This document shows, in pieces, positions 1-64,000 of a stretch of DNA of 64,000 nt (its first letter is position 1; each line of letters opens with the position of its first letter). The translations under genes were made by a program, and so were the position numbers. A model generated the notes under the pieces. That model made no database searches. It was not told where the DNA came from and saw only the letters and a list, made by a program, of their open reading frames with translations. The DNA is from Brachypterus glaber (lineage: Eukaryota > Arthropoda > Insecta > Coleoptera > Kateretidae), in NCBI GenBank assembly GCA_958510825.1, contig OY294044.1, positions 38,613,816-38,677,815 on the forward strand, given 5' to 3'.

Positions 1-170
1 ATTTGTTTCTGTTACACTTGATTTTTGTAAAGAATTGATATTATTTTTATTATAATAAATGTTTTTACAAAAAGTAGTTTTGTTATCCTTTTTTATCTGA
101 CTGTCATTATTATTTTTAGCCTTTTTATTAAGTGAATGCCGACTAAAATCATCCACTTTCCTATTTAGTT
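1..170 (-). CDS. Start of retrotransposon pol frame (partial, runs off the window)
   Basis: Reading leftward on the minus strand past the gag stop, the frame one base back (-1) stays open for more than 50 codons to the window edge. That is notable in such AT-rich DNA. It is lysine- and asparagine-rich and shows no protease or reverse transcriptase motif yet, which is expected for the first stretch of pol. It is entered through the slippery heptamer at 168-174. The assignment to pol rests on position after gag and on the frameshift site, not on any catalytic motif; the rest of the element lies outside the window. Confidence 0.55.
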
Positions 171-1586
171 TTTTGTACAGGAAGGGCAATTTTTAAAAAC
201 TACATCTTTATATCCACATTTATAACAAAACTTTGTTCTTTTAGCTAAACATTTGCTAAAAATATGATTTGGTTGGTTACAGTTATAACAAATTACTTGT
301 CTAATTTTATTATTACTACTATTACTACTATTACTACTATTCTGTGTATTATTAAAGTTTTGATTGGTACTTTGACTAATTTGAGAAACTTGACTACTAT
401 TACATACTGAACTTTGACGAGTAGAGGAAGATGGGGTAAGTTTGGACACTGTGGTATTATGACTACAATTACATTTACTACTAAAATTTTGATTTATATC
501 CGAACTTAGGACATTTACTTTATTAACTGTTTTATTTTTTGCCACACTTTTACCTGCTATGCTCTTTTGTTTTAATTGATAAGCTTCATCTATTCTTTTA
601 CAACTGTCTTTTAAATCTTCTAAATCATTTATTTCTATAAGTGATAATGGTGTAAAATAATGTGGTAATATTCTTTCTCTAATCGTCTTTAGTCTAGTAT
701 ATAAACTTGCAGCATGAATTAAACGTTTAAACAAGGTTTCCATAGCACCTATAAAAATTGCAATAGATTCATCGGGATTTTGATATCTAGAACGGATATC
801 ATCCCATGTTCTATCATCTATGTTAGCTGGAAGAAAATCTTTTTTTAAAGCTTGAATTATTTGAGACCACGAATTTAAATTATCTTTAATTGAGAGAAAC
901 CATGACAATGCTGGTTCTTTGAATAAGTCATATGCGGATTTAAATAACATTTCGTCTGTAACATTTCTACTTATTTTCATATATTCAACTTGCTCAATAA
1001 AATTTAAAACATTAGACTTTCCATCAAAATTAATATTCCATTTATAAACTGGTACTGATTTTAAATAATCATTATCTTTTTTACTAGAAACATTAGGACT
1101 AAACTGTGTACTATTATGTAATGAAATATTATTATTTACTTGAGTAAGATCTGAATTTTTACCAGATTTTTCATAAAGATCTAAAATATCTGCTTCTATT
1201 TCTAAACAAGTTGCTTTAGTTATTTCTAAAAATTGAATACGTCTAACTTTATTTTCTTCTACTTCAGGAAAACGTTGCAGACGATTTGTTACATGTACTA
1301 AATAAGTTTTTAATTTTCTTAAATCGGCTAAACTATAATCACCATGATATTCTACAATTTCTGAAGATATACTATCTAAAATTCTATTAATATTTTCCAC
1401 TTCACTGTTAAAATTAAAAGTCGGATCTACATATTTTACTTTAGGATCTTCCCTAGCTATGGCTCTACCTAAAACTTTAATTCTAGATGCTCTATTATTT
1501 TTTGCTGTTAAATGTCTTATACGAAGTTCATAATTTACCATTTCTGCAGTCAAAAATCTAATTTCCATTTTATCTAAATCTTCCAT
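165..1586 (-). CDS. gag: LTR-retrotransposon Gag with zinc knuckle
   Basis: An intact 473-codon ORF. Gag would assemble the virus-like particle and package element RNA. The N-terminal two thirds is helical, and a capsid-like section lies around residues 175-330 (VYKWNINFDGKSN through the FKRLIHAASLYTRLK region). A low-complexity Asn/Ser tract comes before the C-terminal nucleic-acid-binding end. One canonical CCHC knuckle (C-x2-C-x4-H-x4-C) lies at about 433-446. A second at 454-467 keeps its three Cys but has Val where His is expected. The stop is immediately preceded by A AAA AAC, so a Gag-Pol fusion by -1 frameshifting is likely. The ORF has no internal stop, so the insertion may be young. 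Clade (Ty3/gypsy or BEL-like) is not decided because pol is outside the window. It is read leftward, with leader and primer site to its right. Confidence 0.85.
   Translation of the reverse strand: MEDLDKMEIRFLTAEMVNYELRIRHLTAKNNRASRIKVLGRAIAREDPKVKYVDPTFNFNSEVENINRILDSISSEIVEYHGDYSLADLRKLKTYLVHVTNRLQRFPEVEENKVRRIQFLEITKATCLEIEADILDLYEKSGKNSDLTQVNNNISLHNSTQFSPNVSSKKDNDYLKSVPVYKWNINFDGKSNVLNFIEQVEYMKISRNVTDEMLFKSAYDLFKEPALSWFLSIKDNLNSWSQIIQALKKDFLPANIDDRTWDDIRSRYQNPDESIAIFIGAMETLFKRLIHAASLYTRLKTIRERILPHYFTPLSLIEINDLEDLKDSCKRIDEAYQLKQKSIAGKSVAKNKTVNKVNVLSSDINQNFSSKCNCSHNTTVSKLTPSSSTRQSSVCNSSQVSQISQSTNQNFNNTQNSSNSSNSSNNKIRQVICYNCNQPNHIFSKCLAKRTKFCYKCGYKDVVFKNCPSCTKN
168..174 (-). promoter_or_regulatory. 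Programmed -1 ribosomal frameshift site (A AAA AAC)
   Basis: On the minus strand the last gag codons read ACA AAA AAC TAA. The heptamer A AAA AAC is in the X XXY YYZ register required for simultaneous -1 slippage, and it ends one codon before the gag stop. The -1 frame is then open to the window edge. This is the classic arrangement for making Gag-Pol. I did not identify a downstream stimulatory stem or pseudoknot in the AT-rich sequence that follows. Confidence 0.7.
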
Positions 1587-1589
1587 TTT

Positions 1590-2163
1590 GAATAATTATT
1601 TTCAAAATTTAAATTCAATTTACTCAAAATATTTTTTATAATAAAATATTTATACTGTACCACAAATTATTTTTTTTTGTGTACACTGTTCAACAAAGTT
1701 TTTGCATACTTTGGAAAATTTCCCAAATATGTCAAAAAAATACTAAATTATTATTTATCTCAATTGGACAAATTAATAATTATAAATAGTCTCCAAAACT
1801 ACAAAATTAGCTAATATTTATTCATATCCTTCGCATAAATAAATACCCTATTATCCATTTATTTCTATTGAATAAAAGATAATTTCTAGAAAAACTGAAC
1901 CCTCGCCAAAATTTCTCTATTCCATGTTATTCCATAAAATTCAGAAAAAACATAAAAAACACATATCTGATATATCTTATCAGATTAACTCTAATTTGAC
2001 TTAATTTTCAACAAAAAATATTTTATTCAACAGTTATATGTAGTTTTTCTCAAAATGAACTTTAAGTTACACTGAAAAAAAAATAAGCTTTAGATTTTTA
2101 CAAAAAATACACTGAGAAAAATGGAGTAAAATTAAAAAAACAAGTGTTCTATCTATCCAAATA
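1590..2163 (-). other. Untranslated leader of the LTR retrotransposon
   Basis: About 570 bases of very AT-rich sequence lie between the likely primer binding site and the gag start, with no ORF of note. This is the expected place for the 5' leader and packaging signal of the minus-strand element. No motif was recognised inside it. Confidence 0.4.
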
Positions 2164-2181
2164 CCACGTTCTTGGGCGCCA
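2164..2181 (-). other. Probable primer binding site (tRNA-Lys type) next to the 5' LTR
   Basis: The minus strand reads TGGCGCCCAAGAACGTGG. The first ten bases match the tRNA-Lys-type site used by many retroelements, and ACGTGG follows after a two-base insertion. It lies upstream of gag in the correct orientation. The 5' LTR should begin just to the right (an AGTGTA/TGTACC start is visible at 2186-2190 on the plus strand), but I could not find its far end. Two further TGGCGCC words on the same strand (near 2291 and 4336) leave the LTR boundary uncertain. Confidence 0.45.
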
Positions 2182-2189
2182 ATATTAGT

Positions 2190-4415
2190 GTACCGTAATT
2201 AATACGTTCACTGCCAACGGCTAGTTTTGACAGCGGAGCAATGGGTATGGGCAAGGGAAAAATAGAAAGAATTGATTAATGTTGTTAGGGGCGCCAGTTA
2301 CTTTAGCTTTTACTCCTTTAGGTAAGTAACAACCTAGTGTAAATACTTAAGCTTTTCAGTTTGAGAAAATATAACCTCTAAATAAAATAAGATAATTCAT
2401 TTGAGAAATTTATTATAAATAAACTTAATGAAAGCACATCAAGTAATGTATTAATATATATAAAAAATATGTGTAATTATATTAAGATATAATTAAAGAA
2501 ATCTTAATAAAAATTACTAAATTCAGAAATCATTCGACTTAAATGTATAAAGAAAACATGAAGTTCAGCAAGCACCAAGAAATGTATGTAAACAACAATC
2601 ATTTCTTGCAGTGTATAAAAGTCATGCTTAAATTAGAAATCATTTAATCAAAAGTATGATATTTAATAATTAATAAATGAGATTAAATGTTTTAAAAAAA
2701 ATAAGTACCTAAAAATGAACAAAAGCCAGAAGGGCATATAGTATTAATCAATACTATATCAGATCTGATAAAGTTTACAGTTATAAAAATATTGAAATAA
2801 AAGAATTTAAAAATATGAAATATTGCTTTCAAAAGTTTTCAGAATGAGTACTTAGCTGGTTTCTGCAAAATCCATGAGGTATGAATTCCATCGTCTCCAT
2901 CTGTGCAAGTCTCCCCTATGCTGATGAATTCATTTCTCAAATGAAAGAAAAAAAAATATAGGCTGTCCCATCTACTTTGGAAAAAATTATCTTCCAGGAT
3001 AAAATGTACGATTGAAAATGTTGTCCGGGATTAAATATGCTTTTGAAAATTATGTCCAATATAAAATTGTCTGCTAGACGGTTACATAGAATTTATCTAT
3101 GCCAAAAATTACAGAACCATGTTCCAACAGAACATCACTCCATGCGGAGAACTTGTATATCAAATATACCAAAATAAACTTCAACTTAAATTAATATAAT
3201 TCCATATTAATGGTATAGAAATGGTGAGTAATTAATGGTCTAGTAATTGTGCTTAATTAATGGTGCTAAAACAATAATTATATCTCAGAAATATTCTAAG
3301 AAACAGAAAAACTTAACTTACATGTCATTCTAAGTCTTCGATGTCCATCGAAACGTTATAAATGCATAATTGTAGAAAATATCAGTTATAATATCTTCCG
3401 CATTGTTTAAATATTCATTTTCACTAACTTTAAATAAAAATACATGAAGGATTACTTCGATGATTACAGAAAATAAACACTCGTCAAAATGACACCACCA
3501 TTGTACAGAGTTCATCAAGAAAGAGCGAAAATCGACCTTATCAACCGGTATGAACCCTTCAGGTAAATAAAATCCTATTTCTGAACTATTAGCGACATCT
3601 ATGCAAGTCATTATCAACTACAGTTTTACCGTATAGGATTCCTAATAAAGGTAACTGAAACTACATCAAAGATAACAACCAAAAAGATAATTTCCTAATA
3701 AATCCGTATTAGTGATATCTAACCTCAAAATATTATTCTAAGAAACAAATATAAACAATACTTATTGTTTATCAGCAAAACTAATAAAAATACGAACAGA
3801 ATACTAAGTGTCCTGTGAACTAAGTATAAACAAAATACTGAATTTAAGTGAGCAGTTCCAGCAAACTATTTTCAACAAATTCTGGATTATCCCGAAGCAA
3901 TTAGCATATGAAACTTTCCAGGAGAAACAAGCTACAGATGAAAGCCAGTGAAATCCAACCCTCAATAGACTCTGAAACATATAAAAACCAGGTAAGTCCA
4001 TAGACAAATGCACTATAGAGAAATAAGTCATATGATTCTTTATTATTAAAAATCATATTCTAATTATGTTTTCTTTATGTTATTTTCAGGTAGAACTATG
4101 GAATAGAGACTCATATGGTTAGAATTCAGTTCCTGCTACAAAATAGTCCCAGATACAAAATAGTTCTGTACGTACGTAACTATTTATATACAAAATAAAC
4201 ATAAATTATAACGTAAGTAAACGAATAGTTTAATTAACCCTTGCTATATTACAAAGTGACGATTTATGTCGTTACAATATCTGGGGAGTACGCCATCGCC
4301 AAATTTCAATTATTAATTAACTGAAAAAGGCAATCGGCGCCAGTGAGTTTGTTTATGTTAACTAGCCTAATCTTACAAACTTTATTTCAGGTAATTATTA
4401 ATAATTATAATAACC
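2190..4415. other. AT-rich stretch, presumed LTR plus unassigned sequence
   Basis: No gene is recognised. The retrotransposon LTR should occupy the left part, but no second LTR copy or clear terminal pair is visible. A minus-strand open stretch of 95 codons (3330-3617) and a shorter one at 3804-4031 show no known domain and may be chance. CG-containing GGCGCCAGT words occur at 2291 and 4336. Confidence 0.3.
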
Positions 4416-4418
4416 GGG

Positions 4419-4472
4419 ATTACCGGAATTAAAATAAATGAATTAGAATTCATTTATTTTAATCCCGGTAAT
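4419..4472. repeat. Short palindrome (26-bp arms)
   Basis: Two arms of about 26 bases, around AATTAAAATAAATGAATT and its reverse complement, are separated by two bases and differ at only one or two positions (ACCGG versus CCCGG). It could form a cruciform or be a tiny foldback element. Confidence 0.75.
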
Positions 4473-4577
4473 TTCGATATTTTTTTAACCCCACCATTAG
4501 TTAAATTAAAATATATAATGTTAACATAACTTGTATATTCATTAGTTAATGCCTTAATGTCATTATGCCTTGTTTAA

Positions 4578-4900
4578 ATTCTACCGGAAAAGTTCTGCTA
4601 TGTTTGTGGAAGTTATGAAAGCTATAAACATTTACGTCCAATTTCAGAATTAACAAAAAAGTCATACTTATGGGTATTTGGACGAAGAATTCTAAATTTG
4701 GAAAAGGACTGGACACCCAAAAAGTGTTGTAATTCATGTTACATAAAAATTAATAACAACTCTATTCAGTTTTTAACTTCTGCATTGTGGCATAAACCTT
4801 ATAACCACCACGAAGATCGCTATTTTTGTTTAACCAAGATTGGGCGTGGGCCAAATTGGAAAGGCAAAAGTAACGTTGTTTACCCAAGCAGCAAAGCTGG
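4578..4900 (+). pseudogene. N-terminal fragment of an uncharacterised Cys-rich arthropod gene family
   Basis: An open frame follows the in-frame TAA at 4575 and carries a CYVCG pair, then WTPKKCCNSC, then NHHEDRYFC and a VYPS segment. I recognise this order (CxxCG, CCxxC, W-x-P-x-NH-x2-D-x-YFC, YP) from a multi-copy arthropod protein family usually listed as uncharacterised. Its C-terminal half contains FLCLWDSRA and DYCW motifs, and those are found here at 7790-8478. The similarity fades after about 4900 although the frame stays open to 5027. There is no initiator Met in the conserved start. The paired cysteines suggest zinc binding; function is unknown. It is probably one of many dispersed, transposon-like copies, interrupted here by later insertions. 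Confidence 0.6.
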
Positions 4901-4904
4901 TAAA

Positions 4905-5457
4905 ATAGGAGACGAATCGTTCTCTTTTTTTCAAGAATACTCTACTGCCTTGATAAAGTTTATTTTACGTTTAATCGTGGTAGATCTTACCAAAGTGGAG
5001 CGCTTTTTCTGCGTAAATTATACGTAAAAAAGTGGTTACACTAGACGAACTTACTTCAAGACGATTAATTTTTAAGGTAAAATAGTCCGCTTATTCGCAC
5101 GTTTAAACGTAGAATATACCGAAATATACCAATAAAAGTCTTAATTTTACCCAATTTGGACACATTTAATCTTATTATGTTGGCACTTGAAAATTTTGAT
5201 GGCCATCTGTATTATTAAATTAGTATTAATACTTAATGTAAAATGGCCAACAAATATAACTGCTTAAGCAGAATTCTGACAAACGTAAACATAATTATAA
5301 TTATAATATATAATACATATGTATAAATGAGTGTTCAGTGGGCACAAAATTTAGTGCGCGTGAGAATTTTTTGAAAAATAAAATGAAAAAGTTACAAAAA
5401 AAGCAAGCGCCTTAAAAAATCATAAGTTTCAAAGAAAAAATTGTTAATATTTAGACC
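4905..5457. other. Non-coding AT-rich stretch
   Basis: No coding signal or RNA gene is recognised between the gene-family fragment and the first MITE copy. Confidence 0.4.
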
Positions 5458-5461
5458 TTAA

Positions 5462-5596
5462 GGGCCACTTGCACCAATGATGGTTTAACTTTAAACTTGG
5501 ATTAAATTGACGGCCGACCAATCAGAACGCAGCATTTTTAACTTAAACTCGGTTTAGCTGAGATAATCCCGTACCAAAAGTTGGTGCAAGTGGCCC
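5462..5596. mobile_element. 135-bp MITE, copy 1, TTAA target duplication
   Basis: The element begins GGGCCACTTGCACCAA and ends with the exact reverse complement. It is flanked on both sides by TTAA (5458-5461 and 5597-5600). The inside is itself partly self-complementary around TTTAACTTTAAA and has no ORF. TTAA duplication points to the piggyBac or Kolobok type of superfamily as the source of transposase. A same-length copy lies at 7533-7667 in the same orientation. Confidence 0.9.
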
Positions 5597-6044
5597 TTAA
5601 TAAAATATTTTTATCTATTATTGGATTAAAATGTTTTACAAATGATTTTTTTTAGTTAATAACCTTGTATATGTTCTTTTTGTTCTAGCAGAAAACTTTT
5701 TAATATTATTATGAAAATAAAACATATCAATCGAAACTGCTAAAAAAAAAAATGGCGAATTATATTGTTTTTACCAATAAGGCGAAAAAACTAATAATTT
5801 ATACTTTGTAAACTAATTTTCCAAGCCTTTAGCAAAAAAAGCACGTTTAAATGTGAAATAGTCTTACCAAAGTATATCAGTATATTAAAGTTTTTTGGAA
5901 TTTTCTACTACAAGTACTATTTTACCGATTTAAAACTATTTCACCATTTTTAGTATGTTAGGGTTTTGAGTTTGGACTTCTGGCTGGTGTGTCACATATG
6001 AAACATTTTATTTCTACATTTACTTTATAATTATTTGTTGCAAG

Positions 6045-6629
6045 TCAATTTGACACAAGCTCCTTTAGTTCATTAACAAAATTGTCAAAAAATAATTTTA
6101 AGGGTGGTTTATTCTCTCCATAATAAACTGCGGCTACTATTGGTGAAATATTAATACTCTCTATAAGAAATAAAATGGGCCAAAACTGAAGTTGCGAAGT
6201 ATTAAAAGGTGCTATGCCGTCAATATGAAATTTTAAATATATGGTAATTGATTTTGTTATATTTCCAAGAGCACCTAAAATGTTTTCTTTCAGCCCATTG
6301 TACCAAAATTTTCCATTACCCATGTCATCAATTTCTGTAATGGGAGTTTTTAATATTGTCCTTGCATCTTTGGGCAAAGAGTTATGTCCCCACTTTATTA
6401 GTATCACTAGTAACGCAGTGAGTGCAATTTTATAATGTAATGCCCACTGTATTAATTCATCAACTAATAATAAGTTTCTCTTTAGTTTTTCTTCCTCTAT
6501 GTAATCTTCATCATCTGAAGGAATAGTTTCTGAAAAATCCTCATGCTCCTTGTCTTCTGAAGGTTGATATTTGAACAGAGGATCCTCAGTATTTTCACAA
6601 ATATCTATATTTAAAGCTTCCTCAGAACC
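6045..6629 (-). CDS. CACTA-like (Tnp2-type) transposase, partial exon
   Basis: The frame is open for about 195 codons from a 3' splice site (TTTTTTTTAG at 6630-6639 on the minus strand) to a stop at 6045. In order there is an acidic stretch (IPSDDEDYIEEE), a helix ending SLPKDARTILKTP, and the signature HIDGIAPFNTSQLQFWPIL followed by YYGENKPP. This DG-x-P-F...FWPIL pattern is what I know from the transposase core of EnSpm/CACTA relatives that are numerous in insects. The protein stops soon after the signature, much shorter than family members, so the copy is probably truncated. No inactivating change is seen within the exon. A candidate upstream exon is at 6748-6850. Identity is by motif recall. 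Confidence 0.6.
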   Translation of the reverse strand, partial: GSEEALNIDICENTEDPLFKYQPSEDKEHEDFSETIPSDDEDYIEEEKLKRNLLLVDELIQWALHYKIALTALLVILIKWGHNSLPKDARTILKTPITEIDDMGNGKFWYNGLKENILGALGNITKSITIYLKFHIDGIAPFNTSQLQFWPILFLIESINISPIVAAVYYGENKPPLKLFFDNFVNELKELVSN

Positions 6630-6747
6630 TAAAAAAAATTAATAAATTAGGCTAGAAAAATACACATAATTTATTATATTTTATACCCTATAGGGTATAG
6701 TTTATGTTATGTAATTATATTAATTGATTTACTTATAAGTAATTACC

Positions 6748-6850
6748 TATAGTTGATTTTTTCTCAGGCACAGAAAGTTTTTTATTTTTTTGTCTATGAA
6801 ACTCACTGGTTCTCCAATATGGTTTTGTTTTTTTTTAATATGCATTGTAA
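6748..6850 (-). CDS. Candidate upstream exon of the CACTA-like transposase
   Basis: On the minus strand a frame rich in Lys/Arg (around KKTKPYWRTSEFHRQKNKK) runs into CTATAG|GTAATT at 6747, a plausible 5' splice site. It would join the exon that starts at 6629 across an intron of about 118 bases. Family members begin with a basic, Ser/Arg-rich N-terminus, so the content fits. The exon start is not defined, and a one-base error would break the link. Confidence 0.35.
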
Positions 6851-7532
6851 CTTGTACAAAATTAAAAAACTTCACAAAAACTTCAATATAATGTTTACGA
6901 AAGACTTGACAAACGGAGGGCACTATAACATTTAGGTTAGGTACATAGAAAAAGGAATCAATAACCTCTATACACGTATACCAACGTTCCAAAAAAAAAT
7001 AAAGCAGCTACAGAACAAAGTTGATATAATACTATTATGATATAATGTTCCTCAAAGTTTAATTTATACCACTATTTGTCTACTAAAACTTTCTAATTTA
7101 CTTTAAAGTATATTTATTTCTAAATTACGTCATACAAATATTTACCAAAACGTCTTTGTAAAACTAGGACTACTATTTAACTTCTAAGTAAATAATGAAG
7201 TACAAATTACCACAATTATACCTCAAAATAATCCTTGAAAATACCATTCGCTTAGTCATAAAAATAAGACTTTTTTTCCAATTTGGTCCACAGTTATACC
7301 AAGAAATTTACCTGTAAGTTATAAAGTATTTAAAGACTAAAATTGGTATATTTTTTTGGAAAATCTTACCAAAGTATTTACCTTTTTTATACATAAAGGT
7401 GAAAAAGTATTTAATGACATAAAATTGGTATATTAGTTGGTTTATTTTACCAATATTGCAACTTTAAGGTAAATTTATATTTCGTTTAAATATTTGGTAT
7501 AAAATCCCACTATTTTACCATTATTGGTATAA

Positions 7533-7667
7533 GGGCTACTTGCACCAATGATAGTTTAACTTTAAACGTGGTTTAAATTGACGGTCAACCAATCAGAACG
7601 CAGCATTTTTAACTTAAACTCGGTTTAGTAGAGATAATCCCGGACCAAAAGTTGGTGCAAGTGGCCC
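7533..7667. mobile_element. 135-bp MITE, copy 2
   Basis: Same length and orientation as 5462-5596, with scattered substitutions (for example GGGCTACTTGC at the left end against GTGGCCC at the right). The flanking TTAA has decayed to ATAA and TAAA. Together the two copies bracket the CACTA-like transposase region, but they are in direct, not inverted, orientation. Confidence 0.88.
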
Positions 7668-7789
7668 TAAATATCTTGGTCTATGGTTTATTGTCTTTAT
7701 TTTGTTGCTTGGGTATCCTAATGTAAAATCAGTAACGTTGCCTAAATTAAAAGAAAATGTTAGTAACACAAATGTTTTGAAGCAAGATA

Positions 7790-8478
7790 TTGAAATGGAA
7801 GAACAAGATATTGACTGCGACATCTCAAGATTTGCCATTTGACTATAATGAAATTAATTTGTTAGAGCAAGATGACCTGGATAGTTTGTTGCGAGACTTG
7901 GGATTATGTAAAGAAAAATCTGAACTTTTGGGTTCAAGGCTAAGAAGCCTTCAATTCCTATTGCGTATTCTACAAATATGAAAGAATCATATGAAAATAT
8001 AAAAATAGTTTTGGATGAAATTAAGTATGAAGAAATCAAATGGCAGATTTGTGGGGATTTGAAAATGGTAGCAAATGCAAGGTGGGTTTACTAAATATTC
8101 TTGTTTTTGTGCTTATGGGATAGTCGAGCTGTAAAAAAGCATTACAAAATTAAAAAGTGGGAAAAAAGAAAAACGTTTGCACCAGGTTGTAATAATGTTA
8201 TGAACTACTTGACCCAAAAAAATTTCTATTACCCCATGGGCGGATTTGGGGGGAGGGCCATGGGGGCCATAAAAGAATTATGTAGCTCGGATGTAGAATG
8301 TCCCTTAAAATACATTTTCTACATTCACATCTGGAAGGTGAAAGATTTCACCAACAAATTGCGAATATGGAAAAGCGATATCAGGAAAAAGGAAATCCTG
8401 CTATGATGGGTGATTACTGTTGGTCCGTAGTAGAAGTTGATAGAACTGCATACAAAAGAAAAAAAAAGGTAAGAAACA
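7790..8478 (+). pseudogene. C-terminal half of the same uncharacterised arthropod gene family, frameshifted
   Basis: At least three frames together give the family's expected order. LLRDLGLCKEKSELLGSRL is at about 7887-7940, PIAYSTNMKESYENIK at 7958-8005, QICGDLKM at about 8045-8068, FLCLWDSRA at about 8103-8128, GERFHQQIANMEKRYQ at about 8335-8383 and NPAMMGDYCW at 8395-8424. The frame changes between these blocks, and the block before GERFHQ appears shortened, so the copy is dead. It pairs with the N-terminal fragment at 4578-4900 on the same strand. Either one copy was split by about 2.9 kb of later insertions, or two independent fragments lie close together. Function of the family is unknown. 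Confidence 0.65.
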
Positions 8479-8479
8479 T

Positions 8480-9409
8480 TTACATTATTTTTAGGTTAAG
8501 ATATATATTTGTTAACGCAAGCCATTAAGGCTGGTAGATAAAATTAAGCTAAATACATTGTTTTTTTGTATAATCAGTTATTTAATAAACGAATACTGTA
8601 TATTTTATAGTTTAAACACCTACGACTAGCTACGTACTGCTCCGGCTCGATGAATAGCGCTCATATCGGTGTTAAAATTTCCGTCTTGACGCACTTAAAA
8701 TTGATGTAGCGCCACTTCTGGAAGCTCCCTATTAAAAATTCAAAAAGCAACATAAAGTCAGATAAATACAGAATGTTTAAACTGGGGTTACGAAAAAAAA
8801 TCCATCTTTTGAAAATTTCACAGTAAAAAAAATATTTTTTTTGAGTGTAAAAAAAAATGGGGGTCGATATTTAAAAAAATCTTACAAAGTCTCAAAAGCA
8901 CATCCTTTTTTTATAAGTGACCCGAATTTGATTAAAAAATATTAATAAAAATAAATTCTACAGTCATTTGGAAAAAGGTGTTTTTTTTTTCTAAAACACT
9001 CTGTATATAAAAACTGTGCGGTCGTAGCCCAAATCAGAAAAAAGATTCAGAATCAGGAGAAAAAATGCTTTAAGATAGGTTATGTTAGAAAAAAGTATGC
9101 TTCAAAAATTTCGTTTTGTGGGATAGTGGTATTGAAGTCGCTATAGCCCTAGAAGATTTTATTTTTTTTTTGACCAAAAAATTACAAAATGCGGATATTT
9201 TTCAAAAATTTTCAAACAAAAAAACGTTTTTTTATTTTTTGGCAATTTTCAATACTGAATAATATCCCGTTTTGTTTTTTTTTTCAGTCGATCCAAACGG
9301 CCGGAATCATGACGACCACCGTTTTTTGATGTTTTTTTCAAAAAATTTATGTCCAAAAAATGGCACTTAAAAAATCTTAAGATTTTTTTTGTATTCTTTG
9401 AATATAAAT
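8480..9409. other. Non-coding AT-rich stretch
   Basis: Homopolymer-rich sequence with many T runs; no gene, RNA or clear repeat boundary recognised. Confidence 0.4.
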
Positions 9410-9537
9410 CTGTGGCTTGGTTCTAAAAGGGCAAATGTCACTTTGTCAAGCAGCGTTTTCAAAATATTACATCAGAGTTGACGTGAAAACGCTGCTATTG
9501 ACGAAGTGACATTGGCCCTTTTAGAACCAAGCCACAG
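9410..9537. mobile_element. 128-bp hairpin MITE
   Basis: Starts CTGTGGCTTGGTTCTAAAAG and ends with its reverse complement. The inner part (GCAGCGTTTTC ... GAAAACGCTGC) is also complementary, so almost the whole element folds into one hairpin. No coding capacity. Confidence 0.85.
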
Positions 9538-9783
9538 AAACAAACATACCTACAAAATTGCACAATGATATCTATATAAAAAAATATTTAAAAAATTATT
9601 ATTTTATAATTTGAAGACCCCTTAAAATTTTTAGCTTAAATTGTCAGATTTCCTATATTTAAAGATAATATTTAGTTAATTAACTAATTTATATACTATA
9701 TTAAAGGCCGTATCCAGGGGGGGGGCAGGGCCCCCCGAAATCCTAAAATCTTATAAGAAAATCTAAAAATGTTATACTCCCTT

Positions 9784-10990
9784 AGAACGATAAGTGCGCC
9801 AAAACAAGCAAATATGCAGGCCCTTATTCGTGGACCATATATGGTCTATAGACTTTCAAAAAAATTTCGCCTGCGGTGCTAGGACTTTCTTATTTTTTTT
9901 ATTTAGTCTTTCCCGGGGCCTGGGTTTGATGGTCCCCCAGAAAGATAAGGGCGCTAAAACAAGCAAATATGCAGCCCTTTTCCAAGTGGACCATATAAAT
10001 TATAGATCTTCAAATTTAGCCTGCGGCGCTAAGGCTTTCTTATGTGTTGTTTTATTCAAGGTTATAAAACTTAAAAAACGTAAAAGTTGTCAAAAGCTTC
10101 CCGTTCGGCGCTAAAGCTTTCTTGCATTTAAGTGAAATTTTTAATTGTAACAATTTTAAAATTAAAATATCCTATGAAATTTGAAAAAAAAAAAATCGCC
10201 TGCGGCGCTAGAACTTTCTTGCATTTGTATGAAATTTAAAAGTATACCACTGTTTTAAAATTTTAGACCATCACAATTGCAAAAAAAATTGCCTGTGGCG
10301 CTACGATTTTCTTAAGTTTTATTAAAACGATAAGGGCGTCAAAACAAGCAAATATGCAGGCTCTTTTCGAAGTCAAATAAACTCTAGATCTTCAAAAAAA
10401 TTCGATTGCGGCGCTAGGGCTTTCTTACGTTTTNNNNNNNNNNNNNNNNNNNNNNNNNNNNNNNNNNNNNNNNNNNNNNNNNNNNNNNNNNNNNNNNNNN
10501 NNNNNNNNNNNNNNNNNNNNNNNNNNNNNNNNNNNNNNNNNNNNNNNNNNNNNNNNNNNNNNNNNNNNNNNNNNNNNNNNNNNNNNNNNNNNNNNNNNNN
10601 NNNNNNNNNNNNNNNNNNNNNNNNNNNNNNNNNAATATTTATAAAAAAAATCACCTTCGGCGCCGGATTTCCTATTTTCTAGATAATTTTTAATAATAAT
10701 TGCCGGTTTCGGTATTTCTTATCTAATTTTAAATAAAAATTTAAATAAAAAGTCCCTGCGGCGTCGGATTTTCTATTTAGTAACTAATTTTTACCAATGT
10801 TCCCATTTTTGAAAAAAAAATCTAGTTTTTTTAAATTTTTTTGCTGTGGCGCCAGATTTTGTTTCCAACCTAATTTTTAAGAATACCTAATTGGAAAAAA
10901 AGTCTACAGTGCCACATTTTGGCCAATTTTAAAGAATATTTGCAAAAAAATCGCCTGCGGCGCCGGTTTTACTGTTTCCCAAATATTTTT
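9784..10990. repeat. Degenerate tandem array with the 'tgcggcgcta' core
   Basis: Units of roughly 100-160 bases recur with a core like GCCTGCGGCGCTAGGGCTTT. Several also carry the companion word GCGCTAAAACAAGCAAATATGC (positions near 9800, 9950 and 10335). The right part of the array uses a variant core GCGGCGCCGGATTTT. The left edge abuts a G-rich word at 9715-9740. The same core reappears at 31850-31975. Origin unknown; it has no convincing ORF and is broken by a gap. Confidence 0.6.
10434..10633. other. Assembly gap (200 N)
   Basis: Exactly 200 N, the usual placeholder for a gap of unknown size. It falls inside a repeat array, a common reason for assembly failure. Confidence 0.99.
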
Positions 10991-10999
10991 TTAAGAGTA

Positions 11000-11840
11000 A
11001 AACATAATTTAAAAAATATTACGTCGCTACATTTGCACTTTTTTAACAAAATTAAAAAAATATTTATTATTATTTTTTTTGCTATAGTAACCTGGAATTT
11101 TAACATTTTTTGTCTCGAAAACCTGGAAAAAGTCTGGAATTTCAGGTTGGGATTTTAGTGGGAACCCTGATTTTGTGGTCCGAAGCAGAGCTGAGGTCCA
11201 TAAACACGACCGAAGACAGAAAAAACTTACCTACGATTTGCGCATTACGTTTTTCTCACTACCAATTTTATTAATAATATTTTTAACATTTATATTTTTG
11301 ATAGTTCAAGAAATCATTTTTTATAAAATCACTATAAAATTAAAAATAGTAGTCTTGTGTTTACTAGACACTGTCTAAATATCCCCCTGCGGTAAGTGTA
11401 GCACACTTAGTGTCCTAGCGCTGTAAATCGTTTTTTTTTGTCTTTAGTTACGGTTTTGTTTGTGCTCGATATAGTACTTCCCATTACTGTCGACTTTTTG
11501 ATTAACTGATGTCAACTTACCTAGTTGCTAGTAAGAAAATACCTTATTTGTTAAATATTGGACTAAAACTCTAAAACGGACTTAGGGGTCATACTTAACG
11601 CAAAATTTTGAAATTTCCTATTTCACTAAGTATTGTTGCACCCGCCTGACACTGTTTCCTTTGATATTTCCGCAAAGCAAACGCCGCCAGACATAAGCGA
11701 GCTTATTATTACAAATTTCTTTTAAAGAGATTATAAAAATTAATATTAACTTTTTGGTATATATGTTTAAAGGAAAAAAAAATCTTTTTAGTTATATTGA
11801 CGCAATTAACATTAAGGCTCTCTACCACGCCCTAATAAAA
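11000..11840. other. Unassigned stretch between repeat array and LINE
   Basis: AT-rich sequence with no recognised gene. Decayed remnants of the LINE endonuclease may start near 11820, but I could not confirm them. Confidence 0.35.
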
Positions 11841-11885
11841 TGAATGTATCCCACGCCACATGTTTTTTTACTTTAAATCAAAGCG

Positions 11886-14527
11886 GTGATCTTTAAATAT
11901 AAAATTAATTTTAATATAGAAAAACCAAGTTTCAAGCCCTTCTGGACTTTAAATAACGCGCTATTGGGTGAACAAAATGTAAGGGATCTGTTCCAACTTG
12001 AATGGCAAAATTGGCTAAAGAAAATACCAAGATATAACAGCAACCTAGAGTGGTGGTGCAGCTTTGCGAAACAAAAAATTATCTCTTTTTTTAGATGGCA
12101 ATTTGCCCATCTAAAAAAGCAAAAATCAAAGAAAAATAATTATTACTATCGTGTTTTGCAAGAGTTGACCGAAAGGTCACAAATAAATCAGGAAAATTTA
12201 ATTGAAATGAAAAAAGTTAAATCTCTCATATTGAAAGAAAAAAGCATATTTTACGAAGAGGTGACTGCGCGAAACAAAAATATAGGTAACATAAGTAACG
12301 AAAGCTACTCTTTGTTTCATCTCATTAATAAAAGCAAAAGCTTTGCGCGTAAAAAAATTAACCAGCTATCCAACGAAAATACTCTGATTGAAGATCCAAT
12401 TGAAATAAAAACCTTTATAAAAAAATACTTTACCAAATTATATAGTAAAAACAATAATGTAACTACCACAGATTGTATACCAAACAATTTTATTAGCAAT
12501 CTTAAAATTGATTTTGAAGACAATACGCACATTTTAGAAGAATTTGAAGAGAGCGAAATTTACAGAATTTTAAAAAACTCAAAAAAAAAAACAAATCTCC
12601 CGGTCATGACGGGTTAACAACGGAATTTTACATAGAATTTTTGGATATTATTAAAGAAATAGTGGTAAAAATTATAAATGAAATTCATAAAGGGCAGGAA
12701 GTTCATGAAGAATTTAAAAAGGGAGTAATCGTTTTGATTCCAAAAAACGGGAAACCAGAATCTATTACAGACTATAAACCTATCTCTTTGCTTTGCGCGG
12801 ATTATAAACTTTACATGAAATGTCTGAAAGCTAGATTTTTACCTTGCTTATCAAAAATTATCTCTCAAGAACAAACATGTAACTCCGAGGATAGGTATAT
12901 TTTAGATACCTTAACTAGCATTAGGGAGACAATATTAAACTCAAATATTAAAAATAAAAAAGAAATACTTATAAGCTTAGACTTTGACCACGCCTTCGAC
13001 AGAATAGACCACGACTTTATCTATTTTATCCTAAAAATGCTTAATTTTAGCGAACAAATAATTAAAGTTATAAAAAATTTATATGAAAACTCAAAATCTA
13101 TGCTGCAGATAAATGGAGATCGCTCAACATTATTAGATATTGGAAGTGGTGTACGGCAAGGCTGTCCCATGTCCATGTTCCTTTTTATAATATGCCTACA
13201 AGCACTTATATTTGCTTTTAAACAAAACGATATAAAATGTAATGCGTATGCTGATGATATCTCCTTTTTAGCGCAAAACAATAACCAAATAGAAACGGCA
13301 AAAACACTTATTGACTCATACTGTACCTTTTCAGGAGCTAAACTAAATATAAAAAAATGCAAAGCCTTAATTTTAGGGCCAGTAAATAAAGGGCACTCTT
13401 TCCAACAAAGTAATTGGTTTCAAGTAACAGAAAAAATAAAAATTTTAGGTATTGATTTTAGTGCCTCGCTAAGCGAAACCATAAAAGAAAATTGGCAAAA
13501 AACATCAACAAACGTTCAAATTGTTTTAAACTCAAATAAAAATAGGTCCCTTAGTTTATTTCAAAGAGCTGTTTTTGTTAACGTGTATGCGCTGTCGAAG
13601 GTGTGGTACTGCGCTCAAGTGCTACCTATACCCAAAATGACAGCAAAAAGAATAACATCCATGGTCGACTGGTTCTTATGGACTGGCTCAATACTTCGAG
13701 TCTCAAGAAATACAACTATCCTTCCAAAAAAACAAGGTGGTCTGGGTATAATAGATATTCTACAAAAATCCAACTGTCTGTTAATTAAAAACATTTTTAA
13801 ATGTATCCACCGCAATAACCTAGATTATCATAAACAAGAATATCTACAAAACCCTCCCTTTCCGGAAAATTCCCCCAAACCCGCCCCTCACTATAAGAGA
13901 TTCTTAGGAGAAATTTGTTATTTTAGTTCCGATATAGTGGTTAACCTTAATGGGGAAAATGTAGGAAAACTTTTATATAAAGAAAAAATCGAACGAATGG
14001 GGCATATACCGGATATTGTTAAAAAACTTGACTCCTTGGATGTCCCCAGGGACTGGTCGCGGATTTGGGCAAATATAAACCTATCAATACTTTCACATTA
14101 CAAAAAGAGTTTTATGTATATGGTGATACATAATATTTACCCGACACAGAAAAATCTATATAAGGTAAAAAAAGTAGATAATGATAAATGTCCCAGTTGC
14201 AAACTAGAATCTGATACTTTAGATCATAGAATGGAATGCAGCAGAGAAACAATATTATTTTCACTGTGGTTAACAAAGATTGCAAAAGTAGTTTTTAACT
14301 TGAAAAATGTCACGATAAATGATTTGTTGTTTTTGGACTTTAAATGTAGGAAAAAAGAAAATCAAAAACTTTTTGTATCAATTATAATTACAACAGTAGA
14401 ATACATTTATTTATCGACCGACTTTAATATAAGTATTTTTAAAAATGTATTACAAAGCCAAACAGTACTTAAACAATTTTTCCTTTTCAAAAATGTTTAT
14501 AATGAATTAGAAAAGCTTCCCCTTTAG
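11886..14527 (+). pseudogene. LINE ORF2 (L1/Tx1-like) reverse transcriptase, one frameshift
   Basis: ORF2 of a non-LTR retrotransposon. The first frame (11886-12617) holds the linker before the reverse transcriptase, with WWCSFAKQKI and an element-typical SLFHLINKS segment. A run of A residues near 12583-12593 shifts the frame exactly where SPGHDG should follow, and the second frame runs 12641-14527. There the RT motifs are intact: a YKPISLL box, SLDFDHAFDRIDHDF, GVRQGCPMS and the catalytic AYADD at residues ~202-206 of that frame. A C-terminal CPSC...H...C knuckle is at ~517-533. The apurinic-type endonuclease is missing, so the copy is 5' truncated. Clade is judged from the FDRIDHDF and GVRQGCP style and is moderately certain. 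Confidence 0.8.
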
Positions 14528-14655
14528 GTAAAAAATGTAAAATAATTCTAGTTTAGAAAATAAAATTGTACAGTTAATATCTAGTAAAATGTAAATTGAT
14601 AAAATGTAAAAATTTGGAAATTTTGAATAAATGATTATAAAAAAAAAAATCAAAA
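14528..14655 (+). other. LINE 3' UTR and A-rich tail
   Basis: A short AT-rich 3' end has an AATAAA-like word near 14623 and an A run at about 14639-14651, marking the 3' boundary of the LINE copy. Confidence 0.55.
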
Positions 14656-14659
14656 AATG

Positions 14660-15160
14660 TTTTGCTTTTTACATTTATTAATTATTTTTATTGAAAGTTA
14701 GAGCTAACATTATTTTCGTATTAAATTAGGGCACGTCAAATGTTATCCTACAAGAAAAACACGTGAAACGTGTTACTCCAGTATACACGTAGAAACATAC
14801 AAACATTTGCTTATGTATACTGACATATACACGTGGCGATTTGGTCCCTGCCAGTGTGTATATGGATATACATGGCAGCCAAATGTGTTTTTCCAAGTTT
14901 AGTTTTCTTGTAAAATTAAAATTAAACATTTTTTTTAATAATTCGTATTTTTATACTAATATTTGTTCCAAAATAACGATATTTAATGACTTTCCAGATA
15001 AAACAATCTAAAACAAAATTTTATTTAAAAAATTACAAAATCTATCAAAATCTGACCTTAACTTAAGATAATACACATAATTTAATGGAGAATCCAAATA
15101 TCTAAAAATATACGGGGTGTTTCATTTAAAATTCAAAAGTTGAGGTCGTATTTGTAAGAT
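14660..15160. other. Non-coding stretch
   Basis: Contains a short hairpin around CTGCCA...TGGCAG (about 14847-14879), several 'acacgt' words and a GGGGTGTTTCATTT word at 15114 like a transposon end. No gene seen. Confidence 0.35.
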
Positions 15161-16385
15161 AGGGTTAATAATAAATTAAATAAAAACTTATGCATATTGT
15201 TATACATAAGGGGTACTAAAAATGTACTTTTTATCTAACTGATAACACAATAATTTAATTTCTTTTTTTAACAGGTACAAAAAAAATACTGTCAAAAAAT
15301 GAAAAGATAATTTACTATCGCTCATCATTATTTGAGCTTTTATAGAAAATGTTTGTTTTTATTAATTATATTAAAGGTATTTTGATTTATTTGAAATGTT
15401 TGTTTTTATTAATTATATTAAAGGTATTTTAAATTAGTCCATTTTGAGTGTTTGCGTTTCCGTTCTAGTGACATTTTTATAAAACTATACTCATATTTAT
15501 TATTATGGATATTACAGAATCAGGTACGATTAATTCGCCTAATTTTAATACTATTTTTTTTTCAATGAAATGTTTATTTTTTAAATAAATTTCAAAAATC
15601 TCCCCCTTTGTCCCTCTTCGAATTATTATTTTTTTAATTATCTATAAATGTTCCTTTAAAATATTGTTTAGTTTTCAGCTGCTGGTTTTTGCTGTTTTTT
15701 GAGATAATAATTATTATTTTCAGCAATAACAAATAGACAAATTTTTAAAATATGGAAAAAAGAGAAAGAAGAGTCCAATTGTATAAAATATAGCGGTCGC
15801 ATTCAAAATTAATTTCTTGCCTTATTAGTAGAGATAGAAAACTGAATTTAATTTTATTTTGTAGAGGATTGTTTAAGCTTTAAAACGATGCTTCTGTGTA
15901 ACTGCTCTAAAATAAATAAATAAATAAATAAATAATAAATAAATGTATTGCAAAGTTATTTTCCTTAACACGTTCGCTGCCGGTTGTAATTTGTAAGCCA
16001 AAAAATGACGCCACATATGCGTCACGGGCAGCGAACGTGTTATACAACTAAAACAATTTATTAGTAGGCTAAGTGATAAAATTAAAATAAATGGGAACAA
16101 GTCAGGCGTATAGAAACACTTAAAATAGACTAATTCAAAATACCTTTAATGTAAACAAACAACTTTTTTATAAAAAAAACCTAAAGAGTGATAAGTTGTA
16201 GTAAATTATTTTTTTATTTTTTACCAGTATTTTTTTTGTAAAAAAAAAAATAAAATAAAATAATTTAACAAAAAATACTGTGATTGATCAGTTAGATAAA
16301 AATACTATGTATATTTATAGTATCCCTCATGTATAACAATAATATTGAATATGCATAAGTTTTTATTGATTTTATTATTAACCCT
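15161..16385. mobile_element. 1.2-kb element with ~300-bp imperfect terminal inverted repeats
   Basis: The left end AGGGTTAATAATAAA is mirrored at the right by TTTATTATTAACCCT. The complementarity continues for about 300 bases per side, including AAACTTATGCATATT, TTTTTATCTAACTGAT and ATTAAAGGTATTTT blocks. The left arm has an extra tandem copy of about 55 bases (AATGTTTGTTTTTATTAATT...). The unique core starts with a possible short exon (ATGGATATTACAGAATCAG then GTACG), which may be the remains of an internally deleted autonomous element. Confidence 0.75.
15969..16039. mobile_element. Tiny hairpin insertion with piggyBac-like ends
   Basis: CACGTTCGCTGCC at the left and GGCAGCGAACGTG at the right are exact complements, preceded by TTAA and followed by TTAT. 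The end sequence and TTAA site resemble piggyBac-type ends. At 71 bases it is an extreme deletion derivative nested in the larger inverted-repeat element. Confidence 0.6.
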
Positions 16386-17960
16386 CCCTGTTAAAAAAAA
16401 CAAGTAAAGCCCATTTGAAAACGATAGGGGATTCTATCGGAATCTAATGGATCCTAATGGTTCAATCGGAACTATTATAGTCCATTTGAATCCATTTCAG
16501 ATCGATAGAAATTTGAATTTCGTCGACACGATAGGCTATCGGAGGTCAATGGTTTTTTAATGGACTTATTTTGCCAAGCTAAACCCCGGACAACGTTTGC
16601 TATTTCACGTGGAAGCCATTATGACATCATTTAATGATTTTCTCTGAGTTCATGAACGCATACAGATGAATCCTCATTGTGAAGTCATTACGAGATCATG
16701 TCATGAAGATAGGAGCGCCTATGTGCAGCTCTTTATGCAACATTTTGATAAACTGCGCATGCGCACGCGCATCGCTGACCGTTTTTCAATATGTTATTTT
16801 AAATAAAAAACATTTTTTACAAAAAAAAAACACCAAACAGACGCCAAACTAACGTTAACGTAAACCAAGGCCCCCTCATTAAAAAAAAGACCAAACAAGA
16901 AAAAACCAAAACAAAATCCTGCATAGAGAGCTACATTTAGGCGCTTGTATGAGGATCTAGCAGCGGTCTACGGAATGCGCATGCGCAAACTTTAAATTAA
17001 CCGCGAAATTTAAAATTAAATAAAAAGAAACACACACACACCTTTTTGCTCATATCTTGAAAAAGAGATAAAAGAGATACCAAAAAAATAACGAAAAAAT
17101 CGATCCCCCTATAAATACACTCCCACTTAAATCTATTTTCAACTTGAAAGCAAAAGTTGGCGCTACAAAATTACCCTTCAGGAAAAGAAGCTTTGTCCCT
17201 GACGATTTCTGCCAAACTTGGCGCCCCTACAAAACGAAAACTGGCGCCCCAAAATTACCTTCAGGGAAAAAAGCTTTGTTCCTGATGGTTTCTACCAAAC
17301 TTGGAGCCCAAAGGTAGGATGTTTTGATAAGGTGTTTGTAACGGCTCATCTAGTTTGTTGAAAATAAAAACGTTAATCCGCATGGGTAATAAATAATAAT
17401 TGACAGAGTTCCTCGGAGTTCCTTCAGAGTTCCTCGGACTTCCTCCTGAGTGCCTTTGGCTTGTACAAAAGAGTTCCTAGCGGTCAGCCCCTCGTGATAA
17501 TGTGTATGGAATTAGCTGACCAGTAAGTTAATTACTAGTTATTACTAGTAGTATATCCTTATAAAGACAGCTGCCTTTCAATACTAGTATTCCTTTATTC
17601 GTTTAAAAAGTTTAGTTAGTGGTAGAAAATAACATGTGGCGCCACCTATAGCATAACGCTGTCAAGTGCACTGAAATTGAAACATTACAGGAGCCTGTAC
17701 TATTCGGCAATCGTTCTTAATCGGGTCCGGGGCAACATTTGCTATTTCACGTGGAAATCATTATTACATCATTTAATGATTTAACCTCATGACAAACTCA
17801 TAAAAAACACACAACATGATCACAAAATCATGAGATGTGCTCATCATGATGTTCGTATGAGTACAAAACGTGGAAATCATAACATGATGCTCTCATGAGG
17901 CCTATATGAGTTTATGGATGTTGTCTGGGATCCAGTAGACAACTGGATTTTTAAAACTAC
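16386..17960. other. Repeat-derived stretch without genes
   Basis: It holds diverged repeat pieces. The phrase GCTATTTCACGTGGAA...CATCATTTAATGATTT occurs at 16598 and again at 17738. A 71-base unit (GGCGC..CAAAATTACC...CCAAACTTGG) is repeated at 17158-17228 and 17242-17312. Clusters of 'gatag/ctatcg' words lie near 16425-16550. No ORF of note. Confidence 0.45.
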
Positions 17961-17965
17961 TCTGC

Positions 17966-18084
17966 TGAAAATGACGGGTCTGTGCTGGTATTAATGGTGC
18001 ATAAACCGGACTTGAGCGGATGAAATTAACCCGCTCAAGTCCGGTCTATGCAACATTTATACCCGCGCAGACCCGTCATTTTCA
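17966..18084. mobile_element. 119-bp hairpin MITE
   Basis: TGAAAATGACGGGTCTG at the left and its complement CAGACCCGTCATTTTCA at the right. The centre (ACCGGACTTGAGCGG ... CCCGCTCAAGTCCGGT) is also a perfect stem, so the element is one long hairpin. Confidence 0.85.
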
Positions 18085-18154
18085 ATAGGGTATAGATTTC
18101 CGATAGACTATCGTTACCTCTTCGGCAGGGGTTATTTTAACGGGGCGATAAAAG

Positions 18155-18740
18155 ATAAAAGACCCACCAAATAAGATTTTAATTAGTTTTATGCCACTTT
18201 TAAGCTATTTCACACATAAATTTTAGAAATTACTATTTTTGCCAACAGTGAAAAAGCTAAAGTGGTCTAACTAACAATGTTTTCAACACTAGTTATTTCC
18301 CAAACAAAACCAACTGTTGCAACAACTATGAGGTAAATGCTGTAGTATTAACTTTATACTATACTATAAAATTATTTTTGGGTGTGTCCAAGTATTACGT
18401 AACACTTTTTGGGGTATACCTAATAAGCCTATTTTTTATAAAAAATGTTGTTTTTTTGTAAAAACGGGCTCATTTAGTATACCCTAAAAAGTGTTACGTA
18501 ATACTTGGACACACCCAAAAATAATTTTATAGTATAGTTTAAAGGTAGTACTACACTATTTCACGCATAATTGTTGCAATAGTTGGTTTTGTTTGAGAAA
18601 TAACGAGTGTTGGAAACAATGTTACTTAGACCACTTTAGCTTTTTCACTTTTGGCAAAAATAGCTATTTCTAAAATTTATGTGTGAAATAGCTTTAAAAT
18701 GACTAAATTAATTATAATCTTATTTGGTGGGTCTTTTTAT
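18155..18740. repeat. ~580-bp near-perfect palindrome (foldback element)
   Basis: AAAAGACCCACCAAATAAG at the left is matched by its complement ending near 18740, with complementarity through about 270 bases per arm. The inner arms (about 18355-18540) hold GGGTGTGTCCAAGTATTACG and its complement, an independently recognisable MITE end, so a smaller inverted-repeat element appears nested at the centre. A further partial copy of that inner arm lies at 18785-18880. Confidence 0.85.
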
Positions 18741-19032
18741 GTTCTATACAACGTTTCGTGTGCGTTTTTACCTAAAATTATTCATATTGTAACCTTTTTT
18801 TGTAAAAAACAGGCTTATTTAGTATACCCCAAAAAGTGTTGCGTAATACTTGGGTACACCCAAAAATAATTTTATTATATTATATAAAGCTCGCTTATAT
18901 ATATTTTTTTGCAAATATTATTTAGAAATAGGAAAATACATATTTAAAATACAACGAGTTGAACCGTTTTTAACAAATTTTAAAAATAAATTAATGTAGA
19001 GTTCCTAAATGTTATCGTTTAAATTAAGGGGT

Positions 19033-20560
19033 TTGGGCATAAATATGTTTCACCAATCTTTACTGCGCATGATATATTTGTATATCTTTGCCAGAACATT
19101 TCTGAATATTCGTATGTATTATTAAACACTTTTGCTCACAAATATGTTGCACCAATCCCTACTGCGCGCGATATATTTGTAAATCAATTTACATATATTA
19201 AGAATTTAAATAACAAAATTTACTGTTAACGATATAAAAATATTGGAAAATGGATTGCCAGAATAAAATATAAGGAAGGAGCTAGATATAAAAATGGAGA
19301 AGAGCGAAATATGGAATTAAAAAATGAAATTACTGTGAATTAAACTCGTAGAATTTGGAATATATGTAACAAAATTAATGGAGAGCCCCTAGCACAAGCC
19401 AAAAGCTTATTTGGGGCTCTCCATGACTCTGTAGTTATATAAATAAATAATAATAATAATAATAATAATCTTTGCCAGAACACTTTTGCGTATTCGTATG
19501 TATTATTAAATACGTTTGCGCATAAATATGTTTCACCAATCTTTACTGCACATGATATATTTGTATATCTTTGCCAGAACACTTTTGCGTATTCGTATGT
19601 ATTATTAAACACTTTTGCGCATAGATATGTTTTACCGATCCCTACTGCGCATGATATATTTGTATATTTTTGGCAAAACACTTTTACCTATTCGTATGTA
19701 TTATTAAACACGTTTGCGCATAAATATGTTCCACCAATCTTTACTGCGCATGATATCTTTGTATATCTTTGCCAGAACACTTTTGCGTATTTGTATATAT
19801 TATTAAACACTTTTGCGCATAGATATGTTTTACCGATCCCTACTGCGCATGATTATTTGTATATCTTTGGCAAAACAATTTAACGAATTCGTATGTATTA
19901 TTAAACACGTTTGCGCATAAATATGTTCCACCAATCTTTGCTGCGCATGATATATTTGCATATCTTTGCCAGAACACTTTTGCCTATTCGTATGTATTAT
20001 TAAACACTTTTGCGCATAGATATGTTTTACCGATCCCTTCTGCGCATGATATATTTGTATATCTTTGGCAAAACACTTTTACGTATTCGTATGTATTATT
20101 AAACACGTTTGCGCATATATTCCACCAATCTTTACTGCACATGATATATTTGTATATCTTTGCCAGAACACTTTTACATATTCGTATGTATTATTAAACA
20201 CTTTTGCGCATAGATATGTTTTACCAATTCCTACTGCGCAGGATATATTTGTATATCTTTGGCAAAACACTTTAACGTATTCGTATGTATTATTAAACAC
20301 GTTTGCGCATAAATATGTTCCACCAATCTTTGCTGCGCATGATATATTTGCATATCTTTGCCAGAACACTTTTGCTTATTCGTATGTATTATTAAACACT
20401 TTTGCGCATAGATATGTATTACCAATCCCTACTGCGCCTGATATGTTTGTATATCTTTGGCAAAACACTTTTACGTCTTCGTATGTATTATTAAACACGT
20501 TTGCGCATAAATATGTTCCACCAATCTTTACTGCGCATGATATATTTATATATCTTTGCC
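19033..20560. repeat. Satellite of alternating ~99-bp monomers (dimeric higher-order repeat)
   Basis: Monomers start at spacings of 98-99 bases (for example 19617, 19716, 19815, 19913). Two types alternate: A with ATAAATATGTTCCACCAATC and GCCAGAACAC, and B with ATAGATATGTTTTACCGATC and GGCAAAACAC. The real period is therefore about 198 bases. About a dozen monomers are present, interrupted once by a LINE tail. The long apparent proteins in several frames are by-products of the periodicity. It ends in a (TCCG/TCTG)n tract. Confidence 0.92.
19182..19469 (+). mobile_element. Short non-LTR element tail inserted in the satellite
   Basis: It interrupts a monomer between TATATTTGTA and CTTTGCCAG and ends in (TAA)n at 19448-19469, the hallmark of target-primed reverse transcription. 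Just before the tail is a strong hairpin, GGAGAGCCCC ... GGGGCTCTCC, at 19380-19422. The same hairpin with the same loop words is present on the minus strand at 50135-50185, so it belongs to a dispersed family. No coding sequence remains. Confidence 0.65.
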
Positions 20561-20565
20561 TGCAG

Positions 20566-20630
20566 TCCGTCCGTCCGTCCGTCGGTCTGTCTGTCCGTCT
20601 GTCAGTCTGTCCGTCTGTCCGTCTGTCTTT
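20566..20630. repeat. (TCCG/TCTG)n tetranucleotide tract
   Basis: About 16 tetranucleotide units of GTCC/GTCT type directly follow the satellite and precede the presumed 5' end of the first R1-like copy. Similar tracts lie at 28929-28950 and 31077-31128. Confidence 0.85.
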
Positions 20631-20639
20631 CACTTACAA

Positions 20640-21637
20640 CCGGGTTGTATGTATCTTCTAGAAAACTATCAAAAACATCTAATAATCTAAGTAAATCAAA
20701 TATTTTCTGTGACAGTTACTAGTGTATGGTGCTTGTGCCTTTAGTGTAATAAAGGCAAGTGTTTGTGCTGCTTATAACTACACAAAATAACTTCAGAAAG
20801 TTTCTAACCTAAAAATCTCAGTGTAAACATATAGTAGCATGGTACTATAACCTCAAAATTCATATTCGCGTTTTTGTAGTTTTATACAACCGGGTACCGC
20901 GACGAAAGACTTAAGTCACCTCTTGGAGGCACTCGGGCCCCAAACATTTGAAATAAGGCCACTAATGCAATTCTGTAATTCGTCTTTATTATCAGGAGTA
21001 CATATGTACATAAGGGGTATACATGACATTAAGAAAGTTTAATACTTAACCACGCATTGAAGTCTCCTCACTTTTCTGCTACTCTGATAGGAACAACCAT
21101 TAGTTTTTATTATCAGGAATACATATGTACATAGGAGGTATACAGAATATTAAGGAAGTTTAACACCTAACCACCCGTTGAAGTCTCCTCACTTTTCTAC
21201 AATCCTGGTAGGAACAACCAAAAATTGTGGCAGTATTCGTAGCCAAAACGGCCTTTTGGGTAAATTGAACACCTTATACCTGCCTACTACATGTCACGAC
21301 TTAAATAAGGCCCTTTGTCACTTTTAATTGCGCCGCGTATTTAGTGTATTTAGTGTCACGCTGTCACGTTCATCCGCGTTTCCTGAGACTGGCTGTGATC
21401 AGATTTTGCTCTGGTGTTCTTTAATTATAGAGATAGGACTCCGAGTGTCTGTGCTAGGTAATAAGTAGAGACAAGACTTCGCGTTACTACAATTGGCTTA
21501 AATGAGCTTTTAGTACTTGGTGCGCTTTGGACATAGTGCGTACAATTGCTTTTATAGAGTTCCCATTTGATAACATTTTACTCGCCCAAGCTCAACATCA
21601 AAGTTATAAGCTCCAAAAGCTTTCCACAGTCTTCAAA
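20640..21637 (+). other. Presumed 5' leader of R1-like copy 1, with a 117-bp tandem duplication
   Basis: No ORF. It lies between the tetranucleotide tract and a DNA transposon that separates it from ORF1, so it is the natural candidate for the retrotransposon 5' UTR. Inside, 20983-21099 is repeated at 21104-21220 (CTTTATTATCAGGA through GGAACAACCA) with moderate divergence. The leader assignment is inference from position and from a base composition closer to the retrotransposon than to the flanks. Confidence 0.4.
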
Positions 21638-22043
21638 TACAGCCTGTTCCAGAACGCGCGTACCGAAATTTGAGGGTATATTAAAAACCCTGTGGAAAAT
21701 ATGAAAAAAATTTAAAAAAAAATCCATCTTCAATACTAATTAAAAAGGAAGCTATTTAATCTGACCAATCCTGTTGCTGATGTTAAATTACCTAAAAATT
21801 AGTTTTTCCCTACTTATTAGTAACTATGGTTGCATTTTAATGGTTGACTCGTGCATTGTTTAAGACTTTCAACTTTAGAATCTTTTTAGGTTATTATATT
21901 TTGACAAAACCGACAGAGGCTATCAAATATTCTATTTTTATAGGGTCACTCCATCCGGCGGTGGTTTTATGATACCCGTCTTAGACGGCAGCAACAAACT
22001 GCCGCTGAATGTAGTGTTTTTTTTTATTAGAAACTCAGATCTC

Positions 22044-22440
22044 TTAATTGATTTACTGTCTATAAATTCTTAATACAAATTAATAAAATAAAAATACAAT
22101 AACTGAATTTTATTTATTTATTTCAAAGTAATGAACATAGGAAAATTTTTTATCGGTGTTCCGAAAAGAGAACATTCTAGCTAGAATGTAATTTTAAGAT
22201 TGGTGCAGAGGGCAAGGAATTTTGGAAGTTTAAACGCAAACAGAAAAGTGGTTGGAGACACTTCGCGAAATGCAAAAACTGTTGATAATAAAGAAGCTGT
22301 CATTTAGACTTTTGAAGAATAATCTGGAACAAGCATTAGTATCGTGGCAAGAAATCTTGATATGTCTGTCCTGTGTTTAATAAACTCTAAAAGATGAAGA
22401 AACGCATTATTTTTAGCAAACTCGCGTTCAATGTATGAAG
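22044..22440 (+). pseudogene. Decayed, oppositely oriented mariner transposase fragment
   Basis: Read on the plus strand, 22200-22440 gives phrases parallel to the DNA-binding half of the minus-strand transposase (KTVDNKEAVI and SIVARNLDMS against KTVDNEEAVI-like and SIVARNLDMS), with stops and shifts between them. It is therefore a second, inverted copy of a close relative. The interval 22044-22309 was the template, or shares its origin, with the insert at 24171-24435. Confidence 0.65.
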
Positions 22441-22444
22441 CATG

Positions 22445-23578
22445 CTAAAGAATATGTTCAAAATGACCTCCACCAACTTGAACACATAAAGCAGCTCTTT
22501 TTAACAGACTTCTCCTGGCATTAATAATCATATTTGGAGTTACTGACTCAAGCGCTTCATGTATTCGGTCTCCTAGTTCTTCTACAGTGTCTGGCATATT
22601 TCTATACACTAAATTTTTTACATGGCCCCATAAAAAGAAGTCCATTGGAGTGAGATCAGGGGATCTAGGAGGCCACCTTCTGGGAACCCCACGGCCTATC
22701 CAACTGTTTGGAAAACTGATGTCGAGTTGGCTTCTTGCCGTTTCTGAGAAATGCACTGGACAGCCATCATGTTGAAACCAGATGTTATCCACATTTGCCA
22801 ACCTTTGAAGTGGGATGTCATCAATAAGATTTTCCACTTCATCCCTTAAGAAGTTAGTGTAGGTTTCGCCATTCAATCTGCCAGGAAACTCATGGGGTCC
22901 AACCTAAAAACAAATATTTTAAGCATTTTATGGTGGTTTATTTCTCAAAATAACTTACTATGGCATCTCCCAATATTCCGGCCCAAATATTCAAGGAAAA
23001 CCTTCGTTAGGGATTTCCTTGCCTGAAGGCATGGGGATTTTCCTGTCCCCAAACATGAGAATTCCTTGAATTAAAAAAACCATCTCTTTGAAACCCAGAC
23101 TCATCCGTAAAAAGAATGCTTTTTACAAAGTATCATTTTCTTGATGTTTCTGCAACAGCCATGTGCAAAATTCGACTTGTAAAGGATAGTCCTCCGGTGT
23201 CAAGCATTGTACTCGAGTGTAATGAAAGGGATGCATTTTTTCATCTTTTAGAATTCGTTGAACAGAGGTCTTAGACATATCAAGATTTCTAGCCACGATA
23301 CTAAGGCTTGTTTCAGGTTCTTCTTCAAAAGCCTGAATGACAGCTTCTTCATTATCAACAGTTCTTGCAGTTCGCGGAGCGCCTCCAATCTCTTTTTTGT
23401 TTGGAGTTAAATTTCCAGAATTTCTTGCCCTTTGCACCAATCTTAAAATAACATTTCTGCTAGGATGTTCTCTATTGGGAAAACGAATAGAATATTCTAC
23501 AGATGTAGCTGAAGCACTCCGGCCACACTCGCCATATAAAATTAGCATTTAGCAATACTCTTCTGAAGTAAACATCAT
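22445..23578 (-). pseudogene. DD41D mariner-like transposase with a 55-bp intron, broken
   Basis: Transposase for the surrounding element. The N-terminal helix-turn-helix half (LILYGECGRSASA, then HPSRNVILRLVQRARNSG, then SLSIVARNLDMSKTSVQRIL) is followed by the catalytic core. The first Asp is in FTDESGF (codon near 23102), the second in WFQHDGCP, the third in SPDLTPMDFFLWG, 41 residues after the second. GTAAGT at 22958 and TTTTTAG at 22904 bound a 55-base intron whose removal keeps the frame (GDAI then VGPHEF). Damage seen: an in-frame TAA before MLILYG, a one-base shift near 23125, and a TAA after RQGNP. All three catalytic Asp codons remain. The start at 23578 is chosen because MFTSEEY precedes the conserved YGEC block. 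Confidence 0.85.
22904..22958 (-). other. 55-bp spliceosomal intron in the transposase
   Basis: On the minus strand the sequence is CCATA|GTAAGTTATTTT ... TTGTTTTTAG|GTTGGACC. Donor and acceptor match consensus, and splicing restores a continuous conserved reading frame. The length is typical of short insect introns. Confidence 0.75.
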
Positions 23579-23921
23579 GAAAGTTTTGATATTTTTTTAT
23601 GACATTAATAAATATTTATGTCACATTAATCACCATGTCAACCTACAGAATATGTACCTGCAATAATTAAATTTGCTTCCATAGCTACAAATTCAACCTT
23701 TAATGGTAATTTATAATCAGAAACAGTATTGGTCCACTTAAAGCGTTCTTATTTTTGAATTGAACGAAGATGGATTTTTTTTGAAATTTTTTTCATATTT
23801 TCCAGAGGGTTTTTAATATACCCTCAAATTTCGGTACGCGAGCTCTGGAACAGGCTGTATGTGTGTGTGCCTTGGACTACATAGAAATTTTAGACGCTAG
23901 CTGTACTCGTTCACAGCTCAC

Positions 23922-25376
23922 ATGGGTCCGACAACTAGGTCTGCTACTTCAGTAAGCAGCGAAGGAGCTTCTCAACCTGATGCAGACATGGATAGGCGTT
24001 CCCAGCAAGTTGTCTTCGATGATAAAATTCTTAAGGCCTTTGAAGTTATAAAGGATATTGATACTGAAAGAAGCAGTATAAAAAGGGACAACTACACAGA
24101 TCAAAAAGCTGCAATAAAAGGGCTAATTGATACCCTTATTCAAATTCTTGTTGAGGTGAAAGAAAGCTCTTAATTGATTTACTGGCTATAAATTCTTAAT
24201 ACAAATTAATAAAATAAAAATACAATAACTGAATTTTATTTATTTATTTCAAAGTAATGAACATAGGAAAAATTTTTATCGGTGTTCCGAAAAGAGAACA
24301 TTCTAGCTAGAATGTAATTTTAAGATTGGTGCAGAGGGCAAGGAATTTTGGAAGTTTAAACGCAAACAGAAAAGTGGTTGGAGACACTTCGCGAAATGCA
24401 AAAACTGTTGATAATAAAAAAGCTGTCATTTAGACACTGAAAGAAGCAGTATAAAAAGGGACAACTACACAGATCAAAAAGCTGCAATAAAAGGGCTAAT
24501 TGATACCCTTATTCAAATTCTTGTTGAGGTGAAAGAAAGCTCTGGTTACATTTTTAGGCAAGTTGAATTAGCCGACGAAGTAAGACAGGTTAAGGACATG
24601 GTTCAAAACCAATCAAATTTTCAAGAAACCATCATGAATAAGTTGATGGATATCAAATCAGCCCCCGAAAATACCGCATACAGCCAGATAACCTCCAAAA
24701 CCTTGACGCCCAAAGTTGTCATGCCCACTGGCAAGAATGCTACTCCAAAAAAGACCTTTAGAGTTCTTTTACAACCGGACGACCCCAATATTACTGCAGA
24801 AAAGCTCAAGGATAACATAGTTAAAAGCATTGTACCCAGTTCTCTGGGCTTGGAAAGACCTAGAATCTATAAAAGTAAGGATGGAGTTATTATAGAGGCC
24901 GATAATGACAGAAGATCTGAAATTATCCAGGCCAAGAAATAATAAATCTTAAAGTGCAGGCTTGCAACCTTGACAAGCTAAAACCTAGACTGGCTATTTT
25001 CAACGTACCCGTAGCTGTCTCACAAGAAGATTTAGAGTTAGCCATTAAGAAAGAAAATTTTGCAGAAATGGATATAGGCTCAGTAAAGCCTATCTATAAA
25101 TTTGGCAAAAGGGATAGGCATTACGTGCACTGGGTGGTAGAGGCAGATCATAGTGCAAGAGCAGCTTTAATTTCTCGGGGAAAAATTGGCTTACAGTGGC
25201 ATACTTGCCTTGTTAAGGACCATGTTCAGGTATCACAATGTTTTAGGTGCCTTAAGTTTGGACATATCGCCACAAAATGTGTAAAAACTAAACACGATCC
25301 AGCTTGCCGTTTTTGCCTAGATAAACATGAGTCAAGAACGTGCAATTTGAAGGATAAGCCAGAGAATGCGATCTGA
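23922..25376 (+). pseudogene. R1-clade retrotransposon ORF1 (Gag-like), copy 1, interrupted
   Basis: ORF1 encodes the RNA-binding chaperone of the element. The start is the ATG at 23922 (MGPTTRSATSV). The first 83 codons end where a foreign 265-base insert begins. The frame resumes after it, because the last 108 bases before the insert are repeated behind it. A second break near 24942 moves the rest into another frame, which ends with two zinc knuckles, CFRCLKFGHIATKC and CRFCLDKHESRTC, followed by a stop at 25376. The paired knuckles and the position just before an endonuclease-RT ORF are typical of R1/Jockey-group Gag. With the insert and shift the copy cannot make the full protein. Confidence 0.85.
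24063..24543. repeat. 108-bp perfect duplication flanking a 265-bp templated insert
   Basis: 24063-24170 and 24436-24543 are the same 108 bases (ACTGAAAGAAGCAGTATAAA ... GAAAGCTCT). Between them, 24171-24435 matches 22044-22309 almost base for base. The left junction shares CTCT microhomology with the sequence before the source copy, and the right junction stops abruptly after CATTTAGAC. This is not a transposon target duplication of normal size; template switching or microhomology-mediated repair fits better. Confidence 0.9.
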
Positions 25377-25428
25377 GTCCTTTGTACTACGCATAATAGG
25401 GTCAGAAAGTTAAGGGATGATGTGAAGC

Positions 25429-28400
25429 ATGTTGCAGGTTCAACCAAATGTGGAGTGGTCCGAAGGAGGTTACAAGAGCAAGTGGACAACACGGAGTACG
25501 GAATTTACTGAAAGAGATGTTGAATGGGCAGGATCACTAAAAATCGGTCAAGTTAACCTGCAAAAGTCCGAAACAGCTACCTCCGAAATGCTTATAACGG
25601 CTGTTGACAGTGGAGTTGACATACTCATAATTCAGGAACCCTACAGAAGAAGAGGTAACAGCGGTAACTATCATATACCTCACTGCAGCAGATTTCGAGT
25701 CTACGCAAGTGTGGATAACGATTTTAGAGCAGCAGTTATCTTGCTTAACCCGGCACTGGACGATATGTTGGTCATACAACATACTTCCAATATGCAGTGT
25801 GTTGTAAGGGTTAAGTGTAGGGAGTCGAATTTTACAGTGATATCTGCATACTGGCCTCCGATAAACTGCCAGAGGGATATTACACCGGATTTGGATAACC
25901 TAGAGCAAGCCCTTAACCAGATCACTGATAGTATTATTGTTTTGGGAGTTGACACCAATGCCAGAAACACCGTATGGCAATCTGATCGTAATGATTTGAG
26001 AGGTATTGCTATCACAGACTTCGTCAGTGCTAGAAATCTTCATGTCGTCAATCAGCCTGGGTTTCCCACCACTTTCTCTAACCATCAAGGATACAGTAAT
26101 ATAGATGTCACTATAACCACTGACTTAGGTATGCACAAAATCACGGATTGGGCCGTGCATCCCCACAAAACTAGTATTGATCACAGGCTCATAACTTTTA
26201 AACTTACTTGTAGCCTAAACCCTACTCTTAACTATAAATGGGTACGAAGTAAGAACAATATCAATAAAAACACTGCACTTGACATGAGCATTAGGGCTAT
26301 TGATCTGCTTGAAGCTATCCCGTGGTCTCCTGGCACTGTAGGTATTGAGAATCGTGCTACTTCACTCACTTCAGCTCTTCAAGAAATATCCGAGGTTTGC
26401 ATTCCCAAAAGAAAACTTTTCGCACATAGACCAAATTGGTGGAACGATCAGTATGAAAATGCAAAGAGACGACTACATTCGGACAGAAAAGCTTTTCAGA
26501 GAGCCAGGGGAGATAACAGAGCAAGGTTGCTATTAGTATATTTGGAAGCTAAGGAATCCTACGCAAACACCACTGAAAAAGTAAGAAATAAATCCTGGTG
26601 CAATTTTGTACAAACGGAGCTTAGGTCATCTCCTTGGAGTCTACCGTACAAGCTCGCTGCTAAAAAGTGTGGGCCTACGCCTATTGAGTCCACCATCAGC
26701 ATTAATGGTAACTACACAACTGACTTTGAGCAAACTGCAAATATTCTTCTGGACAAATTCGTACTGACGGACAATCCTCAGGAGGACACAGAGGAACAGG
26801 CTGCATTCAGGGAAAGAGCTTTAACAGTTACCAGCATGTTCGTGATGCAAGTGAGGAAGAAGTTGGGTTTTTGTTAAAAGGTATTAACAATAACAAGGCT
26901 ACTGGTCCAGACGATCTTTCAGCTCCACTGCTCAAACTGGTTTTGCCAGCTATAATAAACTACCTCACAAGACTTTACAATGACTGTCTTGGCCAAAGCT
27001 ATTTTCCAAAAATCTGGAAAAAAGGTAAAATTGTTCTTGTAAACAAATCTGGACGCAATAGCAAGAACATTGAGGATTGTCGACCAATAACTCTGCTTTC
27101 CATGTTGGGAAAAGTTTTGGAAAAACTAATTAAGACAAGACTTGAGGAGTCGCAGGACAACTTATATGGTCAAAGGCAGTATGGCTTCGTACATGGTAGG
27201 AGTACCATCGATGCTATTGAAGATACCCTAGTAGCAATTGACAACCTTCAGCATTACAAATATCAAGCCTTAGTCTTACTTGATATCCAGGGAGCCTTTG
27301 ACAGTGTATGGTGGCCAACTATCATAAATGCCTTAGCTGATGATGACATACCCAACTGCCTTCTTCAACTTTTCAAAAGCTACCTACAAGATAGAATCTC
27401 GCAGCTTATTTATGCAGGAACTTTGGCGAGCAAGGAGAACACGATAGGCTGTCCACAGGGTTCAGTTTCAGGACCATCCCTCTGGAATAAAGCACTCAAG
27501 AAACTTCTGGAACTTGAACTACTATACGGTGAGGTCTACGCATATGCTGACGATGTTGGTTACGTTGTTGCGGGAAATACCCGTACTGAGCTGGAGGAAC
27601 ATGCCACGGCCGATTTAAAAATTATTACTGACTGGGCTAGTAGTAACAAACTTTCCTTTTCGAAAGAAAAGTGTAAATTTATTCTTTTTGGTCCTAACCT
27701 TGTCAGAAGCCCAGCCATTAGATTGTATGGTAGAATTATTAAAAGGATACCGGAAGCCAAACATCTAGGTGTCATCATCGATTCTAAGAGAAGTTTTGTA
27801 TCTCACATTAGGTATACCACAGAGAAGGCCAAGGAAGTTTTTGTCAGACTCAGATCGCTGACAAAAAAGCTTTACAATCCCCCAGAACAGGCAATGAGGA
27901 CAATCTATGAACGAGCTATCATACCCCTCACCACTTATGGATTGGAAATCTGGGGCTCACGGTCAGGAACAGCTAGATTTAAAATAGCCCTGGATAGCGT
28001 AAGTGGAACTTGCGCACAGGCTATTGCGGGTACTTCCTACTAAGCTTCCTGTGTGTTGGCTCAGATACCACCACTCTCCATCCAAATAGATGAACTTATC
28101 TTCAGAAAGGCACTAAGAAGGTGCGTGTTTATTAGGTATGGAGATGCAAGGCCTGGTCTACTTAGATACGACATTACACGGCTAGCTAGGGAAGAGACTC
28201 TAAGAAGATGGCAGGAATCCTGGGACGATGCGGAGACTGGTAGGACCACTTATAGGTTTCTTTCAAGCCTACAAGATAGAATGGCACTAAACCTAAAGCT
28301 TGATAAGGAATTAACCCAAGTCCTTACGGGCCATGGTAACTTTCGAGTCCACCTATTTCGGATTGGAAAGGAGGTGTCGTGGGACTGTAGCACTTGCGGA

Positions 28401-28595
28401 GCAGATATTGAAGACAATCCAATACATCGCATTGAAGTTTGTCCAGCCTTCGAGAACGCAAGGGCCGCCATAGTTAATTCTATTGGCCATGCAATTGTCT
28501 TACAGGATCTCATCATGGAGCTGCTAAACAATAATAGTTTAGACCTTTTAAAGGATTTCATCGCGGAGGAGTTTAGGATCGTGGAGCGAAATTAG
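25429..28595 (+). pseudogene. R1-clade ORF2 (endonuclease and reverse transcriptase), copy 1
   Basis: Replicative protein of the element. The APE-type endonuclease comes first (IIQEPYRR, VISAYWPP, LGVDTNARNTVW, SNIDVTI, SIDHRLI). The reverse transcriptase follows, with NNKATGPDDLSAPLLK, LLDIQGAFDSVWW, CPQGSVSGPSLW and the catalytic YAYADDVGYVV (about 27538-27570). The C-terminal knuckle CSTCGADIEDNPIHRIEVC is at about 28390-28445. Disruptions: a frameshift between about 26835 and 26877, and a TAA at 28041-28043 where copy 2 has CAA in the same context (SY-Q-ASCVLA). The GS(V)SGPxxWN style and paired Gag knuckles place it in the R1 clade. It ends 28593-28595, followed by its 3' UTR. Confidence 0.88.
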
Positions 28596-28682
28596 CCAGT
28601 CGTTTAGTGTTATAGTGTGTGCTAAGTGTGTTTGTGTTGGTTATCAATCAGTGTCAGTGCCAGTATATATATAGACGTAATT

Positions 28683-28760
28683 GGAGGGTTACGGTACCTC
28701 CAGCGGCTTAGCCGCAAAATTTAAGGGATAGGGCCTTCTAGAAGGTATTGTACCTATCTC
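28683..28760 (+). ncRNA. Structured 3' UTR element of R1-like copy 1
   Basis: Three potential stems occur in order: GGAGG...CCTCC, GCGGCTTAGCCGC, and GATAGG[GCCTTCTAGAAGG...]CCTATC. Copy 2 keeps the same three-stem layout at 30776-30858 with different bases in the outer stem. That pattern suggests a conserved RNA structure, perhaps the reverse transcriptase recognition site. It is part of the element RNA, not an independent gene. Confidence 0.5.
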
Positions 28761-28799
28761 TATTTATGTAGGGTAAAATAAATAAAATAAATAAAATAG

Positions 28800-28950
28800 G
28801 GAAGGCATGCAAAAAAGGACAGGGTATTGAGGACTGGATAGATAGAATATCTACTATCCGGGGGTGGTGGCCACCATGGAGACATGGTGGGGTACCTTCA
28901 GTGCTGGGCTCCCCTTTCCTTTTTTTTTTGTCCGTCTTTCCGTCTGTCCG
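28800..28950 (+). repeat. Tail segment with hairpin and (TCCG)n, after copy 1
   Basis: It contains the hairpin CCACCATGGAGACATGGTGG, the word GGGGTACCTTCAGTGCTGG, a T run and a short TCCG tract that directly abuts the 5' truncated end of the second copy. The matching segment after copy 2 is 30946-31128. It may be part of the element's 3' terminus or a shared target sequence. Confidence 0.6.
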
Positions 28951-30716
28951 GGGGCAGGGCAAGAGGTGTGACCACGGCAGAACGTCCAGTTCGTGAAGTT
29001 TCTGAAGCAGAAGTTGGTGCACTTATTAAAGCTGTAAAGAACAATAAAGCTACGGGACCCTCTAACCTTTCAGCACCTTTTCTAAAAATAGTGTTACCTG
29101 CAATTCTTAAATACCTTACCAGGCTATACAATGACTGTCTGAGCCAAACTTACTTCCCACGAATCTGGAAAGTTGGCAAAGTAGTTATGATCCCTAAGGG
29201 AAGTACAGGAAAAGATTTCAGGCCCATCACACTGCTGCCTATTCTGGTTAAAGTTCTTGAAAGGTTGATAATAACTAGACTTGACGAATCCCAAATTAAT
29301 CCAGATGGTGAGAGACAGCATGGATTTGTAACGGGCAGGAGTACCATCACTGCAATCGAAGCAACTCTAGGAGCGGTAGTCGCACAACCCGGCCAGTATA
29401 AAGTCTTAGTGCTATTGGATATCCATGGAGCATTCGATTGCGTGTGGTGGCCTACCATTATAAATTCTCTGGCTGACGATAATATACCAAATAAAATACT
29501 CCAGATGCAGAAAAGTTACCTTCAATTTAGACTCTCCAAAATTGATTACTCGGGTGTAAATGCGTGCAAAGAAAACGAGAAAGGTTGTCCTCAAGGGTCC
29601 GTTGCTGGTCCTACGCTGTGGAAAAGAGCTCTTAAAAAACTACTGCAGATGGAACTTGAATTTGGAGAGATGCATGCTTATGCTGATGATATTGGTTATG
29701 TAGTAAGTGGTTCCACATGCGTAGAGCTAGAAAACAGAGCCAATACAGATCTGAGGAAAATTACTGACTGGGCTACATCTAACAAACTAACCTTTTCTCA
29801 TGAAAAGTCTAAATATATACTTTTTGGAGGTTTGGTCAGAAACCCGGCTATAAGACTGTATGGAAGAAGAATACGAAGAGTATATGAGGCCAAACACCTG
29901 GGTATCATCATCGACTGTAGGAGGAATTACGCTGCACACATCAAATACGCGACAGATAAGGCTAAGACACATTTTGCCAAGATAAGAGCCTTAACGAGAA
30001 AACTTTATAAGCCACCTTCGAATGCAATAAGGACTTTTTTATGAAGGAGCCATAATTCCCTTAACTATGTATGGACTGGAGATATGGGGCTTCCGCACTG
30101 GCATCGCACGTACAACCACAGCTCTAGACAGCGTCAGCGGGACCTGCGCGCAGGTCGTTGCTGGTGCCTACTCACCAACCTCATATCAGGCCTCATGCGT
30201 TCTTGCAAAAATTCCCCCCCTATCCATACTGGTTGAAGAGATTAAATTCAAAAAGGCATCTAAAAGAAGGGACAACATAGCTTATGGAAATGCTCGAACG
30301 GGCCTCTCAAGAAATGCCAACAACCAGCTAGCCAGAGAGGAGACTTTAAGAAGATGGCAGGAATCGTGGGACGAATCAACCAAAGGCAGGAATACGTACC
30401 TTCTTATTCCGGACATTACTCTTAGGTTGAGTTTGAACTTGAAACTTGACGGATAGGAAAGTCTCACGATGGCAACTGTCCAGTTTGTGGTCAACAATTC
30501 GAAGATAACCCGATTCATAGAATTGAATATTGTCAATGCTTTAATGGTCCTAGGAATTTAATAACCACTACATTAGGGCACTACATCGTCGTTGGAAATC
30601 TCGTGGAAGAACTCTGTGACATTGACCAGCTTGATCTTCTTAAGGCTTTATTTTGCCAGAAAACAGAACAAATTTTGAAAATTAAAGCTAGTGTTAGTTT
30701 CAGTGCGTGCACGTGA
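28951..30716 (+). pseudogene. R1-clade ORF2, copy 2, 5' truncated
   Basis: A second member of the same lineage. It starts abruptly after a TCCG tract just before the reverse transcriptase (AERPVREVSEAEVGALIKAV) and therefore lacks ORF1 and endonuclease. RT motifs are present: NNKATGPSNLSAPFLK, LLDIHGAFDCVWW, CPQGSVAGPTLW and HAYADDIGYVV. The frame shifts near 30040 (after AIRTF) and again near 30455, where the coding trace continues into CPVCGQQFEDNPIHRIEYC, the terminal knuckle. It ends at a TGA at 30714-30716. Clear amino-acid divergence from copy 1 shows the two are separate insertions rather than a recent duplication. Confidence 0.85.
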
Positions 30717-30775
30717 TGTGAGGTGTTACTGGTAACGTTTGTGTTAGTTCTTTAGTTCGTTTGCGTTAAGTGTTA

Positions 30776-30858
30776 GGGAGGGTAACGGTACCTCCTGCGG
30801 TTCTACCGCGAATCTTAAGTGGGTAAGGGCCTTTCTTAAGGTATTGTACCTCACCCAC
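30776..30858 (+). ncRNA. Structured 3' UTR element of R1-like copy 2
   Basis: Same layout as 28683-28760: GGAGG...CCTCC, GCGGTTCTACCGC, and an outer GTGGG...CCCAC stem around CCTTTCTTAAGG. The outer stem differs in sequence from copy 1 but still pairs. Confidence 0.5.
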
Positions 30859-30945
30859 ATCAAATTGTTGCCCCTAATTTATTGTAAATATTATTATAAA
30901 TGAAACAAAAAAAGACAAATAAAGAAAGCGTAATCCAAGCTGCAA

Positions 30946-31128
30946 TGCAGCAAAAAAGGAAAGGGCATCAGAAGAGACTGGAAGGACAGTTTACTGCTTT
31001 CCGGGGGTGGTGGGGCCACCATGGCTTGCCATGGTGGGGTACCTTCAGTGCTGGCTTCCCCCTTTCCTTTTTTTTTTGTCCGTCTGTCCGTCCGTCCGTC
31101 CGTCTGTCTGTCTGTTGTCTGTCTGTCA
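30946..31128 (+). repeat. Tail segment with hairpin and (TCCG/TCTG)n, after copy 2
   Basis: It parallels 28800-28950: hairpin CCACCATGGCTTGCCATGGTGG (here two base pairs longer), GGGGTACCTTCAGTGCTGG, a T run and a longer tetranucleotide tract at 31077-31128. Confidence 0.6.
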
Positions 31129-31129
31129 C

Positions 31130-31449
31130 GAACGCTTTGAGCTAAAGACTTCAAATTTGGACCGTGGGTTGATACTTCAAAGTTCTAGGCTAAAATTGTT
31201 TTTGGTAAAAATAGGGGAGGGGTAAGGGGGTAAAATAGGGGTATTATTTTTTTTTTCATTTTTCGACAAAAGAAAATTTTAAATAATTTTTGGTCAAAAA
31301 GTCATCCATTAAAAAATATCACTCGCTTGGGGGGAGGTCCATAGTACACTAAGGTTAGAAAAAAAAAACATTAAGAAAGAGTGACAACGGGATGTAGGGG
31401 TCTAAAATCATCAATTTTTAAATTGATTTGTTTTATAGATAAGCTCTTA
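31130..31449. other. Repeat-like non-coding stretch
   Basis: Begins ACGAACGCTTTGAGCTAAAG after the tetranucleotide tract, then AT-rich sequence up to the gap. No gene seen. Confidence 0.35.
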
Positions 31450-31649
31450 NNNNNNNNNNNNNNNNNNNNNNNNNNNNNNNNNNNNNNNNNNNNNNNNNNN
31501 NNNNNNNNNNNNNNNNNNNNNNNNNNNNNNNNNNNNNNNNNNNNNNNNNNNNNNNNNNNNNNNNNNNNNNNNNNNNNNNNNNNNNNNNNNNNNNNNNNNN
31601 NNNNNNNNNNNNNNNNNNNNNNNNNNNNNNNNNNNNNNNNNNNNNNNNN
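31450..31649. other. Assembly gap (200 N)
   Basis: Exactly 200 N; true size unknown. Confidence 0.99.
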
Positions 31650-31779
31650 TTTTGGTGCTCTGAATAAGCGGTCCAATCAGAATCCAACCGTGATCTCTTC
31701 GCCTTATTAAACAATTTTTTTGTTATGATCCCAGATTTGGTTGTTAATAATGTGGACTAAAGAGTATATATTTATCAGA

Positions 31780-32010
31780 GGCGGATCCACGGGAAGGGGG
31801 GATAGAATAAAATAATTGCAAAATTTTTAGAAGCGTAAAATTCGTAAAAAAATTGCCTGCGGCGCTAGTTTCTTGTATTTTTGTAAATTTTATTTAATTA
31901 ATTGTAAATTATAAGAATGGTTTAAGAATAAAATAGACCATCGAATTTGTAAAAAAATCGCCTGCGGTGCTAGGGCTTTCTAACGTTTTTTTTTCTTAAT
32001 TCAAGGATAT
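31780..32010. repeat. Second site of the 'tgcggcgcta' repeat
   Basis: It opens with a transposon-end-like GGCGGATCCACGGGAAGG, then two cores (GCCTGCGGCGCTAG and GCCTGCGGTGCTAGGGCTTT), and closes with TTAATTCAAGGATATAAAA, which parallels the array at 9784-10990. It abuts the 5' limit of the ubiquitin protease pseudogene. Confidence 0.6.
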
Positions 32011-32060
32011 AAAATTTTATTTTTTTTTATGTTTGATTGATGTTACCCATAATGTTTCAG

Positions 32061-33080
32061 AAGGCATATATTTTATGCAAAGACTCAGTATGGCTATGAA
32101 TAGAGGAAACGGTATTTGCGTCATGGGAACTCATGAGGATGTGACAAAGGAAGAAATATTTTTCTCAGAAGATCCAATTATTAATTTAAAAAAAACAGAT
32201 CAGACAGCAAATAAATATAGATCAGGTAGTATCACAAAAGATGTTATCACCAATAACCATCTAAATTACAGTAATGTTGAGGATAACATGAGCGAGAAAA
32301 ATTATATCACGATCAATAAGTCAGTGGTCGGAAGTCCAGTCAGAACCCTGGGTCTTAAAGGATTAAAGAATATCGGAAACACCTGTTTCATGAACTCGGT
32401 CATTACATGCCTTTCGAACACGAAACCTTTGATGGAATACTTGAAGAAGGACAGCTATATGCAGGACATCAACATCAATATATCTAATATACACGGAGCT
32501 TTAATTAAGACATTTGCCGATGTGATAAAGGATTTATGGTCAGAAGATTCGTCTGAACGGGTAGTAAACACGGTTTCTCTCAAGAGCCAAATCCAGCGTT
32601 TCGCCCCCCGTTTTATAGGCTACACACAACAGGACGCTCAAGAATTTCTGCGGTACCTTTTGGAGAGGCTTCACGAGGACGTTAACAGGATCACGGAAAA
32701 ACCTAAACCTATATTGACCAAAATAAATAAAAAATTAAATGATAACGAAAAATCTGCAGAATCATGGTCCAGATACCTCCGGATGGACGACTCTCACATT
32801 TTGGACCTCTTCGTCGGACAACTGAAATCCACCCTCAAATGCACCCATTGCAGCCATTGTTCCGTCACATTTGAACCATTCTGGGACCTTTCTCTCTCTC
32901 TTCCACAACACACCGGTCAATTAAGTTTATCAGAATGTTTGGAATCCTTCACACGGCAAGAATCGTTAGACGGTGATGAAAGACCTACATGTTCAAAATG
33001 CAAAAAGCGCCGAAAATGCACAAAATTACAATTCAAAAATTTCCGAAAATCTTAGTAATTCACCTTAAACGCTTCTCGCC
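32061..33080 (+). pseudogene. Usp2-like ubiquitin C-terminal hydrolase, first part (Cys box and zinc finger)
   Basis: Family role: a cytoplasmic/nuclear cysteine protease that removes ubiquitin. After ~100 non-conserved residues comes LGLKGLKNIGNTCFMNSV with the catalytic Cys (Cys118 when counted from 32033), then FIGYTQQDAQEFLRYLLE, then the zinc-binding pairs CTHC and CSKC around FEPFWDLSLSL. A possible 3' splice site (AATGTTTCAG, ending 32060) precedes it; the first ATG after it is 32075. A frame change near 33035 leads to a stop at 33053-33055, while another frame continues through KILVIHLKRFSP up to 33080. There the 14.7-kb Polinton-like element is inserted, and the gene resumes at 47785. 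No intron is seen within the domain. The shift, the later stop and the insertion make it a pseudogene. Usp2/Usp21-type is judged from the box sequences. Confidence 0.85.
33075..33080 (+). other. Left 6-bp target site duplication (CTCGCC)
   Basis: CTCGCC immediately before the element; the identical hexamer is at 47779-47784. One copy belongs to the protease coding sequence (FSP codons). Confidence 0.95.
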
Positions 33081-33439
33081 AGTAGTAGGACTACCGGGAT
33101 ATAAACCCACTGTGGTAACCTGAGGAATTCTTCAGCTGAAGACATCAGCGAGTCCTGAAAAAATCCTGAAAAAACAATTAAAAAAAAAAAATTTTTTTTC
33201 AGGATTTTATTTTGTTCTTCGGTTGACGACAATGACCAGAGGGTGTCGCCACCTAGCAGTGTAAGTGAGACCAAGGATCCGGACTGCCTAGCCAGACAAA
33301 TGGGTTAAAATAAACAACTTGTTATTCAAATAATATTACCAAAGAACCTTGTTATCTGAAAAGGTCAAGATCGTATGCATACATTACAAATTATAATTAA
33401 TAATTAGGGAGCTGTAGAAAATAATTTTTTAAAAAAGTC

Positions 33440-33512
33440 TCGGCTGTTGCGGGTTTGAACCCCAGACCTATAGTTTGGTAGACGGATACGTTACGTACTG
33501 CGCCACAGAGCT
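33440..33512 (-). other. tRNA-like sequence in the left terminal repeat
   Basis: Minus-strand box A (TGGCGCAGTACG, 33494-33505) and box B (GGTTCAAACCC, 33451-33461) have the tRNA spacing. The B-box stem has one mismatch compared with the right-arm copy. Acceptor and anticodon stems do not pair well, so this is not a convincing functional tRNA. It points outward toward the element end. Confidence 0.5.
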
Positions 33513-34579
33513 CTCTGCGATACAAAATAATTTAGTTGAAAGCTTGGTATTATAAAATTATTTAAAATAAACCAAGGAGCCCTGAAAAGTTTAAAATTAT
33601 TGAAAGCAATGAGTGTCAAACCTAATCAGACTGTTAAGCCTAGCTTGTTAGCCTAAATTATGAGACCAAATTAGTAATAAATATTAAACATTGACTTTTG
33701 TAAACCAAACAAATACATATACAAATATTCTTTAGAAGTACAAAGAGCCAATACCACGTTTTCGCTCAATAATTACCAATAGACCAAAATATCAAAGAAA
33801 GATTCCGTATTGTTTCCGTAATATCTATAAATTATAAATATATAGTTAATATATGGCGTCTTCACCAAATTCTGTTGAAATAGTAATTAAATAAAAATAA
33901 TTTTAATTTGTTTCATAATTTAATAATTATTACATATTAAAAATTATTCTCAAACACATGTTGCAAAAAAGTTCTCAAAAAAGTTTAGTATACACAGAAA
34001 AAATGTTTTCTTAAATCAAGAATATTGTGATTCGTATATAACAATATTGTTGTATATTTGTATATACCACGGTACAATCAAATTACATATTTGTTTTAAA
34101 AACTATTGCAAAAAAGTATAATCACAAATATAAAAATGTTTGACGCTATTGCTTAAATATATTTCTTAGAATAGTTGTTTTAAGTGTGGTTTGTCAAGCG
34201 CGCCTAAATTATACAAAAAGTGTAATTACACACAGAGAAATGTTTCTTAAATCAAAAATATATCACATTTTTTGTGTTATACCTAATTACAGATTTTATC
34301 TTGTTTCAAAAGTTGGCAAATAGTATACACACAGAAAAATGTTTCTTAAATCAAAAATATTGTTATATCACATTTGTTTTTTCTGTGTTAAACCTAATTA
34401 CATATTTTGTCTTGTTTCAAAAGTTAGCAAACAGTATACACACAGAAAAATGTTTCTTAACCCTTACCCTCCCGAGACTAAACTAATGATAATTTTTCGA
34501 TTTACCTATACCTAAAAAGAAGAAAAAAAGAATAAAAAATACATTTTTTTGACTTTCAGGAGAGCTGTATTATACCGAA

Positions 34580-35690
34580 TTAAATTTGTATATTTGTTTG
34601 CATACATAAAAGTCTATAAAAGTATTCTGTGTTATACCTAATTGCACATTTTATCTTGTTTCAAAAGTTAGCACAAAGTATACACACAGAAAAATATTTA
34701 TTAAATCAAAAAAATTGTTATATACACCAGTATTCTCAAACAGACTTTTTCTGTGTGCAGCAGTATTTTATTATTAATGTACTGAGAAAAAAATATTTTA
34801 ATAATAATATAATTGTATTTCTTTGTGTATTTATCTTAATTTATTAATACACCGTACAATTAAATTGCATATTTGTTTAGACTTTTTATATTATAACTAA
34901 TTGTATATTTTATCTTGTTTCAAAAGTTAGCAAAAAGTATACACATGGAAAAATATTTATTAAATCAAAAAAATTGTTATATACACCAGTATTCTCAAAC
35001 AGACTTTTTCTGTGTGCAGCAGTATTTTATTATTAATGTACTGAGAAAAAAATATTTTAATAATAATATAATTTTATTTCTTTGTGTTTATATTTATCTT
35101 AATTTCTTAATACACCGTACAATTAAATTGCATATTTGTTTAGACTTTTTGTGTTTGGAACAAGATAAAATATACAATTAGTTATATTGTATATTTTATC
35201 TTGTTTCAAAAGTTAGCAAAAAGTATACACACGGAAAAATATTTATTAAATCAAAAAAATTGTTATATACACCAGTATTCTTAAACAGACTCTTTCTGTG
35301 TGCAGCAGTATTTTATTATTAATGTTCTAAGAAAAAAAATTTTTAATAATTCAATAATTTTATTTCTTTGTGTTTATATTTATCTTAATTTATTAATACA
35401 CAGTACAATCAAATTGCATATTTGTTTAGACTTTTTGTGTTATAACTAATTGTATATTTTATCTTGTTTCAAAAGTTAGCAAAAACTATACACACGGAAA
35501 AATATTTATTAAATCAAAAAAATTGTTATATACACCAGTATTCTTAAACAGACTTTCTGTGTGCAGCAGTATTTTATTATTAATCTACTTAGAAAAAAAA
35601 TATTTTAATAATTCAATAATTTTATTTCTTTGTGTTTATATTTATCTTAATTTATTAATACACCGTACAATCAAATTGCATATTTGTTTT
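34580..35690 (+). repeat. Four tandem ~265-bp subterminal units, left arm
   Basis: Each unit has TATCTTGTTTCAAAAGTTAG, AAATATTTATTAAATCAAAA, a TTTCTGTGTGCAGCAGTATT block and ends near ACCGTACAATTAAATTGCAT (positions 34849, 35114, 35399 and 35661). Shorter versions of the CTTGTTTCAAAAGTTGGCAA core occur outward at 34300-34450 and inward at 36310-36560. The last unit-like piece at 37637-37700 has been separated by a later insertion. Confidence 0.88.
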
Positions 35691-36616
35691 AAATTTAAAA
35701 TACTATTGTTGCTATATTATAGCAAAAAAGCGAAAATATTTTACAAACACAGAAAAATAAAATCTTAAATCAAGAATATGCATTAACGGAGATTTTAATT
35801 TTAGTAATTATATACTTATAATTTAATACATTTTAACACAAAAAATATCTTTAAAAACATTATTTAAGCTTACCTAAATTACTTGGGAAAATACCATATA
35901 ATGAAATGCGTAGCATTACTTTGACTTTTAAGCCCAATTATGAAAAAAAATTTTATTAATTATATTTATTTTTATTCTCTTTATTTTAATTTTATCTCAT
36001 TAATTGTATTTTTTTATAAGTTAATAATTTTATTTCTCTGGGTGTTATTTAAATTTATCTTATTATTTTAAAATAAATTAATTTTAGCTATCTCAATGGT
36101 TTGTACCTAAATTATGAAACAATTTTTATTATCAAAATTTAATCGTTTTAATATGCATATATGTATTATAAATTATAATTTATAATTGTCTAGTCAGCAC
36201 ATCGTGTATATAATTAAATTTAATCTTATTATGTATAAATAACTATCAATAATCGGTAAGTTTATCAATATCTTAGCAAAGCAATTATAAATTATTAGTT
36301 TTTAATAATTGCAGATTATGTTTCAAAAAGTTGGCAAAAAGTATACACAAAGAAAAATGTTTCTTAATTATTTTATACAAATCACATTTTGTTTTTTTTT
36401 TTGTATTATACCTAATTGAAGATTTTATTTTGTTTCAAAAGTTAGCAAAAAGTATAATTACACACAGAAAAATATTTCTTAAATCAAGAATATTGTTATT
36501 TCTCATTTGTTTTTCTGTATTATACATAATTGCAAATTTTATTTTGTTTAATTACTGTGAGCAAAAAGTATAATTACACACAGAAAAATATTTCCTAAAT
36601 TAAGAATATTGTTATA

Positions 36617-37631
36617 CAGTATAAGCTCAATAATATGAACATGCGTATATATGAACTATTAGGGTTTGAGAGCACAGAATTTTTTCTATTGACTTCTCTG
36701 TAACGTGAACATCATAAACTCTCTTTAACGTGAACAACCAGTTTTAACAAGTTTATACATATTTTTATGTAGTTGTTTCTCTTACTTAATAATCAGTAAA
36801 TTTTCTAAGAAACCGTTTTTTAGAGGTGACTTTGGTTTGTTGTAAAATAGTGTGAATAATGTGACCTTTTCTGTCAAAAATAAGACATAATTTAAAATCT
36901 AGAGAAATTGCAAATCCGCAAACATGTTTTTAACCGTTTCCTGATATACGAAAGTGCTGTGTTTGCCATACCTCGCATATTATTAAACTTTTTTTGTTCT
37001 CCAGTTGAATTAATCATATTCTTTCTTCATTCTGTAATTACGAAATAGATAAATGGAACCCATTTTCTTCTGACTTAGAGTAACATTTAATAAACCTTCT
37101 TTGAAAATGTGCGCACATGTAATTTGTGACATCTAGTACCAAACCAACTAACAATTTTTACCAGATTTTATTGTCTCCACTCTGACACATTAAGGCTTTC
37201 TAGGTTAAACTATGCAAAAGGGTAGAAATCGAAAGTTATTTAGGAACTTGACTTTTACTAATCTAGCTAAAAAGTATGAGTATGGTAAAATTAACAATTT
37301 GTTATATAAAAAATAAAAGCGTTAAAATACTTAATATTAATACTTTAAAACCAAGTAAAAAACAAACATTAAGAGCATCAGTGTTTCGAAAAATGGAAAG
37401 AAAATTTTACCAATGTTTTCTTGTATAGCTAGAAAGGAATTTTAATAATTAAAATTTTATATTTTATCATACAATTTTTTAACTAGAATAAAGTTTGGCA
37501 AAATAAAAAAGATTTAATTAACTTAAATTTCTTGTCATACAAAGCTTGAAGTATATTATATTTTCACCTGCATGAAGTCACGTTAATTTGAACAGCCCCC
37601 GGTTTTTTTTTTGTGTTCACAGCTTGTACTG
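36617..37631. mobile_element. ~1.0-kb pogo/Tigger-like non-autonomous element nested in the Polinton
   Basis: CAGTATAAGCT at the left, AGCTTGTACTG at the right, flanked by TA on both sides (36615-36616 and 37632-37633). The host subrepeat continues across the insertion (..TTGTTATA / TATTCTCAGCC..). No transposase could be read, so it is a deletion derivative. TA target plus CAGT ends fit the Tc1/mariner-pogo group. Confidence 0.65.
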
Positions 37632-37704
37632 TATAATATTCTCAGCCAACTTTTTTCTGTGTGCAGCAGTATTTTGTTATTAATTTATTGAGAAAAAAAA
37701 TCAA

Positions 37705-40700
37705 TTTTGATTCTGATAATAATATTATATTTAATAATTTTATTTGTGTTTAAAAGTTATTTTATCAATAATATGTAATAAGTTATTATTATAACATAAA
37801 ATAATTTTAGCTATAATAAGGTCAGGTTTAAATACTTTATCTTTACATGACCATAATTATAATAAGTATACACTGAAAAAATATAAAAACAATATATAAT
37901 AAAATAAAAAAATATTTATTGTTGTAAAAATACCTTCAATATAAGACATGTATTTTTCTTATTTTCTTTAATGTTGTATGCTGTATTGACAACCAAGCCT
38001 TAATTTGAACCAAAACTAATGGTCTTTTGTCTAAAAAGAACTAAAAAGGCAGTGATTTTTGCTTTTTTTTTTAATTTAGTCTGTACGCATTAATCAATAA
38101 ATTTGTATTACAAGGGTTATTCAAACAACAAGTCCAAACCTGTATTATTTTTTTTCATTTATTTCTGCCCCCAAAACTTATTTGTGTGTCTAGTAATTAA
38201 GCTTTTAGTTATTGTTTTTTGAACATTTTTTTATTTTTTTTATTAGAAAACTTTAAGAACTTGTTACGTAAAGATTAAAGAAATTTTCACAAGCTTAGTC
38301 TAAAATAAAATAACGTTATATCTTTTTAGAATAATAATCAAACTGTAATAGCAAAAATAATGCAAGTTAAAATATTTAATTTCTTTCAAATACTTAAACA
38401 CAAGTTAAAATTATTTAAATAAAATATTCCTGAAAAAAATTGTTGTAAAATTTATATTACACATTCAAATAGAGAACAAAGCATTTTTTTTTGTTTTGTA
38501 AAAAAAGTATCAAAGTGTCACGTTTTTACAACAAAAATAATTTAACAGAAAATAAAAGAAAATTAGGTTTTGATCAAGGGGTTTGTAAAAGTCAAAACAT
38601 ACATTTTCGGTAATAATATTTTAAATAACACATGGTTGAAATTAAAATAATCCTTAGAACAGTTTTTGAGGAAGTCGATTTTCAATTGTTTTTATATTTT
38701 TTTCAGTGTGTTATTTTTTTTTTGGGATATTGATTAAATGATTTAATACTATGCATTAATGCACAATAAATCTTTTCTTATCGAAATTGTTTATATAAAT
38801 TATGCAAATTTAAAATTTTAAAATATAATAATAAGCTTCATTTACAGATTTATATTATGCACCTTAAATACAATCACAAACATATATAAATATATCTCAT
38901 ACTATGAGATAGGCTTATATAAGTCTTGTAGTCGTAATATAATTTACAGTTTTAAAAGTTTCAATTTACATTTACAACGTAATACACCACTCAACAGGTA
39001 AGTTGGCATTATTATACCATAAAAGTATTAAGTTGAAAAGAAACGTTTTCTACTAGCTTTTGTTATCGAGTTGCAATTATTTTTATCTAAATTATATACA
39101 ATACATAATAAGATTTTTTAATTATTTAGCTACCCTCGTATATTAGTAAAAAATATGCAAGTATCAAGTAAATAAACTAGCTCCTAAATTGAAATACTGT
39201 AATTATATTTTTTGGCCTTTTTAATAGTCGTATCTTAAAAATGTCCTAATTTTTATTTTTCTTTCTTATCCAAGTTAAACAATATTTAAATTTGGCAATT
39301 CATAAAATATATTTAATGTTATCATTTTAAAAAATGTATATGGAGGTGAAATAAATTCTCGTTATATTTTAAAATTATACATTTTAATAGAAAAATAATT
39401 TAAAATTAAGCATTTTTTTTAATAACAAATATTTTACTATTATATATTTTTTTAATAATAATGAAAATGACTTTGTTTCTCAAAAGCTAGTAAAAAATAT
39501 TTCTGTACACTTCTTGTTTTGTTTTGTCACGAAACGAGTAATTTATTTTAGGTGAATCACCTTGTATAGTTTATTTTTAATTAATCAGATTGGGAAAGTA
39601 GTTTATGTAATAATATTATAATTATTAACACGGTATTTTTATATAAAGAGTGCGTTTTTTATTACTATGTTGTGTTTTTAGAGAAAATAACATTAAAATT
39701 AATTAACTTCAGGGCATTTGATATCACGATTTGATTTTTATTTGAAAACATTTTTTTAAATGATATCACCGGCTTAAAAGCACTAAGTCAATTTAGTTGA
39801 TCAAACTACTTATTTGTTTAATTAACAAATGGAGCATTATTAATTCCAATTTGCATTAGTTCATTTTTCCAAAAATAATTATTACAAAATTTAAATTTAA
39901 ATTTGTATCTCAGTCATGTTTTATGACTCTTTGCTTGTAAGCATACGATATATGGTTTATAGCTTGTCCTTGAATTACTAAAGGAGTTCATTAGTTGAGA
40001 TAGATAAAAAAATTATAAAAACATGTCAAAAAAATTTATGTATTCTAATTTAATAAAAATCTATTAAAATCTCTATCTCTATCTAAGGCTGGTTTTCATC
40101 GCAGACCAGTGTTTTTAATGGACTGTTTTCAATTTAATAATAAAATTATTTTTAAATACTGCAATAACATGTTTCCTTTTATTTTTACGATTTTTTTTTA
40201 TTAGTTTACCCCTTTTAACTATAATTTTTTTAATGGGATTTTAATAGGCTTTCCTAAGATTTTTTCTTATTTACAATTTTATTTTATTTTTTAAGTTATT
40301 TTAAAAAGATTTGCACAAAAATGAATTGATTTATACAACTATTTTTAAAATCAAATAATTTATTTTCCCCCTTTTAAACATATCATTTTTCGTTTCTTTT
40401 TTTCTAAAATTCTACTTTAAGTTTGAGATGAGAAACATGGGCTTAAAATTTTAAGCCTTAATATTAAACAAAAAACAGTGCTTTGTGTTACACTAACCAA
40501 TTAATTTTAACCATTTTTTTTAACTTTTTGTGTGTTTTTACGCACTTAGATCTTAATCTTATTTTTTTTATATATTGTATAATTTTCCAAAATCTCCAAA
40601 AGGCTTTTTAAATCCTTTGATACAAGGGTCTTTAATGAAAAAATAAGTCTGTCCGTTTGATGTTAGCTGCAGTATTTTGATTAATAGACCTCGCAGGCTA

Positions 40701-40975
40701 GATTGATAATCATCATCATCATCCCTTTGACATTAATATTGTTTCTTACATTATAGTTTACAAAGCACTTAGATCTCAACTTTTTATATCAAATTTAAAA
40801 CTTTATATAAAAAAATGAAAAAAAAATGTTTTTGCTTTTGAAAATTTCAAAAATATGTTTCCTTAACATTATGTCAAACTATAAATATAAGGTGCAGCAA
40901 AAGCGTAACTGTTAATAATAATTAATCAATGTTAAAATGTTTTCAATCAGTTCAGATCAGTTAAAAACAATCAGA
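37705..40975. other. Non-coding interior of the Polinton-like element
   Basis: Very AT-rich with frequent stops in all frames; no capsid, polymerase or integrase trace. One possible transcription unit start is seen: GGCTTATATAAGTC near 38921, followed about 75 bases later by CACTCAACAG|GTAAGTTGG, a good 5' splice site (38989-39003). No downstream exon was recognised. Confidence 0.45.
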
Positions 40976-40983
40976 TCAGTTAA

Positions 40984-41335
40984 AAACCCGTTATATACCC
41001 GTTTATACCTGTTTCGACCTGTTTATACCCGTTGATATACCCGGTTATACCCGTTCATATACCCGTTTATACCTGTTTCGACCTGTTTATACCCGTTTAT
41101 ATACCCGGTTATACCCGTTCATATACCCGTTTATACCTGTTTCGACCTGTTTATATCCGTTTATATACCCGGTTATACCCGTTCATATACCCGTTTATAC
41201 CTGTTTCGACCTGTTTATATCCGTTTATATACCCGTTTATACCCGTTTATATACCCGTTTATACCTGTGTCGACTAGTTTATACCCGTTTATATACCCGT
41301 TTAAAACCCGTTTATATCCGTTTATATCTGTTAAA
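40984..41335. repeat. VNTR of ~62-bp units built from 'cccgtttata' blocks
   Basis: The anchor CCTGTTTCGACCTG recurs at 41007, 41069, 41131 and 41199 (periods 62, 62 and 68). Between anchors are 12-16-base variants of TATACCCGTTTATA and TATACCCGGTTATA. The array is much richer in CG than its surroundings and begins after a short AGATCAGTTAAAAAC repeat. It lies about 350 bases beyond the 3' end of the penton-like gene. Confidence 0.88.
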
Positions 41336-41689
41336 AAACATGTCTAGGCCCGTGATGGATGAATCAGAAAAAGAACTAAAAAAGTAAATTGCAAAGCGTG
41401 GAATTATCAAAGATAAGCTTGATTTAATTAAACTATTCCCCTACAACAAATTTATGTTTTAAAATTAAAGAGTAAAATTTGAGGAATAAATTTATAGATA
41501 AAAAAATTACAAAATAAATTAAAAACGTATTTATTGTTATAGATTACTTCATAAATAATTTGTTGTGACAAAAAAAAAATCTTCGTTTTCCCTTATTGAT
41601 CTTATTTTCTATCTTTATCCCTCAAAGAAGGTTGTAAAGTCATTTTCGTACTAGGGTCTTCAGTTCGTTATTATTAGAAACAAGCCCCA

Positions 41690-42430
41690 TTATTTTTGCT
41701 TTTTCAGTTCCAATAATATTACAATTTCTTCTCCACGGAAATTTATCAAATTGGAGTTTTGATCGAGTATAGTTAGTGTTATCTTTTTTATTTGTTTTTG
41801 ATTTGTAACAGGTAGATAAATAAGATTTCTAGGCTCTATATTTATACTATAACCTGGGTCTACTCCTGGTGCAAACTGGTACAAAGTGTGTGAGGTTTTG
41901 CTATTATAGTATGAACCTGAAACAATATCACATTCTATACGAATTGTTACCACTTTAACAATATTTACAGGTAAATCTGATTCATGTAGTTTATTAGGTT
42001 CTAAAACTCTTGCTGAAAAACCAAGTAATTTTCCTATACTATCAGTGTGATTAAAGTTTATTTCATAAATACTCTCAATTTGGGACTTTAGGGTATTGTT
42101 ATTAGGGGTTAAACTGATTTTATTTTGCAAATCGGTTGAAGAAAGTTGTTTTTGCAGATATTTTTCAATGTGAGCTACTTCGTAAGCCCCCGTTGGTATA
42201 GAAATAATATGCTCCTTCTTTTTCTTTGTTTTATTTTCATCAGTATTGTTTTCAACTTCTGTGTAGTAAAATTTATTGTTTTTCCCCTCCTCAATATTAG
42301 GGATAGAGTTGTACGTATAAAACCCAATCAGTGCCAAGGAATACTGATAATCAGCGTCAAGTTCTATTGGAGGGTAATATTCTTGTGACAAAAGACTTGT
42401 ATATCCTGACAGGGTGAATGTCAGAGACAT
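41690..42430 (-). CDS. Polinton minor capsid (penton-like) protein
   Basis: An intact 246-codon ORF from the ATG at 42428-42430. The expected role is the pentameric vertex protein of a Polinton or related virus-like particle. Features seen: YYPPIELDADYQYSLALIGF near the N-terminus, then NSIPNIEEG. A charged Lys/Glu insert with KKKK follows, then LLGFSARVLEPN in the middle. The C-terminal third is beta-rich (IRIECDIVSGSYYN, NLIYLPV, NFRGEEIVILLEL) and consistent with a jelly-roll. The order and phrasing match penton-type proteins I know from insect and cnidarian Polintons. A TATA-like box lies 41 bases upstream. No stop or shift is seen although most other Polinton genes are absent. Identity is by motif recall; a structure comparison would settle it. 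Confidence 0.75.
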   Translation of the reverse strand: MSLTFTLSGYTSLLSQEYYPPIELDADYQYSLALIGFYTYNSIPNIEEGKNNKFYYTEVENNTDENKTKKKKEHIISIPTGAYEVAHIEKYLQKQLSSTDLQNKISLTPNNNTLKSQIESIYEINFNHTDSIGKLLGFSARVLEPNKLHESDLPVNIVKVVTIRIECDIVSGSYYNSKTSHTLYQFAPGVDPGYSINIEPRNLIYLPVTNQKQIKKITLTILDQNSNLINFRGEEIVILLELKKQK

Positions 42431-42461
42431 GACTATAATTGGAGAGATCTAAAACTATCAA

Positions 42462-42471
42462 GCTTTTTATA
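42462..42471 (-). promoter_or_regulatory. TATA-like box of the penton-like gene
   Basis: The minus strand reads TATAAAAAGC, 41 bases before the ATG. Transcription starting about 30 bases downstream would leave a leader of about ten bases, an arrangement more like a compact viral gene than a host gene. Confidence 0.45.
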
Positions 42472-42930
42472 AGCTATTACATAAGATTCAGATAAGATTA
42501 AGATAAAATTCAGATAATATTAAGATAAGGTTAAGATAGGATTAAGAATAATTTGTGGTTATAACCTAAATCCTTAAAACGACACTGATTTTTAGTTAAA
42601 TAAAAAATGACAAAAAATTACATTTAGTGTTTTAACAGTACAACATTAGTGAATTTTTTTTAAATGCTGTTTATTATCATCTTCTTATTACTATTACTTT
42701 CACCGAGGAAAGACTTTCTTTAGTAAAAAAATTTGACTGGCTGTCTTGAAAATTTGTGACCAAGATAACGCTTTAAGCTACATATATTTTATACCATAGG
42801 TCTAGTTTTAGGCTGCCAATTTTTTTTTTAAAAACTATAAAAAATTATAAATAAAATTCAAAAAATCTAAAAAATTTCAACTTTTTTTTTGTGTAGCATT
42901 CACAATAAAATTGATATTTTTTTCCAGTAT

Positions 42931-43362
42931 ATGCAAAGGAGAAGATTTCAGCTAGTTATTCTGTTCAGTCACTCACTGTTGCTGTTATTAAAAATATTTA
43001 AAATGAATAAGGTTGAAATTATTAAAAACTTTACAAAGGAAGTTAAAAAGTTTAATCTTCAATATAGAACAATAGAATTTAAAATAAAAACAGTACCAGC
43101 TGACAAAGAACCAGTATTATGGATGAAAGAAGCAGTTAATGAAATTATTAGAAAAGGAACTGAGGAGGTTAGTCCTACTGATCAAATTGGATTCAACTTT
43201 TACTCAAAGGACTTTAAACGTAGTGAGGGTTGGCTTCGTTTTCAAGAAGCATCAAAGGTTACTTTTAATGATATTTGGGGTATGATCTCAAAAATCTCAG
43301 AAATAAGCACTGATACATTTTGTTTGGTTGTTACCTCTGTTAAGATACCTATTAAAAAGTGA
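42931..43362 (+). CDS. Small Polinton-associated-like ORF
   Basis: Intact to the stop at 43362. ATG codons at 42931 and 43003 are both possible; I favour 43003 (MNKVEIIKNFTKEVKKF) because the residues before it are hydrophobic and unlike the rest, giving 119 residues. A pyrimidine-rich TTTTTTTCCAG just before 42928 could be a 3' splice site, so an upstream exon is possible. The middle has IGFNFYSKDFKRSEGWLRFQ and ends FCLVVTSVKIPIKK. This pattern resembles the region found before or at the N-terminus of polymerase ORFs in insect Polintons, but here no polymerase follows. Function unknown. It is transcribed opposite to, and about 500 bases away from, the penton-like gene, so the two could share an intergenic promoter region. 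Confidence 0.5.
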   Translation: MQRRRFQLVILFSHSLLLLLKIFKMNKVEIIKNFTKEVKKFNLQYRTIEFKIKTVPADKEPVLWMKEAVNEIIRKGTEEVSPTDQIGFNFYSKDFKRSEGWLRFQEASKVTFNDIWGMISKISEISTDTFCLVVTSVKIPIKK

Positions 43363-43364
43363 AA

Positions 43365-44605
43365 AGAGAAAGGATACGCTCCTACCTTAAAATAAATTTT
43401 TACTATATTTTTAAACTTTTTTTTTTGCTATAAGATCTTTATCTGAAAACTTTTTTGTCAGTCAAAACAGCCCCTTAATTTAGAAAGATATGTTAAATAT
43501 TAATAGTAAAAAATATGTTACAATAATACATTTTTTAGACTATTGATATAACTGATTTGAACGTTTATTTTTTAAGATTAAACTACTGTATACTGAATAT
43601 ACTCTAAAATGTATGTAAAAATAGAGTTTGAAAGCAGCAAACAATTTACGTATATTACATGATTGCATATTACATGATTCTATATAAAGCACTTAGTAAT
43701 TCAATAAAAAAATTACTTTAATTGTTTCGTATGTTTATATGTTATTTTATATACTTAATAATATTTTTATATATTACGTTATTTATATATATATTTTGTT
43801 AAAAAGTAAAATTTTAAAATATAAAAAATTGTACATCTATTTATCCTTTATACCAAAAATTATGAGAGCTGTTGAGAATATACCATTGAATTCGAAGCAT
43901 TACATTCTGAATTACTTAAAATAATAAAATGTTTTTAAGTAAATACTAGTTTAATAAATATACATATAAAAATTTAAAACAATTTTTTTTTGTATCTACT
44001 TTTGACAAATACATTCACAATTTTCGATCTTCCCTGTAAACGACACCTTATCTGTTATGGCTGTAAAGTAATACTTTCCACCTTTTGTGATTTTTTTTAT
44101 AAAAACATTTTTTTTTTCTAAAATAAGGAAAAAGATATAAAATAATAAAGTTTAAATGATTGATATTTTCAATAGGCTTAGTTTCCTTGATTTTTCTTGA
44201 AAATTTTGAGTTGATCGGATTGTTCTTCCTTGACTTATCATGCGAACAAGAATACATAACATACAGACTGACGGACTTATGTAAAAGTTGTTTAGAAAAA
44301 CACTTTAGTATAAATGTCTTTAATTTTAGACATTTGGGTTCAAAGAAAACGTATAATAAATAAAAATACCTTTCTGTGTGTACTTTTAGAATGCAATTTG
44401 ACTTTTTGACTGATAATAAAATACTTTTCACTTATTGTTATGAAATTTTTATAATTTAGCCTAGGCTGAGCTGTTAAATTATTATTTTTGTGTTATATTT
44501 TTAAATAAAAAATATAAAAAGTATATTTTTTCATATAACTTTTTTTTCAGTGTAACAAAGGCTAATGAATAAATGCATACATAGTTGTATAAAGTAGTTA
44601 TTTTT
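43365..44605. other. AT-rich interval between Polinton genes
   Basis: No recognised gene. TCTATATAAAGCAC near 43680 is a good TATA match, with only a 61-codon low-complexity ORF after it. Opposed ORFs at 44048-44431 (minus) and 44160-44363 (plus) overlap and have no known domain, so I do not call them. Confidence 0.4.
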
Positions 44606-44608
44606 AAA

Positions 44609-45088
44609 ATGGGTGTTGATAAGTTTGGTCGTTCTTCTTTGACATCAGAAAAACCTATAAATATAAGACCTCAGCCTCAAGTATTATCTTTAGACTCTGA
44701 GGGTAATGTGAATGTAAAAAATAGAAAATTGGTTAATGTTTTACAACCTAAAAATGCTCTCGATTGTTCTAATAAATCGTATGTCGATAATTGTTATAAA
44801 AATGCAATGGATAATATAAAAATTTTAAAAGATTCACTGGGAGAAAGAGAAAAGGTGTTTAAAAAAGAATTACAAGATTCCATACAGGTACTACTAAATA
44901 GTACTAGCAAAGATATAAATAAAGAGTTAGTTGCCTTACAAAATAAAATTAAGGAGCTACATGATAAAATAAATGGTACAAGTAAAGATATAAATAATAG
45001 ATTAGAAAAAATTGAACAAAGTAAGACAGAAAGTCATGTTAAAATACCGTTATCTGGAATTGTTGATTTTAATAATTTAAGAAAATAA
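44609..45088 (+). CDS. Polinton fibre/attachment-like coiled-coil protein
   Basis: Starts at the ATG at 44609 (MGVDKFGR). Order: a short N-terminal anchor motif GVDKFGRSS, then SLDSEGNVNVKNRKLVNV, the LQPKNALDCSNKSYVDN segment, and a long heptad-rich helix (about residues 65-145: ELQDSIQVLLNS, ELVALQNKIKELHDKI). An N-terminal particle-binding motif, a 'parameters then KSYVD' block and a coiled coil are what I know from fibre-like proteins of Polintons and related adenovirus-like elements. The predicted role is host-particle attachment, by inference. A TATAAAG word lies about 20 bases upstream of the ATG. The stop at 45086-45088 may be premature, since a different frame stays open beyond it to about 45286, which reaches into the right terminal repeat. 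Confidence 0.6.
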   Translation: MGVDKFGRSSLTSEKPINIRPQPQVLSLDSEGNVNVKNRKLVNVLQPKNALDCSNKSYVDNCYKNAMDNIKILKDSLGEREKVFKKELQDSIQVLLNSTSKDINKELVALQNKIKELHDKINGTSKDINNRLEKIEQSKTESHVKIPLSGIVDFNNLRK

Positions 45089-45096
45089 ACCCCTCA

Positions 45097-45286
45097 TAAG
45101 AAGAAAAAAAATTGTTAAGGAGCTGCAAAAACCGATTAGAAATAAATCAAATCTTGTGTGTGTAGATTTTAAATTAAAGTTTGAAACGAATAAAAATATT
45201 CCACAAAAAGCAATACTTTTTCATTATATTCATAGTAAATGGTATATTACATTTTCCCCAGTAATTTTTTGTATTAAAATGTATTA
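45097..45286 (+). pseudogene. Open stretch after the fibre-like gene, other frame, ending in the terminal repeat
   Basis: About 60 codons without a stop follow the fibre-like stop in another frame, ending with TAA at about 45286. The composition looks protein-like (HYIHSKWYITFSP). It may be the frameshifted C-terminal part of the preceding gene. A diverged version of its last part can be traced on the minus strand at about 35860-35930 inside the left terminal repeat. Confidence 0.35.
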
Positions 45287-45424
45287 AATTATAAGTATAT
45301 AATTACTAAAATAAAAATCTCCGTTAATGCATATTCTTGATTTAAGATTTTATTTTTCTGTGTTTGTAAAATATTTTCGCTTTTTTGCTATAATATAGCA
45401 ACAATAGTATTTTAAATTTGAAAC

Positions 45425-46200
45425 AAATATGCAATTTGATTGTACGGTGTATTAATAAATTAAGATAAATATAAACACAAAGAAATAAAATTATTGAATT
45501 ATTAAAATATTTTTTTTCTAAGTAGATTAATAATAAAATACTGCTGCACACAGAAAAAGTCTGTTTAAGAATACTGGTGTATATAACAATTTTTTTGATT
45601 TAATAAATATTTTTCCGTGTGTATAGTTTTTGCTAACTTTTGAAACAAGATAAAATATACAATTAGTTATAACACAAAAAGTATAAACAAATATGCAATT
45701 TGATTGTACGTGTATTAATAAATTAAGATAAATATAAACACAAAGAAATAAAATTATTGAATTATTAAAAATTTTTTTTCTTAGAACATTAATAATAAAA
45801 TACTGCTGCACACAGAAAGAGTCTGTTTAAGAATACTGGTGTATATAACAATTTTTTTGATTTAATAAATATTTTTCCGTGTGTATACTTTTTGCTAACT
45901 TTTGAAACAAGATAAAATATACAATTAGTTATAATATAAAAATTCTAAACAAATATGCAATTTAATTGTACGGTGTATTAATAAATTAAGATAAATACAC
46001 AAAGAAATAAAATTATATTATTATTAAAATATTTTTTTCTCAGTACATTAATAATAAAATACTGATGCACTCAGAAAAAGTCTGTTTGAGAATACTGGTG
46101 TATATAACAATTTTTTTGATTCAATAAATATTTTTCTGTATGTATACTTTGTGCTAACTTTTGAAACAAGATAAAATGTGCAATTAGGTATAACACAGAA
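45425..46200 (-). repeat. Three tandem ~265-bp subterminal units, right arm
   Basis: Same units as in the left arm, with GCAATTTGATTGTACGGTG-type ends at 45429, 45694 and 45956. Confidence 0.85.
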
Positions 46201-47344
46201 TACTTTTATAGACTTTTATGTATGCAAACAAATATACAAATTTAATTCGGTATAATACAGCTCTCCTGAAGCTCAAAGGAAACAGAAACTAAAAAAAAAA
46301 AATGTATTTTTTATTCTTTTTTTCTTCTTTTTAGGTATAGCAAAAAACACAATTAAATCGAAAAATTATCATTAGTTTAGTCTGGGGAGGGTAAGGGTTA
46401 AGAAACATTTTTCTGTGTGTATACTGTTTGCTAACTTTTGAAACAAGACAAAATATGTAATTAGGTTTAACACAGAAAAACAAATGTGATATAACAATAT
46501 TTTTGATTTAAGAAACATTTTTCTGTGTGTATACTGTTTGCCAACTTTTGAAACAAGATAAAATCTGTAATTAGGTATAACACAAAAAATGTGATATATT
46601 TTTGATTTAAGAAACATTTCTCTGTGTGTAATTACACTTTTTGTATAATTTAGGCGCGCTTGACAAACCACACTTAAAACAACTATTCTAAAAAATATAT
46701 TTAAGCAATAGCGTCAAACATTTTTATGTTTGTGATTATACTTTTTTGCAATAGTTTTTAAAACAAATATGTAATTTGATTGTACCGTGGTATATACAAA
46801 TATACAACAATATTGTTATATACGAATCACAATATTCTTGATTTAAGAAAACATTTTTTCTGTGTATACTAAACTTTTTTGAGAACTTTTTTGCAACATG
46901 TGTTTGAGAATAATTTTTAATATGTAATAATTATTAAATTATGAAACAAATTAAAATTATTTTTATTTAATTACTATTTCAACAGAATTTGGTGAAGACG
47001 CCATATATTAACTATATATTTATAATTTATAGATATTACGGAAACAATACGGAATCTTTCTTTGATATTTTGGTCTATTGGTAATTATTGAGCGAAAACG
47101 TGGTATTGGCTCTTTGTACTTCTAAAGAATATTTGTATCTGTATTTGTTTGGTTTACAAAAGTCAATGTTTAATATTTATTACTAATTTGGTCTCATAAT
47201 TTAGGCTAACAAGCTAGGCTTAACAGTCTGATTAGGTTTGACACTCATTGCTTTCAATAATTTTAAACTTTTCAGGGCTCTGTGGTTTATTTTAAATAAT
47301 TTTATAATACCAAGCTTTCAACTAAATTATTTTGTATCGCAGAG

Positions 47345-47417
47345 AGCTCTGTGGCGCAGTACGTAACGTATCCGTCTACCAAACTATAGGTCTGCGGTTC
47401 AAACCCGCAACAGCCGA
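47345..47417 (+). other. tRNA-like sequence in the right terminal repeat
   Basis: Box A TGGCGCAGTACG (47352-47363) and box B GGTTCAAACCC (47396-47406) start 44 bases apart, as in real tRNAs. The T arm is a perfect 5-bp stem (TGCGG/CCGCA) around TTCAAAC. Acceptor pairing is only about four base pairs and the anticodon arm pairs poorly. A tRNA-derived, possibly still Pol III-promoting relic is likelier than a working tRNA. Confidence 0.5.
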
Positions 47418-47778
47418 GACTTTTTTAAAAAATTATTTTCTACAGCTCCCTAATTATTAATTATAATTTGTAATATATGCATACGATCTTGACCTTTTCA
47501 GATAACAAGGTTCTTTGGTAATATTATTTGAATAACAAGTTGTTTATTTTAACCGATTTGTCTGGCTAGGCAGTCCGGATCCTTGGTCTCACTTACACCG
47601 CTAGGTGGCCACACCCTCTGGTCATTGTCGTCAACCGAAGAACAAAAAAAAATCCTAAAAAAAAAAAAAAAAATTTTTTAATTTTTTTTTCAGGATTTTT
47701 TCAGGACTCGCTGATGTCTTCAGCTGAAGAATTCCTCAGGTTACCAAAGTGGGTTTATATCCCGGTAGTCCTACCACT

Positions 47779-47784
47779 CTCGCC
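47779..47784 (+). other. Right 6-bp target site duplication (CTCGCC)
   Basis: Identical to 33075-33080 and directly follows the element terminus. Confidence 0.95.
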
Positions 47785-48075
47785 GATGTCACAATTTCAG
47801 AGAAAGCTCAGCGTCACCGTAGACTTCCCTCTAGAAGAATTAGATATGAGCAATTATGCTGCAGAGTCCGTTGCACCCTCCAGATACAACTTATACGCCA
47901 TTTCAAATCACAGTGGTACCACATATAGCGGACACTAAACCGCCTATTGTAAACATCCCTATAGCTATTTGTGGCACGAATACAACGACTCTATAGTATC
48001 ATCAATTTCACCAAGATCGATCATTACAGGGGAAGCCTACATATTATTCTACGAACAAGAAGGTCAAAAATTTTA
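47785..48075 (+). pseudogene. Usp2-like ubiquitin hydrolase, last part (His box)
   Basis: Continues exactly where the first part stops at 33080, in frame across the target duplication. It carries the end of the finger-palm segment (KLSVTVDFPLEELDM), the His box (RYNLYAISNHSGTTYSGH then TAYC) with the catalytic His, and WHEYNDS with the Asn/Asp partner, ending GEAYILFYEQEGQKF and TAA at 48075. A TAA at 47936-47938 replaces the Tyr codon normally found after SGH, a substitution rather than an indel. No intron interrupts it. An ATG at 47714 inside the transposon arm is in frame, creating a chimeric 74-codon ORF that ends at that stop. Confidence 0.85.
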
Positions 48076-48149
48076 AAATAGTGATATTATTTTATAACTT
48101 AATAATAATTGTATTAATATTTAATTAAATTAAGTACCTACTATTAGAA

Positions 48150-48560
48150 ATTCAATGATTAAGAAAGCTCAAGCTATTGGGTTATTGAAAGCAGGATGTG
48201 AGCAAGTAGACTTGGCAAAGTTTAATGATTCGGAAAGTTTTGTTAAGATTGAAGAAAAAATGGATACAGGAGGAAACAGTTAAAAGGCCTGCAGGATCGG
48301 AAAGAAGGAAGTGAAAATTTACTTAATTATTTAAGAGAACACCCTTTATAAGACGCGGTGCAGGCTATAAACGATAAAAATTTTGACGTGTCCCAACCAC
48401 CGCCTGCCGCCGCATCGGTAATTTCGAGATTGGAAATTTTTATGCAGCAAAAAAAACCTTTTTTAAACGAAAATCATAATTTTCATAAATTATATATTTT
48501 ATTACTTACTAAGGAGTTTAAAGTTTTATTTCCCATAAGATTTACTAAATATTGTGTTTA
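48150..48560 (+). pseudogene. Unidentified decayed coding segment
   Basis: Two short open stretches in different frames look protein-like: KKAQAIGLLKAGCEQVDLAK with ESFVKIEEK (about 48156-48280), then AVQAINDKNFDVSQPPPAAA to about 48560. I do not recognise the family. The PPP...SKK part is repeated in more decayed form at 49940-50050, so it belongs to a dispersed repeat. Confidence 0.35.
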
Positions 48561-50100
48561 AATGTTTTATATGATTACATATTCTAAATGTTTTGGACTT
48601 TTTAGGTATATCTGGTATTGACATTTTGGCATATTTAAAACTTGCATTTTTTGTGGGTCCAACTGTACAAAAGAATACTTAAAATTCAAAGAGATTAGTA
48701 AAATTACCATACTATATTTCCGATCGTTATTTATATTTGTTACATTTATAATAGCAGTTTTAATTTATTTTAGAGTATATTTACAAAAATATTGTAAATT
48801 TATTGCTTAAATCAACAATTTATTTGTAATTCTACACATTATTATTACAAATATTTCACATATTTACGATAACTAGTACAGTGTTTTTACAAGTTGCAAA
48901 CAAGAAGTTACATATTTTTTTTTAAACGCAGTGTAATTTCACATTATTTTTGCGAAATGTTACCGAAACTTAAAATTATTTTGCAAAATTAATAAACGAA
49001 ATTCAATTTTTTTTTGTGAAATTGAAACTGAATTTTACAATTTTACTGCTATGTATAGAAAAGAAAATGGAAAACAAATGGTGTGGGTATGAAGTTAAAA
49101 CTACAAATAAAATACATTATAAACTGAAAGGTGTTTTTATTACATAAATATTTTAAGAAACTATACTACTGTAATACTACTAAACTAGAATAATTGTACC
49201 TGTGTACAGGGTGTTTCAAATGTCCCGCCCACGCATTTTATCTCGTAATCGGTTAGAGATCATTAAAAAAAATCAAAAGCACGTTGTAAATCTCAATCTG
49301 TACTATAACTAAGACTATCTATTTGGTATTAACACAAAGAAAAACCTATTCTTCTTAAAAAATTTACCTGCCGACAGCTCTGCAAAACTATAGATATATT
49401 GGCCAAAATGTAACCTACAAAAACTACAAAATAACATCCAAATAACAAGGATAACTTACTTACCGATTATAAATATAACAAAACTAAACAAAACACAGCT
49501 AAATTAAAAAAAAAAACATTTGCCGGCGTCTCACAACAACTTGCTACGGCATCAAATGGTGCAAGGAGGAGCACGCATCAGGCTGTTCTGCTTCGTTGCT
49601 AGTCTTATTAAGGTAAATTTACAATACCTGTAGTAATAAAGCAATTTTATTTGTAAAATTAATAAGGTTTCTTAATTTACATTAATAGATAAAAAGTTCT
49701 TTAAAATTCAGTTGTACTTATACAATGCTTATAGTAAAATTCTCAATGGATAAAGTAAAAATACAGATTATCATAAAACTAACAACAGTTTGCTAAATAA
49801 CATTAACAAAATTACAACATTTTTGTAAAAATATATATATATTTTTTATTTTCACTAAGATAATTGCATTATTATTGCTATTTAAATTTACTAATTATTG
49901 TGTAATTTTACCCCTATTTTTTTCAGTGTATAAAAGATACTGGGTCGAAACCACCGCCAACCACCGCATCGATAATTCCGAGATTTTTATGAAGCAAAAA
50001 AAACCTTTTTAGAACGAAAATCATAATTTTTATAAATTATATATTTCATGTTTTTTTCAGTTTATTATTTATTATAATTTTTTTAAATATTTTAATATTC
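48560..50100. other. Repeat-derived stretch without genes
   Basis: AT-rich. Contains CAGGGTGTTTCAAATGTCCC at 49208, which looks like a mariner-type terminus without a visible partner. The phrase GGCATATTTAAAACTTGCAT at 48627 recurs at 50395, and AACCACCGC...ATTTTTATG recurs at about 49950, so the same dispersed element seems to be present twice. Confidence 0.4.
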
Positions 50101-50103
50101 AAC

Positions 50104-50200
50104 ATTTATTTATTTACTTATTTGGTATACAGATTCATGGAGAGCCCCAAATAAGCTTCGAGCTTGTTCTAGGGGCTCTTCATTAATTTTGTAAAAAAGA
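50104..50200 (-). mobile_element. LINE-type 3' tail with the GGAGAGCCCC hairpin, second copy
   Basis: On the minus strand, GAAGAGCCCCTAG...CTTATTTGGGGCTCTCC is followed by an AAATAAGTAAATAAATAAAT tail. It matches the hairpin and loop of 19380-19422, in the opposite orientation. Confidence 0.6.
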
Positions 50201-50569
50201 AGGGTTATTAACATAAAAATAACGATTTGGGGAGACTTCTTGCTTCTGCAGATCTGGAACCCCTATATTTACTAGTTTTCCATTTCCTTTACCTTTATAG
50301 CAGTTACTGTTATTTAACATTATTCGCATTCGCGTATTATCTGTAATAATTTATTGGAGAGTTAAACTATAAACTATAAAATAATTAATAAAATTGATAT
50401 TTTGGCATATTTAAAACTTGCATTTTTTGTGGGTCCAACTGTACCACCCATAGAAAAAACATCTATCCCTTAAGTAAATACGTATCAGTAGTAGAAAAGT
50501 ATTTAGTAAGTATCAGTATAATGCAGTTACTGATAGTTACAAAATACTTTTCGTGACTATTATAGTCAC

Positions 50570-50720
50570 TATTATATATTATAATAATGGTCACGAAAGA
50601 AAAGTATTAGTATACTAAATAAGTAATACTAACACTATAGTAATAATATTATTAGTAGTATTAGTATTAATACTAATACTATAGTATTAATACTAATACT
50701 ATAGTATTAGTATTATTTAG
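50570..50720. repeat. (TAATAC)-type palindromic simple repeat
   Basis: Runs of TAATAC, TAGTAT and CTATAG words are read almost identically on both strands. Confidence 0.7.
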
Positions 50721-51984
50721 TAAATATTTAGTTACCTATTGATACTGACAATATTATATTACCTATTATTAATGAGTGGTGGAAAGTGATTCGTAAGTTG
50801 CTGTAATCCCATGGTAGAATAGGAACAAGCAATATCAATTTCCTAGGAGCTTCCCGAGTTTGAATTGTAATTTTGAAATTTTAAACCAGAAAGCAGTAAC
50901 TCCATTTGTCGCCTAGCGAAGTCTTGACGTCAACTTTGCTGTATATTTTGTAAACGCTGCTATGCGACAAATTGAGTTACTATAGGTTTTTAGAGTTTTG
51001 AGTTTTTTTTCGACAAACCAATTTTTTTTTTATGAATCTATTACACAATGCAACACACTTTTTGCTCTAGGAAACGGTAAGTTGGACCTTATAGAGTTTT
51101 TTCTCCCGAATCCGAATCTGCTTTCAGAATTTTTCCATCACGTCACAATTTTGTGCAAAAGTCGTTTGTAAACCAAATATGCGCTAAATTCGTCATTTTG
51201 GAAAGGCTCTATTGTTGTTATCCTAACAGATTTCTATATAACCATCATATCGAATTATAGTTTTAACCTTAAACCTTGCGTATATTAAATAAAAAATATG
51301 AAAACTTTTAAAATAGAGATTAAAAAACTAGTTATGTTAAGCCCCTTATTTTATCCAAAACCATTGAACTCAACTTTTGTACATGACTGTTCACGTCACT
51401 AAGACATCAAAATTGATATGGAAATTTGCAAAATTTATCATTTTTAATTAAAATTAGTTTAAATGGTTATTTGCATAAACGAAATGTGTTTTTTAGCGTA
51501 GATTTTCATGAGGAATCGAAATATTTACTCAGATTTTTTCCATCACGTGCAGATTTTTAGTAAACCGTGATTTAAAGTTTCCTGCTTTTGCACCATTTTC
51601 CGTTTCGGTAGTTTTTTAAGCAACACATTTAAGCGCTATATTAATATATTCATTTTGATTAATGTAGTTTTTTTTGCGGAATTTAAATATGCAATTAGGT
51701 TTTTTCTAACACGTCACAATTTTGCGCAAAAAGCACATAAGTTTCAAAGTTTCGTAGAAAAGCCGTCTGCTGCAAGTAAATTAGGCCTAAGCTGAATTAA
51801 TTTAATATGCTCAACTAGGTATATTATGCTAGTTGATGTAGTTTTTTCTCCCAAATTCAAATATGCAATTAGATTTTTTCCAGCACGTCACAGTTTTGCG
51901 CAAAAAGCATATAAGTGTCAAATTATCGTAGAGAAGCCGTATTTTGCAAGTAAATTAGGCCTTAGCTAAATTAATTTAATATGC

Positions 51985-52490
51985 TTTGGCTTGGCAAATG
52001 GCTCTTTATCAATTCCTTTTTACAAAAAAATGCACACTCAAAAATTTGCACTGTACTTCGCTCCGAAAATCTACAATAAAATTCCAAATAATATAAAAAA
52101 TATTAAAAATAGGGATAAATTAAAAAACAGTCTAAAATTATATGTACAAACACATTATAACACTATTCACAAAGAAGTCTACAACATAACAGTTAATTAA
52201 TTTTAATTAAACATTTTAAAACCTTTTTAAAATTTTTAATATAAATTTGCATTCTTACCTTCTAATTTTTATAATATTTACTTACCTTCTTAACTTTTCT
52301 GTTTATTTACTTACCTAGTTTTAAGAATAATTAGAATAATTAATTTAAACAAAATATTTAATCATATAATTTAACACAAGGCACCGCACACAAACTATGT
52401 TTAGGCGGGTCTTTAATATTGTATTATTATTAATGTAATTTAAAATTTAAAATAAATAAATGAAATGAAAAAAAAAAAAAAATAAATGAA
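51985..52490 (+). mobile_element. 5'-truncated LINE tail inserted in the composite palindrome
   Basis: A ~65-codon ORF end (FALYFAPKIYNKIPNNIKNI... to TAA at 52198-52200) resembles the last residues of CR1/Jockey-type reverse transcriptase ORFs. It is followed by a 3' UTR and an A-rich tail at 52462-52484. The flanking TATGCT (51979) and AAATGCT (52489) suggest a short target duplication. It breaks the left arm of the large inverted repeat. Confidence 0.65.
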
Positions 52491-52514
52491 ATGCTCAACT
52501 AGACTGAAGATGCT

Positions 52515-52727
52515 GGTCAATACAATTTTTTCTGCTGAATTCAAATATGTAATCAGATTTTTTGCAGCACGTAACAATTTTGCGCAAAAAGCGTATACGT
52601 ATACAAAATATCGTAAAAAGCCGTCTTTTGCAAATTGCAAATACGCTTTTTGCGCAAAATTGTTACGTGCTGCAAAAAATCTGATTACATATTTGAATTT
52701 GGCAGAAAAAACTGTATTGACCAGCAT
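52515..52727. repeat. Perfect ~210-bp palindrome, first copy
   Basis: CTGGTCAATACA...TATACGTATACAAAATATCG at left, with the complement of CAAATATGTAATCAGATTTT and GCACGTAACAATTTTGCGC to the right. It reads nearly identically on both strands. The next copy is 52897-53114. Confidence 0.85.
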
Positions 52728-52896
52728 GTTCAGTTTCAGTTTTTTCTGCCAAATTCAAATATGTAATCAGATTTTTTGCAGCACGTAACAATTTTGCGCA
52801 AAAAGCGTATACGTTTTAAAATATCGTAAAAAGCCGTCTTTTGCAAGTAAATTAGGCCTAAACTAAATTAATTTAATATGCTCAACTAAACTAAAC

Positions 52897-53114
52897 ATGC
52901 TGGTCAATACAGTTTTTTCTGTTGAATTCAAATATGTAATCAGATTTTTTGCAGCACGTAACAATTTTGCGCAAAAAGCGTATACGTATACAAAATATCG
53001 TAAAAAGCCGTCTTTTGCAAATTGCAAATACGCTTTTTGCGCAAAATTGTTACGTGCTGCAAAAAATCTGATTACATATTTGAATTTGGCAGAAAAAACT
53101 GTATTGACTAGCAT
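52897..53114. repeat. Perfect ~215-bp palindrome, second copy
   Basis: Nearly identical to 52515-52727, in tandem with a partial arm between them. Confidence 0.85.
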
Positions 53115-54087
53115 GTTCAGTCTAGTTGAGCATATTGAATTAATTTAGCTAAGGCCTAATTTACTTGCAAAATACGGCTTCTCTACGATAATTTGACACT
53201 TATGACACTTATGCTTTTTGCGCAAAACTGTGACGTGCTGGAAAAAATCTAATTGCATATTTGAATTCGGGAGAAAAAACTACATCAACTAGCATAATTT
53301 ACCTAGTTGAGCATATTAAATTAATTCAGCTTGGGCCTAATTTACTTGCAACAGACTGCTTTTCTACGAAACTTTGAAACTTATGTGCTTTTTGCGCAAA
53401 ATTGTGACGTGTTAGAAAAAACCTAATTGCATATTTAAATTCCGCAAAAAAAACTGCATTAATCAAAATGAATATATTAATGTAGCGCTTAAATGTGTTG
53501 CTTAAAAAACTACCGAAACGGAAAATGGTGCAAAAGCTGGAAACTTTAAATCACGGTTTGCTAAAAATCTGCACGTGATGGAAAAAATCTGAGTAAATAT
53601 TTCAATTCCTCATGAAAATCTACGCTAAAAAACACATTTCGTTTATGCAAATAACCATTTAAACTAATTTTAATTAAAAATAATAAATTTTGCAAATTTT
53701 CATATCAATTTTGATGTCTTAGTGACGTGAACAGTAATGTACAAAAGTTGAGTTCATTGATTTTGGATAAAATAAGGGGCTTAAAAAAAACTGATCGTAC
53801 GTCTATATTTTAAAAGTTTTTATATTTTTTATTTTATGTAAGCATAGTTTAAGGTTGAAGCTATAAATTGATTTGATGGTTATGTAAAAATCTGCCAGTA
53901 TAACAAAAATAGAGCCTTTCCAAAATGACGAATTTAGCGCATATTTGGTTTATAAACGACTTTTGCGCAAAATTGTGACGTGATGGAAAAATTCTGAAAG
54001 CAGATTCGGACTCAGGAGAAAAAACTCTATAAGGTCCAACTTTCCGTTTCCCAGAGCAAGAAGTTGAGCCTATTTTGTAGAGTTGTG

Positions 54088-55010
54088 TTAGGCATGCCCT
54101 TAGGAACATTTTGGGTAAAAATTAAAAAAATCTGTCTGGCGCTTTTTTTTTTTAATTTTATTTTTTGTATGTTTTTAACGTATAAATTCGGAATATCTAT
54201 GCTGGCGTTGTTAAGCATCCAAGAAAATAGGACATTTGTCATTTTAAAGTTTTTTTTATGCTTCATTGCATTAAAATACAATGATGATTTGCAATGAAAA
54301 GTCGGTTTACTGAATCTCGAGATAATGGGGCACAAATCGTTAAATTATTTTAAAATTTGTAATTTTAGAAAAATAGGCATTCAGAAAAAAGTAACATAGG
54401 ACATGTATTAGCTCATTGAAAAGCTCTTTTTATGCTGATTATGATGATGTTTTAAAAATCGGTGCAACCGTTCTCGAATTATTTGACTATATAATTATAA
54501 CTTTGGTCGTATTTAATTTTTTGGTAAAAACTACTACTGGTAAAATCTGAGATAGGTTTTATTACATATCATTTTAAACTACACTTAATGGCAATTAAAA
54601 CAATTTTTCTTTTTAAAATCGGTTCGATTTTTAAAAATTTAACAGTGTCATAATCAGCATAAAAAGAGCTTTTAAACGAGCTTTTACCTGTCATATATTA
54701 CTTTTTGAATGAATGCCTATTTTTACAAAATTACAAATAGTAAAATAATTTAACTATTTGTGCCCCATTATCTCGAGATTCAGTAATTTTCGATTGAAAA
54801 TCACCATCACCATTTCCATTAAGAATGAAAAAACCTTTAAAATGACATGAAACATGTCCTATTTTCTTGGATTCTTAACAACGCCAGAATAGATATTTCG
54901 CATTTATACGTTTAAATCGTACAAAAAATCAAAATAAAAAAAGCGCCAGATATATTTTTTAATTTTCATCCAAAATGTTCCTAGGGGTATGCCCAATCTT
55001 TTGATAAAGA
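54088..55010. repeat. Inverted repeat with ~400-bp arms
   Basis: TTTTGGGTAAAAATTAAAAA, GGACATTTGTCATTTTAAAG-type, TCTCGAGATAATGGGGCACA and ATCAGCATAAAAAGAGCTTT blocks occur in opposite order and orientation on the two sides of about 54545. Arms are clearly diverged, so it is older than the 51-54 kb palindrome. Confidence 0.8.
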
Positions 55011-55479
55011 GAAATTTTGGTTTGTCGAAAAAAAAAATTAAAATGCTAAAAACCTACAGTGAATAATCAACAGGTATATAACAGCACAAACATTAAATAT
55101 TTACATAACGCTGACACGAGAAATAAAAAAGTTATTCATGAAAAATGAACCCTTTTACTGATCAATATTTCATAATTCTCGAACGGTTGCATATCAGAGC
55201 TATTAGCTTAATGTTTTAATGTACACCCGATCACAATAGATTACTAAATGATAGGGTTGTTCCCCTATAAACACACTAATGCGTCTCCCTATGTCATTTG
55301 AGAAAGGGGAGGTAAGCAGTGGCGGCCCTGAGGTGGTTACATGAAATGATTTCATAATAGGTAAAATTTAAAAAAATAAATGCTTCCATCAAAACCATCC
55401 ACATATGCTTTCCCCTATAATTAATTTTTACAGAAAAAACAAAGAAAAAGTTTCGAGAAAACATCTATAAATTCAATTA

Positions 55480-56125
55480 AGGCGGAGTGGGGTAAGTGTA
55501 ATAGCGGGGTAAGTGTAACCACCGCCATTTTCTATTTCTTGTTCAAGAAAAAATGTGTTTTTAGGAATATTCCGGTAGATTTAAGGTTTTCCTTTACCAA
55601 TTCATGTTTTTTTAGGTATGAGCATACAGAAAGAAATAACTTTTTTTCGTCGCGCATGCTTTTATTCTAAAATATCAAGTGAGGCCTTTGCTTTTATTGA
55701 TTTTTGATTTATAAGCGTTATTTAAAATATTTTGTGTCATATTGGGTAGTTTTTGACCAGAATTCCATATTTGGAATCAAAAGCCTTATAATTTTAAATT
55801 ACTAGTTACACTTGCCCCTCCTACATCCATAGAAGGGGCAAGTGTAACTGATGGTCCTGGGGCAAGTGTAACTGATGGTCCTGGGGTAAGTGTAACTGCG
55901 TTTTCAAATAACTTAAGTATAGGTTTTTTATAGGTTTTTTTAGTTTAATTCAGTATAGGGTTACTATAGGTTTTCTTTTGTTTCAGATTTTAAATTGAAG
56001 TGAAATGGTATTATTTACAATAAAGTTTATATCTTTTTTGCTATAAGAGATAAAAATATGATTTTTTTTTGGACGAAAGCTAAATTCTTGGACTATGTTA
56101 CACTTGCCTCCGTAACATACACCAA
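55480..56125. repeat. Cluster of 'ggggcaagtgtaac' repeats, probable MITE
   Basis: GGAGTGGGGTAAGTGTAA at 55484, a GTTACACTTGCCCC / GGGGCAAGTGTAAC inverted pair at 55805-55860, two direct copies with TGATGGTCCTGGGG, and TGTTACACTTGCC at 56097. The left and right edges are complementary over about 15 bases. Confidence 0.55.
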
Positions 56126-57460
56126 GTTTTTATACAGGGTGTCCCAGAACTCGCGTCAATCAAAAAATATAAAAAAAGTTTATATAAACATATGGATATA
56201 GATCCTAAGGGAGTTATGGCCCATTAAAGGGGATACCAAAAATAAGATTTTTATTTAATATGGAGCCCTTTGAGCTAGAAGAACGAGATTCAGCTTGTCG
56301 TTTAGTATTATTAAGGTCAATTATTTTAAGTTATTTTAGTTTGTAAATTTTACCGGAGGCGCGCCTAAGCGTGCGAAATGTCCGTGGCTTACCACATTTT
56401 TGCCCAAAACTTTTTTCAGTGTAAATTTTTCGCATTCTTGTTTAAAATAATAGATTCTTTAAGTAAAAATACATAAAAAATATTCTCTTAGTGTAATACC
56501 GTAAAACCAACGGTTTTCGAGAAAAATCAATTTAAAAAAAAATTTGCAGGACAGCCCTCTGAAAAGTGTTACTATTTAAAGATTCCATAACTCACTTAAT
56601 ATATATTTTTGGGCCAGGGTATAAGAAATTATTTTTCTTAGTTTTTAATGTGGATTCAGGTTTCAGAAAAAAAAGAAACAAAATATAAAAAAGCTTTAAA
56701 AAATTAATAATAAAAAACAGAAAAATATATATTTAAACAAGCCGTGAAGATATGTAATGCTACGTATTCCTTTATACATATACTATTCACAGTAAATGGT
56801 ATAATGTATTTTCAAAAATACTCAAAAAAAAATAAAAAAAAAATATTTTTTTCAATTTTTTTTTAATTTTCTTTATAAACGGTAAAAACGAAAAATTTGT
56901 AAAAAAATAAAAATTATATTTTTTCATTTTTTAAAAAAGTTTAATCCCTCTATAATTTTCTTTGTTTTTGAGGGGATTATTTTCAAAGTTAGTAGAATTG
57001 ATCCTTATAATAAGTTTTTTTTTTTAAAAGACGTTAATCTATTTTTTTTCAGCTTTTTTCCACTTTTTTAAAAGTTTAACCTCCTAACTTTTTTGTTTTT
57101 GAGGGGATTACTTTCAAAAACAATAGGCACCTTCACTCATAGAACTTGATTTTTCCTTAATATTTCAAGTCGATCAGATTATTCGTACTTGAGTAATCGT
57201 GTCTACAAATCGTAACAAAAAAGTTCAACGGGGGGAAGATCGGGATCGGGATAATCAAATTATTTTATAAAACTTTATATGAGTAGAGCAAACTAAAATA
57301 TAACTTAACATGTTTAACGCAGCAGGCGAAAATCTTTAGAAATATTGATCAAAAGCATCGATGCTTCACATTTTCCGGTTGGATGCATCATATTTTATAA
57401 AATTTGTTAAGAAATATCCAGACATTAGCGCCGCGGGTGAAATTTTTTTAAAAGTTTTCA
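56126..57460. other. Non-coding stretch
   Basis: Begins with CAGGGTGTCCCAGAACTCGC at 56136, a mariner-type end with no partner seen. The rest is A/T-run rich with no ORF. Confidence 0.4.
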
Positions 57461-57466
57461 GCAAAA

Positions 57467-57602
57467 TCATTAAAAAAATAAATACATTTGAGGGCTTGGG
57501 TTTGGCTGCAACCCGCTAGCCCCCCCCCAAGGATCAAATCATTAAAAAAATAAATAAATTTGAGGGCTGGGGGTTGGCTGCAGCCCGCTAGCCCCCCCCC
57601 CC
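57467..57602. repeat. Tandem ~68-bp duplication
   Basis: ATCATTAAAAAAATAAAT...TTTGAGGGCT...GGCTGCA.CCCGCTAGCCCCCCCCC occurs twice in tandem, differing at a few positions, and ends in a C run beside TAGGTACGCCACTGC. Confidence 0.8.
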
Positions 57603-57619
57603 TAGGTACGCCACTGCTT

Positions 57620-58600
57620 ATTCCTACTAAATCATCTACGAATCATTTGGATATAGGATCAAAACAGAAACTTCATGGCTTTGATTAGCGCCTTCGCCAA
57701 AATTGTAAATTGGTAATAAATTAATTTCTTTTCCAGTACAGCGATTATGCATATTTTTTTGTGGCCTTTCACCATTAATTACATTAGTCACTAAATATTT
57801 AGTTACAAGTGGATAGGATGTTATGATCCTATACAAATGTAATATAATTTTGTTAAAAACAGTATACCTAATTCTAAAGTCACGAACTTTAATATTTTTA
57901 GGGACGGACATGAAATGTTGCGCGTTTTTAACAAAAATTAAGGTACAATTGTATAGGGTAATAATTATTAGTTAACTTCCGATTTTCTATCAATTTTTAC
58001 TGAATATTCAGTTTAATTTTTACAGTGTACTGTATAGATATAATACGAGCCGCCTCTGATGGTATGAAGTAAGTTTGATTTAGGTTGAAGAATAGCCTTG
58101 ACAAAAGGCTTTAAACGGGGGTGTAAAACCCCATTTACATTACAGCGTTTATCTTGATGTTATAATCTGCGTGTATACCGAACATGATTCGGTAATGAGG
58201 CACGGGGATTTGTTGACTATCCGTTAGTTAACCAGTAATTAACCAGACCATGTATAACTTTAATGCAGAAAAATAATTGACCAGGGATTAAATTGACATA
58301 AGTAATGAGTTTTTTATTTTTACTTCGAAAAAATACGTTGGCGTTAATTGTACCCTTCGCAGTCTCTTGACTGGGAGGATATTATACGATAGTTTTCAAA
58401 TTTCCGAAATAGTCAAAAACCCGCTCAGACAAAAAATTACTATATGCATATTCTTTTTATCGAATTATGGACATTTTTAAAAAAATCCGTCCGCTTGTAC
58501 GTCCGTCCGTCTGTGTTTCACGTTTTTGTTAACACGATAACTCAAGAAGGATATATCCCATCGATATCAAATTTTTAGGAAAAATCAAGAACCCTATTTT
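57620..58600. other. Non-coding stretch
   Basis: A 91-codon minus-strand ORF (57636-57911) has no recognised domain. A TCCG tract is present at 58491-58511, followed by AACACGATAACTCAAGAAGG. Confidence 0.35.
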
Positions 58601-58609
58601 GAAAAAAAA

Positions 58610-59065
58610 ATCCCTTTAACAATTACACAGCCACACAAAAAAATATCTAGAGACTAGACCAATGCATTTTTAGTTTGTGACCTGTTGGAGAAATTCTGAG
58701 GTCAGATTAGGTTTCAGCGACCCCGAAAATATAAAAATGGGTTGGTCTAGTCCCTGGCGCTTAATTTATTTTTTTTTGGTTGTCTATGCACAGACACCCA
58801 AAAAAAAAATATGTGTCAGAGTAGTCTTTTTATATTTTCGGGGTAGCTGAAATCGAATCTGAGATCAGAATTACTCACTCCATCAGGTCACAACTTTTTT
58901 CTACACTTAAAAACATCTGAATTTAAGGAATTTTCCCACCACTTTTTTTAAGTGTAAAAAAAATTGCGATCTGATGGAACAATTCAGATTCGGTTTCAGC
59001 GACCTCGAAAATATAAAAATACAATGGTCTAGTTTCTGGACATTATTTTTTTTTGTGTGGTTGTG
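58610..59065. repeat. Alternating inverted repeat block
   Basis: The segment GACTAGACCA...CTGAGGTCAGATTAGGTTTCAGCGACC...AAATATAAAAA occurs three times in alternating orientation (about 58650, 58830 and 58990), flanked by ACACAAAAAAA / TTTTTTTGTGT ends. Confidence 0.65.
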
Positions 59066-59181
59066 TTATTATAGTTGTTAATAAAGTTGCAACTGTAACT
59101 TTATAAAGTAAATGTTCAAGCCGAAACTTTTTGTAAAGGTATATAGATATTCGTGATCTTTTGTGAAATTAAAATAGTATT

Positions 59182-59329
59182 AAGGCTGATTCAGGCATAA
59201 TTATCACTAAATAAACTAAGTAGTTCTGTCTTCTTTATTGGTCAAAAAGATAGATGGCTTCTCACCTGGCCAATTAAAAGGCCAGGATAGCTTAGTTTAG
59301 TTAGTGATAATTATGCCTGAATCGGTCTT
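59182..59329. mobile_element. 148-bp hairpin MITE
   Basis: GATTCAGGCATAATTATCAC starts the left arm (AAGGCT before it) and the complement ends the right arm. Arms of about 38 bases, with a further CCTGGCC/GGCCAGG stem in the centre. Confidence 0.85.
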
Positions 59330-61005
59330 TATATTTTATTGCTATAAATTAAGATTTTCTGCGGTAAATTAAATTTTAGATTAAAATATTTATTGGAATT
59401 ATAAAAGTTAATAAAACTAGTTTAGAATACATCTACGCCTTTAAAATAAAAAGAACTATTATTATAGAGTACACTGTACTCAATACAGGTACAGAACTTT
59501 CCCTGTAACAGGTCATTATTGATAATACTGTATTATACTAATCTACATGTATTATATACTTACACTGAGCAAAATTTTAGTTTATAGACAAGTAATCAGT
59601 AAAGTCGTAGCTGGTCCTATTCTCAAGTAAAAGGTAAAAATTCTTCAGGAGAGTCCTCCATTAGCAATAGTATTTTAAAAATCAAATCATATTCTAAATT
59701 TGTTAACAAAAAATAATTATTTTCATTATAAAAAGAAACAGTAGTATTTTTTATTAAAAGTCATAAAAGTTATAATAAAACCTTCTGAGAAGGCTTAAGA
59801 CAACAAAGTTATTTTATTTTTCAAAAACCTGGATTAAAAGTATATTTGAGATACCGAATCCAAATAATGATTTTTTGCCATTTTGAACTCTTTTATTCGG
59901 AAACCTGAGGTAATAACAACATAACAAATATTTTAAGACCAAATTCGGTCTCAGTGGCCCAAACGTGTGTGCAAAAACGCGGTTGCCTAGTGTAATTTTT
60001 AGCATTAGAGAGTTTCTGTGTAACAATTAACAGTATCAGTGCCCAAAATTATTGTAATTTTAATTCATACCTGTTATGCTATGTTATTAATTTGGTTTTT
60101 ATTATTTAGATTTTAGTTGATAAACATTTTAGAATTAACTAGTTACGCATGCTACCATTAAATCTTAATTTAACTTACGCTTACTAGACTTACTTGTGCA
60201 TTTAAGATAATAAATAAATTAATATGAATAAAAAAAAACAAATAAGCCAATTTACTCTAAATTTAAAATGAAAGTTTGAGTAAAAAATATCAAGTGACAC
60301 ATGGTTGTATTAAAATTGTTTTCTGAATCGAAGCATGTAAAAATATATAGAGTATCCCTATAAAAATCGGAAAGGATGTTAAAAAATCCCTAATTATACA
60401 TTATGTAGCTGCTGAAAATTTCACGTTCCTACCTAAAAAAGCAAAAAAGTTAAGGGATGTGAACCACTTTTCTAAAAGACTTGGTATATAAGTTTTGAGG
60501 GAGCTGTGGGGCAGATGTCAATAATTTGTAATTGTTTACAATATTTTAGTAAAAATTGGTATAGGGGTTTTTGAGTTCGCTGAAACTGATTCTGATGATA
60601 AAAAGTCCAACGCCACCTCTGGGAGCGGAGTAATGTAAAAATGTTGAAAAGCTTTTTATATCTTTGCAATGTATATAATAATATATAATATAAATAATAA
60701 TAAAATACAAAAAATTGCCCCAAAACAATATTTAATTAAATAAAAACTACTACATAAATGGTAAACTACTACGTAATTTTAAAAAATAAAAACAACAGTT
60801 TATGTAAACAATTTGTACTACAAATACATATGCATTTACATATGTAGGACTATAGTACTATTTTAACCTGATTTACTGAAACCTCGACTAAAACGCAGTG
60901 GCTACTAGATATTTTAATTAAAAAAAATATTTTACCAAACGATTTAGAACCTTTGCACGTCACGTGAAATATAAGCGACATACACTGCTGAAAAGGATTT
61001 ATTTG
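59330..61005. other. Non-coding stretch
   Basis: AT-rich; short minus-strand ORFs near 59814-60026 and 60472-60728 have no recognised domain or motif. Confidence 0.4.
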
Positions 61006-61008
61006 GAT

Positions 61009-61345
61009 ATGGCCAATTAAATTTTTTGGTTGTGAGTAACAAATTTTATTTGAGTCAAATAAATATTTAGTTTATGTAAACAAACATTTTAATTTCAAAA
61101 TAAATTATTAATGGGAACAAAATAGTTTATTTGACAGATATAACATTTATATGTCACAACCAAATAATTCAATTGGAGAACGTTCAAGTATTACGTAACG
61201 CAAAATTTGATAATTTTGGACCCCCCCCCCCCTGTAACGCTATTTTCCTATACCATTAACATGGTCGTAACACTCCAAAATGACCCCCACCCCCCTAGGA
61301 GCGTTACGTAATACTTTAACGTTCCCTTGGCCATATCCAACCAAA
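61009..61345. mobile_element. Nested inverted-repeat elements
   Basis: The outer ends ATTTGGATATGGCCAA and TTGGCCATATCCAACC are complementary. An inner element at about 61175-61326 has GAGAACGTTCAAGTATTACG and CGTAATACTTTAACGTTCCC ends around C-rich runs. The inner ends resemble those in the 18.16-18.73 kb palindrome (AAGTATTACGTAAC). Confidence 0.7.
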
Positions 61346-61557
61346 TATTTTGTTGACACAAATAAACTGTTTAGTTATCATTGTTGACATTTTGGCGATA
61401 AATTACTAAACAGATCGAAATAGATATTTATCAAAACAGATATTTATCGTACACTGAAAAAACTGCATGTAAAATAATTTAAAAATACATGAAATTACAT
61501 AGTACGGAATAGTAATTTTACTATTCTGGACTATGCATAATTCATGAATTTATGTAA

Positions 61558-61700
61558 AAAATTTAAAAGAATGTAAAAGAATGTAAAAGGATGTAAAAGA
61601 ATGTAACAGAATGTAAAAGAATGTAAAAGAATGTAAAAGAATGTAAAAGAATGTAAAAGAATGTAAAATAATGTAAAAGAATGTAAAATAATGTAAAAAA
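61558..61700. repeat. Decamer array (GAATGTAAAA)n
   Basis: About fourteen 10-bp units with very few variants (GGATGTAAAA, GAATGTAACA, TAATGTAAAA), continuing into ACATGATTTTACA words. Confidence 0.92.
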
Positions 61701-62156
61701 ATATATTTACATTGATTTACATATTTTTACATGATTTTACAATGTCGGGCTATGTTATTTTAAGACGCGCGTGCGCTTTGGATAATAACCAAGAAGGCGT
61801 TGCAACATGACGGACCGTTTAATATTGTTATTGTTAGAGAGATAGCGACGCATGTTGCTAGGTTAAAGTGTTAAAAGTGTAAAAAAGGTAAATATTATTT
61901 ATGTACGATATTAAAATGCTTTATTTGTGGCCTAAAATTTACGTTCATTATTAATTGCGATCTTTATCAACCAATAGATCTTTAAAGAAAGATGTAAACA
62001 GTTTATACTCGTATTAAGGGTGCAAATCGTTTGGTTTATTAAACCAAATGAACTTTACGCTACGATATTTCAAAAAAGCTTTGACACAGAGACTTGTAAT
62101 TTGGAACAAACATTTTCTAAGTAGTAAATATTTTTTTTCAAATTTCAAGTCCAAAC

Positions 62157-62385
62157 CATTCTGGACTCTGTAATTTTTACCGTTCCGGTCTATGCAAAAT
62201 ATTACCATTCTGGACTATGTAATTTTTAGCGTTCCGGCCTATGCAAAATATTACCATTCTGGACTATTTAATTTTTACCTTTCCGGTCTATGCAAAATAT
62301 TACTATTATGGACTTATGTAATTTTTACCATTCCGGTCTATGGCAACATATTACCATTTACGGACTATGTAATTTAATGTAATTT
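62157..62385. repeat. ~49-bp tandem array, four to five units
   Basis: TGGACT is found at 62162, 62211, 62260 and 62309, each followed by ATGTAATTTTTACCGTTCCG-like and TCTATGCAAAATATTACCAT-like sequence. Related words occur at 61500-61560, so the decamer array and this array may be parts of one element. Confidence 0.85.
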
Positions 62386-62616
62386 ATTTTTACCGTGTAG
62401 ACCAAAAACTCTTTACCGTATACAGTGCGTGTCATATCCACTACCTTTTCTTTTAAAGGCCTTAAGAATTCGGAATTCGGAACACGTAAATAAAATAAGC
62501 CATATATTTTTTTTTGCAAGTATACATTTGAAATTTTTATACTTGATAACACAGGCAAACAATGGTTTCTTTGAAAACTAATTACTGATTATTGTATCTA
62601 TAGTAGTAGATTATAA

Positions 62617-63453
62617 TCAGTAGGGGAAACAGTTGTACCTTGGACGTATTTGTACCTAGAACATACACTTAAATTTCAAATTTTCGGGTATAATTTCTCC
62701 AAATCGACAGTGGTAGTTTATTAGTCATCCGAATTCATTCAAAAACATTGACGGCAAGCGTGTGTGTGTTATTCCGCTAATTAATATTTTACATTAAAAA
62801 GTAACTATTTTGGCTGCGACTTTTTTTATGGTGTTGTCTTAAGTTGTAAATTTATATGCTTTATATCTAGCCTATTTAATTTTTTATTGAAATACATGTT
62901 AATAAAGTACAAAATTAATGTGCTATGGAAAGTTTAACTGTAACCTAAAATAGTATATAGATTGTTTTTGGTATCGCTACCTATAGTTGTAACTTGGGCC
63001 TAATGTGTAAAATGTACTTTGAACGGGTCTGACGTACAACACGTTGTACTTTGGACAGGTTCGAGGTACAACTAAAATATTTTTTTAGTTGTCTTAAGAT
63101 TCCACGGAGAAAGCAAGGGCAAAAAAAACTAAGAAGCGCAGTAGAGTTAATGTTAAATAATCAAGTTGTACATATGTTTTAACCGGTTTTAACTAAAATG
63201 TCTGGACCTGAAGTACAACCCCTGCCTGCCCTAGGTACAAAGCCCTTGTTGTACCTTGATCCTAAATACAAGTTTTTTGAAGTGTGTTAAAAAATATAAA
63301 AAAAGTAATTTAGGAAAATTTAAAAATATAACTATCAAGCCTAAAACACAGGAAAAAATAATAGGCTATATTTTAAAAAGTTCATTCCATTTGCCTATTT
63401 TTTGCATCCCAAAATGCAAAAATAGGATCTAGGTACAACAGGTTCCCCTACTG
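62617..63453. mobile_element. ~840-bp inverted-repeat element with 'gtaggggaa' ends
   Basis: CAGTAGGGGAAACAGTTGTACC at the left; GTACAACAGGTTCCCCTACTG at the right, complementary with a few mismatches. The interior is filled with degenerate GTACAA/TTGTAC words and has no ORF. Confidence 0.7.
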
Positions 63454-63454
63454 A

Positions 63455-64000
63455 TAATTATCAGAAAAATATAGAAAAAAAATCATCACATCAGTATTCC
63501 CAGAAATAAAATTTTTAAATTTTATCTCGAGGTAGAGTATGTAACGTCGAATTCTTTACAACTAATATTTTTTTTTTAAGCAAAGTAGATAGTGATGACA
63601 AAATTGTACACTTACTCTTATTCATGATTCATAAGAAAAAAGTTAAAAATTCTGATTTTTTTTTCGATTTTTGCTAATAAATGCGATATTCTTTTTTTTT
63701 ATATATATTTATACTATTTAAAATTATTTTAAAAGTATAATTTACTTTCTTCATATTGAAATCAATTATGAAACAAGAATTGTTTATTTTTTAAAGAAAC
63801 GACACCCTCTCCAATAGAGAACTTTATTTCCTCTTTGCCCCCTGGCTCAATTGTGCCCTCTAAAAATATAAAATATATACCAAAAACATATTTGTCGGGC
63901 GTTGTAGACTTTAATAACATTGCAAAAAAGTAGTCCGGCTCCTGCCCAGGCAACACAAATACATAGCAGGTACATAGCAGGTACATAACCACTGTTCTAT
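63455..64000. other. Right edge, no gene recognised
   Basis: A 76-codon minus-strand ORF (63762-63992) has no known domain. A small tandem ACATAGCAGGT repeat is at 63960-63985. Confidence 0.35.

Follow-up and report, generated by a model that had tools for sequence, protein, structure and literature searches.

A probable non-autonomous Polinton/Maverick derivative in a ubiquitin-protease pseudogene of the beetle Brachypterus glaber

The 64-kb stretch of Brachypterus glaber DNA analyzed here (the window) contains an insertion that is fairly likely to be an insect Polinton/Maverick derivative that is non-autonomous and was mobilized in trans by a full-length relative. Polintons are transposons and viruses at once. 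Because the structural marks of the group are present and an intact integrase and other virus genes are not, the element is classed as a non-autonomous rather than an autonomous member; and since neither a complete polymerase nor a complete integrase is recognizable, its movement most likely depends on a complete relative. It is a good example of an already known kind of thing. Coordinates and the basis for each feature are collected in Table 1.

Table 1. Features of the element and its insertion site. Positions are those of the window; aa, amino acids; USP, ubiquitin carboxyl-terminal hydrolase.
Feature	Positions	Strand	Description and basis
Whole Polinton/Maverick derivative	33081..47778	.	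14,698 bp; AGTAGTAGG...CCTACCACT; sequence inspection and inverted-repeat alignment
Target-site duplication CTCGCC, left copy	33075..33080	+	Sequence alignment of flanks
Target-site duplication CTCGCC, right copy	47779..47784	+	Sequence alignment of flanks
Left terminal inverted repeat	33081..35846	+	2,766 bp; 98.8% identity to right arm over 2,472 aligned positions
Right terminal inverted repeat	45264..47778	-	2,515 bp; arm alignment
Four tandem subrepeats, left arm	34641..35704	+	~260-286 bp each; repeat family D2; 64-95% identity to reference copy
Three tandem subrepeats, right arm	45505..46231	-	~260 bp each; repeat family D4
Decayed tRNA-like segment, left arm	33441..33512	-	Mirror of right-arm segment; position from arm alignment
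Decayed tRNA-like segment, right arm	47345..47416	+	Six consecutive T after it; Rfam tRNA model
AT-rich core without coding signal	35847..40960	.	5.1 kb, 22% GC; ORF and shuffle analysis
Tandem array	40986..41332	+	Unit ACCCGTTTAT / 64 bp; repeat analysis
Penton (minor capsid protein)	41693..42430	-	246 aa, intact; 851 homologs; structure model, best PDB match mavirus penton
119-aa ORF	43003..43359	+	Homologous to P0121 and P0122 of Molorchus minor
159-aa ORF	44609..45085	+	Coding-like base composition; weak PHROG matches, some to tail fiber
Left part of target USP copy	32033..33080	+	Intronless; PF00443, E 1.2e-33; frameshift near 33026
Right part of target USP copy	47785..48076	+	One in-frame stop, at about 47936

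A first-pass annotation of this DNA had delimited the element exactly, and the sequence at both junctions bears out its coordinates, both ends, and the 6-bp CTCGCC duplication. At local base composition, a 6-base match of this kind has a chance probability of ~5e-4. The flanks in fact match over 7 bases (TCTCGCC), since the element happens to end in T, the same base that precedes the left duplication; a 6-bp duplication is the favored reading, because the ends then mirror each other when read inward (AGTAGTAGG and AGTGGTAGG). The element starts with 5′-AG and has the mirror of this at its opposite end; the rule that Polintons run from AG to CT was reportedly set out by Kapitonov and Jurka in 2006. 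The insertion occurred as a single unit, with a 6-bp duplication. No second copy was found elsewhere in the window, just three short matches of 49–94 bases, and among 20 listed rows of BLAST output, matches to the terminal 300 bp are 15–23 bases long, i.e., of chance length. DNA patterns made from the element ends had no match in viral contigs; in genome contigs, a 15-base end pattern matched 54 stretches, which are prokaryotic. Mobile elements recognized by eye near the Polinton derivative point to an insect host, as do the beetle homologs of its proteins.

The target is a USP copy with no introns across its catalytic domain. It had been annotated as a Usp2-like gene copy whose protease frame is restored by excision. 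The USP identity holds, and locally the flanks do rejoin in frame: joined, they translate as ILVIHLKRFSP-MSQFQRKLSV, continuing to ...AYILFYEQEGQKF. The frameshift and the in-frame stop persist, however, so that excision yields no working protease frame, and the copy is a pseudogene and not a working gene. It is probably a retrocopy; retrocopy boundaries were looked for around it, and none was convincing.

The multi-kilobase inverted repeats claimed for the element were confirmed. The arms mismatch at 30 of the 2,472 aligned positions (13 transitions and 17 transversions) and also have gaps, the largest of which is one additional 286 bp tandem unit in the left arm. According to PMC8969392 and PMC12220804, the marks of Polintons are long inverted repeats, 6-bp duplications, a PolB, and an rve-type integrase; a penton with a jelly-roll fold is described in PMC4028283. 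At 2.5–2.8 kb, the arms are longer than the “hundreds of nucleotides” given for Polintons in PMC8969392, but arms of polinton-like viruses range from hundreds to thousands of bp (PMC12220804), so arms this long are nothing exceptional in the group at large.

Each arm also includes a short tRNA-like segment, and both of these read outward. The Rfam tRNA model was matched over its full length by the right-arm segment, with a score of 13.8 bits (E 2.2) against a cut-off of 29; this scoring was done for the right arm on its own, and the left-arm segment was placed by alignment. ARAGORN detected nothing, folding was not better than that of shuffled sequences (z −1.11 and 0.55), and tRNA-like DNA patterns had no match in viral contigs. 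There is at best a weak case for a decayed tRNA, SINE head, or pol III unit. Words resembling box A and box B, plus a T run, were seen by eye in the segment.

Three ORFs within the element have a coding look: the penton, the 119-aa ORF, and the 159-aa ORF. The penton (a minor capsid protein with a single jelly roll, and a mark of Polintons/Mavericks) has the longest ORF between positions 41345 and 45263, at 252 aa stop to stop, which exceeds those in all 100 shuffles (highest 123). The beetle Popillia japonica is among the named sources of its homologs in the database search. It retains 47 of the 50 near-invariant positions in a 25-sequence alignment. In its structure model (pLDDT 89.9), the best solved match by Foldseek, and the joint best by VIA-align, is the penton of the mavirus virophage, with an rmsd of 6.7 Å, 10–12% identity, and a TM of about 0.5; the predicted fold also matches adenovirus pentons, and proteins of Drosophila-associated adintoviruses 3 and 2 appear among the structural matches at ranks 37 and 43, respectively. 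For this predicted model, the structural matches are loose. No other mavirus gene, and no link to a giant virus, was recognized for the element. No relatives of the penton loci were found in viral contigs, using either the single sequence or alignment A1, or in genome contigs using the penton alignment. Together, the long inverted repeats, the 6-bp duplication, the AG...CT ends, and the predicted fold of the penton support the Polinton affinity originally proposed.

The first-pass annotation recognized only particle-type genes. This is right for the penton, but the element also includes the 119-aa ORF, whose region has two homologs, P0121 and P0122, at 45–49% identity over 73–76% of a 157-aa query. 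Their source, Molorchus minor, is a longhorn beetle. The domain it shares with them is presumably the N-terminus of an insect Polinton PolB, although Pfam has no match in the ORF or in either homolog. P0121 extends past the point where the ORF in the window stops, and tblastn with P0121 and P0122 revealed no additional similarity in the window. Searches of viral contigs with P0121 and with alignment A2 found no relatives of this polymerase-like domain.

The 159-aa ORF has a coding-like GC content by codon position (0.39/0.26/0.15), and a database search found no homolog for it. Among its 25 PHROG matches (up to E 1), the best three have no known function (E 8.6e-5 to 1.5e-3); a tape-measure family is matched at E 0.01, and four PHROGs that bear the name tail fiber match it weakly (E 0.018–0.047). 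A heptad signal is absent, with 1,592 of 2,000 shuffles scoring equally high.

The remainder of the interior is poor in genes. The longest ORF in the AT-rich core, of 98 aa, is inside stray pieces of arm repeat (36306–36623 and 37637–37752), and the ORFs of the core are not beyond chance, as judged by mononucleotide shuffling (100 shuffles; median 75, 95% point 109, highest 118). The penton aside, ORFs of the element reach at most 167 aa, stop to stop. A Pfam scan of 23 of the 40 stop-free pieces of at least 42 aa, and of the tandem-array ORF, found no polymerase, integrase, capsid, ATPase, or protease; no protein-primed polymerase B domain was detected in the 23 pieces scanned. Judging from ORF sizes and this same scan, intact genes for a retrovirus-type integrase, major capsid protein, packaging ATPase, and adenovirus-type protease were not seen in the element, small remnants of any of them being possible. 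Non-autonomy, as proposed in the first-pass annotation, is thus supported for the present copy, since none of these genes, nor one for a polymerase, was seen in intact form.

Non-autonomous DNA transposons, such as deletion derivatives and MITE-like elements, have intact ends but no enzymes to move them. The element shares this combination, but is far larger and includes an intact virus capsid gene. With the Polintons/Mavericks (polintoviruses and insect adintoviruses) it has in common the inverted repeats, duplication, ends, and penton, and it differs from them in showing no intact gene for PolB, integrase, major capsid, ATPase, or protease. Drosophila-associated adintoviruses 1–3 are similar to it in length, at 13.3–14.6 kb, but according to PMC8363768 the first of these has a PolB, integrase, capsid, protease, and FtsK, and the second an almost identical set, where the element shows just the penton and two small ORFs. 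No mention of non-autonomous, defective, or truncated Polintons/Mavericks was found in the open-licence papers searched, an absence that is weak evidence.

If the element is indeed a trans-mobilized derivative, its major capsid, ATPase, protease, and integrase genes, along with most of the polymerase gene, would have been lost before insertion. A full-length relative, either elsewhere in the genome or infecting, would have supplied a protein-primed polymerase, which could have copied the element starting at its inverted-repeat ends; the retrovirus-type integrase of the same relative would have joined these ends to a staggered target. If the 1.2% difference between the arms dates the insertion, point mutation in place would not have erased the missing genes; they would have gone by deletion or replacement, more likely before insertion. 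Gene conversion could also account for the likeness of the arms, and the argument from age would then be weaker. A one-off deletion after insertion is possible and runs counter to the non-autonomous reading, as does the state of the penton, whose near-invariant positions a freeloader would not need to keep, unless it were young.

Such a deletion is the substance of the leading alternative, which we consider rather unlikely: a complete, autonomous Polinton was inserted and then lost its genes through one or more internal deletions and insertions, leaving a dead copy and no mobile non-autonomous family. The element is just below the usual Polinton size (15–40 kb in PMC8969392), and the 119-aa ORF stops where its relative P0121 continues, as if cut short by a deletion. 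Against this, several large internal changes would have had to occur quickly while sparing the arms and duplications, which are intact, with the arms only 1.2% apart; nor is the core simply short, given its 5.1 kb of AT-rich sequence in which no coding signal shows.

It is improbable, but in keeping with the intact and conserved penton, that the element is a satellite in which capsid-vertex genes (the penton, and perhaps a fiber-like protein) are kept under selection and which travels inside helper-Polinton particles. The adjoining 159-aa ORF, coding-like and with its weak tail fiber matches, could provide the second of these, but it is better matched by the three families of unknown function and by the tape-measure family, and has neither a homolog nor a heptad signal; the intact penton may merely mean youth. 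More doubtful still is an elaborated form, in which an insect-Polinton satellite has been cut down to its replication ends, the capsid-vertex set of penton and possible fiber-like protein, and an N-terminal polymerase domain that stands alone. It would be packaged by a helper, with which it might interfere, and the tRNA-like segments of the two arms, as outward-reading pol III units, could yield a small RNA like the VA RNA of adenoviruses. An assembly artefact, with the arms or the element wrongly joined to the protease copy, is very improbable: the window is scaffolded and includes two runs of N (10434–10633 and 31450–31649), but the element is free of them, the nearest stopping 1,431 bases to its left; both junctions carry the exact duplication, the flanks join as one continuous protease reading, and the arms differ by their 30 substitutions and one tandem unit.

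With both ends, a clean duplication, a conserved penton, and no recognizable enzymes, the element is well suited to testing whether trans-mobilized or satellite Polinton derivatives exist in animals. Its empty site is readable, and its arms are distinctive enough to be used in finding helpers in related genomes.

Most of the other features of the window are recorded in the table. The interval 24418-30453 looks like two non-LTR retrotransposon copies in succession; its ORFs encode an endonuclease (PF14529) and two reverse transcriptases (PF00078).

Features of the window and of the arms (terminal inverted repeats) of the Polinton/Maverick-derived element
Feature	Position	Strand	Basis
Retrotransposon gag-like ORF with zinc knuckle	168-1595	-	Pfam matches, both under Pfam's cut-off
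Further reverse transcriptase, long open frame	12548-14524		PF00078
Tandem array, satellite-like, unit 99/198 bp	19468-20560		
Mariner-like transposase, split	22448-23548	-	By eye; PF13358 E 0.18 only
tRNA-like segment, left arm, outward-reading, then T run	33441-33512	-	
tRNA-like segment, right arm, outward-reading, then T run	47345-47416	+	

Within the element, the match between the right-arm tRNA-like segment and the tRNA model reaches 13.8 bits, below the cut-off of 29. Immediately past the internal tandem array is a short stretch with an ATG start (41335-41430) which, by eye, resembles the beginning of a retroelement gag protein.

The family of the element's penton, or minor capsid protein (41693-42430), has 851 members in the database, and among the 120 of these listed, none has a Pfam domain. 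This is possibly a large capsid family for which there is as yet no model.
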